The notes under the pieces: model-generated
Databases searched by the model: none
Told to the model about the DNA's origin: nothing
The model's input: the letters and a program-made list of their open reading frames with translations, nothing else
NCBI GenBank assembly: GCA_021292105.1
Contig: CM037874.1
Coordinates: 29,378,300 to 29,442,299, forward strand
Length of the DNA: 64,000 nucleotides
Direction: 5' to 3'
Source: Anadara kagoshimensis
Lineage: Eukaryota > Mollusca > Bivalvia > Arcoida > Arcidae
Made by a program: the position numbers and the translations under genes
Shown: positions 1-64,000 of the stretch, piece by piece
Layout of the letters: the number at the start of each line of letters is the position of its first letter
Position numbering within the stretch: position 1 is the stretch's first letter

Positions 1-136
1 ACTACTTAAAATATTTGAATATACATACTAGTACCTATACAAAAAGTTAAGGATTTATCAGATAAATAACCATTTCAGTATTCTTATGCATCTGCGACAT
101 TGACCTTTGAACCCATGACCCACACCTATATATTAC
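1..136 (+). repeat. diverged copy of the 145-bp repeat unit
   Basis: It resembles one unit of the 7.2-kb array: cctatacaaaaagtta, ataaccatttcagtatt and tgacctttgaacccatgacc. It is probably the cut end of a related element entering the window. Confidence 0.6.
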
Positions 137-1472
137 AAGAGACCAGGGGCTTAATAGGGCCATAATCAATCACCTGGTGCGCATTAGCCAAAATCAAAGC
201 AATTTTCTGTGGTGGACATTTTCTGATTCTATTTATGGAATTTGATGACAACAAGTCTTTTGGTTAATGAGAAATCATTTATAGCATTCACTGTGACTTT
301 TTGCAAACTTTGTAAAACTTAACATCCTCAGGATTCCTGATTGTGTATATTAAGTGAAACACTTCTGCAAAATATTTCATTTTTAGTAATAGAGGTAATG
401 TTTCATGCCACATGTAACTTAACAAAGGTGAAAAAGAAATCTTTTTGCAAATTTACTTTGCATAACTCAACATGCTGATTGTATATATGAAGTTTGATGA
501 CAATATGCCTTTTTTGGCCCCTTAGAAGTTATATATGGCATTTTTCAATACAGGTTCACTGCAACCTTGAATGAAGGTCACTGTCAATTCTATTCACAAA
601 ATTAGCAGAACACAACTGATTCTTTATATGAATTTGATAATTATACGCCTTTTGGTTCATGAGAAGAAGTCATATTAGCATTTTTATGTATAAGGTCACT
701 GTGACCATCAACAAGTGCCAAAGTCAAACTTATTTGTAACTTTTTAGAACTCAACACGCTGATTTTTTTGTCTGAAGTTTGATGACTATATTTCTTTTGG
801 GTCATGACAAAAAGTCATTTTTAGCATTTTTTACACATAAGGTCACTGTCATCTTTAATACAGGTCAAGGTCAAATCTATACGCAAACTTTGAAGAACTC
901 AAGGTAGTAATTTTATATATGAATTTTGATGTCTATAGGCCTTTTGGCTCATAAGAAGAAGTCATATTTTAGCATTTTTACGTACAAGGTCATGGTGACT
1001 ATGAATGAATATCAAGTTCAAATCTATTCACAAACTTTGTAGAACTTAAAACACTGATTCTGTATCTGAAGTTTGATGTCAAAGCCTTTTGGTTCATGAG
1101 AAGAAGTCATTTTTAGCATTTTTACATATAAGGTAACTGTGCCTTGAAAAAAGATCAAAGTCAAATCTATTTGCAAAATTTGCTGATTATGATTATTCAG
1201 TTTGGGTACCCCAGGTCTTTCGGTTCAGAAGAAGTCATTTTAGTGATTTTACATCTAAGGTCAATGCAGCCGTTATGACATTGAATAAATCACGAATGAT
1301 TTTCGCAAACTTTAAATGGCATTTCTTGTGGATACCCCCCCCCCCCCCCAAGTTTCATCAAAATCTATCAAGCGGCTCAGGAGAAGAAGCTGTTTAAGTG
1401 AAGTTTACAGATGCACACATGCACATACACATCATACCATAAGGTCACACTGGCTTTTATCCAATTGAGCTA
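137..1472 (+). repeat. old tandem-unit element, related in architecture to the 7.2-kb element
   Basis: It begins aagagaccaggggc..cacctgg and ends ccaattgagctaaaa, echoing aagaggcccatgggc..cacctga / ggtgagctaaaa of the younger elements. Inside are roughly 120-140 bp diverged units (gaagaagtcatttttagcat, aaggtcactgtgacc, tttgcaaactttgtagaact). A C14 run (about 1336) and a cac/cacat tail precede the end. Confidence 0.6.
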
Positions 1473-1805
1473 AAATTATTGTTATAGTAATCCCTTGCCA
1501 TTAAGGGACACATGACCAAGATTTGTGCAACTTTCAAATGTAATTAGGCTGCTAGATATAAAATAACTTATGTCTGGTACATTCGCTTATTAATAGAAAG
1601 ATTTCAAATATTTTCTCTCTTATACTATTTATGGACCCCCAAGGGGCCATAATCCCTTCATTTGTGCAAATCTGAAGTCTTCAATCAGGCAGGATACATA
1701 GAAAGTTTAATCAAATGACCACGCAAGTTTGAAGATTAAAATTTGAAAAGTTACACAAAGTACAATGCACATAAAGTAAGACACACGGCCCATGATGCAC
1801 AATGA
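1473..1805. other. non-coding, no feature seen
   Basis: A+T-rich sequence with no open frame of note and no repeat match inside the window. Confidence 0.5.
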
Positions 1806-2060
1806 AAAACAAAAACATTGATTGGTTGTAATGCTGTTTAATGTCGCATCCGTAATTTTTCAACTGTTCATGATGTGATCAAGTGTATCAATCTCTAAGA
1901 ACAGATTCGTGTATGCAGGAGATGTCAAGTGTTATATGGTCTGCCTTGTTCTAGTGCTTACTCATTGTGACTTTAAGGTGCTAGCTCACAAAGTCAGTAT
2001 GTCACAGACAAGCATACTATTTCCCAAGTCACATTAGACCCAGGTGAACTAGTTAATTAC
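1806..2060 (-). mobile_element. SINE-like copy (family with 20340-20715), tRNA end lost
   Basis: It shares gtatatggtctgccttgt-type sequence, gctagctcacaaagtcagtatg, cagacaagcatac and caggtgaacta with the 20.3-kb copy. It stops before the tRNA-like part. Confidence 0.55.
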
Positions 2061-3120
2061 ATTTTTCTGTAAATGTGTAATGGGCATTAGTGCATGAGAT
2101 GTAGTGTTGCTGGCTTTTAGCCAAAAGGTTCAATCTCTATCAATGCTTTGAAATTTTCTGAGATGATTTTTTTTCTTATGGTCACACTTTGAACTTCCCG
2201 ATGAGATTTTTAGTAAGCATTTTTGTATTTTCAGATTATGCACTTTCTTATATATGTTTATAATAAACAAAATAACTTCATTTTACTTTGTTTTTACTTT
2301 ATTTTAGTAAACTCTTTATTTTATGACAATTTTTAATCATTACAATCATTTATGATAATATTTTGTTTCACAGAGGATTCACTAAAACGCTACATTCACC
2401 CCATTTTTATATATATATACATGTATATAAATGCATTTAAAAACAAATGACATTAACAGAAATATCCCATCTATATTAACATGTATATCAACTCAATCAA
2501 TTTACCAATTCATGATTTTACAAAATATTAGTCCATAAAGAACTGATAATTCAGGGACATTTTTACACATGTATTTATACATCTATTTTATAATCTCATT
2601 TAAATATACATATTGTATAAGATACTTATATAAAATTAATTTCCATCATGTTACTTCAAGATATTTTACAATCACAATAATGAGATTATAGTCGGTCACT
2701 ATATTTTGACAGATTGTTTATAAACATGGAAGAGTCTATATTGTAAATAGGGATATATAAAGGTGGTTTTGACAAATGAAAGCATGAAGGTGTGAATATA
2801 TGCATATGATAACACAGTATTACATACCTATTTGTGTAGAATAGACTCGCCCATGTTAATATAAACACTGCCAAAATATCGCTGACAGACTATAACAGAG
2901 GCCCGGAGTTTCAGTAGATGTTATAGAGTTGACTCAAATTGAAACAAACTAGCGAAATGAAAACTACTCAATAGATGCTGTAAGGTTAGCACAAAAATGA
3001 AGAAAATTAAACATTAAAGGAATGTATCTGTAATATGAGCTCTATCTAGCCCCCAAAAGTAAATAATACAAATAATTAAAACATAGTCAAAAATGTGCAT
3101 CAGCATCTATCTTTAAAGAC
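2061..3120. other. A+T-rich non-coding DNA
   Basis: Simple AT-rich sequence with short acatgtat words. The small open frame at 2686-2874 has no coding character. Confidence 0.5.
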
Positions 3121-3302
3121 TTGACGTATCATCGGCCATGCCTATTATGTTCCGACACTGGCCGCCATCACAAAACCAAAGCAACATCATGGCAATTTAT
3201 GATGTACTAGTGTCCGTGACGTCATTAAATGACATAATTCAGGCCTGGTTTTCATGCCGGACCTTTGTCGGATTAATGTAAACGTGGCCAACGATCGGTC
3301 AA
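3121..3302. mobile_element. MITE-like element, family 4 copy A
   Basis: The ends are imperfect inverted repeats (ttgacgtatcatcggccatg / ggccaacgatcggtcaa). It shares atgatgtactagtgtc, gacgtcattaaatg and tcaggcc with copies at 12953-13153 and 37749-37955. Confidence 0.6.
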
Positions 3303-4475
3303 TCATAACATATTATGATAATTTATTGTAGTAAAGATCATTAAGTTGATTTTCATGATTTATGCCATTTTTTTCATTTCAGACACATATTTTATACTCT
3401 ACATTACTCCATACTTGTCTACTTTTAAGAAATTTGTTTTCTACTTGAAATTTATTGAAAGGGCTGCTTATCTTATATACTCCTTTATCAACTATAAGTA
3501 ATTTATCATGATCTGAAATATACAGTGGCACAGAAGTGATATGGAATATATTTTTATATTATATGCACAAGTGGTAACTATTACTTGCACACTTGATGGG
3601 TAATACATGTACATTGTAACAGGTTACAGTAACATGTGTGCACATGGATGTTATGTTACTAAGTGTGCACATAATATAATAAATGTTTCATGTATTTTCT
3701 GTGAAATGAAAGTAAAGATGATATACATGTAACTAGTTATAGCTTGATTATAATCATTATAATTGACTAGTCTATAGTACAAAATTAATTATCAATGTTT
3801 ATTCATTGTTTTAATTGTCTTAAAAAATAATTTCCTCCTTTTTAATTATGAAAACAGTAAGACACATGGTACCATAAAAAATCTTGAGTATAAATACATA
3901 TATCAACATAAAAGACATTTGAGAAATACCCCTAAAAAACTTCGATGACAGCGGAATTCAAATTAAGAAAAACTTTTCATATATAAGCACTTCCATTTTT
4001 AAATAAACATGTATAATTTTAAATAAACATGTATACAAATAGGCAATTGTCAGAAATATTACCATCAGTAACTGCACAAAAACCTGTTAAAACCAAGATT
4101 GAGGTCTTCTTGTTCATAAACATTTTTGATTTCATTGCACTGATAGAGTCATGTTTTATTACATTGCAATTTCTATAATGATTTTCAGTTTATTAAGTGT
4201 AAGGGTGTCAGAAAAAGTGTGGATGACTTTGCTATATTGGGCGATGCCGATAGGCTTTCTGTGATTTTATCTGGTCAAGTTTTAGTTTAAGTCTACCAAA
4301 TTCTGCAACAATATTTAAGATAGACATCACAAAATGATTCTATAAATGTTTTACTTTTTAAACTCCCCACATGCTTTACTTCATATAATAATTATACATG
4401 TATAATGTATACAAGTGTTTATATTGTTTTTATTGTCTCTTATAACTATTTTATTAATGACATACATATATACTG
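3303..4475. other. A+T-rich non-coding DNA
   Basis: No gene or element recognised. A short direct duplication (tttttaaataaacatgtata) occurs near 3995-4035. Confidence 0.5.
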
Positions 4476-5024
4476 GTACTCCGCATTGGACATTTGAGCG
4501 ACAGACTTTTAACCCATTTAAGCGAAATTCCAAATATATGATAGACATTTGAGTGAAATTTTTTCTTGTCCCCTGCTCACTGGTGATGTGGATGTAGAAT
4601 TTTGAGTAGGAATAAAGTTTATGAAAAGTACCAAATTAAAATTTATAAAATCCATTATACAGTCTTATGCAGCACTACATTTCATAAAACTGTTAAAACT
4701 TGGTTTAAATTACAGGGTACAATTTAAAGTAAATTCACATATCTGTTCTAGCCTGGTATTTAAATCCCAGGGTATGTGTAAACCTTTAGCGATCGACTTC
4801 ATTATTTGCATATGTTTGATAAAATTTTCTCAAAAATTCAGCTTCTTTTCTCTCTCTGCCCTTTATAGGAGCAGTGAGCAGATTTAAACTGTCACTCAAA
4901 TTGCCATCATAAAATACAGGAGATATTTAAAATCTGTCGCTCAAATGTTCACTAAAGTCGTCGCTCCAATGTCCACTAGGAGTTTATTAATTTTCGCTCA
5001 AATGTCCTGCACCCCTGGTACTAA
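4476..5024. mobile_element. TIR element (~550 bp)
   Basis: The left end tactggtactccgcattgga and catttgagcga mirror the right end tcgctcaaatgtcctgcacccctggtacta. The internal frame 4621-4887 has no recognisable domain. Confidence 0.55.
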
Positions 5025-5669
5025 TGTTTTATTCTTATGATATGTTTTTGATGAGACAAATAAAATATTTGTATTGTATTTTCTTAACCTTTGCTAAAAA
5101 TGTATATAAGACAAGCTTGAATGAAATTACCTGGGAAGCATAATTGTGTAATGATTGGATGTCTTGATCTGCTAATACATGAATTGCTTGCATAGGTCAT
5201 TGAAATCAACTGTTAACCTTATATACGGTACCTGATGTTTTCCAACATTAAAAGTACCAAAATGGTAAATTTTAAAATTGCACATTTAAAACAGCAATGA
5301 CCAAAAATTTGATGTTTAAAAAAAAGCTCATATGAAGATCAAATACCATTATTTTAAACAAGCTCACCTTCACATGAATTGAATAAAAGCATTTAAATTT
5401 AAATATTTCAATGTTTTTAACCATGATATTTTCTATACTTGTGTTAGTCACATACACTAATAAAGTGTGAGATAAAAAACATCTAAATCTGTCACCTACA
5501 ATACCTAAACATGTATAAGACATGAATTCTGTCCTATTCATTCAAATGATCAAATCAATGAAAATAAAAAAGAAAATTAATACTAATCCTGAAAGGGAGC
5601 GACATAATAATGTAGAGAACCAGATCTACATTTTTTTTAAATATTGAGATTTTAAAATACCCTGAAACA

Positions 5670-5880
5670 TACTGTACACCTATCTAATTTCGTGTGTATT
5701 TATTTTCGCGCTATAGGAAATTTAGTCGTATCCGCGTAGTTCAATTTTCGTGTTTTTGAAATAAGCACTATAACACAATAAGCATAATATAATTTTCGCT
5801 TTGTATGAATTTTTGTGCGAAACTAACAACCGCGAAATAAGCGAAATTAGTACACCACGAAAATAAATATGTTTACAGTA
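5670..5880. mobile_element. MITE family 3, copy A
   Basis: It begins tactgtacacctatctaatt and ends aaataaatatgtttacagta. The arms are rich in ttcgtgtgtatttatttt and its complement, giving a hairpin. Confidence 0.65.
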
Positions 5881-6114
5881 TTCATTACCAGATTCTTTAA
5901 ACTGAAACAATCTGATACTAGAAATTGCCAATCTGTAACAGATTTGTCAATTCTTAAATTTCAAATAAAGTATTTAAAAGCTAAAAAGTTAACATTGCGA
6001 GTGCATAAACTACAAGCAATCCATAAACAAGGAAATAATGTCGATTTTAAAAACACTAACAGTACTTCTGAATGTTAAATTTCCATATACAATGTATATT
6101 TTAACACCAGCTAT

Positions 6115-6600
6115 AATATTTGATACTATAGGGTTATTGAACTGATATTGTGAAATATTGTATCGAGTTGACTCAACATTTGCATGAGCTTGCAAGTGCA
6201 AATTTGGAGTCAACGAGGGACAATATTTCACTATATCAGTTCAATAACCCTTTTATTATATACCAAATTAAATTTTGTTTACTTCCGTCAAGTATTTCAT
6301 CTAAAATACCATTTTGTTGTACAATACATAAATATTACACTAGTTCTTGTAAATGGATATAAGAACTAGTGCAATATGACAACAACACAGCGATGACGTC
6401 AACAACAATCGTGTGACGTCATAAACGGCAGCGCCATGTGACAAAGCGTGCAGTTTGAAAAAACTGATTCGGTAAACCTCAGACTGGAACAAAGTTAGCG
6501 TGCAAATATTGATATCTATTGCACGCCTACACCTTGGGATTTATCATTTAATTTCCATGCAAAGCATATATTGCTATATAATAATAAAGTATACTGCCTC
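6115..6600. repeat. ~480-bp repeat, copy 1 (partner at 56370-56815)
   Basis: Long stretches are shared with 56.4 kb (gttgactcaacatttgca, tcagttcaataaccctttta, ttacaccttgggrtttat). The first 130 bp form an imperfect hairpin around gcatgagcttgcaagtgc. It contains several gacgtca sites. Confidence 0.65.
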
Positions 6601-7176
6601 CCCAAAAACAAATACAGAAATAAAATAATTTACAAACAAAAAGGTTCATAATTATATTCATGCCCATGGAGTTGTACAAAGGTAACATATTTATCTGACT
6701 ATCTGTAACTTGAGTAGAAATAAAATGGAATGTAGGTTTGGTCAAATCAAAATTTAACAAAAATGGTATTGAAATGGGGTGAAAAATATTTATGAAATTT
6801 TGGATTTAACATTACCAGTAATGATTCAGTGCATCATATTTCTACAAAAATAGTCCACACTATACATGCTATATACGGAATACAATGTGTAAATAAACAC
6901 CCACGCACACCTACATGTATATACATACACATACAAATACTTACACCTCACATGCATTACACTGTTCTATAATGAATACTGTAAACATATTTAATTTCGT
7001 GTGTATTTATTTTTGCGGTATAGGAAATTTAGACATATCTGCAAAGTTAAATTTTTGAGTTTTTGAAATATGCACAATAACACAATAAGTATAATATAAA
7101 TTTCACTCAGTATTAATTTTCGTGCAAAACAAAGGACAGCGAAATAAGCGAAAATGTGTACACCGCAAAAATAATA

Positions 7177-8907
7177 CAAGAGGCCCATGGGCCTGATACG
7201 CTCACCTGATAACTAATGGCTAGCTGATAGATTTAAAGAAAACATAAATACTAAACCCCAATGACTTTTTTTTTACATCATGATAACCGTTGTATTAATA
7301 CCTACAACATTCTAGTATACATGCCTATACAAAAAGTTAATAGTTTTCAAGATAATTAACCATTTCAGTATTGTTTCACATCTGTGACCTTGACCTTTAA
7401 ACCCATAACCTTTTTCTATACATCAAAATGATTGTTGTATCAATATCTACAACATTCTAATATACATGCCTATACAAAAAGTTTATAGTTTTGGAGATAA
7501 TTAACCATTTCGGTATTGTTTTGCATCTGTGGCCTTGACCTTTGAACCCATGACCTTTTTCTATACATCAGAATGATCATTGTATCAATACCTATAACAT
7601 TCTAATATACAAGCCTATACAAAAAGTTTATAGATTTTGAGATAATTAACCATTTCGGTATTGTTTCACATCTGTGACCTTGACCTTTGAACCCATGACC
7701 TTTTTCTATACATCAAAATGATCGTTGTATCAATACCTACAACATTCTAATATACATGCCTATACAAAAAGTTTATAGTTTTCGAGATAATTAACCATTT
7801 CGGTATTGTTTCCCGTCTGTGACCTTGACCTTTGAACCCATGACCTTTTTCTATACATCAAAATGATCGTTGTATCAATACTTACAACATTCTAATATAC
7901 ATGCCTATACAAAAAGTTTATAGTTTTCGAGATAATTAACCATTTCAGTATTGTTTCACATCTGTGACCTTGACCTTTGAACCCATGACCTTTTTTCTAT
8001 ACATCAAAATGATCGTTGTATCAATACCTACAACATTCTAACATACATGCCTATACAAAAAGTTTATAGTTTTCGAGATAATTAACCATTTCGGTATTGT
8101 TTCGCATCTGTGACCTTGACCTTTGAACCATGACCTTTTTCTATACATCAAAATGATCGTTGTATCAATACCTACAACATTCTAATATACATGCCTATAC
8201 AAAAAGTTTATAGTTTTTGAGATAATTAACCATTTCGGTATTGTTTCACATCTGTGACCTTGACCTTTGAACCCATGACCTTTTTCTATACATCAAAATG
8301 ATCGTTGTATCAATACCTACAACATTCTAATATACATGCCTATACAAAAAGTTTATAGTTTTCGAGATAATAATTATAATTAGAGGTAAAAAAATTAGGT
8401 CACGACCTTCACAATTGACCTTGACCTCATTTTAAAGATACTAACAAGAAGATGTCAAAACTGAAAACCCCATGTCATTATCTGGTCAAATAGTCAAGTT
8501 ATAACAATTTGAAGCTATTTTACGATTTTTTCAAAATTAAACGCAAAAACGCGTAACCTATTTTTTATCCGATTTTTACAAAATGAACAAACTATAGGCT
8601 TAAGACCCTAGAGAAGCCAAATATCACATCAGATTTTTTCTCCAATCAGTACTTTCGGAGAAGAAGATTTTTTAAGATTTTTGCACCCCTAGGTCACCTT
8701 GACCTAGTTATGGTAGCCATGGCAACACCACGAACAAATCTGAATTGCACCGGCCCATATATACTTCTGACAAAGTTTCATTAAAAACTGTCCAGTAGTT
8801 TCAGAGGAGAAGTCGAAAATAGGTGTTAACGACGCACACACGCACACACGCACATACACACGCTGCGCTATGCCATAAGCTCACATGACCTTCGGTCAGG
8901 TGAGCTA
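7177..8907 (+). mobile_element. 1.7-kb non-autonomous element with 145-bp tandem units, copy 1
   Basis: It begins caagaggcccatgggcctga then cgctcacctga, and ends ggtcaggtgagcta. The terminal words tcacctga/tcaggtga are inverted. About seven units with 145-146 bp spacing fill 7260-8370, followed by a unique 0.5-kb tail ending in (cacacg)n. The flanks share aaaataata (7168-7176 and 8908-8916), a likely 9-bp target duplication. It has no coding capacity. Confidence 0.75.
7260..8372 (+). repeat. tandem array, 145-bp unit, ~7.6 copies, with nuclear-receptor-like sites
   Basis: Each unit contains tgaccttgacctttgaaccc, whose complement holds TCAAGGTCA and a DR1-type GGTTCAAAGGTCA. The spacing is regular, with starts near 7384, 7529, 7674, 7819, 7964, 8110 and 8255. 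Units differ by a few bases each. Confidence 0.85.
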
Positions 8908-9209
8908 AAAATAATAAAAATATGTTTACAGTATATGTTCAATGTACATATTAACAAACATACTACAGTATATCATATCCACAAATGAGACAAGAATACA
9001 TGTACCTGAACTCAAAAATTTACTTAATATTATAATTATCAAATTTATTTTGTATTACACCATACTGAATCATGAAATATATTTAATGTACAGTTACAGG
9101 CACCTGTTCAAAATGCAGAGATCTAATAATTACCACATATGGTATACCTCACAAATTCCATACAAACAAATCTCTGTGATACAGAGATTTAATTGCCTAT
9201 TATCTCACA

Positions 9210-9392
9210 TACAGTCAAACCTGTCTATAAAGGCCACCCAAAGGGACCAGTAAAAGTGGCCTTAATGGGCAGGTGGCCTTTATATAAAGGTTCAAATAAC
9301 ATGAATAAAGAAAAATTAGGATACAATTCTTCTGGCCTTTATAAGTAGGTGACCCTTATATAGAGGTGGCCTTTAGGGCAGGTTGGACTGTA
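9210..9392. mobile_element. MITE family 1, copy A
   Basis: The ends are tacagtcaaacctgtctata and ggcaggttggactgta, inverted. The interior repeats ggcctttata and rtggccttta. Other copies are 14172-14424, 38242-38424 and 44298-44481. Confidence 0.75.
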
Positions 9393-10892
9393 TATCACTG
9401 TATAATGTTCAATGTATTAACAGGCACCTGTTAAACAGAGATATTATTAGCTAATGTATTAACAGGCACCCATTTCAGAGAAACTAGCACATTACAGGAA
9501 CATTTAATGGAGCTCCGCAGCATACCAAGGGATATCCCTTAACATTTTATGGAACATTTTGGAGAACATTTACATTGAAATTCTGTGGAATAACATCATT
9601 TTTACTAAAAATGTAAACTTCACTGAAGCGATTCCATTTCCAATAGAAATAATTGTTACACACAATTGTTATTGGGTATCGTATGGTACAATGATGAACC
9701 CCATTACCCTTTACCTCACACACACCACTGTGTAAATCATATAAAAGAGAAATAAAAAAACCAAGACTTGATATATAATTAAAACAATATACATGTACTG
9801 CAATTTGAACATGAAATGTAACATTTGCGGAACTTAATGTCAAAGTAAAATGGATCAAAATATCACAACTAATTTCAAATGAGCAAAATAAATAAATCAA
9901 AAGTAACTCAAAACATCAAGCTATCCTAATATTTAATTAAATCAAAGGGATGTAATAAGTTAATATGAGAAATGTCCTAAGACTTAAATAATTTTTCTTC
10001 TGAATGCTGGATGTGATTAGCTTGCCAGTACTCCTTTATTTACTAAAGATACTGTTAAGACTTGCTCCGACAGTTGTTTTGCTCCAACAACATTTTATCT
10101 GTTTAGATAAATACAATCCCTTAAGACATGAAGTGGAAGTAAATCCTTACAGAGATCTTGTAATTTATCATCATAACATGTAGTTATAGAATGCATTATT
10201 GACCTTATACACACAATAATGGTGTCAGCAAATTTCATATTGTAAACATATGACTGGACATGTGACTTAGTGATTCAAAGGTCATTAGTTCAAAGGTCAT
10301 TAGTTCAGGATTTTTCTGGGTTGTGTGGTACATGTAGGTTCTTGAGATCAGGGATCTTCCGTCCCTTTTGGGAATGGGACAAAGGGCCCATGGCATTGGG
10401 AAAATAAGCGGCATTTTGACTTATATTTGAAAATTCAACAAGAACCAAAAAATATTACTTTCAGACTTTTACTGGTCATAACATATAATTAAAAGCAAAT
10501 TAGAATGTTATTTGTCTATCTTTCACGCCATCCATTGGGAATAAAATACTATAATGCATTGGGAATGGGGCCAAATTTCGGACCCAAATTTGCTTCAGTG
10601 AGACATCTGGTCAGCTGGACATTTCATTTCATATGACTCAAACTAGTACAAGGACGTTAAATTCTAATTCTGATTAAAAAAAAACTATAACTAGTATGTT
10701 GAAAAAAATGTGAAATAATGAAGCTGGAGAATAAAATGAAACCTAAATATGAGACTTAGACCATTACAAAGACAAAAATACATGTACATACAATATTGCA
10801 AAATAATTACCTGCATTTGAAAATAAATTAATTAAATATTTATCATTCATAAACAAAAACATATTCCTCATATTTGACATATATATACTATA
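9393..10892. other. non-coding DNA after VMP1
   Basis: Includes the VMP1 3' flank/UTR. A stretch at 9560-9660 is an inverted diverged copy of 11935-12020. No gene is seen. Confidence 0.5.
10035..10040 (-). terminator. candidate VMP1 poly(A) signal AATAAA
   Basis: This AATAAA hexamer on the minus strand lies about 850 nt after the VMP1 stop. It is the nearest clean match I noticed. The hexamer is common in A+T-rich DNA, so this is weak. Confidence 0.25.
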
Positions 10893-11033
10893 TCATTGTT
10901 TGTTTAACTTGTGTTTAGCTTTACATATTCTCTTGTGATAGCTCTGAGCTGTAGAGTTTATGATAGACAGAACAAAATAGGCCACCATTACAATTATCAC
11001 CTTTTCAAATATCCACCCAAGTAAGTTAGTTTC
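10893..11033 (-). CDS. VMP1: VMP1 terminal coding exon
   Basis: It encodes [20 protein letters not shown], the last membrane helix, then a basic tail ending KAKHKLNKQ and a TGA stop. The acceptor is acatttcag. The cytosolic lysine-rich C-terminus resembles that of vertebrate VMP1. Confidence 0.93.
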
Positions 11034-14000
11034 CTGAAATGTAGAAAAGATTATTAGTAATAAATACATAATTCATTTAAGAAATGACATTCTTTTTTCG
11101 TTATTGATGCAAGTATGAATAACAATGGCCAGTCCAAAGTGCATGACAGTGAAGCCGTTCATGTATAATTTGGACTGAAAAAAAGTCATTTCTTATATCT
11201 ACAATATCTAATTTAAAAAAATTGCAAGATACATAATGCTTTGTGTGTATTTTAAAACATTTAATTTTTATTCTGCCTTGACACCTACCATCAAGAAAAA
11301 TGGCAGCTTTCACATGGATAAACCATAACAAAAAATAGTTTTTCCAACCATAAGTTTTATTTTGATTACTTTGACAAAATCATAATTTCATGTTAAAATC
11401 AAAAGAATTCTTTACATTGGCATGTGATGATTAATCACAAAATTCCTCTGGCAATACCTTTATCATAGACATTTTCTAGTATGGGTTTCCAACTTTCCAG
11501 TCAAATTTCCGGATGATTAGGTGACTGGAAATTCAGTCTAAGGTGAGAGGCACTATCAATGCACTAGACTACTTGGCCACCGAGAGTCCAATATCCAGAT
11601 ATGCAATCTTGCAATATTCAAATACATGTAGGCCTGCAGAGGCAGTAGGAGCTTTTAAATGTAGAGTGCTTAGTAAGAAAATAGTTAATACATATTCTGA
11701 AGTCTTAGTTTGACTGGGGTTTGAACCTTACTTCTTACATACAGTTGCACTAGAGAATGCATAATAATTAAAATATTTTTATAAACTCAATACTGTAGGT
11801 CTCTAAGTCTCATAATGTGACCATCACAAATTTTCGATTTCCAGACAAGTAATTTGTGAGTAGAAGCTGCATAAAATGACATCAACAATTGAGTTCGCCA
11901 GTGTACCACATGATACCTATGACATTTCTGTGGAAAAATTATTTCCATTGGAAATGGAATCTCTCCAGTTCATGTTTTTCCATAAAAATGATGTTATTCC
12001 GGGAAATATCAATGTAAACGTTTTCCAACACATTCCGTACAAACATTAAGGGGTATTGATCAAGTGGTACACTGGCCAACTCAATTATCATACTAAGGTG
12101 TACCTGCATTAACTCCATCACAAAATTTTATTCTCTAGCACAAAATCAAAGACTTAAGATAACACTGAAAGACTTTAGTGACAAATAAAATTAACAGTGC
12201 TATATGAATCTTATTTCATACAAGAAAATATGACTTACAGATGGTACATTTGTTCCAGGTTTATGATGAAGTTTCTTTTTCTGGATATCTAAATAATTCT
12301 TAAATGGAGTCTGTAATGATTTACCAAAGGCAGGAATATAACTACAAATTAAAAAACAAGCCCAGTTATAATGATGTAATATACTATAAACCCTCATTCA
12401 CTGCCACCATTTGCTTAGTCAAACTTTGGCATTATAAAGTTGTTTGGCGATAAATAGAAAGACTTATAAGAAGCAAGGTGTCGAATTTATTGAGGGGCAT
12501 TATAACAAGGTTTTACTGTATCTGTACACTGTATAATGTAGGAGCTGTTAGAAGATTATTATAAGTGACAACTAGGAAAAGCCACCAGAGCAAGTTTATG
12601 TTTTTTTCCACATCCATCGATGCAGACCGGCACTCATTTTTCCCAAGAGCAACTATTTACTGGAACCAGTTGCCAAATAGGGTTGTAGCCACACCAGATC
12701 TAGACAGTTTCAAGACTGCAGCCACTGGAGCACCATAAACAACCAGTAACTGTGCACAGTGTATATACTTGTTTGTTCATTTGTTTTTACTGCACACTGT
12801 ACACATGTACATAGTTTTCCCCTTGATGTGATTTCTGCCTGCAGATATGTTGAAGTTGAAGTCCCTACAGGAGTTTTCCTTCTATAAAACCCTTAACCAA
12901 AAACTTTATCACTAGATACTAAGCTGGCTAATGTCTGCACCAAGGGGTGTAATTCACATATTGCCAGCCATGCCTTTTATGTTCCAAGACTGACCGCCAT
13001 TGTGGTACCAAGGCAGCATCACGGCAACTAATGATGTATTAGTGTCAGTGACATCATTAAATGGCACAATTCAGACTGAGTTTTCATTCTTTTGTGTATA
13101 ATTCAAGCATGCAGGCCTTTGTTGGAACATTGTGGGCGGGGCGATTCATCAATTCATTAGAAATAACTTTGGTATTTATTTCAGTTACATCAAGGAATAA
13201 AAGAAAGTTGCTGTGTACATTATTGCATAATCTGTGTAATCACAGCAGTCTTAACTGAAGTAATAAGCTCATTATTAATACTGTATCTATATATACATGT
13301 ATATATATATCTCACACTTACCCTATCAAATTTACAACCTGTTGTACATGTTGTTCACTAAACATGAAGATTACAAATAATTGCTGTAAATAGACGAGAA
13401 CATTTTATATCAACAATTTTTGAAAAATACATTTTTGTATATTAAAACCATCAAATAAAATCTTTGATATAGTTGATATAGTCACCATAAGACTTAACTG
13501 AATCTTAACTTAATTGCAACTTTCACATTTTGAAACAGCATCCATAATGACAATAGTACTACATAAAGAACAAAAGGGCCTGTACAACTCATCTGGGACA
13601 TCCTCTACATGTACTTTACATAGTCATTTGTTTTTAATTTTTAATTTTTTTTCCCAATATTATTTTTATTTTTTTTCCACATTTTATAGGCATGTTGACC
13701 CATCTTAATTCACAAATTTCAACAAAATTGGTTTTGCTTTTTACAGTAATGACTCCCATCTTGGATAAAACACAGACCTGCTGGACACAATCGAAGGATC
13801 TTCAATACCAAATTTGGTTTGATTTACCCAATACTTTCAGAGAAGAATACACCTTCTTTGTACATTGCATAAATATTGTGCTAACAGTTACCATTGCTTA
13901 GGCAGACTAAAAAATATTTCTTGTGAAAATTAAAATACAGTAAATATTTCTCTGTGTAAATTATATGTTCTTACTTGTATATGCATCTTAATAATAGCTT

Positions 14001-17000
14001 TTCCGATAAGTGTTGCTCCGAAGAATGTCCAGAATGGTATAAGAAAATGACCACATGTAATACCAGCTAAATCAAACAATGGATTGGGTATCTGTAAAAA
14101 TATAACATACAATATGTTTATCAGTAACCACAGTATGCATCATTAGGATGTGCTCCATTTCAAAATTAATATAGTCAATTAAACCTGTCTTTAAAGGCCA
14201 TCAAAGGAAACTGTTAATAGTGGCCTATATGGTCAGGTGGCCTTTATATACAGGTTCAAATAATATGATAAAAGAACAATTGGAATTCAATTCTACTGGC
14301 CTTTATCAACAGGTGACCCTTATATAGAGATGGTCTTTATAAGCAGGTGGCCCTTATATAGAGGTGGTCTTTATAAGCAGGTGTCCCTTATATAGGGGTG
14401 GACTTTAAGGCAGATCAGACTGTATATGGTTATTTGAACCATCAACTTAAGGAGTTAAATGTATTAACTCTGAATAGCTTCTTACTTGATATTAAAATAA
14501 AGCCAGGAAGAAGTGATGTGGAGTAGTCAAAAGTATTTTATTTATATTGTGGTAGTCAGTTCACTACAGACCTTTGGCAAGTGAACTGACAAACTGACAC
14601 AAAACCAGGGAGGGGATGCAATTCTTGATCTTGCAGAAATTTTAATTTTTCATATTTAATCAAAACTAAAATATTGTAGAACAGAGTAACTTGTCTGCAC
14701 AAACAGTCCATCAAAAACCGTAGACAGTGAATGCTTACACTTGGGATATAACATAGGTGTAACTTCTTTGACACCTTGTTCATGTGAATGAGCATTGTGA
14801 AATACACTCAAATCTATTACAAAGATTGACTATTTTATTCACTAACTTGAAAAAATATAACAAATGTATGGTATTAATCAAATACTTACAGAGGCACATG
14901 CTAAAATTCCTAGAAATCCTACTTTTTGCACTAGATTATGAACACCTAATTTGGCCTTTTCCATAAAACCCTAAAAATAGACAAAACATACATTTATTTC
15001 TCCGCTTTAAAATCATATCATAAATATCACTTTCTAAGCATCTTATAATTCAATTCTCATTTCTTAAAAGCATTTTGATTGGTCAGATTTTTCTGTAACA
15101 TTTGCATGAATGTATTGGCTCTCAGTGGCGTCATCTCATTATGGATGACGTACAGAGGCATTCAAATTCCTACACCATAGCGTTGCTATTTTTTACTTGC
15201 TACAGATACATTGTTGTTTAAATTGTTGATTTTTGTAGAAAGATTTCTTATAATTGAATTATAGAAAAGAATTTAATTTTTCCTTTTGTTATGGAAGTAT
15301 GAAAGAATTGGACATTGCATACATAAAATAATTCGCTATGCAACTCATTCAATGTGCAAAATATCCAATTCTTTCATACTTAAAAAACAAAAGGAAAAAT
15401 TAATTTCATTCCTATAATAACACTCTGAACAGGCATCTAGGTAAGGTTACCCACTTTAACACAAACAATACAAACAGAAGAAATAGAATTATATTACCGG
15501 TATGTTTAAGACATGATCAACATCTACCATTGGTAAACCCATGGTTTCACTACCTTGTGATATATTCTTCAGCATGTAAACTGTGGCCTGTGTTTTATTC
15601 AACAATATTTTATTACTGACATGAAGACTGAATTTGAAAAACTGAGAGAAATGACTTATGATTGATAAATACATACATATCATATACACAGTGTGTATGT
15701 GCAACCCTCCGTATCATGTCGAGTCCTTTTTAAGTAGCTGTATCACTACAAGTCGCCCTTGCGCAATGAGTAGTAATATGGTTACTTAAAAAAGGACGAA
15801 ACCTGATACAAAGGGTTATACATACACACTGTGTATATGATATTTTTATCTAACATTTTCAATTAGATCATTTCAAATAAAAAAAACAACACTTTATGTG
15901 AAACAAGAGGCCCATGGGCCTTATACGCTCACCTGATAACTAATGTCTAGCTGATAGATTTAAAGTAAATGTAAATACTAAACCCCAATGACTTTTTCTT
16001 TACATCAAAATGATCATTGTATCAATACCTACAACATTCTAATATACATGCCTATACAAAAAGTTTATAGTTTTCAAGATAATTAACCATTTCTGTATTT
16101 TTCCGCATCTGTGACCTTGACCTTTGAACCTATGACCTTTTTCTATACATCAAAATGATCGTTGCATCAATACCTACAACATTCTAATATAAATGCCTAT
16201 ACAAAAAGTTTATAGTTTTCGAGATAATTAACCATTTCTGTATTGTTTCGCATCTGTGACCTTGACCTTTGAACCCATGACCTTTTTCTATACATCAAAA
16301 TGATTGTTGTATCAATACCTACAACATTCTAATATACATGCCTATACAAAAAGTTTATAGTTTTCGAGATAATTAACCATTTCTGTATTGTTTCACATCT
16401 GTGACCTTGACCTTTGAACCCATGACCTTTTTCTATACATCAAAATGATTGTTGTATCAATACCTACAACATTCTAATATACATGCCTATACAAGAAGTT
16501 TATAGTTTTCGAGATAATTAAACATTTCTGTATTGTTTCGCATCTGTGACCTTCACCTTTGAACCCATGACCTTTTTCTATACATCAAAATGATTGTTGT
16601 ATCAATACCTACAACATTCTAATATACATGCCTATACAGAAAGTTTATAGTTTTCGAGATAATTAACCATTTCGGTATTGTTTCGCATCTGTGACCTTCA
16701 CCTTTGAACCCATGACCTTTTTCTATACATCAAAATGATCGTTGTATCAATATCTACAACATTCTAATATAAATGCCTATACAAAAAGTTTATAGTTTTC
16801 GAGATAATTAACCATTTCTGTATTGTTTCGCATCTGTGACCTTGACCTTTGAACCCATGACCTTTTTCTATACATCAAAATGATTGTTGTTTCAATACCT
16901 ACAACATTCTAATATACATGCCTATACAAAAAGTTTATAGTTTTCGAGATAATAATTATAATCAGAGGTAAAAAAAATTAGGTCACACCCTTCACAATTG

Positions 17001-20000
17001 ACCTTGACCTCATTTTGAAGATACTAACAAGAAGATGTCAAAACTGAAAACCCCATGTCATTATCTGGTCAAGTAGTCAAGTTATAACAATTTGAAGCTA
17101 TTTTACGATTTTTTTAAAATTAAACGCAAAAACGCGTAACCCATTTTTCGACCGAATTTCACGAAATGAACAAACTACAGGCTTAAGACCCTAGAGAAGC
17201 CAAATATCACATCAGATTTTTTCTCCAATCAATACTTTCGGAGAAGAAGATTTTTTAAGATTTTTGCACCCCTAGGTCACCTTGACCTAGTTATGTTAGC
17301 CATGGCAACGCCACGAACAAATCTGAATTGCACCGACCCAGACATGCTTCTGACCAAGTCTCGTTGAAATCTGCCAAGTACTTTCAGAGGAGAAGTCGAA
17401 AATGTGTGTTAACGACGCACGCACACACGCACGCACGCACGCACATACACACGCTGCACCATACCATAAGCTCACATGACCTTTGGTCAGGTGAGCTAAA
17501 AATTATATATTACCACAGAAAACCACTGAACTATGTTCTGTAGTAATGACGTCATTATTTACATTTGACAAATTGAAGATTCCCCAATGACGTCACAATG
17601 TGAAATCCGACTAAAAGTGCATGTGTACTTTACCGCCAATGTTGTATCACCACAGTGTGGTGATACAAGATTCTGTATCATACGTGTTTGATAAAACTTG
17701 TATTTCATCAAATAAGATAGAAAAACTAGTCTAATGTTAGATAAAATAACATACCATGTCTTCTGGGTGTGTTTGTTTTTCTTGAAGTAATTCTTCTATT
17801 TCTTCAAATTCATCATCATCCAGATCAGCCCCTGATAATCTGGCTGCCCTTGCCATAAAATATGGGGGCAGTTCACCCAGTGCTGTACCTGCTCCCTGTA
17901 ATGAAGCAGAAAATATATATGGTCCTAAATACAATCAGAAGTACTGTAAAACCTTAATTCATTAGTTTACCATTTGCTCAGTCACATTTTGGCATTATAG
18001 AGGGTTTTGGCGACAAATGGGAGAGGCTTATAAAAGAAAAACTTTGTGGTGATAAGTGGCAATATTATTGCGAGGCCTTGTAAAGAGGTTTTATTGTATA
18101 TTCTAGTTACCAAAAACAGTAAAAGTACTCAACAAGAAAGTCATACAAAGAAATTTTTGGAAGTTCATCTATAAGGCTGATATCTTCCTGTTACTGAAAC
18201 AATCTTCAGACTGATTTATACACAATACTGTTTTGAAACCAACCGATTTGCATTGCAGTGGAGTCAAAATCTGACAATCCTATGCTCAAAGTTTCTAAGA
18301 ACACAAAAAGTTTCAAGTTCTTCTACATGTTTATTTGAAAAGAACATTTTGTTGATTTATCATTAGTCATTTGAGTGGAGTGGAGTAATTACGATTAATG
18401 CCGCACTATTTCACTGATATTGAGGTTGTCAGTTTACAGATGGTGAAATGGTGAAAGAAACCAGAATACCCACAGAAAACCAGACATTTGGAAAATAAAC
18501 CAACAAATTTATTTGTCATACTAGGATCTGTCCAAGTGGTGAGAGGCACTGTGATTCTTACACTTTAGGCCACTGGATCCCTTTTAAAATATGAGGATTT
18601 CTGTATGTGTATGTTATAAACTAATATGTACAAAATGTACTTACCCACATAACAGCTTCTAGTCTGACTTTACTCATTATGGTCCATATAGACACATGTC
18701 CATTCTTAACTTCTTCTGGACAAACAATTCTACAAATAAATAATTTGTTTAAATGAAGTTCAGTAGTAGTAAATAAAATACTTTTATCTTTAAACTATTT
18801 TTCATCAGATACAATGTAATTGTAAACAAAAACTTAAACAAATTTTATATAGGAAAATTAACAGAAATTTACTTTCAAAATAGAAGTTTGTCCCTTTACA
18901 ACACCCTAACCACCTGAAATATTGTTGAATAGATTCATTTATTGAATGAGGTTTTACATCCTAGCCAAGAATATTTTACTCTAGACATTACCAGCTATAG
19001 GAGAAATTGCAGAGATTTTTACCTTCATGGTGTACTCATGGCAATGTGCAGGGATGGTTCTCTAACATGTCATGCCTACTGTACCGTGACTTGGGACACC
19101 AGTTTTTTAAAGTCTTTGCTATTATGATTCTGTGACTTTCATTTCTAAATGCCAAGTGTTTGGTCATTATTAAAGTTTTGGTATTTGTCAGACCAGGCCC
19201 GGTTTAAACTTTAACCACCCACATACAGACCATCTTGGATAGTGTAAATGACATAGGGTCTGAGAAGATCTGCCTTAAATGATTTGTTCCACATTTGATC
19301 CAAGAGAAATGGCTCCCTGAATTCACTGTATTAATTGAGGCATACAAAAATCTAAACTTGCTTTTTAGTGTACAGTATAGACTGATTGATGTATCGGTAC
19401 TTACTCAGTTGGATATGGAGGTTCAGGGAAATCTGTTGACATACACTCATAAGCTGCCAATGTTACTGCTGCTATATGTGGACCCTGATAAAAGAAAACA
19501 TTTTTAAAGTTTTTTGTTTTGCTTTGGTTTTTTTTTATTGTTTCCATGTCTATTCCATACACAATCCAAACTAAATTCAAAGATAGTTAAAAAGCTGCCA
19601 CATAAAACAAGTCTGAATAGAAACATATATACTAGTAAATGTGTGTGATCTTAGTTCTGGATAAAGTACAATGATATATGATTTCTCATGTCTCTGTAAA
19701 TGGATTAGGGTGGAGTGGAGTCATGCTGGTTTATTGTCCAGTCATGATTTTTTCACTTGGTGAAGTGGTGGAAAGTTCTAAAATGGTGGAGAAAACTGGT
19801 GTGTCCAAAGAAAACCACCTGCCTTCATCAAGTGATATGACTAATTTTCTTTCCATCAAGGTCCAAAATAAATTAGAAGTCAAGGGTTTAATGACTAAAG
19901 ACATACATGTATAAATATACCAGAACAGTTATTTCAATTAACATACAGCAATGTTATCTGTTGCATGTCTGTTTTATATGTAAAGACTCTTAAGATTATT

Positions 20001-23000
20001 CAACTATTAAATAGCATTAGTCAAGCTGGCTCGTACAATGAAAGTCGGTGACATATAAATTTTAGCAGCAATTGTCCGAATTGAATTTTTGCAAATTTGG
20101 CAAGAGTTGGTGCTAAAACAAAATGGTCACTGAATATACAAAGAAATACATGTATTGTCAAAATGAGCAAATTACAGAACATATATAATCTACATACTTA
20201 CCAAATATAAAAGAAAAGTATGAAGACCAGTACCCAGTCCTACAGATGATAATATACCTAAACCAACCCAGTATGCACACCATAAAAATGTCTTCTCTAT
20301 TGCACTAACATACTGAAATGATAAAAATAGTTGGTTGGTTGGTTGAATGTTGCTAAACGTCTCATCAGCAATTTTTCAGCTATTCGCAACGAGAACTATT
20401 TTATTAATCTCTATGGATTAATCTATGAACAATTTTGTGTATGCATGTTAAGTGCAAGTGTATTGTATGGTCTGCCTTGTACTAGCGCGCACTCAGGGCG
20501 ACTATAACATGCTAGCTCACAGGGTCAGTATGCTGCAGACAAGCGTACCACTTCCCCAGTCCATTATACTGATACCAGGTGAACCAGTAAAGGCCAACGG
20601 CAAGGAAAATTCACTTTCCCACGTGTGGTCTGAGCGGGACTCAAACTCACAGTGGCAAGAGACCCTAAATTTGAAGACTGACATCTTATCCATTAGGCCA
20701 CCGCGACCTCGATAAAAACACCTCAAATTAAAGTAATCACAACAAATGTTTCACAAACAAACAGTGGAATAAGGTTGCTTCTTGTCAAGATATAAGAGTG
20801 TTTAATGCCCTGACAAGACATACCGAGGTGGTCAATTCTGGATCTTTCACTAGGATATTCCCTAGTAAGATTCAATCATGTCAAGACATAAGACTGTTTA
20901 ATGCCCAGACATACCGAGGTGGTCAATTTTGGATCTTTCACTAGGATATTCCCTAGTAAGATTCAATCCTGTCAAGACATAAGACTGTTTAATGCCCAGA
21001 CATACCGAGGTGGTCAATTCTGGATCTTTCACTAGGATATTCCCTAGTAAGATTCAATCCTGTCAAGACATAAGACTGTTTAATGCCCAGACATACTTAG
21101 GTGATCAATTCTGGATCTTTCACTAGGATATTCCCTAGTAAGATTCAACCCTGTCAAGACATAAGACTGTTTAATGCCCAGACATACTGAGGTGATCAAT
21201 TCTGGATCTTTCACTAGGATATTCCCTAGTAAGATTAAATCCTAGGTGTTTAGTGGCAGTGATTTAAGGCTTTAATAAATTGGAAACTTTACTACAACAG
21301 TAACTTTAAATTTAATACAGCTATACATGTATATTTAGTTCCATAATTTCAGTGTCAGAAATAGGGCTGAAATTCTAACCAGAAATTCTGAAACCAGTCA
21401 GAATCTCTAATTCTCAAATTTCAGTATTTCTTTTCTATAAAAATCCAATATAAAAAGAGTGTTGCATACATTTAAAATTTTGCATCATATGACGGAGGGG
21501 ATAGTCTTCTTATGAAGAGTCTTTTACATGGGGATCTGTAAAGTGAGCAAAAATGTTTAAAAGAATATACCAAGAAAGAATAAATCAATCTTTTGTTGAT
21601 ATTACATACCTTTTGATGTGATCCCTGAATGTTATAAACTAAATATAATACAACAAGTGTAATTAATCCTAACAATACAGTTTTCTTTCTTGTCCACAAC
21701 CTGAAAAACAAAATGCACAAAAAGTGACAATGATTGACTACCGGTAATGAATAAACTAAGGTTCATGGAAAACTGAAAGTATTCAGTAGATAAAAAAGTC
21801 ACAAAGTCACATGTACTTTAATGTTGAAGTTACAATTACATGTCTCAATTCTGCCATCTTCTGCACATGACAGCATCACAAACAATAGAACATATGCAGT
21901 AACTTCATTCATAAAGCCTATGTTTCCATTCCTGGTAGCCAAAATCGCCATTGGCTACTAATTTCTGAGGAATTCTTTCAAAAATAACCTATTTTAGCAA
22001 ATTTGTGGAAAAATACTTTAAAAAGGACTATATTTTCACAAATGTTTGAAATTTGGCTACTAATTATTTCAAATTTGTGGAAACCTAGAAAGCATGCTTA
22101 CTTCCACCAAATTTTATGGTTAAATTCTTTACACATTTATACATGTATATTGACTCTCCAGAAAAGATTAGTTTAAAAAAAAAAAATTACTATAAAGTAA
22201 TATCTATAACTTTTATATCTCACAATGTCAATGGCATAATTTTATAACTGAGTGGGGAAGAGTGATGGAGTTTAATGCCCCACTCAAGAATCATTCACTT
22301 ATAATGAGGCTCTTCAAGAATGCTGACATATATGCCTTTGCCAAGGCTATCAAATTAGCTATCAGTGTTAAACACAGACAAGTTCAATTAAGACAAACAT
22401 AAATGTACCTTTTAGCAAAAGAGGTTAATAAAATACAAGTCTCTAGAAAGCAAAAATGTAGTGTTACAAATGGATGCCGCCATAACAATATCTTTTCTCT
22501 CTCTTCTCTTTCTTTTCGAAGTATTTCAACACTCATTTTTTGTTGTTCGTTTGTTTCTTTAACAGAACCATTTAAATCTTTAGATTTTGAAGATTGTGTT
22601 CGTTTTGTTGCCATGGATACTTGTGTTTGATTCACGCCTACATTCACTTTAAGTTCTTCTTTATCAGCCTCTAACAACCTGTCTATCTAAAAATATGTAG
22701 ATTTATTATAAAAAAAAAACAACAAAAAAACCAACATTTTACAAAAATCAGAACAAAATATGTTGAAGGTAATTTATTTGATATACAATATAGATTTACC
22801 TGGCAATATTTACCTGGTAATCATGATGACAGAACCTTATTGTTTTAAGTAAGGATCAGATTTCAGAAAATATTTTTCAATGATTTATATTTCTTCTTAA
22901 AATCTTCTAATATTTTTTTTAATTTCCAGTAATACATGTAGGTCTTTATATGAAATGTAATTAAAAATTTACTCAATGAAATGTTGAAGTCAATCAAGTT

Positions 23001-26000
23001 AAATCAAACTAAAGCTTGATACTTGTTAGAAATGAAAGTAGTTTTGAATGTACATACATAATTTCTTGGTGCTATAAATACCATCAGAGTGGCCAGTCAT
23101 ACTGATTTTTAAGTATTTGTATATATATATACATTGTATATGGTACTGTGACTGTACCATAAAGAATGGTCTTATTGTAATCAAAATTGTTGAGTTGAGT
23201 TGATTGATGATGTTAAACGTCCCAGTCAAGAATATTTCACTTATATCAAAATTGTAATACGTCCTAGTCAAGAATATTTCACTTATATCAAAATTGTAAT
23301 ATGGTAATCAAACAATTTACAAAATAAAATCCTAATATGGAGTTAAACACCTTATGATCCTTGTTCTCTTAATTAAAATGTGAAAATATGATTTTTGATA
23401 TAAGCATATAAAATAAAACATATCATTCAATTACTGTAGATTACTTTGAATTCATGAGTATCACATTTTGTGAGCTGACCCCTAAGCATCATTTCGTGAA
23501 TATGTAAATTCACAACCACAATTCATGTAAATATTAAAATCTGTGATCGATAAGCAATTAGCTCCCTTTTCTAAGGTGTTTTGTCATGTTATATATAAAT
23601 CCACCAGTCAAAAATGATTGCTGGCATGTTTTGCCATTTGGCTTTTTCATTTTCGCGATTCTAGGGTTATTTGTGTGTTATATGAATCTACAAATATCCG
23701 TTAAAAAATCTCTAGCGATAAAAAGCAATCTACAGTATTTGTTCAGCAAAACCTGCTAGTAATCAACTCTATATATAGACCACCTGTCCACTATACATAC
23801 CAGTAGGTCACATGAGTAGTCTATATATACAGGTTGTACTGTAAATTTAATGATATACTACATCTTACTAACAATAACACGACAATATAAATTTGAGAGA
23901 GAGTGTGACTAGATGAGAGAAAACTAGTTTTACAATACAGACTACTACAGTGCTGAGATCTAATACTTGTACGAAAAACCTTCAAGTGATAACAAACTCG
24001 AGAGTTTAGACCCCCCACCCCCACCCCAATTAAATTTGACCAATCTTTCTCACTCACTAAACAACTAAATGATAACTTATAGTTTTTTTTTCTCTACAAA
24101 GCTTGTTTTTTAATTCTAATCAAACCAAATGGGTAAACTTAAAATTGAACAATTTGGGATAAAACATCTACTTTTTGTTAAAATAAGGATTATATACAAC
24201 ACATCCCACACAAAATAGTCAATGTCATGAGGTCAAATTTAGATTAATTGGCTACAAAAAAAACACAATTTGTAAATAATTAATTTTTTTTTTAATTTTT
24301 GAAATTTTTAATTGTGAATTTGACAGAAAATTGATAGGTATCATCAAGATGTTGTCAATTAAATTTTTTCAGGGATATCGATTGTTGAAACTGAAATTCA
24401 TTCAACTGCATGTAATAATAAATGGTGATAGAGCTGTCATTGATGGGAATTTCAATACCGATATATCAACTGAAAAATGTATCGATAAATTGATGTATTG
24501 AAATATCGGAATTGTGATTAAAATAGTTTATTTTTTATTTGATCTGTTATAAACAGATAATTTTCCACCAATATTTTGCATGTCTGATGTCAACTTAAAT
24601 GTTTCTAATATTATATGCACTCTGTTTTGCATGTCAATTTGTCATCAAAATAAAAATGACGGGTTCTAAAAATAATATATTTTATAATGCATTTACAACC
24701 AGTTTAATCTATGTATCATTGACTACTCCTCCTTTAGCCATGAACTGGTGGCCATTTTTGTTGATATCAATACTCAAAGAATGTATCGATATATCGTATC
24801 AATAGCTTTTATCGATATAATATCAATCTATCAATGACAGTCCTAAATGGTAACATTACTAGAAAAACTGCAAGAGAAGTCAATATATCATATTATACAT
24901 GCATATGGCAGTATTATGCCTTATTGTTGGAATGTTGCATTTTACATCATATTTATCTGACTTTTTCTTTAGACTAACAGCTTGAGGTGTTTGTATTTTA
25001 CTGTAAATATGTTTATTATTATCTGTGTTACATCTTTAGACAATACATTTATATATCAATACATCACATCTGGCATTGACATTAAAAGTGTGTACCGGTA
25101 TATATACAAAATATATATATACATGTATACAAAAAGTCAATAAGTCAATGTGAAAATACAACAAATATTATGACATTTATGTGTCAGTGTTTCCTTCATG
25201 TGTGAGCTATATATGTATGATATTCTAGTGAGTACATGCACATTTACATGTGCACTTTACAAAAACTATTATCTTCATTAAATGGTGTATGGAGATGTTT
25301 TCATTATATTAATTGTGCATCAACATATACTAGTACATCAAAAGAATTAACACTTATAGTGTACATGCACATTTACATGTGTACTTTGTAAATGTGCACT
25401 TTACAAAAACTATTATCTTCATTAAATGGTGTATGGAGATGTTTTCATGATAAAAATTGTGCATCAATATATACTAGTACATTGAAAGAAGTAATGGTCT
25501 TAACTTGTCTATTGATATAAAATCTTGATGATGCCAATGTAATAATAAATCAATGAAATTTGCAGTTTAGGCTAGTCTGTAAGCCATAAATGGTGTAATG
25601 GAGTTTTATGCCCCAGTCAAGATTCTTTCACTTATCTCGAGGTGGTCAGTTCAAGAATGGTGGAGGTAACCAGAATGCCCCAGAAAAACTGTCAACCTTC
25701 AGCAAGTGAACTGACAAACAGAAACTTTTCTCACACTTGGATCTGTCCTGAGTGGGATTTGAACCAAGGCAATGAGATGCATTGTGATCTGTGTGTGCTT
25801 TAGAGACATCTGTACCGATACATGTACCGGTACTTAGTTCTAAGGCTGGTTACCGGTAATCAATTCAAAATGGTTTTAAACAAATTCAACAACATTATAT
25901 ACAAATTAATACACTATAAAAAGAAAAACTCTTAACTAACAAATTTAATTTGTCAAACTAACAAAATTTACTGAAATTAAATTTCAAAAAATTGACTTAT

Positions 26001-28734
26001 TTAAATAAGTTAAAATCGAATAAAACTTCAATTAAAATTCACAATGCATAAAACAGCAAAACCAAAATAAGCAAAATTTAAATTTACCCTTACAACATCC
26101 ATCATGTCTAATATATTAAAGAGAAATGTCTTCAACAATGAACAAAGCTGTATATAACCATGTGGACGATATTGTGGCATTTCAAGGTAAAAAGGTGGGA
26201 AGGTTTTATCACCTTTTGGGAATGAGCATTTTAAATGGATGATTATAAAATTAATTAAATTATGAATAAGCTTAAAAAATATCAAACTGCAAAATAAATT
26301 AAGCTCACACAAGGAAGAATTCTTTAAATGTCTATTTACCAATGAGCTCACGAGGAAAAGATAAAACTTGTAATGGTTTGTGGTGTATCTCATGGTTACT
26401 ATCTAGCGGTATTCTATGAAGATCTTAAAAGAAACACATTTTAGAGAAAGTGGATTTTCAGTCAAAAGTTTTATCCCATATAGAAATTAATCTCTAGGTG
26501 CTTCAATGTGTTCCCTTAATTTTTAGATTTCAGTTTACATAATTATCTGAAATGTTTTTAATAGTTTTAAATAAATGACGATTTGGAATGCATTTAAAAT
26601 ATTATGCCAAAACAGAAGCTAAAGAAGTCTCTTGAGAGACAAATCGTCCCCAACATTGCAGAGTTGTTTCCAAAAGAAAATTATGGTAGTAAATCTTGAA
26701 AGAAATAAAAAGAAAGTACCAGCAACAAAAACTAATATAAACATACCACTGCATGTACACAATAACTGCTACGCAATCCTTACAACAAAGTACTGTACCT
26801 GGTAGCATGTTGTGTCTGATATATACTCTTAGTTACATTTTAGTCATTAAATTTTGATCTAATCCAATTTTTTTCCATGCAACATTTTTTAGCATGTTTA
26901 AGTATATTGTTAAAACATAAAAATCAATATGTTGTCATCAATTAATAAAGAAAACTCAGTATTATCTTATATAAAATACCCTCATAATAACGACAGATAC
27001 TTAGATAATGTAGCGGATAATTATTAGAAAATGGGTGATATTTTGTTGTATAAATTTTGATCAATATCATCAAGTTTTATATCAATATAAAATACAGATA
27101 CACCTGTTACATGTTCCTGTTACCTGTTATAGCAGGTATTTAATTACTAGTACTTTTACTGGGTTAATGGAAAAAAAGACAGGTAAAATTGAAAAGTAAA
27201 TAATTTAAAATTGAAAGTTAGTGATGTGCTGATGATTGATTATAATCAACAATTGATAGATTGTGACCAGGTTTCAAGTACTCAATTAAAGTGTTGAATA
27301 ATTGATAATCAGTTCCCTTTTTGTCAGGCAGAGAATAAGAAATAACACATGGTTGTAATTATGAAAACTCAAATCTGCAGAGTCGGATTCAGAATTAGGC
27401 AGTGAGAGGCAAAGTTGTATTCAGAAATGGTCAAAGTTAAAGTTTTATCAAGAATAATACTCATGTAACTACCGGTACTTCACTTAAGAAAACTACATGT
27501 ACACTAACAGTGTAGTACATTACTGGATGGTCTCAAATTTGAAATGTTAATAAGATGTTATGAAAAGTGTTTTACACTATCTACTGAGTACAGGTACTAT
27601 ATAACTTTGTTATTCATGAAATATACATGTACATGTACTACTAGTATCTAAAGACTAAATACAGAAAAAAACCAGAGACTTAAGAATGGAGTAGAGTGAA
27701 GTAGTAATGAAGTTTTATGCCAAAGTTAAGATACTTTCACTTATATGACAGCAGACAGTTCTTAATTTGCTCAGTCTGTTTCAAGCGTTTGTGGTTGTAA
27801 GCATCCTCTGTAGCGACCACAGGTTTCCTTCTATTTTTCAAACATAGATGGCACCAAGCCGTTTAAATTTTAAAATGGCTCTTGTCAGAAATGTCAGTGC
27901 CCCTGACTAAATTCAAACATTTGGCCCTTGGATATGAAGTATGAAAAATTGTGCCACTGTAAATGTTTGCAACCGAACACCTTCGATTTTAATTGTAGAA
28001 ACCTTGTCCCAGTTGTTTGTGTAGTGATATAGCTACATGGTGTAGTGTGTAATAAATAAAGGTTAAGAGACGTTACTACTGTTTCACCTTTCAGGCGAAA
28101 TGGTAGAGCGCTTGCTTTACAAACAGGCGACACAGGTTTGATTTCCTGTGTCGGGGAAGGGAATTTTTTCATTGTTACTAGCATTTATGTTACATTTGTA
28201 ATTTTATGTTTGAAAATATTGTGTCCAATTATTTGAAACATGTTTTGAATGTAATGTTCTCTGATTAATAAATTCAAATACTTGAAATAGTAACACTCCT
28301 TTGCAGTTACAGGGCCATAATGGAAGAATTACTGAAGAATATGAAAATTATCAAACAGGTGTTTATTGACACGTGGATGTAAACAACAAACCAGGATATG
28401 TTTTTGTTTTCATGAAAAATCAAAATTTATGCGCATTTTCCAAGCCAAAGAACACGGGGTTTAACAGGGAACAACTGGCGAAGAGATCAAGCACACACGA
28501 AAAAGGCAAACAAAGAAAATCAAAACAACCAAAGAATTAAAAACAAAAGATGTGAAACAACATCCAACGAAAATCTAAACTATAAAACCAACAAGCAAGC
28601 CAAAAATCGGGTCGCAGTTGACACCTTACCAACTCTCTCTTACGGCCCTTGGTTTTTAATCCCTTAATTTTAAGTTTCTCTCTCAATTTATCAACGGTTA
28701 ATCTCTGTAGTTCCTTGATTGTAACTTTAGTCAT
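10893..28734 (-). CDS. VMP1: VMP1, vacuole membrane protein 1, with an N-terminal SAP-like motif (whole gene, spliced)
   Basis: This is an ER multispanning protein of the VTT/DedA family, known to act as a lipid scramblase in autophagosome formation and ER contact sites. The exons, high to low, are 28630-28734, 22409-22686, 21610-21700, 20202-20312, 19405-19484, 18645-18729, 17755-17895, 14890-14970, 13975-14091, 13322-13383, 12239-12341 and 10893-11033. All have GT/AG ends, and the phases add up to 1395 nt (464 residues). Human VMP1 has about 406. Family signatures seen are [68 protein letters not shown] and [15 protein letters not shown]. Residues 1-45 look like a SAP motif, which human VMP1 lacks. 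An in-frame Met at residue 60 would give a 405-residue, SAP-less form. A 90-nt cassette at 15501-15590 may be optional. Identity is near certain; the first exon is an inference from splicing phase and motif completion. Confidence 0.93.
11885..12092. repeat. foldback element in a VMP1 intron
   Basis: The arms are ttgagttcgccagtgtaccac and its near-complement gtggtacactggccaactcaa, about 170 bp apart. The word gttcgccactgtaccacatgat recurs at 58038, so this is a family. Confidence 0.55.
12239..12341 (-). CDS. VMP1: VMP1 exon 12
   Basis: It encodes [20 protein letters not shown] and KKKLHHK, matching human [25 protein letters not shown]. It ends at phase 0 before GTAAGT. Confidence 0.95.
12382..12520. 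mobile_element. MITE family 2, copy A
   Basis: Degenerate copy: ataaaccctcattcactgcc to ggcattataacaaggtttta ctgta. See 31402-31579 for the best copy. Confidence 0.6.
12953..13153. mobile_element. MITE family 4, copy B
   Basis: Shares gccatgccttttatgttcc, gcatcacggcaactaatgat and gacatcattaaatggcaca with 3.1 kb and, inverted, 37.7 kb. Confidence 0.6.
13322..13383 (-). CDS. VMP1: VMP1 exon 11 (short)
   Basis: It encodes [20 protein letters not shown], matching human KIFVIITFSKHIVEQMVAFI. It is 62 nt and ends at phase 2. The donor is AGG|GTAAGT and the acceptor tatttacag. Confidence 0.92.
13560..13905 (+). repeat. old interspersed repeat fragment in a VMP1 intron
   Basis: It resembles the 39.4-39.9 kb units (caaatttcaacaaaattggt, tttacagtaatgac..ccatctt). 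The open frames inside are by chance. Confidence 0.4.
13975..14091 (-). CDS. VMP1: VMP1 exon 10
   Basis: It encodes [20 protein letters not shown] and [19 protein letters not shown], the second half of the VTT domain and nearly the vertebrate sequence. Both ends are phase 0 with good GT/AG sites. Confidence 0.97.
14172..14424. mobile_element. MITE family 1, copy B with extra internal units
   Basis: The ends are tagtcaattaaacctgtct and ggcagatcagactgta. An internal stretch (gtggcccttatatagaggtg) is repeated two to three times, making this copy about 70 bp longer. Confidence 0.7.
14890..14970 (-). CDS. VMP1: VMP1 exon 9 (counting the optional cassette as 8)
   Basis: It encodes [20 protein letters not shown] and GILACAS, parallel to human [22 protein letters not shown]. 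The acceptor is atttttag and the donor CCTCT|GTAAGT. Confidence 0.96.
15240..15415. repeat. hairpin element in a VMP1 intron
   Basis: Arms tttttccttttgttatggaa, gtatgaaagaattggacatt and their near-complement near 15355-15400 fold back around a loop of about 60 bp. Confidence 0.6.
15501..15590 (-). CDS. VMP1: possible optional VMP1 cassette exon (90 nt)
   Basis: An open 90-nt stretch between a cacag acceptor and a CCG|GTAATA donor would add 30 residues ([10 protein letters not shown]...HVLNIP) between exons 7 and 9 without changing frame. The human protein has no counterpart, and exon 7 joins exon 9 well without it. The polypyrimidine tract is weak, so this may not be an exon. Confidence 0.3.
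15640..15848. repeat. hairpin element, ~200 bp
   Basis: The arms atatcatatacacagtgtgt ... gtcctttttaagta and tacttaaaaaaggac ... acacactgtgtatatgatat are inverted copies around a short loop. Confidence 0.7.
15904..17498 (+). mobile_element. 1.6-kb element with 145-bp units, copy 2 (VMP1 intron)
   Basis: Same ends as 7177-8907 (caagaggcccatgggcctta / ggtcaggtgagcta), same unit and same tail. About six and a half units span 15990-16960. It sits in the intron between VMP1 exons 7 and 9. No clear target duplication is seen. Confidence 0.75.
15990..16960 (+). repeat. tandem array, 145-bp unit, ~6.6 copies
   Basis: Units match those at 7.3-8.4 kb, each with tgacctt(g/c)acctttgaacc. Two units have a g-to-c change in the half-site core (tgaccttcacc, near 16549 and 16694). 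Confidence 0.85.
17636..17685. repeat. short perfect palindrome
   Basis: tgtatcaccacagtgtggtgatacaa is a self-complementary core of about 24 bp. A similar palindrome (tgtatcacacgcgtgtgtgataca) lies at 49720. Confidence 0.6.
17755..17895 (-). CDS. VMP1: VMP1 exon 7: ELPPYF motif of the VTT domain
   Basis: It encodes [20 protein letters not shown] then an acidic loop ([15 protein letters not shown]). The [12 protein letters not shown] block is the VTT/DedA re-entrant signature in VMP1. It is phase 0 at both ends. Confidence 0.97.
17942..18099. mobile_element. MITE family 2, copy B
   Basis: The ends tactgtaaaaccttaattca and gaggttttattgta are inverted. It contains ttggcattatagagggtttt and a gcgataagtgg-like core. 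Confidence 0.6.
18370..18585 (-). mobile_element. SINE-like copy, family A (tRNA-like end at right)
   Basis: Typical order on the plus strand: ggtggtcagtt, gaaacc..aatacccacagaaaacc, cacttggatctgtcc, ggtgagaggcactgtgat, ttaggccact. Family copies recur at 19707, 25585, 27690, 36325, 37125, 38880 and 63640. Confidence 0.55.
18645..18729 (-). CDS. VMP1: VMP1 exon 6
   Basis: It encodes [20 protein letters not shown] and VRLEAVMW, matching the human IICPDEE and SIISKVRIEACMW region. The loop is a few residues shorter than in human. The acceptor is atttgtag and the donor GTAAGT. Confidence 0.95.
18935..19205 (-). mobile_element. SINE-like copy, family B, truncated
   Basis: Shares agccaagaatattt..ctagacattaccagctatagg, ttgcagaga, cgtgacttgggacacc and ttctaaatgccaagtgtttgg with the fuller 51.9-kb copy. 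The tRNA-like head is absent. Confidence 0.6.
19405..19484 (-). CDS. VMP1: VMP1 exon 5
   Basis: It encodes [20 protein letters not shown] and EPPYPT, the luminal loop conserved in VMP1. The acceptor is tttatcag and the donor ACTGA|GTAAGT, leaving phase 2. Confidence 0.96.
19700..19875 (-). mobile_element. SINE-like copy, family A
   Basis: ggtggagtggagtcatgctg, gtccagtcatgattttttca, atggtggagaaaactgg and catcaagtgatatgac match the family order. It is diverged. Confidence 0.5.
20202..20312 (-). CDS. VMP1: VMP1 exon 4
   Basis: It encodes [20 protein letters not shown] followed by [17 protein letters not shown], almost identical in pattern to the vertebrate protein. The acceptor is atttcag and the donor GTAAGT. 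It is phase 0 at both ends. Confidence 0.96.
20335..20715 (-). mobile_element. tRNA-headed SINE, fullest copy of family C
   Basis: On the minus strand the head reads gaggtcgcggtggcctaatg and later gagtttgagtcccgctcaga, tRNA-like A and B boxes, followed by a body shared with 1806-2060. It lies in a VMP1 intron. Confidence 0.65.
20786..21242 (+). repeat. tandem array, ~90-bp unit, five copies
   Basis: The unit runs tcaagacataagactgttta atgcccagacatac...ggtcaattctggatctttca then ctaggatattccctag and attcaatcctg. Copies are almost identical, so the array is young. It seems built from part of the family A SINE body (tttaatgccc, gaggtggtcaattc). Confidence 0.85.
21610..21700 (-). CDS. VMP1: VMP1 exon 3: hydrophobic helix
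   Basis: It encodes a basic stretch LWTRKK and a membrane segment [18 protein letters not shown], matching the human segment that ends in YYVEGVHQQ. The acceptor is tttttcag and the donor AAAAG|GTATGT. Confidence 0.92.
21928..22090. mobile_element. short TIR element, copy 1 (inverted partner at 61957-62129)
   Basis: It runs from tttccattcctggtagccaa to tttgtggaaacctag. Its complement is almost the same as 61957-62129, including aattagtagccaatggcgat. Confidence 0.7.
22409..22686 (-). CDS. VMP1: VMP1 exon 2: end of SAP motif, linker, first conserved block
   Basis: The exon opens [13 protein letters not shown], the second SAP helix, followed by a charged linker. It then contains [12 protein letters not shown] (Met60), which resembles the place where human VMP1 begins, and the conserved [19 protein letters not shown]. 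The acceptor is tttttag and the donor AAAAG|GTACAT, leaving phase 2. Confidence 0.9.
23193..23300 (-). mobile_element. SINE family B tail with a local duplication
   Basis: gttaaacgtcccagtcaagaatatttcact, then tagtcaagaatatttcactt again with atcaaaattgtaatac/atgg: a 50-bp direct duplication of the tail. Confidence 0.55.
23430..23735. mobile_element. TIR element ~300 bp
   Basis: The ends tactgtagattact and gcaatctacagta are inverted. The interior has ttcatgagtatcaca and tcgcgattctag, and nothing coding. Confidence 0.5.
24433..24845. mobile_element. TIR element ~410 bp
   Basis: The ends gctgtcattgatgggaattt and atcaatctatcaatgacag are inverted and rich in atcgatata words. The open frame 24599-24805 has no known domain. 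Confidence 0.55.
25232..25490 (+). repeat. direct duplication, ~130-150 bp, two copies
   Basis: acatgcacatttacatgtgc, actttacaaaaactattatc, ttcattaaatggtgtatgga and gatgttttcat repeat with few changes at about 25237 and 25362. Confidence 0.8.
25585..25812 (-). mobile_element. SINE-like copy, family A
   Basis: A good copy: gagttttatgccccagtcaa, gaggtggtcagttcaagaat, ggtggaggtaaccagaatgc, cttcagcaagtgaactgaca, cacttggatctgtcc and gggatttgaacc. It is a reference for the family. Confidence 0.65.
28085..28165 (+). mobile_element. tRNA-headed SINE fragment, family D
   Basis: caggcgaaatggtagagcgc and caggtttgatttcctg give A- and B-box-like words. The inverted partner is at 58595-58690. It lacks a full cloverleaf. 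Confidence 0.5.
28630..28734 (-). CDS. VMP1: VMP1 exon 1: first part of a SAP-like motif
   Basis: The exon encodes 35 residues starting [20 protein letters not shown] and ending GRKREL. An in-frame TAA two codons upstream fixes the start. It ends TTG|GTAAGG at phase 0, which matches the phase-0 acceptor of exon 2. [14 protein letters not shown] followed by GRKREL is the helix-1, glycine-turn and basic pattern of SAP motifs. Intron 1 is about 5.9 kb. Confidence 0.72.
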
Positions 28735-29554
28735 GTTTTAAGTATATGTTTGTACTTATCATAGATGTTGATACATACAATATTTCTGTCGAATTCACCG
28801 GCTTATGATTATCACTCCATGCACAAATGATACTCGTGTACTTCCGGTTGAACTAAAGGGAGATTACTCTAAAAAAAATTTACTACAGGGTGAGCCAAAA
28901 GTTTTCTAATATTTAACGATGCATTATAATATACATATAATTTAAATAAAAAAAAATCAAATTTTTAAACTTGTATTTAAATTTTAGTTCTTTTATTTAA
29001 CAAATGCTCTAGAATATGGTACTCTCAATCAAAGAAAAAATAAATAAATAAATAAATAAATAAAAATAAAAATAAAAAACGTGTCATGATATTGGCCTTT
29101 ATTTTACAACTTCTGCCACATAAATACATACATCAAATTATCTGACCTTGACCTCTTTGTTCATCAGTCTCTGCGGCTTTATCATGGTCATACACAAGTC
29201 TGAAAAATCACGGAATATAAAAAATACCATAATATTGAATATAAATGGGATGGTTGATGTCCCTCAAATAATACCATATAACCATACCACTGGACATTTT
29301 ACTCGTGCCTGTCCAAAGCTAGAATTTTTAAAATTAGTGATATCAATGTTTTTGTCCTTTCCTCGTCTTGTTTTGTTTGGCTGTTTTGTCATTAACTATT
29401 TTCATGTTCTCTGTTGTGTTGGTTGTTACTGTTTTCAGCTGCAAATTTCCTTCTCAAACCTTTTCTTGTCCTACAGCATTGACATCTTCAACCTTTTTCC
29501 TCCAACTTTGTCTTCTATGTTTTCTTTTCCTTCTTTCTTTGTCTTTTACAAATT

Positions 29555-29850
29555 GTATTTTCCTACAGAGTGGTAGAGTGCTCGCTCTGTATGTGGGAGG
29601 CTGTTGTTTGAACCAGCCACACCTTACCAAGATCTTAATATTGATAGCACTCTGCATTTAGAAATGAAAGTCCCAGGGTCCTTTGGGAGGAGACCTTAAA
29701 TACTGAAGAACTCAACTCTCCCTGCACATAGCACCGAGTGTACTGCAAAGGTAAAAGTTTCTACCACTTCACCTATAACTGGTATAGTCTTGATATAAGT
29801 GGAATATTCTTAATCAAGATGTAAAACTTTGTTCAATCAATCAATCTATA
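29555..29850 (+). mobile_element. tRNA-headed SINE, family B
   Basis: Head: gagtggtagagtgctcgctc ... gtttgaaccagcc; body with ctccctgcacatagcac, ttctaccacttcacctataa, gatataagtggaatattctt; tail (caat)n. The other plus-strand copy is at 45500. Confidence 0.7.
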
Positions 29851-30794
29851 ACTACAATTTTGACTCCTACAACTTTTTTCCTACAGCTTTGTTTTCTACC
29901 ATTTTTCTTTTCTATGCCTTTGTCATCAAATACAAGCCTTTTTTCTGTCTTCTTGTGAATAGCTTCTTGGAAATTTAATTATTGTAATTATGGTGGGAGA
30001 AATTAAACACATTATTTTTGCAACACAACTCGAGCAGAGTGCTTTGCAGTAACAAAACATTCCATTGTAGTACAATATTTGTTTTTAATTTTGACTCAAA
30101 AAATTAGTTTTCCATTTTGCCTGCAGCTTATTATACAGAGAAATGCTTCAAGGCATCTTTCATTTCACACTTCTCAGTTTGTAAGACTAGGGGAATGTTT
30201 ATTCGCTAAGTTGATATGCATATGAGTGTATTGGAGATTTTAAAGTAACCAGCTAGATGAAAATCTTCATTTAACAAGAAATAGTAAGCAATATGATTTA
30301 CAATTTAGCTTTGATTTTGTTGAAACAAACATTCTTAATTTGAAACACCTTGCACATCCAGTTGAATGCAGTTCAGCTTATAATATTTACATCAACTAAT
30401 TTTTCTTTACATCAACTCATTGACAAGAATAATGTTTACAATTCAGTAAACTAGCATGATCTGTCAATCTCTCTGGGTTGTTTATGTGTGATGTCAAAGA
30501 AGGCAGGGCTCAATGCTCTGAAGAGATGAAATGGTGTTAAAGAAGGCGGGGTTAGTATTCTCTGAAGAGACGAATGGTGCTGTTTTCGTTTACAGACAAA
30601 ACCAGGGAATGAGAAATGAAAACCAGTATTTTTCAATACTAAGATGATTGCCTTTTGAAAATTCTAAGCAGAAATATCAATGACTACTACTGTAAATATA
30701 AGAAATAACTTTCAATTTGTTTACTGTTGTATATGAACAAACTTGGTCCAAAAACGTTGGTCTGCAATAATTTAACATAAAAAGTTAATTACCA

Positions 30795-30965
30795 AACACA
30801 AACATATCGACCCATGTTCAAATCACAACTCTTCAAAATGGGCAAATTAAGTTAAACATGTTAATCTCCACCAGGGAAGTGAGGCCAGCTGCTTCGGAAG
30901 GGTAGGGACCTTCTGTATAGCTAGCTTCACCAGGCATGTCTAAAATCCAAATCAAATTGAGAATG
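30795..30965. repeat. interspersed repeat, copy 1 (partner inside 62718-63352)
   Basis: ccaccagggaagtgaggcca, cggaagggtagggacc, tagctagctt and gaatgaaaggaac match 63170-63270. Confidence 0.65.
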
Positions 30966-31401
30966 AAAGGAACATGGAACTATTGGACATCAAATACATC
31001 CAGGATAATAACCAATATGTATTTTAATAAAGTTATGACAAAACAAATAAATAAAAATAAAAAAAATAAAATAAAATAAAAGGAAAAAGTACTGGTAGTA
31101 TTGCTAATAGTTTTATTTTGGTACAAACATGATTCAATTTTCCGTTTCAATATCGAACTATTAGTATTAACAATGCAAATTGAAAATAACAAGTCATTAC
31201 CAGTATATATACAAAGTATAGACAGGGGTGTTTGATAATTGTGTCAAGATTTCATAACGAAATATAAAAAAAATCATGATATACATGTACTAGTAAATGA
31301 TCTCGTGTGGCTAAAAAATCCATGATCAGTGTCATTATAATACACAGCATCATTACAATACAGTTGTCACATGAAGATAAGAGAGAAGCTGTATGCTATT
31401 A

Positions 31402-31579
31402 TACAGTAAAACCTCGATTCATCGCCATCATTTGTTCAGTAAAATTTTGGCGTTATAAAGGGGTTTGGCGATAAATTGAGGGAGTTAGATAATGAAAAAC
31501 ATTTTGGGACTTCAAAATAGTGTGGCGATAAGCGAAGTGGCAATGTTATCGAGGGGCATTATAACGAGGTTTTACTGTA
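31402..31579. mobile_element. MITE family 2, best copy
   Basis: The inverted ends tacagtaaaacctcgattca and cgaggttttactgta flank a hairpin interior (ttggcgttataaaggggttt / gcattataacgagg). About 178 bp. Confidence 0.75.
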
Positions 31580-32819
31580 CATGTTGCTCTGGATGTGCAT
31601 ATACAATCTATTATACATGTACAAAGTTTATATAAGCAAAAATTTAAAATGTGCATATTAAATATCAAAAACATTTACACCAAATTTAGGTTAAATGTTA
31701 CTTAGTAATCATATAATTGAATTACCAATGAAAAGAAATTGACAACATAATTGCTTCTTCCTTAGGCAGTTAATCCTCTTATTTATGAATTTAATTACCA
31801 GAAGAATTGTTGACCTAAATTTGGTGTAAATATTTTTATTACTTCTTTCACTTTCTTCTTTTCAAGTAAGAGTGCTGTGTAACACATTATATCATATTGT
31901 TTTTTTTAATACAATTTTTCCTTAAAAAAAAAAAATTTAAACTTTATTCGAGTACCATTCCATAAATTCACATACATCCCAAAGGTTTCTAACTGGCTTA
32001 TGACATTTTGTTAAAACTAAATTAACAATGGTTTTTGCTTGATGTGTCACATGTTAAACATCAGTGCTCCAGATAATTTTTGAGGCACAATTCTTCATGA
32101 AGCACAGATTTTTGTTGCAATGCTTAATATGGTTAAATCAATACTGAAAATCATCAATATTTTTTTTTAATTAGAATTATGTTTGGTTTCAAATATGTTA
32201 TATCTTGTTAATTTTTATTTTATTTAACTCGTTCTGCAAGGATAAATCATTAAAGCACTTCTCTAATTTACTGTAAACGTGGTAATTTTTGTGTGATGGA
32301 AATTTTTGCTAATTTCAAAAATTGAAAGAAAAATCGCAAATATTACAAATTACGGAATGTCAATTTTATCGTGGCTGCTTACATAAGTTTGATTCACAAA
32401 CTTTAACAACAATAACTGATGTTTATTTTCTTAAATTTTGCATTGATGCTTCTCCGTTCACATCGAGAATTAGCTATTATTAACCATAGACAGAATGTGT
32501 CAGTGCTTTCAGTTGGATGTGCGCTATTTTAAAGAAGAACAGGAGACCTGTAAATAATTATCTCCCTTTTACATACATAAACTACTATTTAGTATATCAA
32601 TGTCATTGCCCTACTATTTGTCTCGCTTGTCCATCAAGATGATTTACCATAAATTATAAAATATGCACAAAGTGACATTCTTATTCTTAACAAGCTTTTA
32701 GTTTTGCGTTCCAAGATGCATGGATTTTTAATTTAATGCATTTTTGTCCAAAAGATTTGCGTAATTACGCAATTACGCGCTCTATCTGGAGCACTGTAAA
32801 CATCAAAAGGCCTTTCATT

Positions 32820-32823
<4 letters not shown>

Positions 32824-32867
<44 letters not shown>
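32824..32867 (+). repeat. A44 homopolymer
   Basis: An uninterrupted A run just before the 32868 element. It could be the tail of a vanished retro-insertion or part of that element's end. Confidence 0.8.
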
Positions 32868-32868
<1 letters not shown>

Positions 32869-33108
32869 TCTCTTGAGAGCCAAATATCCCGTCCTAACAT
32901 CTACAAATGTTTAATGTTTTCCCGCGACCTTGACCTTTCCGATATGACCTTGGTTCAAGGTCATGACACACCTTTGGACTATGAAGATTATTCATTTGAA
33001 GTTTTATGACATTCGTCCAAAGGAATTATGAGATATGGCCCAGACATGATTTTACATGGACAGACAGACCCATATGGTGATTCCAAACTAGTTTGTGGGG
33101 GGGTATAA
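32868..33108 (+). mobile_element. small element family 'ctcttgagagcc...ggggtata', copy 1
   Basis: Begins cttctcttgagagccaaata and ends gtttgtgggggggtataa. Contains tgaccttggttcaaggtca and aattatgagatatggcccag. Copies at 48554-48829 and 55585-55822, partial at 54706-54952. Confidence 0.65.
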
Positions 33109-33597
33109 AAACCTGTTCATACTAAAAACTTGGGTAACATGAGGATACATGTGAGTTTGAATAATGTACTCTGGTAATTTAAATATATAATTCAATGCTG
33201 TAAACAGACCAAGACAACAAAACTTGTCCATCAGGTACACATGAATTGTAGTCATGACTTTTTTTTTAAAATAATTTATTTTTAATAAATAATGTTTTGA
33301 GACATACTGCAAGATGAAGTTAAATAAAAAAAAGTTGCATAATAAAAGATGATCTAGACTCCAAATTACATGTACTTTGTCACTGCTATCCTTAGATACA
33401 TCCTTAACAGGTGTGGATAAAAATAGTCTTGACATTAAAAATTGTAATAACAATCATAGTCCTGAAAAATACAGAGAAATTCCATTGATTTAAAAAGGTA
33501 TTGAATTCTACCATAAAACACCTAATTGTCTTGACACAGCTGAACATTCATACAATTAATACTTCATACAGATTACACATAATATTCCTTCTGTTAT

Positions 33598-33932
33598 ACA
33601 TGTATATGAAAGGCCGTTTGGGGCAAAAACGAAAAAAACTAACACCTTAGAAATCACTTCTAACATGTTAAAAGCCACTTCCAACATGTTAGAAGTCACT
33701 TCTATCAAATTAGAATTGCATCTCTACCATCAGTTTCATGGTGTTAAATCTGAAACAAACTAAATGGGATAGATGTTGCATTATTTACTGCGTTAAAGCA
33801 AGTTTTAACACATTAATATTTCACACGCTAGAAGTTATTTCAAACATGTTAGAAGTGATTTCTAACACATTAGTTTTACCATGTAAATCTATCAAGTTTT
33901 TGGCCCAAACGGCCTTCCATACATGTATATAC
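33598..33932. mobile_element. TIR element with internal tgttagaagt array
   Basis: The ends catgtatatgaaaggccgtt tgggg and caaacggccttccatacatg are inverted. The inside repeats acatgttagaagt(c/g)a-type words in both orientations. Confidence 0.7.
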
Positions 33933-34479
33933 TATTTATATAAATACACTGGTAACATTATATACAATATTTGCCCGTCCATATAGTCATCCTGAGTTAC
34001 ATATAACAAAATATTAAAGTTTCAAAGTTCAGGCCCCAGTTTCACTATCATTCCTAACTCAAGATGTTCCTTAATTTAACTTTAGCAAAGTTTAACTATC
34101 TCTTTTTGAATTAAGAATAAACATTTCTGTCTACATTATATACAGATATTATGAGGAGTTAGGAATTATCTTCAAAATACATGCAATACAAATTTCCTGT
34201 TACATTAAATTGAAGTTAAATTATTACGTTTTCAAATTTGGAAGATTTAAGTTAAGGAACATCTTGGTTAAGGAAGGATGAGGAAACCGGGAATAGATAT
34301 ATGCAACTGTTAGTATTGTCCTGATAAAAGGTGATCCCTAAGTAATTACTAGAAACAATAGCTGCCTGATTTCAAGTAGTAACCATGCATTAACCCAAGT
34401 CACAGTGTTCAATGTAGAAGGGCCACAGGACCATTGCCCCCAACATTATAATTTTGTGCCAAATAAATACTAAATATAT

Positions 34480-34671
34480 CTGTGGCCCAATCCTGGCCAT
34501 CTTTTAAATCTAAGTTGAGTTCTTTCTCTTTCTCATTTATATTTGTGGCCCAATCCTGGCCATCTTTTAAATCTAAGTTGAGTTCTTTCTATTTCTCATT
34601 TATATTTGTGGCCCAATCCTGGCCATCTTTTAAATCTAAGTTGAGTTCTTTCTATTTCTCATTTATATTTG
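34480..34671 (+). repeat. tandem array, 63-bp unit, three copies
   Basis: The unit gtggcccaatcctggccatc ttttaaatctaagttgagtt... is repeated with one or two changes. The period is a multiple of three, so an open frame runs through by arithmetic. Confidence 0.9.
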
Positions 34672-34953
34672 TTCTTCGATTTAAAACATTTTTTTCAAAT
34701 AAAATGCATCAAGTTATGTTATAATGTTGACCCATTTTCTGAAAATATGGCCCATCCTTTTTCAAGCCGTGGGCCCTGCAACACCGTTTTTATACTGGTA
34801 TAAATGCAGATTCAAAAGGACTCAACTCTTCCTTAGGACCAAGGCTTCAGACTCCCTTGTAAACAATGAATTTATCAGAGTAACTGATAGAAGTACTCAT
34901 TCCAGATCACATTACAGTATTTGTATCTGTAAACTAGGAGGCACAATGTATTA

Positions 34954-35085
34954 TCACCACTTTGCAGTTCTCACAGGCTGTAATGGATCTTTTTTAGAAG
35001 GCAGGGACTCCAGTCCATCAATGAGTCTTAAGATATACTTCATATCACTACTGTCCTTAATTAAGTCTGTATTCTTCACCAACTT
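34954..35085 (-). CDS. SPAG5: SPAG5 terminal exon
   Basis: It encodes KLVKNTDLIKDSSDMKYILR, LIDGLESLPSKKD and the tail PVRTAKW, then TGA. It parallels the human end KTLLSIPEVVRGCKELQGLL. The acceptor is tttatgcag. Confidence 0.9.
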   Translation of the reverse strand, partial: KLVKNTDLIKDSSDMKYILRLIDGLESLPSKKDPLQPVRTAKW

Positions 35086-38000
35086 CTGCATAAAAGGAAA
35101 GAAAATATTCAAAATTTGAAATACAAACAGATTTATTTCTATCCTTTTTCCTGATTTATCTTTCTTTTTTTCAAGTGTTATCTAAACTAACTTCTAAGCT
35201 ACAAAACAAGTATACCATGTAGATAAATTATACAGTAATATTATAATTAGGAAATAATCAACATTTACCTGTGGTATATCATCGAATAAAACATGGGCCG
35301 GAGTTCACATGCGGCGAATACCGGTATATTCTTCTGCATGTGAACTCAGGCCCGTGTATTATTCGATGATATACCAGAGGTAAATGTTGATCATTTCAAT
35401 TCTAGCATGATTTAGATAAATAGGATTGAAATAAACATTGCAAACTCTGTCTTCGGAAGTACATTTTACTATCTATTCGCAGAAAGGTTCATTGAAACAA
35501 TTCGGCTGTTGAGATTACCACCATTGAAATAAATGATTTTATGAATAAAAATTACGTAATAACCATTGTTCGAGGAACATAGCATGATGTAAATAAGCAA
35601 GGGAGTATGTCATTAAAACGGAATAGCAATGGGTATATATATATCATTTGTTATACCACATCTGGCTCTCTTCATGTTTCATATGAAGGAAAACGCAGGT
35701 CATGTTAGAATTTTGTATTCCTACCACTGTCTAGCTTCATAAGAAATGTATAAGGAGTATTCCAGGAAGGAAAAGGAAAAGCAAGAACAGCATATAGAAT
35801 GATGACAACTATTTGGAGAGCTGGTAACATCAACTTGAACACTAAAATCAGACTGTTTAATTCAAATGTTAAAACCATACCTCTATATGGCTGCGAGACA
35901 TGGAAAACAACTAAATGTCTCCTAAACAAGCTCCAAGTCTTCATTAACAACTACCTACCGGTAAGACAATTCCTAAAGATCAGATGGCCAGAGAAAATCA
36001 CCAACCTTGAGTTATGGGAGAAGACCAAACAACAACCTATAGAGATAGAGCTATCAAAAAGGAAATGACGATGGATAGGACACACACTGTGGAAGCCAAC
36101 AAATTCAATTACAAGACAAGCACTGCAGTGGAATCCTCAAGGAAAAAGAAAAGTTGGAAGGCCAAGAAACACCTGGCGGAGAAACCTGCAATCAGAAATG
36201 GATAGAGAGGGATACAAATGGCAAGACCTGGTCAGACTAGCACAAAATAGAACCAGATGGAGGAGTGTTGTCAGTGGCCTATGTACCTCCCTGGTACCAC
36301 AGGAATAAGCAAAAGCATTCCAGGAAGGAGTTAAGTTAAGGAATTTTAAGCCCTGTCAAAGGTCTTTCACAATATCGAGGCGGTCAGTTCATAGATAGAT
36401 GGTGGAGGAAACATGAGTGCCTAGAGAAAATCATCTTTGGCAAGTGAAATAACAAAATGACAAACTCTTCCATGGAGGACATGTATAAACTGTTGTGGCA
36501 GATGGAAGAAAAAGTGTGATGAAGCTTACACCACTAACACAGACCAAGGCAACAGATAGCCACTCCTATATATCAATCATACTACACCTTAAATCTACTG
36601 ATTGAGTGGTTAAGGTACAAACCTTCCTGATAATTTCAACAAGTTCATCAAACCTATAGACTTCTGCTTCAGCTCTCTTCCAATTTTCTTCCAGTGTTCT
36701 CATCTAAACAATACAAATGTATATAAAAAGTATATTATATGTATGTATCATCTCTTTGAATTAAACAACTTTTACCAAAAGATGCATTATCTCCCTTTCT
36801 TTCTATAACTGATACAATCATCTAATCGAATAAGAGTGAAGTGGCATAATGATAATTTAAGCACACCAGACAGGCCCTAGTTTCACAATCAATTCTTAAC
36901 TCAGATTATCCTTAATTTAAAATTAACAAATTTCAATCTTTTTTTTTTTTTTGGTACTACAATTCAACATTTTTGACAAAACAAAATGCAAATGACGTAA
37001 GCTTGAAATGGTTATCAAAATGACGCCTTAAATTCCCGGATATCTTAAAAGTTAACGAAATTATTATGGTATCTAATTTGCAAAATTTAAGTCAAAGAAA
37101 ATCTTACTTAAGTAATGATTGTGAAACACACACAGCAGTCATGATTCTTTCACTTATATTTTGAGAGCCAGTTCTAGGATAGTAAAGGAACCTGAGAAAA
37201 AAATATATGTATAACCTTTCCGCAAGTAAACTTTCAAACATTGGGATTTGCCAGAGTTGGATTCAAACATAGATGGTGAGAGTTTCTGTGATGGGTAAAC
37301 ACATGATTCAGACCACTCTGTCACCAAGACCCCTACTCAAATGATGATTTGTGAATAATATTTTATCAAGAATAAGTCATAATGCTATTGTTTTTTAAAT
37401 ACATGTACATTGTACTTGCAATCAAATATGAACAACATATCTTTACTGAAATCCAAAATTTTAGACCAAGCTTGTAAACTTATTTATATCTATCCATGGA
37501 AGGATATGATTAAAATATTTACCCTTCTTGATGCTTTCCTTCCTATTTCCTCATAGTAATCATCTTTTTTATAAGATTGCTCTCTCATTTTTTGTAGCTG
37601 TAATGGAAATATTTTTTATTGTAATTTAGTATTATATACCTTGGCACATCAATTAATTTTATAACAATCTTTCTCAACTACTATACATTTACATTAGGTA
37701 TGTATCTAAATATTTAATTCGACATTTAGCAATAATGAGAAGTGTTAATTGATGGATTGCCGGCCACGCCCACAATGTTCCAACAAAGCCTGGCATGCTT
37801 GAATAAGACGCAAAAAGAATGAAAACTAGACCTGAATTGTGCCGTTTAATGACGTCACTGACACCTGTACGTCATTAGTTGTCGTGACACTGCTTTAGTA
37901 TTGTGATGGCAGCCAATGTCAGAACATACAAGACATAACCGGTAATACGTCAATTGTTTGAGCAATAAAGTTATTATTATTAATAGGTACACTGACAAAA

Positions 38001-41000
38001 ATGATGCCTCATACTATCCATAATTTGAATTATTGAAAACAAATAATAGGTCTTCATAAATCGTATTCAAAATATTCATACCAAACACGGTCAACAAATT
38101 ATTCTTTGTCAGATGCAACTTGGGAAATGGGTGTTTAGTTATTTATTTATTTTATTTTACAAATTACACTATTATTGTTAATTTGATAACAGTACACTTT
38201 CTCTAGTGTTATTTTTCAACAAAAAAGTTCAAACTACCTTGTACAGTCCAACCTGCCTAAAAGGCCACCTCTATATAAGGACCATCTGCTTAGAAAGGCC
38301 AGTTGAATTGAATCCCAATTGTTCTTTATTCATATTATTTGAACCTGTATTTAAAGACCACCTGCCCATAAAGGCAACTGTTACTGGTTTCCTTGTTTGG
38401 CCTTTATAGACAGGTATGACTGTATCAGCATGTGAAATGTTGTCACATGCTAATTACAATTTATTCATTCTCTGCATTTCCAAAAGCCGAAAAGTGTTTA
38501 TATTAACAAACACATAATTAACATTTTAATCAACACAGTACCTTTAATTTCAGGTTTAACACCTCCGTCTGACACTGACATCCAGATGATGACCCTCCAC
38601 TACCCGACTTTGATGGGACATTCTGTTTCTTCATTATATCACCAAGTTGTTCATTTAGCAAGTCTTTCTGAGCTTCTACACTTTCTAACTTGCCACGCAG
38701 GCCCCTTATCTCATTCTGATAGTTCTAAAATGGGGAAAAAACAATATATATCTAACAAAACAAGTATACACCATATACACTGAACAATAAGAATGGGCAT
38801 AATGAGTATGTAATTTATCCTGGAAGAAGAGGAATGGTATTTAATACATACAACATGCAAGATGAGAGAAAAATTAAAATGTGGAGTGGAGTAATGTTTT
38901 TTTTTTCAAACCTGTCAAGATTCTTTTGCTTATATTGAGGTGGTTTGTCCCTAGTGGGATTCTATCCTAGACAATGAGAGATGCTGTGAGCACATACATG
39001 TACTTTAGACCACTCAGCCACTTAGGCCCTGAGAAGAAAATTGTGCTTTACAATTCAGTCTACATGTAAGTCATCTGCAACTCTGAGCCTTCTTAATACA
39101 AAAATAATACAAAAGCTATGTTATATAACTCATTGTTCTATTGACTTACTCTGATATCAGACTCCTGATCTGAGAATCTAGACAGGTTTTCTGACATGAA
39201 TCCTAATCTCTCCTCCAACATTTTTATCTGTTTTTCATTCTGGTCAACTTCATTTTGTTTGATCTCAACTTCAGCTTTTAGATGTTTCTCCGACATCTGT
39301 AGCTGTAACAACTGTCCATTTAGTGCTTCACTGTAAATTTAAAAAAAATCATACCATAGTTTAAACTAGAAATACTGTGAGTAAAACTCACAAAGGATAC
39401 CCCCCGCCACTGATTCATGTCAAGACCATAACTGTTTTGTTCTTCTGCTTTCTATATTTCAAATTTGAACACAAAATTAATACCGGTAATCTAGGGATCA
39501 TAACTTTGGTTTCAAATGGCCCTGTGGTTCCACAGAAGATTTTCAAAGAATTAATTAATTATTATACAATGTATCATTTGCATTTGGTCAAGGAAATATT
39601 TCTTGTAAAAACCAATTAAATATGTTAAATGCACACCTACCTACTTTCTATATTTCAAATTTGAACAAAATCGGTATAAATTTTTACTATTTATAGTAAT
39701 GACAGCCATCTTGGGAGTCCTATCTATTATACCCCATTTGCATAATTCATGAAAATTGGGTACACGAAACATTTCTTGTAAAAACATGTTTCATATATGT
39801 TAAATGTCCTGCTATCTACTTTCTCTGTTTCAAATTTGAACAAAATCGTTTGAAAATTGTTTGCACAATGGCTACTTTTGGGGTTTTACCATTTCTAGTA
39901 ATGGCGGCCATCTATATACCCCTGAACATACGTGTGTGTGTGGTTTAACAAGAAATAATGATAAAAACAAGAAAATTCAGTTCATTGGGTCCCTTGCTAA
40001 TAGTTACTTTAAATTCTGATGTTCACTTATGTTCAAAAGACCATAACTCCCAGGAAAATGAACAAACCAACTCTGATTAATGATATGCCAATCTCCTATC
40101 AATATTGATGCTTTACATTCATTAGAGACAAAATCATCAAAACTTTCTTTGTTAGCAATCATTCAAAACAATTAAACATCAAATCATGGTGATTGGTTTG
40201 AACAAGTCTTATAATAATAAATATTTAAAAACTTACTTTTCATCCTTCAAATCTGATATTGAAAATCTTGATGCTTTCTCCAATATGTTGGCAAGTCTGG
40301 TGATTTCTTTAAAGATTTCACAGACAGAAGTTATTTGTTCATTTAGAGTTACTGTATCATCTGATTTTTTATCCTCAGAGACTTGCGTATCAAGACTGTC
40401 GCCACTTGATGTTTCACTAATAGTAACCACATTTCCACTTTTATTTCCCGTCATAAGTGGTCCAGATTTAGGTTTGATCAAACTTGTTCTAACAGGGGCA
40501 AAAGCACTAGATCCTGTGTAACCTAGTTTTTGTCGACTGATTGTTGAAGGACTGGCCTCTACAGAGTCTGGTCCAGAACTGTCTAATTTAGCTATACCAG
40601 ACACATTGCCTGAATCATTACCACTAATATTACATGAGTCCGTCAAAGGTGACCCAACTTGTAAAGCCGGTGAACATACAGATTCTGAAGAACTGGATGT
40701 TAATGGGTCATATTTTTTATCAACAGCTTGCATAACCAGAGAAAGGAAGGACTGTTCATTTGTAGATTTTGGTTTAGTTTCAGTTGATTTTTTTGCACAG
40801 GTTCTTCATCTTTGTTCTGCAAAGGAAAGTTATTTTGTTAAGCAAGTTAGTTCATGTATAAATATTTGTTTCACTTAATAAGTAAAACAGGCGTCACAAC
40901 TAACTTTTTAAGATGGGCTTAAAAACTGCACATGTCTTTAAATCATAAACTATAACTATTACAGCCCCATTACTCAAGACTTGTGTCAGGGTACATAATA

Positions 41001-44000
41001 ATTTTTTATTTAATTTATTAAATTTAAAGTCCAAGAAACCTTTTTCAAGTTCACTGGTCAATGCTTGGTCAATTTACATGTAACTTGATATATAAAATCA
41101 TTTAACATTAATTACATGTAGACAACAATATGTTCACAAGTACCTGCTCTTCAAACTCTGGTTCTAATCCAACTTTTCCCCGTAGTTCACTGATAACTTT
41201 GTGCATTTTATCAGTAAGTTCTTTAACTACAACTTCACTGTCTTTTAATTCCTCTTCTTGTTTAAACAACAACCTGGAGGCATGCATCTTAGTGGCTTGT
41301 AATTCATCCTGACAGGATTGCAATGTTTCCCTGAAAATTAATCAATTTTAAATAATACTTAACCAAATACTGTGATATATGTATGTTAATGCCATGCTAC
41401 ATTTTTAAGCTTGATTCAAATTTACAAGGAAAGCCAGAAGAACACTATGGTTCTCCTGCATCTCCTTTCCATCTCTGCACACTTTAACCTAAAATTTTAC
41501 AAAAACTCAGCCTTTGTTGAAAATCTCATAGCAAAGGGCCAACAGTAATTTAGGAAACTGAGAATTAGTGTGCTAAATGAACCAAGCTGATATTCTTTCA
41601 AACATTTCTTACCAAAAATCATTTGGTGAGAATACAGAAATTTAACTAACCTGAGATCTTTACATTCTGTTTCAAGTGCTGAGCAATTAACCTGAAAGTT
41701 AAAAATATATATCCATGTACAATTATATATAATTACATATTTTCATTTTTGCATGTAGAATTTATATTAGATCATCAATCATGTAATTAGGGATGACATG
41801 ATACATGCATATTGGTATACCATTATATCTATGATAGGTACCTCCAAAAGATAATCAATACTGATTTATCAAATATTGATAAATAACTAGTAAATCCAAA
41901 AGTTTCAGAAAAACAATAAAAAAAATTATTATATAAAACAAGGTCTTACTTGTTATTTATATACATGTTATTATTTATATACATGTATTTATTTAAAGCA
42001 GCTCCACTTTACATAACGTGCAGTTGTATACAAAGGCAAAGACGTCATCAATTCTTGTGCACCTTCCAATAGTTCAGAATGATGTGAAATCCTTCCAATA
42101 CTTTAGCACATCTTAATACAGTATGAAGTACAATGTACTCCAAACGCATGCATGATTAAGATACGCTTTAGTCTTTTAAACCTCTAGCTTACAGGGTTAA
42201 ACACTGTTAGAAGTGACCTTAAACAATTCACAATCCATATCTACCTGTACTGCTATTTAATACCACACAGTCTCAAATATTAAGATAATCTAACTCAGAT
42301 ACAATTTTTGTACTTACAGAAAGCACCCTGTTTTCTTTTTCATAAGAATTCAACTTAGAATAAGCTAAGTTAGTATTTGCTTCCAAGTTTGTGTATTTTT
42401 CCCTTTCTTCCTCGATACATTCACGACATTCAAATAAATCTTTCTCCATTGTTTCAATGTCCTGTTCTCTAGACTCCAGCGTATGTTGTAAGTTCCTTGT
42501 CAATAATTCATATCTGGATTTAGAAAATCAGAAAATAAAAAAGATCGTCAAAATGTGTACATGTACAACTTTTATTTTATCACCATAAGTTGTATGTCTA
42601 TATATCTACAACATGATAAGAGTTAACATGTACATGTATGGCAGATGTTGCAGCTACATGTATACAATAGACATTTTAAATGTACATGTACCAGGGTTTA
42701 GTTTCACAATCATTTATTAACAAAGATGTTCTCTAAACTTAAATCTTACCATTAACATTTCAAATCTTAATAATTTTGTTAATTTTTAAAATATTCAGGA
42801 ATTTAAGGGGCCATCTTAAAGAACACACTAGATTGAAATATTTAGTTTTTTCTAAAATATTTATTAGTAGTTCCAAAATTTGCTAAGATTACGTTAAGGA
42901 AAATTTAGTTAAATGATTGTGAAACCAGGGACAGTCATACTGGATTAGGTCAATACCTTCAGAAACATTAAAGAACCAAAAGCTCTGTAAATAAAGGTTT
43001 TGGCTCTACACATTCTGCAATACTATATATATTCATACATGCATAACTTTCCCTTATTCATATTTGAAAATTTTGCAAAATTTTGGTTTCCTTTTCTTTC
43101 CGCTGAAGAATCCATTGGTTACCAATTTCACAGCTTTTTTCAATGATCTATTTATTTTGAAAATATATGTACAATTACATAAAAAAACATTTTTTATGTT
43201 GTCTAATTTGAATTTTTGAACTTTTCTGAGCATTTCACTTGTTACATTTATTTATATATAACTGTTTAAGTGTAAAACATAACAGGAATAAAATGTTACC
43301 TGTGAACCTCATCTTGTAAGTCTTTTACTTTCTTTGAAGAAGTTTCAGCTAAATCAGTTATTCTATAAAAGAACAAAGCAAGACTTTATTACTCCAATAT
43401 AAAAACCAAGTTTACACACGCAGTGCTTGTCCTTAATTAAAAATTTTAAAACAATATTTAGAGTCAGCACATACAATGTACTATGTACATGTACATGCAG
43501 ATGTACAACGAGAAAGATTGTAACTGAAAAACATACATTGTAAACCTGGCAAAAGTCAACACAACCAAGAACATGGAAAAAGTTTACATCACTTCAACAA
43601 ATTTAGTATCAAGATTATATCATTATGCATTTTAATCCTTTACATAATTATCATGAGGCTTGGTACCAAATATACCCATTTTCCAAACATTAGTAATGTT
43701 ATTTTTACACAAGATTTTGAATACTACTCTCCTAGTGTGAGAAATTTTTTTCAGTTCACATGCTGGAGGTTGGTGGTTTTTCTCAGGCACAAAGTGCTAC
43801 TTTCCTTCATCCTTTGGTTCCTGATTAAAAATCATGCTATAATTACCTTTCATTAAGTTTACTTATTTCTTTATCCTGAAGGTTAAGTGATGCAGTGAGT
43901 CCCTGAATTTCTAGAAATCCTGATTTTTCATTTTCCTCAAGATCTTCAACATGTTTCATCAGCCCTTGTTTAGTAAGCTCTGTATCTTGTAAAGCTGAAA

Positions 44001-45212
44001 AAGTATTACCCGTATATAAAATAAAGCATAAATACCTATTGATAACAAATAAGAAATGAATACATGTATAAAGATCATTGGTGGTGTGTGGCAAAGATCA
44101 TAGATCACAGACAAGGTAAATAAGCTAAAACTTAAACTATCTAATCAAGGTAAAAGAATTACCGGTATGAAAATTGCTGCAACACATTCTACTTTTATTG
44201 ATTGGAACATTTATAATTGCACTTCAGTTTTTTATTTAACAAATGATGTTAAAAAATTTAAGTAATTCAATATAAAATAAATGTAGCTGTGTAAATGTAC
44301 AGTCAAACCTGTCTATAAAGGCCACCCAAGGGAACAAGAAGAAGTGGCCTTTTTGGGCAGGTGACCTATATATGCAGGTTCGAACAATATAAGTAAAGAA
44401 CAGTTGGGATACGATTCTACTGGCATTTATAAGCAGATGGCCCTTATATAGAGGTGGCCTCTAAGGCAGGTTGGACTGTATCATCAATGAATGGCTGTCC
44501 GTTTTATCAAATGCCTACAAGTGAATATACATTAACAATGTACTTATATATAATTTCTATAGTTAATGAAGTTAAGCATATACATGTATGATTACTTGGT
44601 GATGTTTTATACAGTCTAGAAACATTCTGATATGAAGCTTAATATCTATGAGTAAATTGAACACCATTTACAAGTTTGGTAGAAAAAAGCTTTGAGCTGA
44701 TGGCATGACAACATATAAACTTACATTTTCAAGTGCAGATAGTTACTTACACCCTAAAGACAATTTTTTCAAAATGTACAATTAATGTGTGATTTTAAAG
44801 TAAAATTGTGGCGAGGCTGAGGCAGCATGTGTAAACAACAATCTGTTTCATTACCTTGCAGGTCTTTTTTGCTGCCATTTTTGTCTGAAAGGAAAATGCA
44901 CATAGTGCAGAATTGTATAGTTTGAGACATTTATTGTAAAATCTATTTTTGTTTGAAATAATAATATTACTTGTACCCTGCTAGAAAAAAAGACTAAGAA
45001 ATCACAAGTTTGTATATTTTTAACACTACATGTATGTCAAAACAAAGTCATTTATATGTTATGCACTTGCAAAACTCTTCCCAAATTTATTTTATTCTAA
45101 CATACCTTAGCCACTACAACAGTGAATCAACCTGGCTTTTTTTAATACAATAAGTACTTCCTTTCTACTGCTACAATATCGTTATGTACATGTAAATGTC
45201 ATTTTTATATTG

Positions 45213-45264
<52 letters not shown>

Positions 45265-48200
45265 CAGTGCATTACCTATTTTTGTACTGGTCAATTCATT
45301 ACTTAGTAATTGCACTTGTCGTGTGGCACTCAATAAATCTGCTGAAGTATTGGAATACAGATTTTCAAACTGAAAAGGAAAAAGTATAGCCAAGTTACTA
45401 GACAGTAAATATTACAATTCATAATAACATTACTACTCTGGTTTTTTTTACTGTTTATCTGTTAAAAATTCATGATGTCTCCTATAGTGCATAACCACTA
45501 CACTAGCTCAGTGGTAGTGCTTGCTTCATATATGGAAGGCAATGGGTTCAAACCCCAGCTGGTCTGTAGTTTCTACTCTTTAGCCAAGCATTAGACATGA
45601 AAGCCACTGGGTTTTTTGGAAGAGACCTTAAAAATTGGTGCACCGTGTCACAGCAGATGTGGCAAGTTAAATAACCCTCCCTGCACATTGCCCTAAGCAA
45701 AGTAAAAATTTCTTCAACTTCACCTAAAGCTCGTGATGTCTCAATATGAGTGAAATATTCTTGACTGGGAAGTAAAAAACCCATTTGATCAATCAATCAA
45801 TCCTATAGTGCATAAGAGCTTGTTTTATATGGAGAACTTACATATAACACAATAAAGCTAGATTTACAGAGACAGACATGTAGGGTATATATATAACATG
45901 TTATACCTGCATCATGTTCATTCTAGTTGTCTCCATGGTTCTTTTCATACTTTCATATTTCTCTAGGATTTCTTTCTGTTCTTTTGCACATCTTTCTGAT
46001 TCTTCCTTATTGTCTTGTCTCTGTTTGACTACCTCAGCTTCCTAAAATTGTGAATGTTTTAAGACTAGAGGATTGGAGTTTAAAATCAAGAAGTAAATCT
46101 ATGCCTTCATACCGATTATACATATACACTTTACATATATATATACATATATATCTGTGTGTGTGTGTGTATTTTGCTTACTTTCCCACCAATTAGACTA
46201 CATAAAAATCACATTTAATTATACTTTGTCTCTGCATTTTTTATGAATAGCATTAAATACATGTACGTGTAGGTTCTTGAGTTTTAAATGATTCATGACT
46301 TGTTTTACAGTTAACCCATGCAAAAGCATCACCTAGTAAAATATTGGTAAACAGCATTATAAACTATAAAGAAAACACCAAAGCCATTCAATTTTACCAG
46401 AATGATATTGCCCTTCCTTTATGATAACTTGATTGCATATATGGACCTTTCAGTGTTGATATCGGACTTTCAAAATGTTATGTGGGACCTGACAAGAATA
46501 AATGCAGAAGGCCCTGGACCGTCCAATAAAAGACATAATTTTGAATCCCTGCCACAAGAGGCTGCTGCTTTATAGGAAAATCCATTTTTGGATCAATTAC
46601 ATGCAAGTACATACTCAATTGGTATAATGGCAATAGGGGCAACTCTAGTAATTGCTCAGACAAGCATACATGTATGTCTGTATTTCTAGTAAAACATCAT
46701 TATTTAAATAACTATTCTTACCATTAACATGTTTTTAATGGACAATGGGTCAAAGTTATCTTGTAAGTGACAAATGGCATTCTTAGTACTAGTATTATCG
46801 CAACTGTAATGAGAACAACTGGCAAGAAGAGAAGACAAGTAGAACACTAGAAAACACAAACAAACCTGTTTATCTATGTCTGCTTTCATTATCTTCAACC
46901 TTTCTGATGAAGCTTTTACTTTCTTTAAGTTTTCCATTAATGCCTCTTTGACATCAGCCTAAAAAATTAAAACTCATATTTATTAATATGAACATGTACA
47001 CATGTATATAACTTCATAATCATAAAGTCAATTTCATTTTTGTTTTGGTTACACATAGCCAAGTGGTTAAAGTATGCAGACTACACTTTGAGGGTTGTAA
47101 AATTGAATCCCAATCAAGGCTGCATGGTACTTGCATTATTTTGGGGCCAATGACACAAGGGCCTGTTCTACATTTAACATTTCTAGGTTGACCTTAAGAC
47201 AGATTGATGGACACGCCTCTCACGGGAAAGTTTTGTACTCTTAGACAAAGAAGCCCATGGAAACAAGAATAAGCCTTCTGGTTAAGGCCATTATTATGTT
47301 ATAAGTACTGTAAAATCACAAATATTTGTGGGGGATTTAATTTCTTTATTTTCGTGGGCAAGTTAAAACCACGAAAATTTAATGTCAACGAAAATATTTA
47401 CTTACCAGGGCGGAAAGGCACTAAAATATTTCGACTTATTTGAAGTTCGAGATAAACAAAGTTGCGGACGGCAGTCAGAGGGGGCGGGGGAGGCTCCGAC
47501 TGGAAGTTACACTTACTAATCACTCTCATGTTTATCATCTCCTTAACATTGACCGTTTTATGTGTGATTTTCTTTATTTAATTAAGATCTGTTAATTTTA
47601 TATCTTTCTGTGATATTTTTTCCTATTTTGCTGACAAAACGAGTCATCACGTCTTGTCTATATCATGTATATTTCGGTTACGCTTTAGATGTTATATCTT
47701 CCCCAAACTTTCAGATTTTGGGTATAAGTAGTGATCACATATGGCTTCAACCATCCAGAGTAATTAACACAGCAGCTTTTTAATCTGTATGATTGTTTTG
47801 TTTTTGTAAGGACAATAATTAACGGAAGCCACAAGGTCAGTTTGAAATAAAAATCATAGTTATGTATGACAGGAATGGGCCAAGCTCCATACAGTAGTTA
47901 AAACTAAGTTGTAACAAAACACAGTTTTTGTTACTTTATGAATTCATAAAACTTAAGGATTGCAGTTCGAGATGACTGAGAAATTTTAGTTTCAATTAAA
48001 AAACATTATTTTCGTTGAATTTAACTGTTATGCATATTTAAATAATCGATTAATTGGGGGTCCACACAGGATTTACGAAATTTTCTCACAACGAAATTTT
48101 TTGAAAATTGAAAACCAGGAAATTTTAGCCCCACAAATATTAATGATCTACAGTATGTTATATTTCATAAACAACTTTTCAATGTTTGGTGTGACAGTGT

Positions 48201-51200
48201 ACCTGCATTTTTTCTGCACTTTGAAGACTCTCTGCCAGCTCTTTGTACTCTGACAATTCTGAATTAAGTTCCATAATTAAATTTTGTGCACTCGTCAGCT
48301 CAAGACTGTTGTCACGACGGAATATTTCAGCCTTCAAGTCCTCAACCTAAAATAAATGGATAAAAGATGCACTTAAGTCAACTTAAATACAGTGTCAAAA
48401 TTATTGTCAATTTCAACCAACATGACCTACAATCAATGAATTAAGAAATAAAATTTGAATTTCTTACATTCATGAATATATGAAAAAGCTTCACACATGT
48501 TGTTTCTACAACAATGCAATATGTGATAATAATCTAAATAGCAGTTTTTGTTACAACTAGAACTGTCTCTTGAGAGCCAAATATCCCTCATCCCCAACAT
48601 CTACAGGGGTTTAATGTTTTCCTGCAACCTTGACCTTACCTATATCTATATGACCTTGTTCAGTGTCATGACACACCTTTAGACCATGACAGTTATTCAT
48701 GTAAAGTTTTATGACAGTCGTTTAAAGCAATTATGAGATATGGCCTGGACATGATTTATACAAACAGACAGATGAACTGTGGTGATTCTTATGTACCCCC
48801 CCCCCCCAACAAGTTTGCTGGGGTATAATGAAATGTGTATTGGTGAAAATTTATTATTTTATTACATAACATTTTAACAATACAATGTATTTGTACATGA
48901 CTACAAGGATGTGTTTGGTTTTTAATACCTCTTTTGAGTGTAACTTCTTTACAGATAATAACTCCTCTTTCAAGTTGGAAATTTCTGATTTCAATTCTTC
49001 ACATTCAGCCTGAAAGAGAACAATACAAATATATATAATTTAACCACTACCGTAATCCTTCTATGTATTCGGACCCTCTATGTTTTCGGACACCCCAATT
49101 TTGAAATTTCAATAATTTTCAAATTTCCTCTAATTTCGGACGGCAATTTTTTGCATCTAAATCCGGACACGATTTTGCTGGAACTCACCCGGAACACGGG
49201 GTACATATTGCTTATAATCAATATTGAATTAAAACAAGAAGAAACGATGTTTTGTTGTTAATTTACATTGAAATGTGTTATTTTTATGCGTCTGTTGCGT
49301 TGTGTATTTGCGTGAGGGAGTCATGATTGTAACTTGGAGGACATGTATTTTACGATGTATTTACATTTTTAATGTAAGCTCAATGAGACCATACCTGTAT
49401 TAAGTGCTTTAATTTTCTTTGAAAGTGAAAGTTGATTGAAATTAGAACTCTTGGCTACGAAACATCGTACAAGACCAGAAGTTCTGTCGGTACACAAATC
49501 CAACATCAAAGACATTTTTTCAGGAAGTGACGTTATCAATAAATTTCATTGGATGAGAAAACTCGTGGATTTCCCTCTGATTCAGTGCATGTCAACTATG
49601 GGAATTCCCGATCCTCCGATACTTTCATCTGCCTAAGAACGGGAAGATAGACATTACGATTTATCACATATCCATTTAATCTTACTATAGCAATACACTG
49701 TTTTTTCCAGCTATGCGATATGGAAGTCTGTATCACACGCGTGTGTGATACAACATTCCGTATTGACATAGTAGCCGGAACTCCTTTTAGGGGAATTCCC
49801 TTTTCCGACAACAATAATATGACGTCATCATGTGATACGTAATGACAAAAATAATATGACGTCAATATGTGATACATACGTCATGTTACATTGGGAGAAT
49901 TTACTCGAGTTGGGAGAATCGCGGACAAAATGTTAAATAATTTTGTAAAATCAATGTTTGTTTTTTAATTTTTCCCAGTGTTTACGATGGCATTAGTAAA
50001 ATGATAACCAATGATGCGTAAACGAAGAGTTATCTGTTGTTTTTAATTACTTCTTTAGAAGTTTTTCCAGTCAGGTATCAGATTTTTCGAATCAGATCAA
50101 AAATCAATATGAAATACTGAGTTAATAGTGAATTCTTTGACAGATTAAGCCAAAGAAAGCTTTTCATTTAGTTTGGTAGGGTATGTGATAAATACAAAAC
50201 CACACATAAGTGGTTTTCTGACGTAGCTTGATCGCACTCGTTTATTGTGCGAACGCATACATTACACTCGTGCGCAGAGCGCACTCGTGTAATGTATCCG
50301 TCCGCACAATAAACTCGTGCGATCAGCTACGTCAGAAAACCACATATGTGTGGTTTTGCGTATGTATTTATTTATTTTTTTGAAGATGAAAATTGTTTGA
50401 AATGTGATTTAAAACAATATATTTGTAAACTATTTTGTTCCGTGAGTGATAAATTTGATTTTTTAAGAAAAGCTGTATTGATCACGCCGAACCTCATTAT
50501 ACATGTCATTGTTCTTAGCGTACAAAAATATTGAATTTTCTTGACTGAGAAATATTCTTAACTATTATTAACTATTAAAATTTTGACCGTAGACAGTGAC
50601 AGAAGACGAAGTGTGATCACGGTGAACCTTAAACGTTGGGAATTACTGACAAAGATCACGCAATTTACTTACAAAAAAATGGCGTCCCTCGATGTGTATT
50701 GCACATTGGATCATGATTATTGGTCAACAAACACTTCAAATTTAACTTTTTTGTAAAATAAACAACACAACAGGTAATTTTAACCTATTCTTTATTTGAA
50801 AATTTACATAATATATGATATGTATGTCCGTATCGTCGTTGATAGTGTCTTGCATTACCGGGAGGGCAGCGAGACTTCCTTACGATCAGACATCCGGTCC
50901 AAAATATCGGACAACTCTAAATATTCGGACACCCCCATTTTTTTAAATGTATAATTTTCATATTTCCTCTAAGTTCCCGGACACTTGAAAATGAAATTAT
51001 TAAAATTCGTCCGAATACATAGAAGGATTACGGTATACAACAAGTGCTGTCAGGAGGACATAGATCTAATATAATCTACCATATGATAAAACTTTCCCAT
51101 TGGATATCAAAACACGCACTCAAATGTACAGGCAAGCTAATAACTACATATCATAATACGGTGTAACCAAAAATTATTTTGCCGTTTAGAATTTTCTTAT

Positions 51201-54200
51201 TTCAAAAATATTTTGTGAAACATTTGGTGGAACATATGTGGATGAATATGAAAACACTGATAGCATTATTTCCTACACTCTTTAACAGCTTTATTTCTAA
51301 CTTGTGTGTCTGGAAATATTATGAAAGTGAATTTCATAATAAATATGTAATTATAAACCTTGACTTGTTCTTTTTCTTTTTCAATTGTATCCAACTCATC
51401 AATCTTGTTCTGTCTTTGTTTTAGTTCCTGTTTTAATTCAGTTATCTGGTGCTTGAACTTGTCTCTGTCCTTTCCTACTGTAGTTATCTCCCTTTGTAGA
51501 CGATCATTGGTGATGGACATGGTGTCCAGTTGATTTGCCAGTGTTCTGGGGTGTTGTCTCCTAACTTCCTCAGCAGTTAATCTGTAGATTTAACAAAATA
51601 CATTTGTTAAAGAAGTGGAATAATTACAAGTTTTAGTTGCTTTCCAAAAATAACCCCCATCAAAACACAAAGTTTTTGTGAAGTTGATTTTTGTCATGAG
51701 TACAACACAGAACTTCTGATGCCTAATATGAAATAGTTAACACAATATACAGTGCTAACTATAACTGAAAGGCAAACAAACTTGGTCATTATGAAAGAAA
51801 TGTCACAAGTAGTAATGCAAAACATTTTGTATATTTTTTTTTGTTTTCAGATGACAAAATAAACCCTTCATTTCCAAAATAAAAATACTTTTGTCATTCA
51901 TTTAGAGTTGAGTTGAGTAATGGTGTTTAACGTCCCAGTCAAGAATATTTCACTTATATCGAGATGTCGCTAGCTATAGGCGAAGATGCAGAAATTTTGC
52001 CTGTGTGTTGCGCTGATGGCATTACACAACAGGGTTCTTTATCGTGCCAAGCCCACCGTGACACGGGACATCGTTTATTTAAAGTTCCCATCTGAAAGAA
52101 CCATGACTTTCATTTCGTAATGCCGAGTGCTTGGCGAAAGAACAGTCACTACCCATTTTCAAGTCTTGGGTCAGACACGGCCGGGGCTCGAACCCACAAC
52201 CTCCCACTTACGGAGCGAGCACTCTACCAACTGAGCTCCAGCAGTGGTGTTTCATTCATTCAGGTTGTCAAAAACAAAAATACACATTTCTCATATAAAA
52301 CACATAATATAAGCATGCACCTCTATTGTTTGAAACCATTAATGTAAAATCAAAGTAAGATATTAATTAGTGATACCTCCTTCCTTGTTTGTTAGGTAAC
52401 TTGACTGGAGTCATCGAGGTATGGGAATCACAACCAATACTGTTTGTCATTGTATACTTAGATGAACATTCTATTACAACATTGGTTCCTTGGTCAACAA
52501 ATATTGAGGTCACTGTTTCAGTAGAATTGTCATGTACTGTTGGCTTTACCATCACACCCTGATCTTTATGTGGAAACATGAAGGGAGATGATAACGTATT
52601 CACAGTGTCTGGTTCAATCTGAAATCCAAGTTCACGCTTCACCGGTGTACAAGAATGATCTGTCATAGTTGACATTTCTGTCCTTTGTTGCACTAAAGGT
52701 GAACAAGCACTATCTACACATGATAAGACAGTATGTTTATTTGGTATTGGTGAGCATGCCACACTGGAATGGCTGACAACAGACTGTATAGACACATCAC
52801 ACACAGCAGCACTAATCTGTGCACTGGAATCCTGTGTAAAAACGCAACTGGTATTCATTCCTGAGTCCATGGTATCAACAACGCAACTGGTGTTCATCCC
52901 TGAGTCCATGGTATCAATCAGTTTACATGGTGAACAACCAATGTCTTCATAGGAAGCATGATCTGTATTAGTGTGTGAATCACATGTGTTTATTTTACAT
53001 GGAGAGGAAGCCACATATGTGCTATTAACTGTTATTGGATTTGTTTCTGAATTACAAACACTGACTTTAATGGGAGAACATGCCACATGATTTGACGTAA
53101 CTTCTTCACTGTTAACTTCTGAATGACATGTCTCTGTTTCCAGGGGTGAACATCCCAAATCTGAACATTTAATAACCTCACTATCTTCATTTTGACTGTT
53201 ATGGATATTAGATGACTCATCAAGGTCAATTGTATCACATATTTGAGTGTCCAAATCTGAATCAGTAACAGTTTCACTGGGCTTCAAATCTATTGCTTCA
53301 ACATTGGTTTCTTCTGAAACATGTGACATACACTTATCAATACTACACTCATCATCAGGCAGCACACTAGTGTCTTCATTTGATCTAACATAACAGTTAA
53401 TATCTTCTCCAATACTTTTTAAATTTAGATTTTCTTCTGACACCATTTCATTGTCATTTTTGATTTCTTGTTCCCCTTGTGATTCAGAGCTAGGAGAGGA
53501 AACACCTGTAGGTTCTCTACGTTCATCTTGTATTACTGATGATTTTTTGTCAGATACACACAGGTCAGATGTCACAGGTAAAACATTAATGTCTGATATT
53601 GATATATCATCAACAACAATCTGACTGTCTGTTTCCCAGTCCACCACTTCTGTACATATTATTTGTGACTCCTTATTTTCAATCAATCCTTGATCGTCAG
53701 AAATAATTCCTTGTTCATGTACATCACTTCCCTTATCATCATCATTATTTTGGTCTGTTAATGATTCTCCGTTGTTAAAGTCAACTTTCCTTTTAGTCTG
53801 GAAACATAAATACAGACAATTCTTAATAATATCAGGGCTAAATAATTCATTGGGTCTACGTACTATGAGAACATCAAATTTGACTATTGCTCAAGATAAA
53901 TTTTTTTTAATTGCCCAAAGACAAGAAAAAAATTAGAGCATATTGACAATTTTGAGAAGTACAATTAAATCTTATTTTAATGCCTCTCGATATCTTTGCG
54001 ACCTCAATTAATGCCACAGTGTTTTGAAGTAACACAGTTTATTTCCTTTATCGATTTGTCTCCTTCAATTTATTGCCAAACACTTTTATAATGCCCACAT
54101 TTGACTGGATGAATGGTGGCAATGAATCAAGGCTTTACTGTAGGTGTGAAGAATGACAAAATCTTGACAGTTACTAGTCCCAGACCACTGGAATGTTGTA

Positions 54201-57200
54201 TGGCCCAGAATATGTTAAAGGTTACAAGTCTAGGACCAATGATAGATCTGTTGACTTATGGACACTTATTCTTTCATCATTCAGAGTCTAGGATCAAAAT
54301 TTAAGTAAATGCATATTAGTAATCCTGGAACAGTGGTATTGTCACTGAATTTCTGAATCCAGCACTGCTTAGAAATTTTCGGAAGACCGTTTCTGAATGC
54401 CTGTCCAATCTTAATCTGGCTGTAAATAACTAATTATCAAAATGGTCTTTTAAATGAAACTAAAAAGTGAGATTCTCAATGCTAAAGACACATCTGTGAT
54501 CAGGGTTTTACCAGACGTGCTTTTGCACTTTTTTGCCCTTTGGACTTGCCAAAATTTGGCATGTGCATCCACTTGGACGCATGAAATTCGTTCATCAGTA
54601 ATTGTTATTTTGTAATTATAGGGTTCTAATAATTTTCAACACTGCACCGAAGTATCACCTTTCAGTCTTAAAATGTCTTAAATCAAAGGGCCCAAATGCA
54701 GATATAACTAGAAAAACTGTGAGCAAAATACCCCCCCCCCCATCCAAAAATCCATCAGATCAAATTTTTAAATAGGAGGTGCACATCTACATTATATCAC
54801 AAAGATTGTGTGAAAGTTTCATGAAAATCCATTGAAGGGTTTAGGAGGAGTTGAGGATAAGAGATAGGTACCCTAAGGTTTAACGGAAGGACGGACACAC
54901 AGACGGACACCCATATCACTATATATCCCCCACTTTTTAAGCGGGGGTATAATTAAGGATTGACATTTGGTTTTAATCATTCATCACGGTATAAACTGTT
55001 AAAGAAGGCATGAGAAAATCACATACCGGGTAAAATGCATGGGATTATGGATGATTTGCCCCAGCCTGATTTAACAGTTTATAATTTGATGAATATTTAA
55101 AAAAGACATGTCAATCCTTATATTTACAATCAACTTAGTGTTCTTTTTGTGAATGATGATTTATCAGACTAATCAGAAGACGTCAAATTAAAAATGTCAA
55201 TTGGAACTATTTGTGGACAACTTTGCGCATTATTAAGTTTCAGACGCCATGACTGAACTATTTACACTTTAACAGTTCATCAAAAAATAATGTCAGTTGG
55301 AGAGTGATACTTAGAAATTGTAAATATATTTGAAGATTATACCTCTATCTGTGTTGCTTCTGTTGTTTTATTTACACAATAAGTGTGATCAACTCTAGCA
55401 TCTTCATATACAGAAACAGGAACTATTAATCTACAGAAGAAATAAATATAAAAAATATAAAAAGCATACGTTTCACGTTAATTATGATGAATACATGTTT
55501 ATAATGAAATAATGCAATACATGTAATTGAAATTTCTCAAAATTAAAAACTCTTTTTTCTATATTTCAAGTTCCCCCAAAAAGTCAACTAGAACTGTCTC
55601 TTGAGAGCCAAATACCCCCCACCCCCAACATTGACCTCCTGGCCTTGACCTTTGACTTATGCACATAAATTTGGTATGCGACACATTGTTTGACGAAATT
55701 CCATCCATAGACATGGAGGATATGGAGCGGACATGATATTGGGATGGACAACCAGACGGAGCGACAGGCAGACAAGGTGATTTCTATATTTATACCCCCC
55801 TAAGCTTTGTTTGCGGGGGTATAAATATACAATGTATACACCTATTCACTTTTTATATTTATATTTATACATGTAAGACAAAGATTCCCCAGTAACAGTT
55901 TAAAAGTACTTTAATACTGGTTTGACTTTCAATAAAAAAACTAAGCTCATCTACCCATAAATTTTTTGCAATACTGGTATCAGACAACTCTCGTCATTTA
56001 CCCTAGACCCATGATGTACTACGTCTTTGTACATTGCAATACTTTTTCCGCTACTTTAAATTGCTGCAGAATAAATGTAAGAGCAAATCTGAAATCAATC
56101 ACATTGCACTGAGAGACAAGATCAGATTCCAGACTAGATTAGGCCTGATGCTGGGCTGGAACCCATTTTTATTTAGATACATTTTGTTTATAAATTTATG
56201 TGCTTGGTGAGGTTTTACATAAAAACAGACAAACCTTCAACACATTCAGAGAGGAAAATTTCTGCTCAATTATGAGTGATTTTACACAAATTAAGTATGG
56301 AAATTGGTTACTATTGAAATATTTCTTCCATATCAGTCATCCTTCACATGGATAGCTATACACATGAATAAAAACAGGTGTGAAATATTGTCCAGAGTTG
56401 ACTCAACATTTGCACGAGCTTACGAGTGCAAATTTCGGGTCAACGAGGGAAAATATTTCACAATATCAGTTCAATAACCCTTTTATTATATATAGCAAAA
56501 TAAATTTTGTTTACTCCTGTAAAGTATTTCATCTAAAATACCATTTTGTTGTACAAAACATAAATATTACACTAAGTTTTGTAAATGGATATAAGAACTA
56601 GTGCAATATGACAACAACACAGTGATGACGTCGACACAACCATATGACGTCATAAACGACAGTGTCATGTGACAAAGTGTGCAGTATGAAAAAATTGATT
56701 TGGGAAACCTCAGACTGGTACAAAGTTAGCATGCAAATATCGATATTTATTGCACGCTAACACCTTGGGGTTTATGGTATACTTTCTATGCGAAGCATAT
56801 ATTGCTACATAATAATGTCTTGTATTGTGGGTCTAGGTCAGATGCCGGGACACTTTTTTGTACAGACAGAAGTTGTATTTCTAATGTTAATGACAAACCC
56901 TGCTATCTTCCTGCCAGGTGTTTTCACCAGACTTTCAGTCTGTGGTTTCTTTATATTTCTAGTAAAGACCACCTGCTGATTTACATCCTGTAGTGGGTTC
57001 CTTACAGGCGGTGTACACAAATGTGGTACTACTGTGTCTACAGTCTAAAATAAGAAAATGTTTTTACTGTATAAATTTATAATGTTCCAACAATAAAGAA
57101 AAAGTATTTGTTAGTTTAACATATCAAATGAATAAATCAAAAAATGTAAAAATAATATATAAAGCAAAACAAATCCTTCTATTGAAAATGTATGACAAAA

Positions 57201-57656
57201 TTTTGGGAGTTTTTTCATCTACATAAATTTCAAGTAACTGCAGGCGTAAGTTTATTGTCTGACAGTCAAGTGTGTAAGTGTGAGAAGTAGCAGTGCTCAG
57301 TCAAATAAAAAATTTGAATCACTAAACTCTAACTTTGGGTGAGGATTTTTTTAAACTGTGCTTTTCTGGATGAAAATTGCAGTTACTGAGTTAGCCAACT
57401 CTTATTCATATGTGCTAAGGCATACTTCAATGTTTCAAACTGTCATATTACTATGTTGTCAATATCTAGATTTGAAACTGACAGACATGAGGTGTTTGTG
57501 GAATGCTCTGCTTGAGCAACTTGCCTGAACTTGCCATTTTTAAACAAAATAGTCTAACATATTCAAAAGTTGCACAGGATACATTTTTTTAACTACCGGT
57601 AACACAAATCTCACCTTCTCGAATCGATGGATGTTTTCTTTGTTCAGTGATTCCAT
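34954..57656 (-). CDS. SPAG5: SPAG5/astrin, spindle and kinetochore coiled-coil protein (whole gene, spliced)
   Basis: Astrin (with SKAP/kinastrin, MYCBP and LC8 in vertebrates) binds spindle microtubules and bioriented kinetochores. Twenty-two coding exons with compatible phases give about 1454 residues, against 1193 in human. Layout: residues 1-566 are low-complexity, with a KEN tripeptide at 6-8 and many SP/TP sites; about 570-1040 are coiled coil; about 1045-1230 are a Ser-rich linker holding QSFLSLVMQAV, like human RTFLGSILTAV; about 1235-1410 are coiled coil; and the end is RTLEENWKRAEAEVYRFDEL ... LIDGLESL, aligning with human NILEENLRRSDKELEKLDDI ... LQGLLEFL. N-terminal similarity is weak, so identity rests on domain order, the linker motif and the C-terminus. 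Exon 40237-40816 needs one extra base to keep frame. The gene is divergent from TMEM17 and upstream of VMP1 on the same strand. Confidence 0.85.
35249..35396. repeat. near-perfect 148-bp palindrome in the last SPAG5 intron
   Basis: The arms of about 70 bp (tcaacatttacctgtggtat ... gttcacatgcggcgaatacc) face their complement around ccgg. There is almost no loop. Confidence 0.85.
35745..36312 (+). mobile_element. LINE 3' fragment (end of reverse transcriptase ORF)
   Basis: It encodes the C-terminal part of a non-LTR reverse transcriptase: NTKIRLFNSNVKTIPLYGCE, TWKTTKCLLNKLQVFINN, KIRWPEKITNLELWEKTKQQ, then in another frame WNPQGKRKVGRPRNTWR-like and RWRSVVSGLC-like text. At least one frame change and no full ORF, so it is a dead 5'-truncated copy. 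It is antisense to SPAG5. RTE-like or related clade is a guess. Confidence 0.75.
36325..36560 (-). mobile_element. SINE-like copy, family A
   Basis: aagttaaggaattttaagcc ctgtcaaaggtctttcac, gaggcggtcagttcatagat, ggtggaggaaacatgagtgc and ggcaagtgaa match the family. It lies directly after the LINE fragment. Confidence 0.55.
36623..36703 (-). CDS. SPAG5: SPAG5 coding exon 21: conserved C-terminal helix
   Basis: It encodes MRTLEENWKRAEAEVYRFDE LVEIIRK, the best match to human astrin (ILEENLRRSDKELEKLDDIV). The acceptor is gtttag and the donor AAG|GTTTGT. Confidence 0.9.
37120..37335 (-). mobile_element. SINE-like copy, family A, worn
   Basis: agtcatgattctttcactta, gagccagttctaggatagta, cgcaagtaaactttcaa, gagttggattcaaac, gagagtttctgtgatg and accactctgtcaccaagac follow the family order. 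Confidence 0.5.
37523..37597 (-). CDS. SPAG5: SPAG5 coding exon 20
   Basis: It encodes LQKMREQSYKKDDYYEEIGR KASRR, phase 0 at both ends. The acceptor is ccattacag and the donor AGG|GTAAAT. Confidence 0.85.
37749..37955. mobile_element. MITE family 4, copy C (inverted)
   Basis: The ends ttgatggattgccggccacg and ataaccggtaatacgtcaa are inverted. tgccgtttaatgacgtcact matches copies A and B in reverse. Confidence 0.65.
38242..38424. mobile_element. MITE family 1, copy C (inverted)
   Basis: tacagtccaacctgcctaaa ... caggtatgactgta. The reverse complement matches 9210-9392 closely. Confidence 0.7.
38542..38724 (-). CDS. SPAG5: SPAG5 coding exon 19
   Basis: It encodes NYQNEIRGLRGKLESVEAQK, a Ser/Gly break (SKSGSGGSSSG), CQCQTEVLNLKLK and the donor GTACTG. 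CQCQTEV recalls the KxTQT/QTE-like short linear sites of LC8 partners, but this is weak. Confidence 0.85.
38880..39030 (-). mobile_element. SINE-like copy, family A, internally deleted
   Basis: tgtcaagattcttttgctta, tgaggtggtttgtccctagt, gggattctatcctag, gagagatgctgtgagca and accactcagccacttaggcc: the middle of the family consensus is missing. Confidence 0.55.
39150..39330 (-). CDS. SPAG5: SPAG5 coding exon 18
   Basis: It encodes EALNGQLLQLQMSEKHLKAE through FSDQESDIR, a coiled coil. It starts at phase 2 and ends at phase 0 before GTAAGT. Confidence 0.87.
39365..39935 (+). repeat. three diverged ~190-bp tandem units
   Basis: ctatatttcaaatttgaaca, atagtaatgacagccatctt and tttcttgtaaaaac recur at about 39450, 39650 and 39825. 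They lie in a SPAG5 intron. The 39377-39619 open frame is part of this repeat. Confidence 0.6.
40237..40816 (-). CDS. SPAG5: SPAG5 coding exon 17: Ser-rich linker with SFLSLVMQAV motif; one base short
   Basis: It encodes a polar linker with QSFLSLVMQAVDKKYDPL, then low-complexity Ser/Gly sequence, then the start of the second coiled coil (QITSVCEIFKEITRLANILE). The strong acceptor ctttgcag at 40816 gives a frame that shifts at an A7 run (40789-40795), and the exon is 580 nt where 581 is needed. One missing A, or a weak downstream acceptor at about 40762, would explain it. The donor is GAAAA|GTAAGT. Confidence 0.8.
41144..41330 (-). CDS. SPAG5: SPAG5 coding exon 16
   Basis: It encodes ETLQSCQDELQATKMHASRL through KVGLEPEFEEQ, the end of the first long coiled coil. 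The donor is CAG|GTACTT, phase 0. Confidence 0.85.
41651..41691 (-). CDS. SPAG5: SPAG5 coding exon 15 (41 nt)
   Basis: It encodes VNCSALETECKDLR, phase 0 in and phase 2 out. The acceptor is actttcag and the donor CTCAG|GTTAGT. Confidence 0.8.
42318..42513 (-). CDS. SPAG5: SPAG5 coding exon 14
   Basis: It encodes YELLTRNLQHTLESREQDIE through YEKENRVLS, a strong coiled coil with two Cys (FECRECIEEE). The donor is TCT|GTAAGT, phase 0. Confidence 0.85.
43300..43362 (-). CDS. SPAG5: SPAG5 coding exon 13
   Basis: It encodes ITDLAETSSKKVKDLQDEVH, 63 nt, phase 2 to 2. The acceptor is cttttatag and the donor CACAG|GTAACA. Confidence 0.82.
43847..43994 (-). CDS. SPAG5: SPAG5 coding exon 12
   Basis: It encodes ALQDTELTKQGLMKHVEDLE to ISKLNER, a coiled coil. 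It runs from phase 1 in to phase 2 out. The acceptor is cttttcag. Confidence 0.85.
44298..44481. mobile_element. MITE family 1, copy D
   Basis: tacagtcaaacctgtctata ... ggcaggttggactgta, nearly the same as copy A, in a SPAG5 intron. Confidence 0.75.
44855..44884 (-). CDS. SPAG5: SPAG5 coding exon 11: 30-nt microexon
   Basis: It encodes DKNGSKKDLQ, phase 1 to phase 1. The acceptor tcctttcag and donor AAG|GTAATG are good. Skipping it keeps the frame, so it may be optional. Confidence 0.65.
45213..45264 (+). repeat. (GA)n microsatellite next to a SPAG5 splice donor
   Basis: A (ga)n run of about 50 bp with one break. In the SPAG5 transcript it is a (CT)n tract starting about 10 nt after the exon 10 donor. 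Confidence 0.9.
45276..45369 (-). CDS. SPAG5: SPAG5 coding exon 10
   Basis: It encodes FENLYSNTSADLLSATRQVQ to TSTKI, leaving phase 1. In the transcript, a (CT)n microsatellite begins about 10 nt after the donor. Confidence 0.82.
45490..45810 (+). mobile_element. tRNA-headed SINE, family B
   Basis: Head ctagctcagtggtagtgctt ... gggttcaaaccccagc (clear A and B boxes); body matches 29555-29850; tail (atcaatca)n. It lies in a SPAG5 intron, antisense. Confidence 0.75.
45907..46041 (-). CDS. SPAG5: SPAG5 coding exon 9
   Basis: It encodes 45 coiled-coil residues, EAEVVKQRQDNKEESERCAK to NMMQ, phase 0. The acceptor is aattttag and the donor CAG|GTATAA. Confidence 0.85.
46866..46958 (-). CDS. SPAG5: SPAG5 coding exon 8
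   Basis: It encodes 31 residues, ADVKEALMENLKKVKASSER to DIDKQ, with a helical heptad pattern. The donor is CAG|GTTTGT and it is phase 0. Confidence 0.85.
47307..48156. mobile_element. TIR element ~850 bp in a SPAG5 intron
   Basis: The left end tactgtaaaatcacaaatat ttgtggggg mirrors the right end ccccacaaatattaatgatc tacagta. The interior holds further ttcgtgg/acgaaaa words and a G-rich patch (gagggggcgggggagg). No ORF. Confidence 0.65.
48203..48346 (-). CDS. SPAG5: SPAG5 coding exon 7
   Basis: It encodes 48 coiled-coil residues, VEDLKAEIFRRDNSLELTSA to AEKMQ. It is phase 0 at both ends. The acceptor is tattttag and the donor CAG|GTACAC. Confidence 0.85.
48554..48829 (+). mobile_element. 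'ctcttgagagcc' element, copy 2
   Basis: aactagaactgtctcttgag to aagtttgctggggtata. Same internal order as 32868-33108. Confidence 0.65.
48929..49009 (-). CDS. SPAG5: SPAG5 coding exon 6
   Basis: It encodes 27 coiled-coil residues, AECEELKSEISNLKEELLSV onward. It is phase 0 at both ends, with acceptor ctttcag. The preceding intron contains the 2-kb TIR element. Confidence 0.85.
49050..51036. mobile_element. 1.99-kb TIR element with TA duplication, SPAG5 intron 5
   Basis: The first 26 bases (ccgtaatccttctatgtatt cggac...) return exactly inverted at the right end. TA flanks both sides. The subterminal regions share tttcggaca and cggacacccc words in inverted order. It holds an internal hairpin (50195-50350) and a smaller palindrome (49718-49742). 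The only sizeable frame (49436-49636) has no domain I know, so it is non-autonomous. Confidence 0.75.
50195..50352. repeat. 158-bp near-perfect palindrome inside the 2-kb element
   Basis: Arms aaccacacataagtggtttt ctgacgtagc..gatcgcactcg face gcgatcagctacgtcagaaa accacatatgtgtggtt. The centre is near cgtgcgcagagcgcacg. Confidence 0.85.
51359..51581 (-). CDS. SPAG5: SPAG5 coding exon 5: start of coiled coil
   Basis: It encodes LTAEEVRRQHPRTLANQLDT then heptad-rich DRDKFKHQITELKQELKQRQ. The donor is AAG|GTTTAT and the acceptor atctacag. Confidence 0.85.
51905..52250 (-). mobile_element. tRNA-headed SINE, fullest family B copy (reverse)
   Basis: The complement begins ctggagctcagttggtagag tgctcgctccg ... 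gggttcgagccccggc, clear A and B boxes. The body runs to gttaaacgtcccagtcaaga in plus orientation. It lies in a SPAG5 intron. Confidence 0.8.
52377..53797 (-). CDS. SPAG5: SPAG5 coding exon 4: long disordered exon with SP repeats
   Basis: This is a 1421-nt exon encoding about 474 acidic, Ser/Thr-rich residues. A loose repeat of about 20-25 residues recurs around CSP(I/L/C): GCSPLETETC, ACSPIKVSVC, SSPCKINTC, GCSPCKLIDT, ACSPIPNK, ACSPLVQQ. A 13-residue unit (DTMDSGMNTSCVV) is tandemly duplicated. STMTDHS recalls the LC8-type TQT sites in astrin. The acceptor is tttccag and the donor AGGAG|GTATCA, phase 2. Confidence 0.85.
53959..54142. mobile_element. MITE family 2, copy D
   Basis: acaattaaatcttattttaa tgcctctcgata ... 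atgaatcaaggctttactgta. An old inverted copy of 31402-31579. Confidence 0.55.
54706..54952 (+). repeat. relative of the 'ctcttgagagcc' elements
   Basis: tagaaaaactgtgagcaaaa tacccccccccc to cactttttaagcgggggtat. The ending and the tail (ggacggacacacagacggac) resemble that superfamily. The start differs. Confidence 0.5.
55343..55430 (-). CDS. SPAG5: SPAG5 coding exon 3
   Basis: It encodes LIVPVSVYEDARVDHTYCVN and KTTEATQIE. With the previous exon it gives KIAGLIVPVSV, faintly like human VKTIVLVPSPL. The acceptor is ttctgtag and the donor GAG|GTATAA. Confidence 0.75.
55585..55822 (+). mobile_element. 'ctcttgagagcc' element, copy 3
   Basis: aactagaactgtctcttgag to gtttgcgggggtata, with ggccttgacctttgactta inside. 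Same termini as 48554-48829. Confidence 0.65.
56370..56815. repeat. ~450-bp repeat, copy 2
   Basis: Partner of 6115-6600. It ends next to SPAG5 coding exon 2. The internal frame 56380-56601 occurs at both loci but is interrupted differently, so I do not call a gene. Confidence 0.65.
56899..57044 (-). CDS. SPAG5: SPAG5 coding exon 2
   Basis: It encodes TVDTVVPHLCTPPVRNPLQD to KTPGRKIAG. The donor GCAGG|GTTTGT leaves phase 2, as the next exon needs. The TPP and KTPG sites are possible proline-directed phosphorylation sites. Confidence 0.75.
57615..57656 (-). CDS. SPAG5: SPAG5 coding exon 1 with KEN box
   Basis: It encodes MESLNKENIHRFEK. The exon body begins at 57685 after a pyrimidine tract and ttaag. 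An out-of-frame ATG lies just before this one, and the frame upstream has no other in-frame ATG in the exon. The donor is AAG|GTGAGA, phase 0. Confidence 0.75.
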
Positions 57657-57825
57657 CTCATACTTTCTTCTCTTTTTTAAAGTATCTTAAAAAAAAAAAT
57701 TAAGTTCATAAACAAATACTATATTAAAACAACCAAAATTTCACAAACGTTGATGTCACTGTCAAGAATTGTGAACTGTATAAATCAACTTTTACACAAT
57801 AATCATGGCATCAACCTTACGTTAC

Positions 57826-57863
57826 CTGTTGACAGTGGACTCCTCCATCATCTGTCAGCGTTG
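57826..57863 (-). other. SPAG5: candidate SPAG5 5' untranslated exon
   Basis: This is 38 nt between a ttttcag acceptor and a GTAACG donor. It cannot be coding in the frame of the next exon, so if real it is 5' UTR. An upstream first exon would then lie nearer the TMEM17 promoter. Confidence 0.4.
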
Positions 57864-58108
57864 CTGAAAATAACAACATTGTAAATCGCTATAGGGAGAA
57901 CCTGATTATTTTGCGAAGTAATTATTGAACCATATGTGGCAAAACTGTGGAATAATGGAGCCACACCTTGTTTTAATTCATTGTGATTTCCTGGAAGACT
58001 CTGCGCAAGTTGGTTGACAACTGTGTTAACACATGAAGTTCGCCACTGTACCACATGATGCTGTTGTGGGCTCCATTTGTAAATTACATTTACAATACAT
58101 TATGTAAA

Positions 58109-58597
58109 TGCTACTGTAGGAACCACTGTGACTGTGACAGTGAAATACTCTTTATATACATAGAAAATCAAATAAATTTGAATAAAGTTTGATATTTTTC
58201 ACTTATTTGTACCTAGTCGTAATAGGAAATCTGTATGCACATCCGCGATTGTCATAAAGTATGTCTGTAGAAAGGAAAATGTTGGCGGTATGGGGATTTT
58301 ACACATGTGAAAATGACGATGTTCACACTGGAAGTGATGTCCTTGGTGACGTTTTACGTCATATGCACAACAGAACCCGCCATTTGCCTGGTTTTTCAAC
58401 ATGTTAAATCCCCATAGCACCAACGTTTTACCCTGTGCAGATATATTTTGGGCTAATCGCGGATGCACATACAGATTTCCTGTTACAACTAGGTACAAGT
58501 GAAAAATACCAATATTTATTCAAATTTGATTTTCTATGGATATAAAGAGTAATTCACTGTCACAGTCACAGTGTCAGTGGTTCCTACAGTAGTTACA
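58109..58597. repeat. 0.49-kb foldback in the SPAG5/TMEM17 spacer
   Basis: Left arm ctactgtaggaaccactgtg ... tttgtacctagtcgtaatag gaaatctgtatgcacatccgcga; right arm is its complement with about ten differences (tcgcggatgcacatacagat ... ggttcctacagtag). The loop is about 170 bp. Confidence 0.8.
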
Positions 58598-58690
58598 CTG
58601 GAAATTATTTCCCTTACCTCAACGTCAGGAATCATACCAGGGTTGCTTGTTTGTAAAGCGAGCACTCTACCAATTCGCCTGAAAGAACCA
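58595..58690 (-). mobile_element. tRNA-headed SINE fragment, family D (reverse)
   Basis: The complement reads caggcgaattggtagagtgc tcgctttacaaacaagcaac ... ggtatgattcctgacg. Partner of 28085-28165. Confidence 0.55.
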
Positions 58691-59338
58691 TATAGAAACC
58701 TGTGCATAGTACATACTAAATGTACAGTACCATGTAGCTTCAGTCCTAGCTATGGGTAATTTTGTACTCACTACTCTCCTAGATATCACATTTACAACTG
58801 TGTAAAATAGGTTTTTGTCTAGACTTAAATATGTAATTTTTAAAATACTCAAGTTGCCATATCCACGGGTCCCAACAGGATCTTTTTTAAACCGCTGATG
58901 TTACCGTTCGCTAGCCTTTTCTGCATCTCTCAGTCTCTAGGCTAGTTATATGCGGGGGGGTTATGGTGGACAATAACAATCTTCGCTCATTGTCCATTGC
59001 CAAGACAAAATTATCACACTCACCACGTTCCTATGTCTATGTTATAAATAAAATAATACTGTTTAGATCACATAAAGCCTAGATCCGGCCTATATATTCA
59101 TTGATGTAATATTTCGATATTTTCAATATTGAAGTTTCCGCTTTGAACAATGCTGCGATTTGATTGGTTGGACAAAATATCGTTGTTTCGAAGTTTTCTT
59201 AGATAATAAAGATAATAAAATAAATTATTTAAAAGAATTACACTATCGTTTTTATAAAAAACGCAATGATATTTAAATGTTTATTTGTGAAAAATTACAT
59301 GATTTAATGTTTTTTCGAATTTGAAGGTTTATTTACAT

Positions 59339-59344
59339 CACGTG
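59339..59344. promoter_or_regulatory. E-box CACGTG 20 bp before the TMEM17 ATG
   Basis: A perfect CACGTG within atcacgtgacc lies just upstream of the start codon. A second tcACGTGacc-like site (gcacgtgacc) lies inside exon 1. These are USF/CLEAR-like sites by sequence only. Confidence 0.3.
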
Positions 59345-59364
59345 ACCTTCAGCGCTTTTCCAAC

Positions 59365-59467
59365 ATGGAAGCCACACTGAGGAAAACTGTCACTTCTGTG
59401 ACAGGTGTTCTTTTTCCAGTTACGAAGCAAGCACGTGACCCACAACAACATCAGATACTGAAAACTG
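59365..59467 (+). CDS. TMEM17: TMEM17 exon 1
   Basis: It encodes 34 residues, MEATLRKTVTSVTGVLFPVT to LKT, ending ACTG|GTAAAG (phase 1). The ATG sits in caacATGG. The N-terminal cytosolic leader matches the length of the family's variable N-terminus. Confidence 0.83.
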
Positions 59468-62400
59468 GTAAAGAATGAGCAGATTTCTTCACCCAAACTA
59501 AAATGATTGCGTTTAAATACAGAAAATCGTAACTCGGTCATTAGGCACCTGTCCAGTCATGATTTTTTGTTCTAAAAATTGACAACTGCAGATATATTTT
59601 GAATGAATGTTTGTCATATATGTTTTAGAATGACAGGCTGCTTATTATAATAGGGTATAGAGTGTAATTTTAAGCAACAAGTTTCAGCAATGGATAATGA
59701 AATGAATCTTGTCATTACTTCTAACCCTTGTAATTCATAAAAGCATTGACCACATAATAAAAATTTGTAGAGTGCTTGCTTCATATGTGACCAGGTCTGA
59801 CCGACACTTGAAAATAGGTAGTGACTGCTCCAACGCCAAGCACCTGGCATTTACAAATGAGTGTCTCGATGGGCGTTAAACAAAAGAACCTTCCCTGCAC
59901 ATGGCAAAGGTCAGAATTTCTGCCATTTAACATATAGCTGGTGAAGTCTTGGTATAAGTGAAGTATTCTTGTTGTCTGAGAGAATGTAACATTAGAAATA
60001 TTTCTTTGATTTCAAAATGGACATGACAAAAATAATTATTCATTTCATGAGCCAAGTTTTGACTTGATGTTAAGCAATACACCCACATCTTTTATTGAAT
60101 TGACCGTTTCTAGGGTTGTATGACCATAAGTATTCATTAGGTATGTAATTGCTGTATCATGATATTTGTAAGACTTCACAACAGTCTGTAAACATTTACT
60201 CCCAATACTTTTAAATGAAACAATTCCATTTACTCGAGACATTACACAATCTAATAAAAAATGGAAGGGGTATAAAATGTGTAGGCGGGCTGGCAAAATC
60301 TTACACCCAATTTTCAATGATTTATATTTCAATAAATATCTATTGGATTTTTATAATATTTTCACACAATATTGGGCATAATCTCAGTTTTTAAAATATA
60401 TTTTGATTTTTAAAAAATATTTGATATTTTTGAAGTTATTACAAAAAACGTGGGCTACACTTTTTTCAATCGGTAAAAAATCATCCGAGGCAGGATAACA
60501 AAATTTTACCACCCAATTTTCAATTATCTATATTTCCATAAATATGTATTGGATTTATATAGTATTTTGACATGATGTCCGGCATGACCTAAATTTTTAA
60601 AATATGTTTTTGATTTTAAAAAATATTTAATATTTTTGAAGTTATTAAAAGAAAATACGGGCTACACTTTTTCCAATTGGTCAAAATTCATCCGAGGCAC
60701 GACGGGTAAGCTTTGAACATTGATCGATATCTCTTCACATGATTATGCTTGCCTATTAAAATTTGCAACAAATACGCGGTGGATATGTATCTTTGCTACC
60801 ACCAAATGGTACTCCCTATAATGCAGTAGTTTTCTTTTTATAACCGATTGTTTGTGACATTTGATTGTTCTATAAGTACGATGCCATAAGTTATTTTTCT
60901 GTAAATACCTCCCGTGTAATGGTGAACCTGTCGTGCCTTGATCAAAGATGGCGGCGTACTTATCGCAATTAAAGAACAATAAACTGTCACAAACAATCAT
61001 TTATAAAAAGAAAACCACTCCATAATAAGAAATACCCTTTGTTGCTATTAAAGATATATATCCACCGCGTATTTATTGAAAAATTTAATAATAGGCAAGC
61101 ATAATTATGTGGAGAGATATCGATAAATGTTCAAACCTCACTCGTCCTACCTCGCATTAATTTTGACCGATTGGAAAAAGTGTAGCCCGTATTTACTTTA
61201 ATAACTTCAAAAATATCAAATATTTTTAAAATCAAAAATATATTTAAACAATTTAGGTCATGCCCGATATTATGTAAAAATATTATAAAAATCCAATAGA
61301 TTTTTATTGAAATATAGATCAATGAAAATTGGGTGGTAAAATTTTGTTATCCTGCCTCGGATGAATTTTTACCGATTGAAAAAAGTGTAGCCCACGTTTT
61401 TTGTAATAATTTAAAAAATATCAAATATTTTTAAAATCAAAAATATATTTTAAAATTTGAGGTCATGCCCGATATTATGTGTAAATATTATAAGAATCCA
61501 ATAGATATTTATTGAAATATAGATCATTGAAAATTGGGTGTAAGATTTTGCAAGCCCCGCCTACACATTTTATACCCCCTCTAAAAAATGTACTGTAACA
61601 AACCAATATTTACAAAACACGAGATTTTACTGTATATTGCTACAACTGATACAATTGATCAAATTGCTTCTTCAGTTTATAAAGTAAAATATTCATAAAC
61701 TAAAAGTGCATCTTTTGAATATTTATAAAATACTTCATTCTAAAGTATCATTTGAAAATGAGAGTTGATTTCATGACGTCAGTGTACTTCTACTCATGTA
61801 AAACAACATAATAATGTCCACATAATTATAATAACACTATGTGACCATTTGCACATTTACAGATTTTGTAAACATTTACTATCCAAACAAAATGTAAGTG
61901 ACTTCTAATAATTCTGAAGTTGTAGAAATCTTGGTATACAGTTGTAACAGTAACACTAGGTTTCCATTAATTTAAAATAATTAGAAGCCAAATTCCCAAA
62001 ATTTGTAAAAATATAGTCCTTTTTAAAATATTTTTCCACAAATTTGCTAAAATAGGTTACTTTTTGAAAGAATTCCTCAGAAATTAGTAGCCAATGGCGA
62101 TTTTGGCTACCAGGAATGGAAACATAGAGTAACATGTTGTATATTATAATGTAATTAAAATAACACCATGTGACCATTTGCACGTTTACAGATTTTGTAA
62201 ATGTTTAATAGCCTAACACAAAACGTAAACATGTACACTTGGAAACCTTATTTGTGAAAAATATTTTAAAAAGAATTATATTGTTAAAAAAAATGGCTTA
62301 TAATTCTGAAGTTGTAGAAATCTTGTTATACACTTGACGACTTGTAACAGTAATATGTTGTGACATAATAGTGAATGTTATCATTTATTTTATTTTTAGG

Positions 62401-64000
62401 TAATGAATATGTAACCAGTTTACCTTTACAGATGCTACTTTACTTCAATATCTTTTATGCACCATTTTGGCTTACAGGCACCCTTGTTGCTTTTGAAGTA
62501 AAAGTAAGTATGTATACACAGCCCTCAATTTTGTCAGCTAAAATGGTGGCCAAATCGACCTGGAATTGTGTCTGGCAACCTAAAATTTCTAAATGTTGAG
62601 CAGCTTGTCCACTTTAAAGTTGAACTTTTTTTTACCAGAGTACAGATAATATTTCTGCGTCACAAAATTTTCACAATACTTCTACCAATTCAGGCAATAT
62701 AATGGACACTTTACATTAGTGATGGGAATCGGTTGCATTTTCATAATCGATTAATCGGTTACAATCGGAAGATGATTTCGATCGATTTTCCGATTATAAT
62801 CAGTTAATAAATTGAAGCGGAAATTACAAAGTAAATTAGATTAAATTCTTATTTTTAGTCTTGATAATATCTGCAAAATATTTGTATCTCAGTTAAGACT
62901 TCAAATATCCTCCAGTTTTCTGATCATTTACTCTAAAATAGTACTAAGCACACACATATAGTACAATGCTTTTATAATCATACAACAGACTGTGCAAATA
63001 TTACACACAAGCTCCAAACCAACCGTTTCGTTTTTCCATAAACGAACTTCAGTAAATAATTGAAATTGATCGATTATTAGATCAAAAACAAACATAATAA
63101 TCCATGTCCGAATCACAATCCAGAAGCAAAGTAAAAACTTTGGAACTGACAAGTTAGGTTAGACACGTGAACTTCCACCAGGGAAGTGAGACCAGGTGCT
63201 CCGGAAGGGTAAGCACCTCCTGTTTAGCTAGCTACATCCACCACGTGTTAAATCAAAATTGTGTGAAAGGAACAGATTTTAGAATCGATTATCTCTAATC
63301 GGATGCTCAAACGATTAGATATCAATTAAATTGATTAATCGGTTCATCACTACTTTACGTCATCATTATTGTTATATATAACACTTGATATATGGAAGTG
63401 ATTGTCAGTTTTAAAAAAGGGCACTTTTGTTTTCAATACCTAAAAGATGCCTTAATTTGTCTTCATTTGCAAGAAAAGATTGCCTGGCCACTTGGAATTT
63501 CCACTGGCCACCTGAAAATTTAAATTGGTGGCCTAGCTGGCCACTTGGTTTTGAAACCCACTCTGAGGGCTGGTACAGACTTACCAGCACATGTAACAGT
63601 ATTTTTATCTGTGTAGTCTTAAAAAGTTGCTTCTAGTAGTAAGCACATCACAGTGCCTCTCACCACCTAGGTATGAATCCCACTTGGGCAGATCCTTGTG
63701 TGAGAGAGGTATTTTGGTTGTTTTCTCTTGGCACTCCGGTTTCCTCCACTCCAAGATTAGTGTAAGTTGGTATAGCTGGTAAGTAAAACAAAAAATATTG
63801 ACTAGAGCATAAAACGCAGTTGTTTCGCTTCATTATTAGTGAGCATTTCTCTGGCTGGTCAGTTTGACTTTGTAGTATAATGTGTCAATATTTTGTTTAT
63901 TTTCAGTGGTCTTATTTGGATATATTGTACCAGATCATTCTGATAGCTATATATGGTGTATACACAGTTATTGAAATTATACGTCTTTATGTTGGTTTTA
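59365..64000 (+). CDS. TMEM17: TMEM17, transition-zone membrane protein (5' part; continues beyond window)
   Basis: TMEM17 is a small four-helix protein of the ciliary transition zone (MKS module) that helps gate ciliary membrane composition. Exons seen are 59365-59467, 62400-62503 and 63907 onward, with matching phases (103+104 nt = 69 codons). The start is MEATLRKTVTSVTGVLFPVT, followed by NEYVTSLPLQMLLYFNIFYA, PFWLTGTLVAFEVK, and WSYLDILYQIILIAIYGVYT with IEIIRLYVGF. Human TMEM17 has NEMVSSLALQMSLYFNTYYFPLWW and IEAIRLYLGYVGN at the same places. Relatives TMEM216 and TMEM80 fit less well. Helices 3 and 4 lie outside the window. Confidence 0.9.
59750..59985 (+). mobile_element. SINE family B fragment in TMEM17 intron 1
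   Basis: tagagtgcttgcttcatatg tgaccaggtctgaccgacac, aacgccaagcacctggcatt, ccctgcacatggcaaagg and ggtataagtgaagtattctt. It combines words of the plus- and minus-type copies. Confidence 0.55.
60256..61586. mobile_element. 1.33-kb foldback element in TMEM17 intron 1
   Basis: The left arm starts ggggtataaaatgtgtaggc ggg and the right arm ends cccgcctacacattttatacccc. The arms are about 600 bp. Each arm carries two diverged ~240-bp subunits (caattttcaatgatttatat ... gtgggctacactttttt). The centre near 60915 lies in cctcccgtgtaatggtgaac ... gatggcggcg. Nothing in it codes. Confidence 0.85.
61957..62129. mobile_element. short TIR element, copy 2
   Basis: ctaggtttccattaatttaa to ggctaccaggaatggaaaca. 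Inverse of 21928-22090. Confidence 0.7.
62400..62503 (+). CDS. TMEM17: TMEM17 exon 2: first membrane helix
   Basis: It encodes GNEYVTSLPLQMLLYFNIFY APFWLTGTLVAFEVK. The acceptor is tatttttag and the donor AAA|GTAAGT. Confidence 0.93.
62718..63352. mobile_element. ~635-bp TIR element in TMEM17 intron 2
   Basis: Left gtgatgggaatcggttgcat; right gattaatcggttcatcac. Inner TIR regions are full of cgatta/taatcg words. It contains the repeat shared with 30795-30965 (63100-63285). Confidence 0.65.
63640..63772 (+). mobile_element. SINE-like copy, family A, reverse orientation
   Basis: cacagtgcctctcaccacct, aatcccacttgggcagatcc and ggcactccggtttcctccac are the reverse of the family order. It ends shortly before TMEM17 exon 3. 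Confidence 0.55.
63907..64000 (+). CDS. TMEM17: TMEM17 exon 3 (cut by window edge): second helix and IRLYVGF motif
   Basis: After ttttcag it reads WSYLDILYQIILIAIYGVYT and VIEIIRLYVGF in phase 0. It runs open to the end of the window. Confidence 0.92.

Follow-up and report, generated by a model that had tools for sequence, protein, structure and literature searches.

The VMP1 orthologue of Anadara kagoshimensis, identified as such from its predicted protein, appears to begin with an extra 5' coding exon that puts a SAP domain, a small motif whose usual ligands are DNA, RNA or proteins, at the head of the molecule. The sequence feature, a SAP exon joined to VMP1, is confirmed as real, and exon 1 is very probably spliced to the VMP1 body, a splice that we infer from the sequence. 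A known protein and a known domain are here found in a new combination. The mechanism is a matter of inference, and we lean, though not strongly, towards one in which the SAP domain on the cytosolic N-terminal tail would act as a nucleic-acid docking module. Positions in the Anadara DNA refer to the window, i.e., the whole stretch of 64,000 nucleotides that was analysed.

VMP1 is a membrane protein required for autophagy and lipid balance. It is an ER scramblase with roles in autophagy and in the handling of lipoproteins, and its clustering depends on the N-terminal tail (PMC5115753, PMC9066413). An earlier note on this DNA knew of no described SAP-VMP1, which agrees with the openly licensed PMC papers, where 'VMP1' and 'SAP domain' are not found paired; none of the broader matches listed there concerns a SAP domain of VMP1 by its title or the start of its abstract. 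A pairing of a SAP domain with a transmembrane ER membrane protein was likewise not found in the openly licensed PMC papers, and neither 'vacuole membrane protein 1' nor 'SAP domain-containing' occurs among the matches listed for the mollusc literature. One seeming pairing was discarded, since 'SAP' in the accessible part of that paper (PMC5575902) stands for R-SAP, a program.

The SAP match and the gene model

The Pfam SAP model (PF02037, gathering score 23.9) matches residues 9-44 of the 464-residue protein with 33.7 bits, and the shorter queries score 38.1 bits (residues 1-60) and 35.4 bits (residues 1-128). The claim of a SAP motif at the N-terminus of VMP1 is supported by this score over the cut-off, by the intron phase and by the splice signals; the first 60 residues, which the earlier note had singled out for a Pfam check, lie above the threshold rather than below it. 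The further claim that the motif is complete only when the two exons are joined is nearly right. Exon 1 is already recognisable by itself and narrowly clears the cut-off (24.8 bits, or 25.9 when it is read on into the intron), but the join supplies the end of helix 2, and the SAP profile positions covered rise from 2-28 with exon 1 alone to 2-37 of 37 with the exons joined, a figure that rests on the inferred splice. No SAP match was listed by Pfam for exon 2 alone. Neither HeH nor LEM, for both of which Pfam presumably holds models, was among the matches listed for the N-terminus (four families per query at E up to 10, with most matches above about 0.1 dropped).

When the SAP region was used in a PDB sequence search, 15 distinct sequences were matched at E up to 10. 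Only E1B-AP5 (1zrj, E 0.00025), which we take to be hnRNP U-like 1, and a 'thyroid autoantigen' (1jjr, E 0.00066), presumably Ku70, fell below E 0.001; Hcc-1, Tho1 and MKL1 came next at E 0.011 to 0.058, PIAS3 and a putative DNA-binding protein were also found, and the Fos leucine-zipper chains mixed among the weaker matches are probably there by chance. The proteins with the best-matching solved SAP domains are mostly nuclear and nucleic-acid-associated. E1B-AP5, Hcc-1, Ku70 and Tho1 are soluble nuclear proteins, whereas the Anadara SAP domain heads a polytopic membrane protein. In the alignment to E1B-AP5 (1zrj) and Hcc-1 (2do1), the loop residues Gly-Leu and Gly-x-Lys are present in the Anadara protein (G25 L26, and G30 and K32 of Gly30-Arg31-Lys32). 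The likeness to 1jjr and Tho1 (1h1j) is weaker, the latter having Asn-Leu at the start, where Gly-Leu stands in the Anadara protein. By its sequence, the domain would fold as a helix-loop-helix.

The gene was modelled on the minus strand with 12 exons (Table 1), and GT/AG borders together with compatible phases are found in 11/11 introns, the product having 464 residues. This model bears out two statements of the earlier note, namely that the junction of exons 1 and 2 is in phase 0 on both sides and that an in-frame stop precedes the ATG. We also considered whether exon 1 might be an internal exon of an upstream gene. This seems unlikely: since the TAA sits two codons before the ATG, no acceptor AG fits between them, and an acceptor inside exon 1 would be without a pyrimidine tract, as judged by eye. 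Two open frames in intron 1 (26028-26402 and 27894-28184) gave no Pfam family over the cut-off.

Table 1. Positions of the VMP1 exons and of the landmarks at the 5' end of the gene
Feature	Position	Strand	Remarks
In-frame TAA stop	28738..28740	-	two codons upstream of the exon 1 ATG
Exon 1	28630..28734	-	105 bases; start codon and residues 1-35; SAP helix 1, loop and start of helix 2; donor gtaaggtg (consensus)
Intron 1	22687..28629	-	phase 0; 5943 bases
Exon 2	22409..22686	-	acceptor ...atttttag; end of SAP helix 2 (IDRLLEAD), linker, Met60, charged KEREEREK, start of VMP1 body
Out-of-frame ATG-TAG start-stop in exon 2	22638..22643	-	upstream of Met60
Exon 3	21610..21700	-	gene model
Exon 4	20202..20312	-	gene model
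Exon 5	19405..19484	-	gene model
Exon 6	18645..18729	-	gene model
Exon 7	17755..17895	-	gene model
Exon 8	14890..14970	-	residues 298-324; sub-threshold VTT match starts at residue 306
Exon 9	13975..14091	-	residues 325-363; remainder of sub-threshold VTT match
Exon 10	13322..13383	-	gene model
Exon 11	12239..12341	-	gene model
Exon 12	10893..11033	-	includes stop codon; protein total 464 residues

The VMP1 body and the surrounding locus

Human VMP1 is an ER scramblase of 406 residues that belongs to the VTT/DedA superfamily. The Anadara protein shares its membrane body: residues 99-464 are identical to the human sequence, as written out for this comparison, at 228/367 aligned positions (62 %), two shared blocks of 17 and 15 residues among them. 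Because of this identity the body is taken as VMP1, despite a match to the Pfam VTT_dom model that remains below the cut-off of 33.9 (28.2 bits, E 3e-6). The protein would putatively act as a scramblase. Opposite the SAP domain the human sequence so written has a gap in the alignment, in agreement with the earlier statement that human VMP1 lacks such a motif.

Searches with the whole protein found no VMP1 structure in the PDB (8 distinct sequences at E up to 10, consisting of SAP chains, two Fos chains and a checkpoint protein) and 0 families in NCBIfam. Patterns for VMP1 relatives matched 8, 10 and 20 stretches in viral contigs, none confirmed as a relative, and one pattern search of genome contigs returned 40 stretches, again with none confirmed. 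In a second genome-contig search 3 of 82 stretches matched, all from Chloroflexi/Chloroflexota MAGs and with open frames of 190-207 residues, which are of no help for the N-terminus. These short proteins (L001 5646-6227, L002 9596-10168, L003 9551-10174) have a SIPNPLFDL block in common with VMP1 and are 57, 56 and 46 % identical to it over 42, 34 and 39 query residues, respectively, which is closer than expected for a bacterial relative. At the other end of the Anadara protein, the C-terminus (10896-10910, minus strand) reads KLNKQ and lacks the XKXX signature for ER retention that has been described in mammalian VMP1 (PMC5115753).

Several further features of the locus were recorded. Intron 7 contains a possible 30-codon phase-0 cassette exon with AG/GT borders (15587-15498, minus strand), whose codon score among 83 phase-0 cassettes from the introns of VMP1 is second only to that of a truncated form of itself; of 1946 open 90-mers from introns, 18 reach this score. 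These 90 bases, between exons 7 and 8, were kept out of the gene model, since human VMP1 is not known to have a counterpart. Two arrays with nearly the same repeat unit of 145 bases lie at 7261-8371 and 15988-16953, with 7.7 and 6.7 copies and matches of 94 and 96 %, respectively. The latter array sits inside intron 7 within a stretch that by eye resembles a mobile element with AGCTCACCTGACC-type ends, and five 91-base tandem copies with 95 % matches occupy 20783-21243 in intron 3. On the plus strand, an open frame at 35754-36068 matches Pfam DUF6451 (42.3 bits, cut-off 28) and resembles a retrotransposon remnant. Upstream of VMP1 and on the same strand, a 507-codon open stretch (52367-53890, minus strand) is rich in serine and acidic residues with repeated [AG]CSP motifs visible by eye; Pfam had no match for it up to E 0.1, and a further open frame in its company, at 51266-51589, looks coiled-coil-like. 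In vertebrates the 3' end of VMP1 hosts mir-21; here Rfam reported no family at its gathering score over window positions 1-64000, mir-21 included, and the tRNA scan found 0 genes.

Chance controls and the origin of exon 1

A control model, i.e., a local profile built from four PDB SAP segments, gave the joined 60-mer 32.6 bits, the full protein 27.8 and exon 1 alone 24.4. Residue shuffles of the joined 60-mer reached 15.3 bits at best (5000 made, 4884 scored), and when 2338 GT donors were joined to exon 2 the runner-up to the true donor obtained only 7.6 bits. Among 2927 open stretches in the six frames of the window, exon 1's own scored 25.1 bits and the next best 6.4, which makes a transposon-derived SAP domain less likely. 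On the acceptor side, exon 1 was joined to 1406 AG sites, where the true acceptor ranks 4th by raw score and the three above it (33.5, 32.9 and 32.7 bits) have short artificial tails. The joins were also judged by a SAP-type ending pattern, [ILV]-x-[RK]-[LIV], which was chosen after seeing the sequence: 8 of the 1406 fit the stricter pattern and 17 the looser one. Between the donor of exon 1 and the acceptor of exon 2, the latter counted, there are 258 AG sites, and the exon 2 acceptor, whose frame is fixed independently by the VMP1 reading frame, is the only one to fit the stricter in-frame ending, albeit post hoc. Codon usage says nothing about exon 1, since 438 of the 1371 open 105-mers taken from introns score equally high; for the 24 exon 2 codons before Met60, 91 of 2937 comparison stretches reach the same codon score.

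These controls bear on an alternative that we regard as quite improbable, according to which exon 1 opens a different SAP gene that may be nested here, VMP1 has a non-coding 5' exon and begins at Met60, and the in-frame join is fortuitous. It can draw on the fact that exon 1 clears the SAP cut-off alone, on a Met60 form of near-human length and on the absence of the region from the human sequence used for comparison. Moreover, an open frame ahead of Met60 is in itself no strong argument, since 268 of the 1406 AG-anchored frames stay open for 25 codons. However, a fortuitous join would have hit the single acceptor among 258 that yields an in-frame SAP ending of the stricter kind, and exon 2 read back in the VMP1 frame yields IDRLLEAD. 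The six frames of the window show no other outstanding SAP-like stretch, and a start at Met60 would lie behind the ATG-TAG start-stop. The earlier note had suggested two isoforms that differ by the SAP motif. Its arithmetic holds, the Met60 form having 405 residues (464-59) against 406 in human, and makes such an isoform possible, but the idea gained no support beyond length. Similar length does not show a homologous start, because the local alignment to human VMP1 begins only at residue 99 (human 42). That both forms exist, SAP-VMP1 from the exon 1 promoter and the 405-residue form from another first exon, is in our view unlikely: against the agreement in length stand the mixed start context of Met60 (T at -3 and G at +4, compared with A at -3 and A at +4 for Met1), the same ATG-TAG between the exon 2 acceptor and Met60, and the want of a known second first exon.

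What the N-terminal tail may do

With exon 1 read as the first coding exon of VMP1, the SAP domain would come to lie on a tail that matters for the distribution of the protein. For the VMP1 N-terminus a cytosolic location is predicted, and in HeLa cells VMP1 without its first 61 residues is dispersed over the ER, with loss of the puncta and of the perinuclear accumulation (PMC5115753). Immunogold labelling places VMP1-GFP on the nuclear membrane and on ER tubules, and it is an amphipathic helix, not a SAP motif, that the accessible part of the same paper proposes in the tail (PMC5115753). Since deletion of the tail abolishes puncta and perinuclear accumulation, an added N-terminal binding activity could plausibly redirect VMP1.

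Nucleic-acid docking is suggested because the loop residues are kept, the N-terminus is basic (15 K/R versus 9 D/E in residues 1-46, with a calculated pI of 9.99) and the VMP1 tail has a role in localisation. In other SAP domains the Gly-Leu and Gly-x-Lys loop residues are tied to DNA association (PMC9399289). The core loop alone need not suffice for binding, since the core SAP domain of SDE2 binds weakly and two lysines in the tail beyond the core augment the binding (PMC9399289). The Anadara domain would face the cytosol, or the nucleoplasm in the case of VMP1 molecules located in the nuclear membrane. It would keep the ER scramblase close to nucleic acid, which could be RNA or RNP on the surface of the ER or else chromatin at the nuclear envelope. 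It would alter where VMP1 clusters rather than lipid scrambling itself.

The model for such docking comes from inner nuclear membrane proteins, whose N-terminal SAP-like (HeH/LEM) motifs have been proposed to act in this way. The Lem2/Man1/Src1 family likewise has an N-terminal two-helix motif on a membrane protein (PMC7285967, PMC6240307), and a HeH/SAP motif is predicted at the N-terminus of Lem2-related proteins of two yeasts (PMC7285967). However, the body of these proteins, with an MSC domain and two TM helices, differs from that of VMP1, and the Anadara protein is not a member of the family; the comparison concerns only how the protein might work. Cells that lack TMEM41B, a related scramblase, show nuclear envelope herniations (PMC13061601), and since herniations occur without TMEM41B a nuclear-envelope role is conceivable for VMP1 as well.

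The main rival to nucleic-acid docking accepts that the fusion is real and has the SAP domain dock a protein partner at the ER, for example an autophagy factor or a SUMO/ubiquitin factor, with no contact to nucleic acid; we consider it rather unlikely, if the most serious of the alternatives. For some SAP domains the ligand may be protein and not nucleic acid, but the best solved relatives of the present domain are nucleic-acid-associated and it has kept the loop residues tied to DNA association. VMP1 is resident in the ER and enriched in ER micro-domains near other organelles (PMC5115753), where protein partners would be the commoner ones.

Should nucleic-acid docking be correct, Anadara might represent an animal lineage whose VMP1 couples an ER lipid scramblase to nucleic acid, so that the lipid supply of autophagosomes or of the nuclear membrane would become sensitive to where nucleic acid is located; this extension is a doubtful one. 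A natural VMP1 with a defined binding module on its tail would provide a direct way to ask what positions VMP1 and whether the nuclear envelope is among the sites where ER scramblases act. If many invertebrates turn out to share the fusion, part of VMP1 may have been lost in vertebrates.
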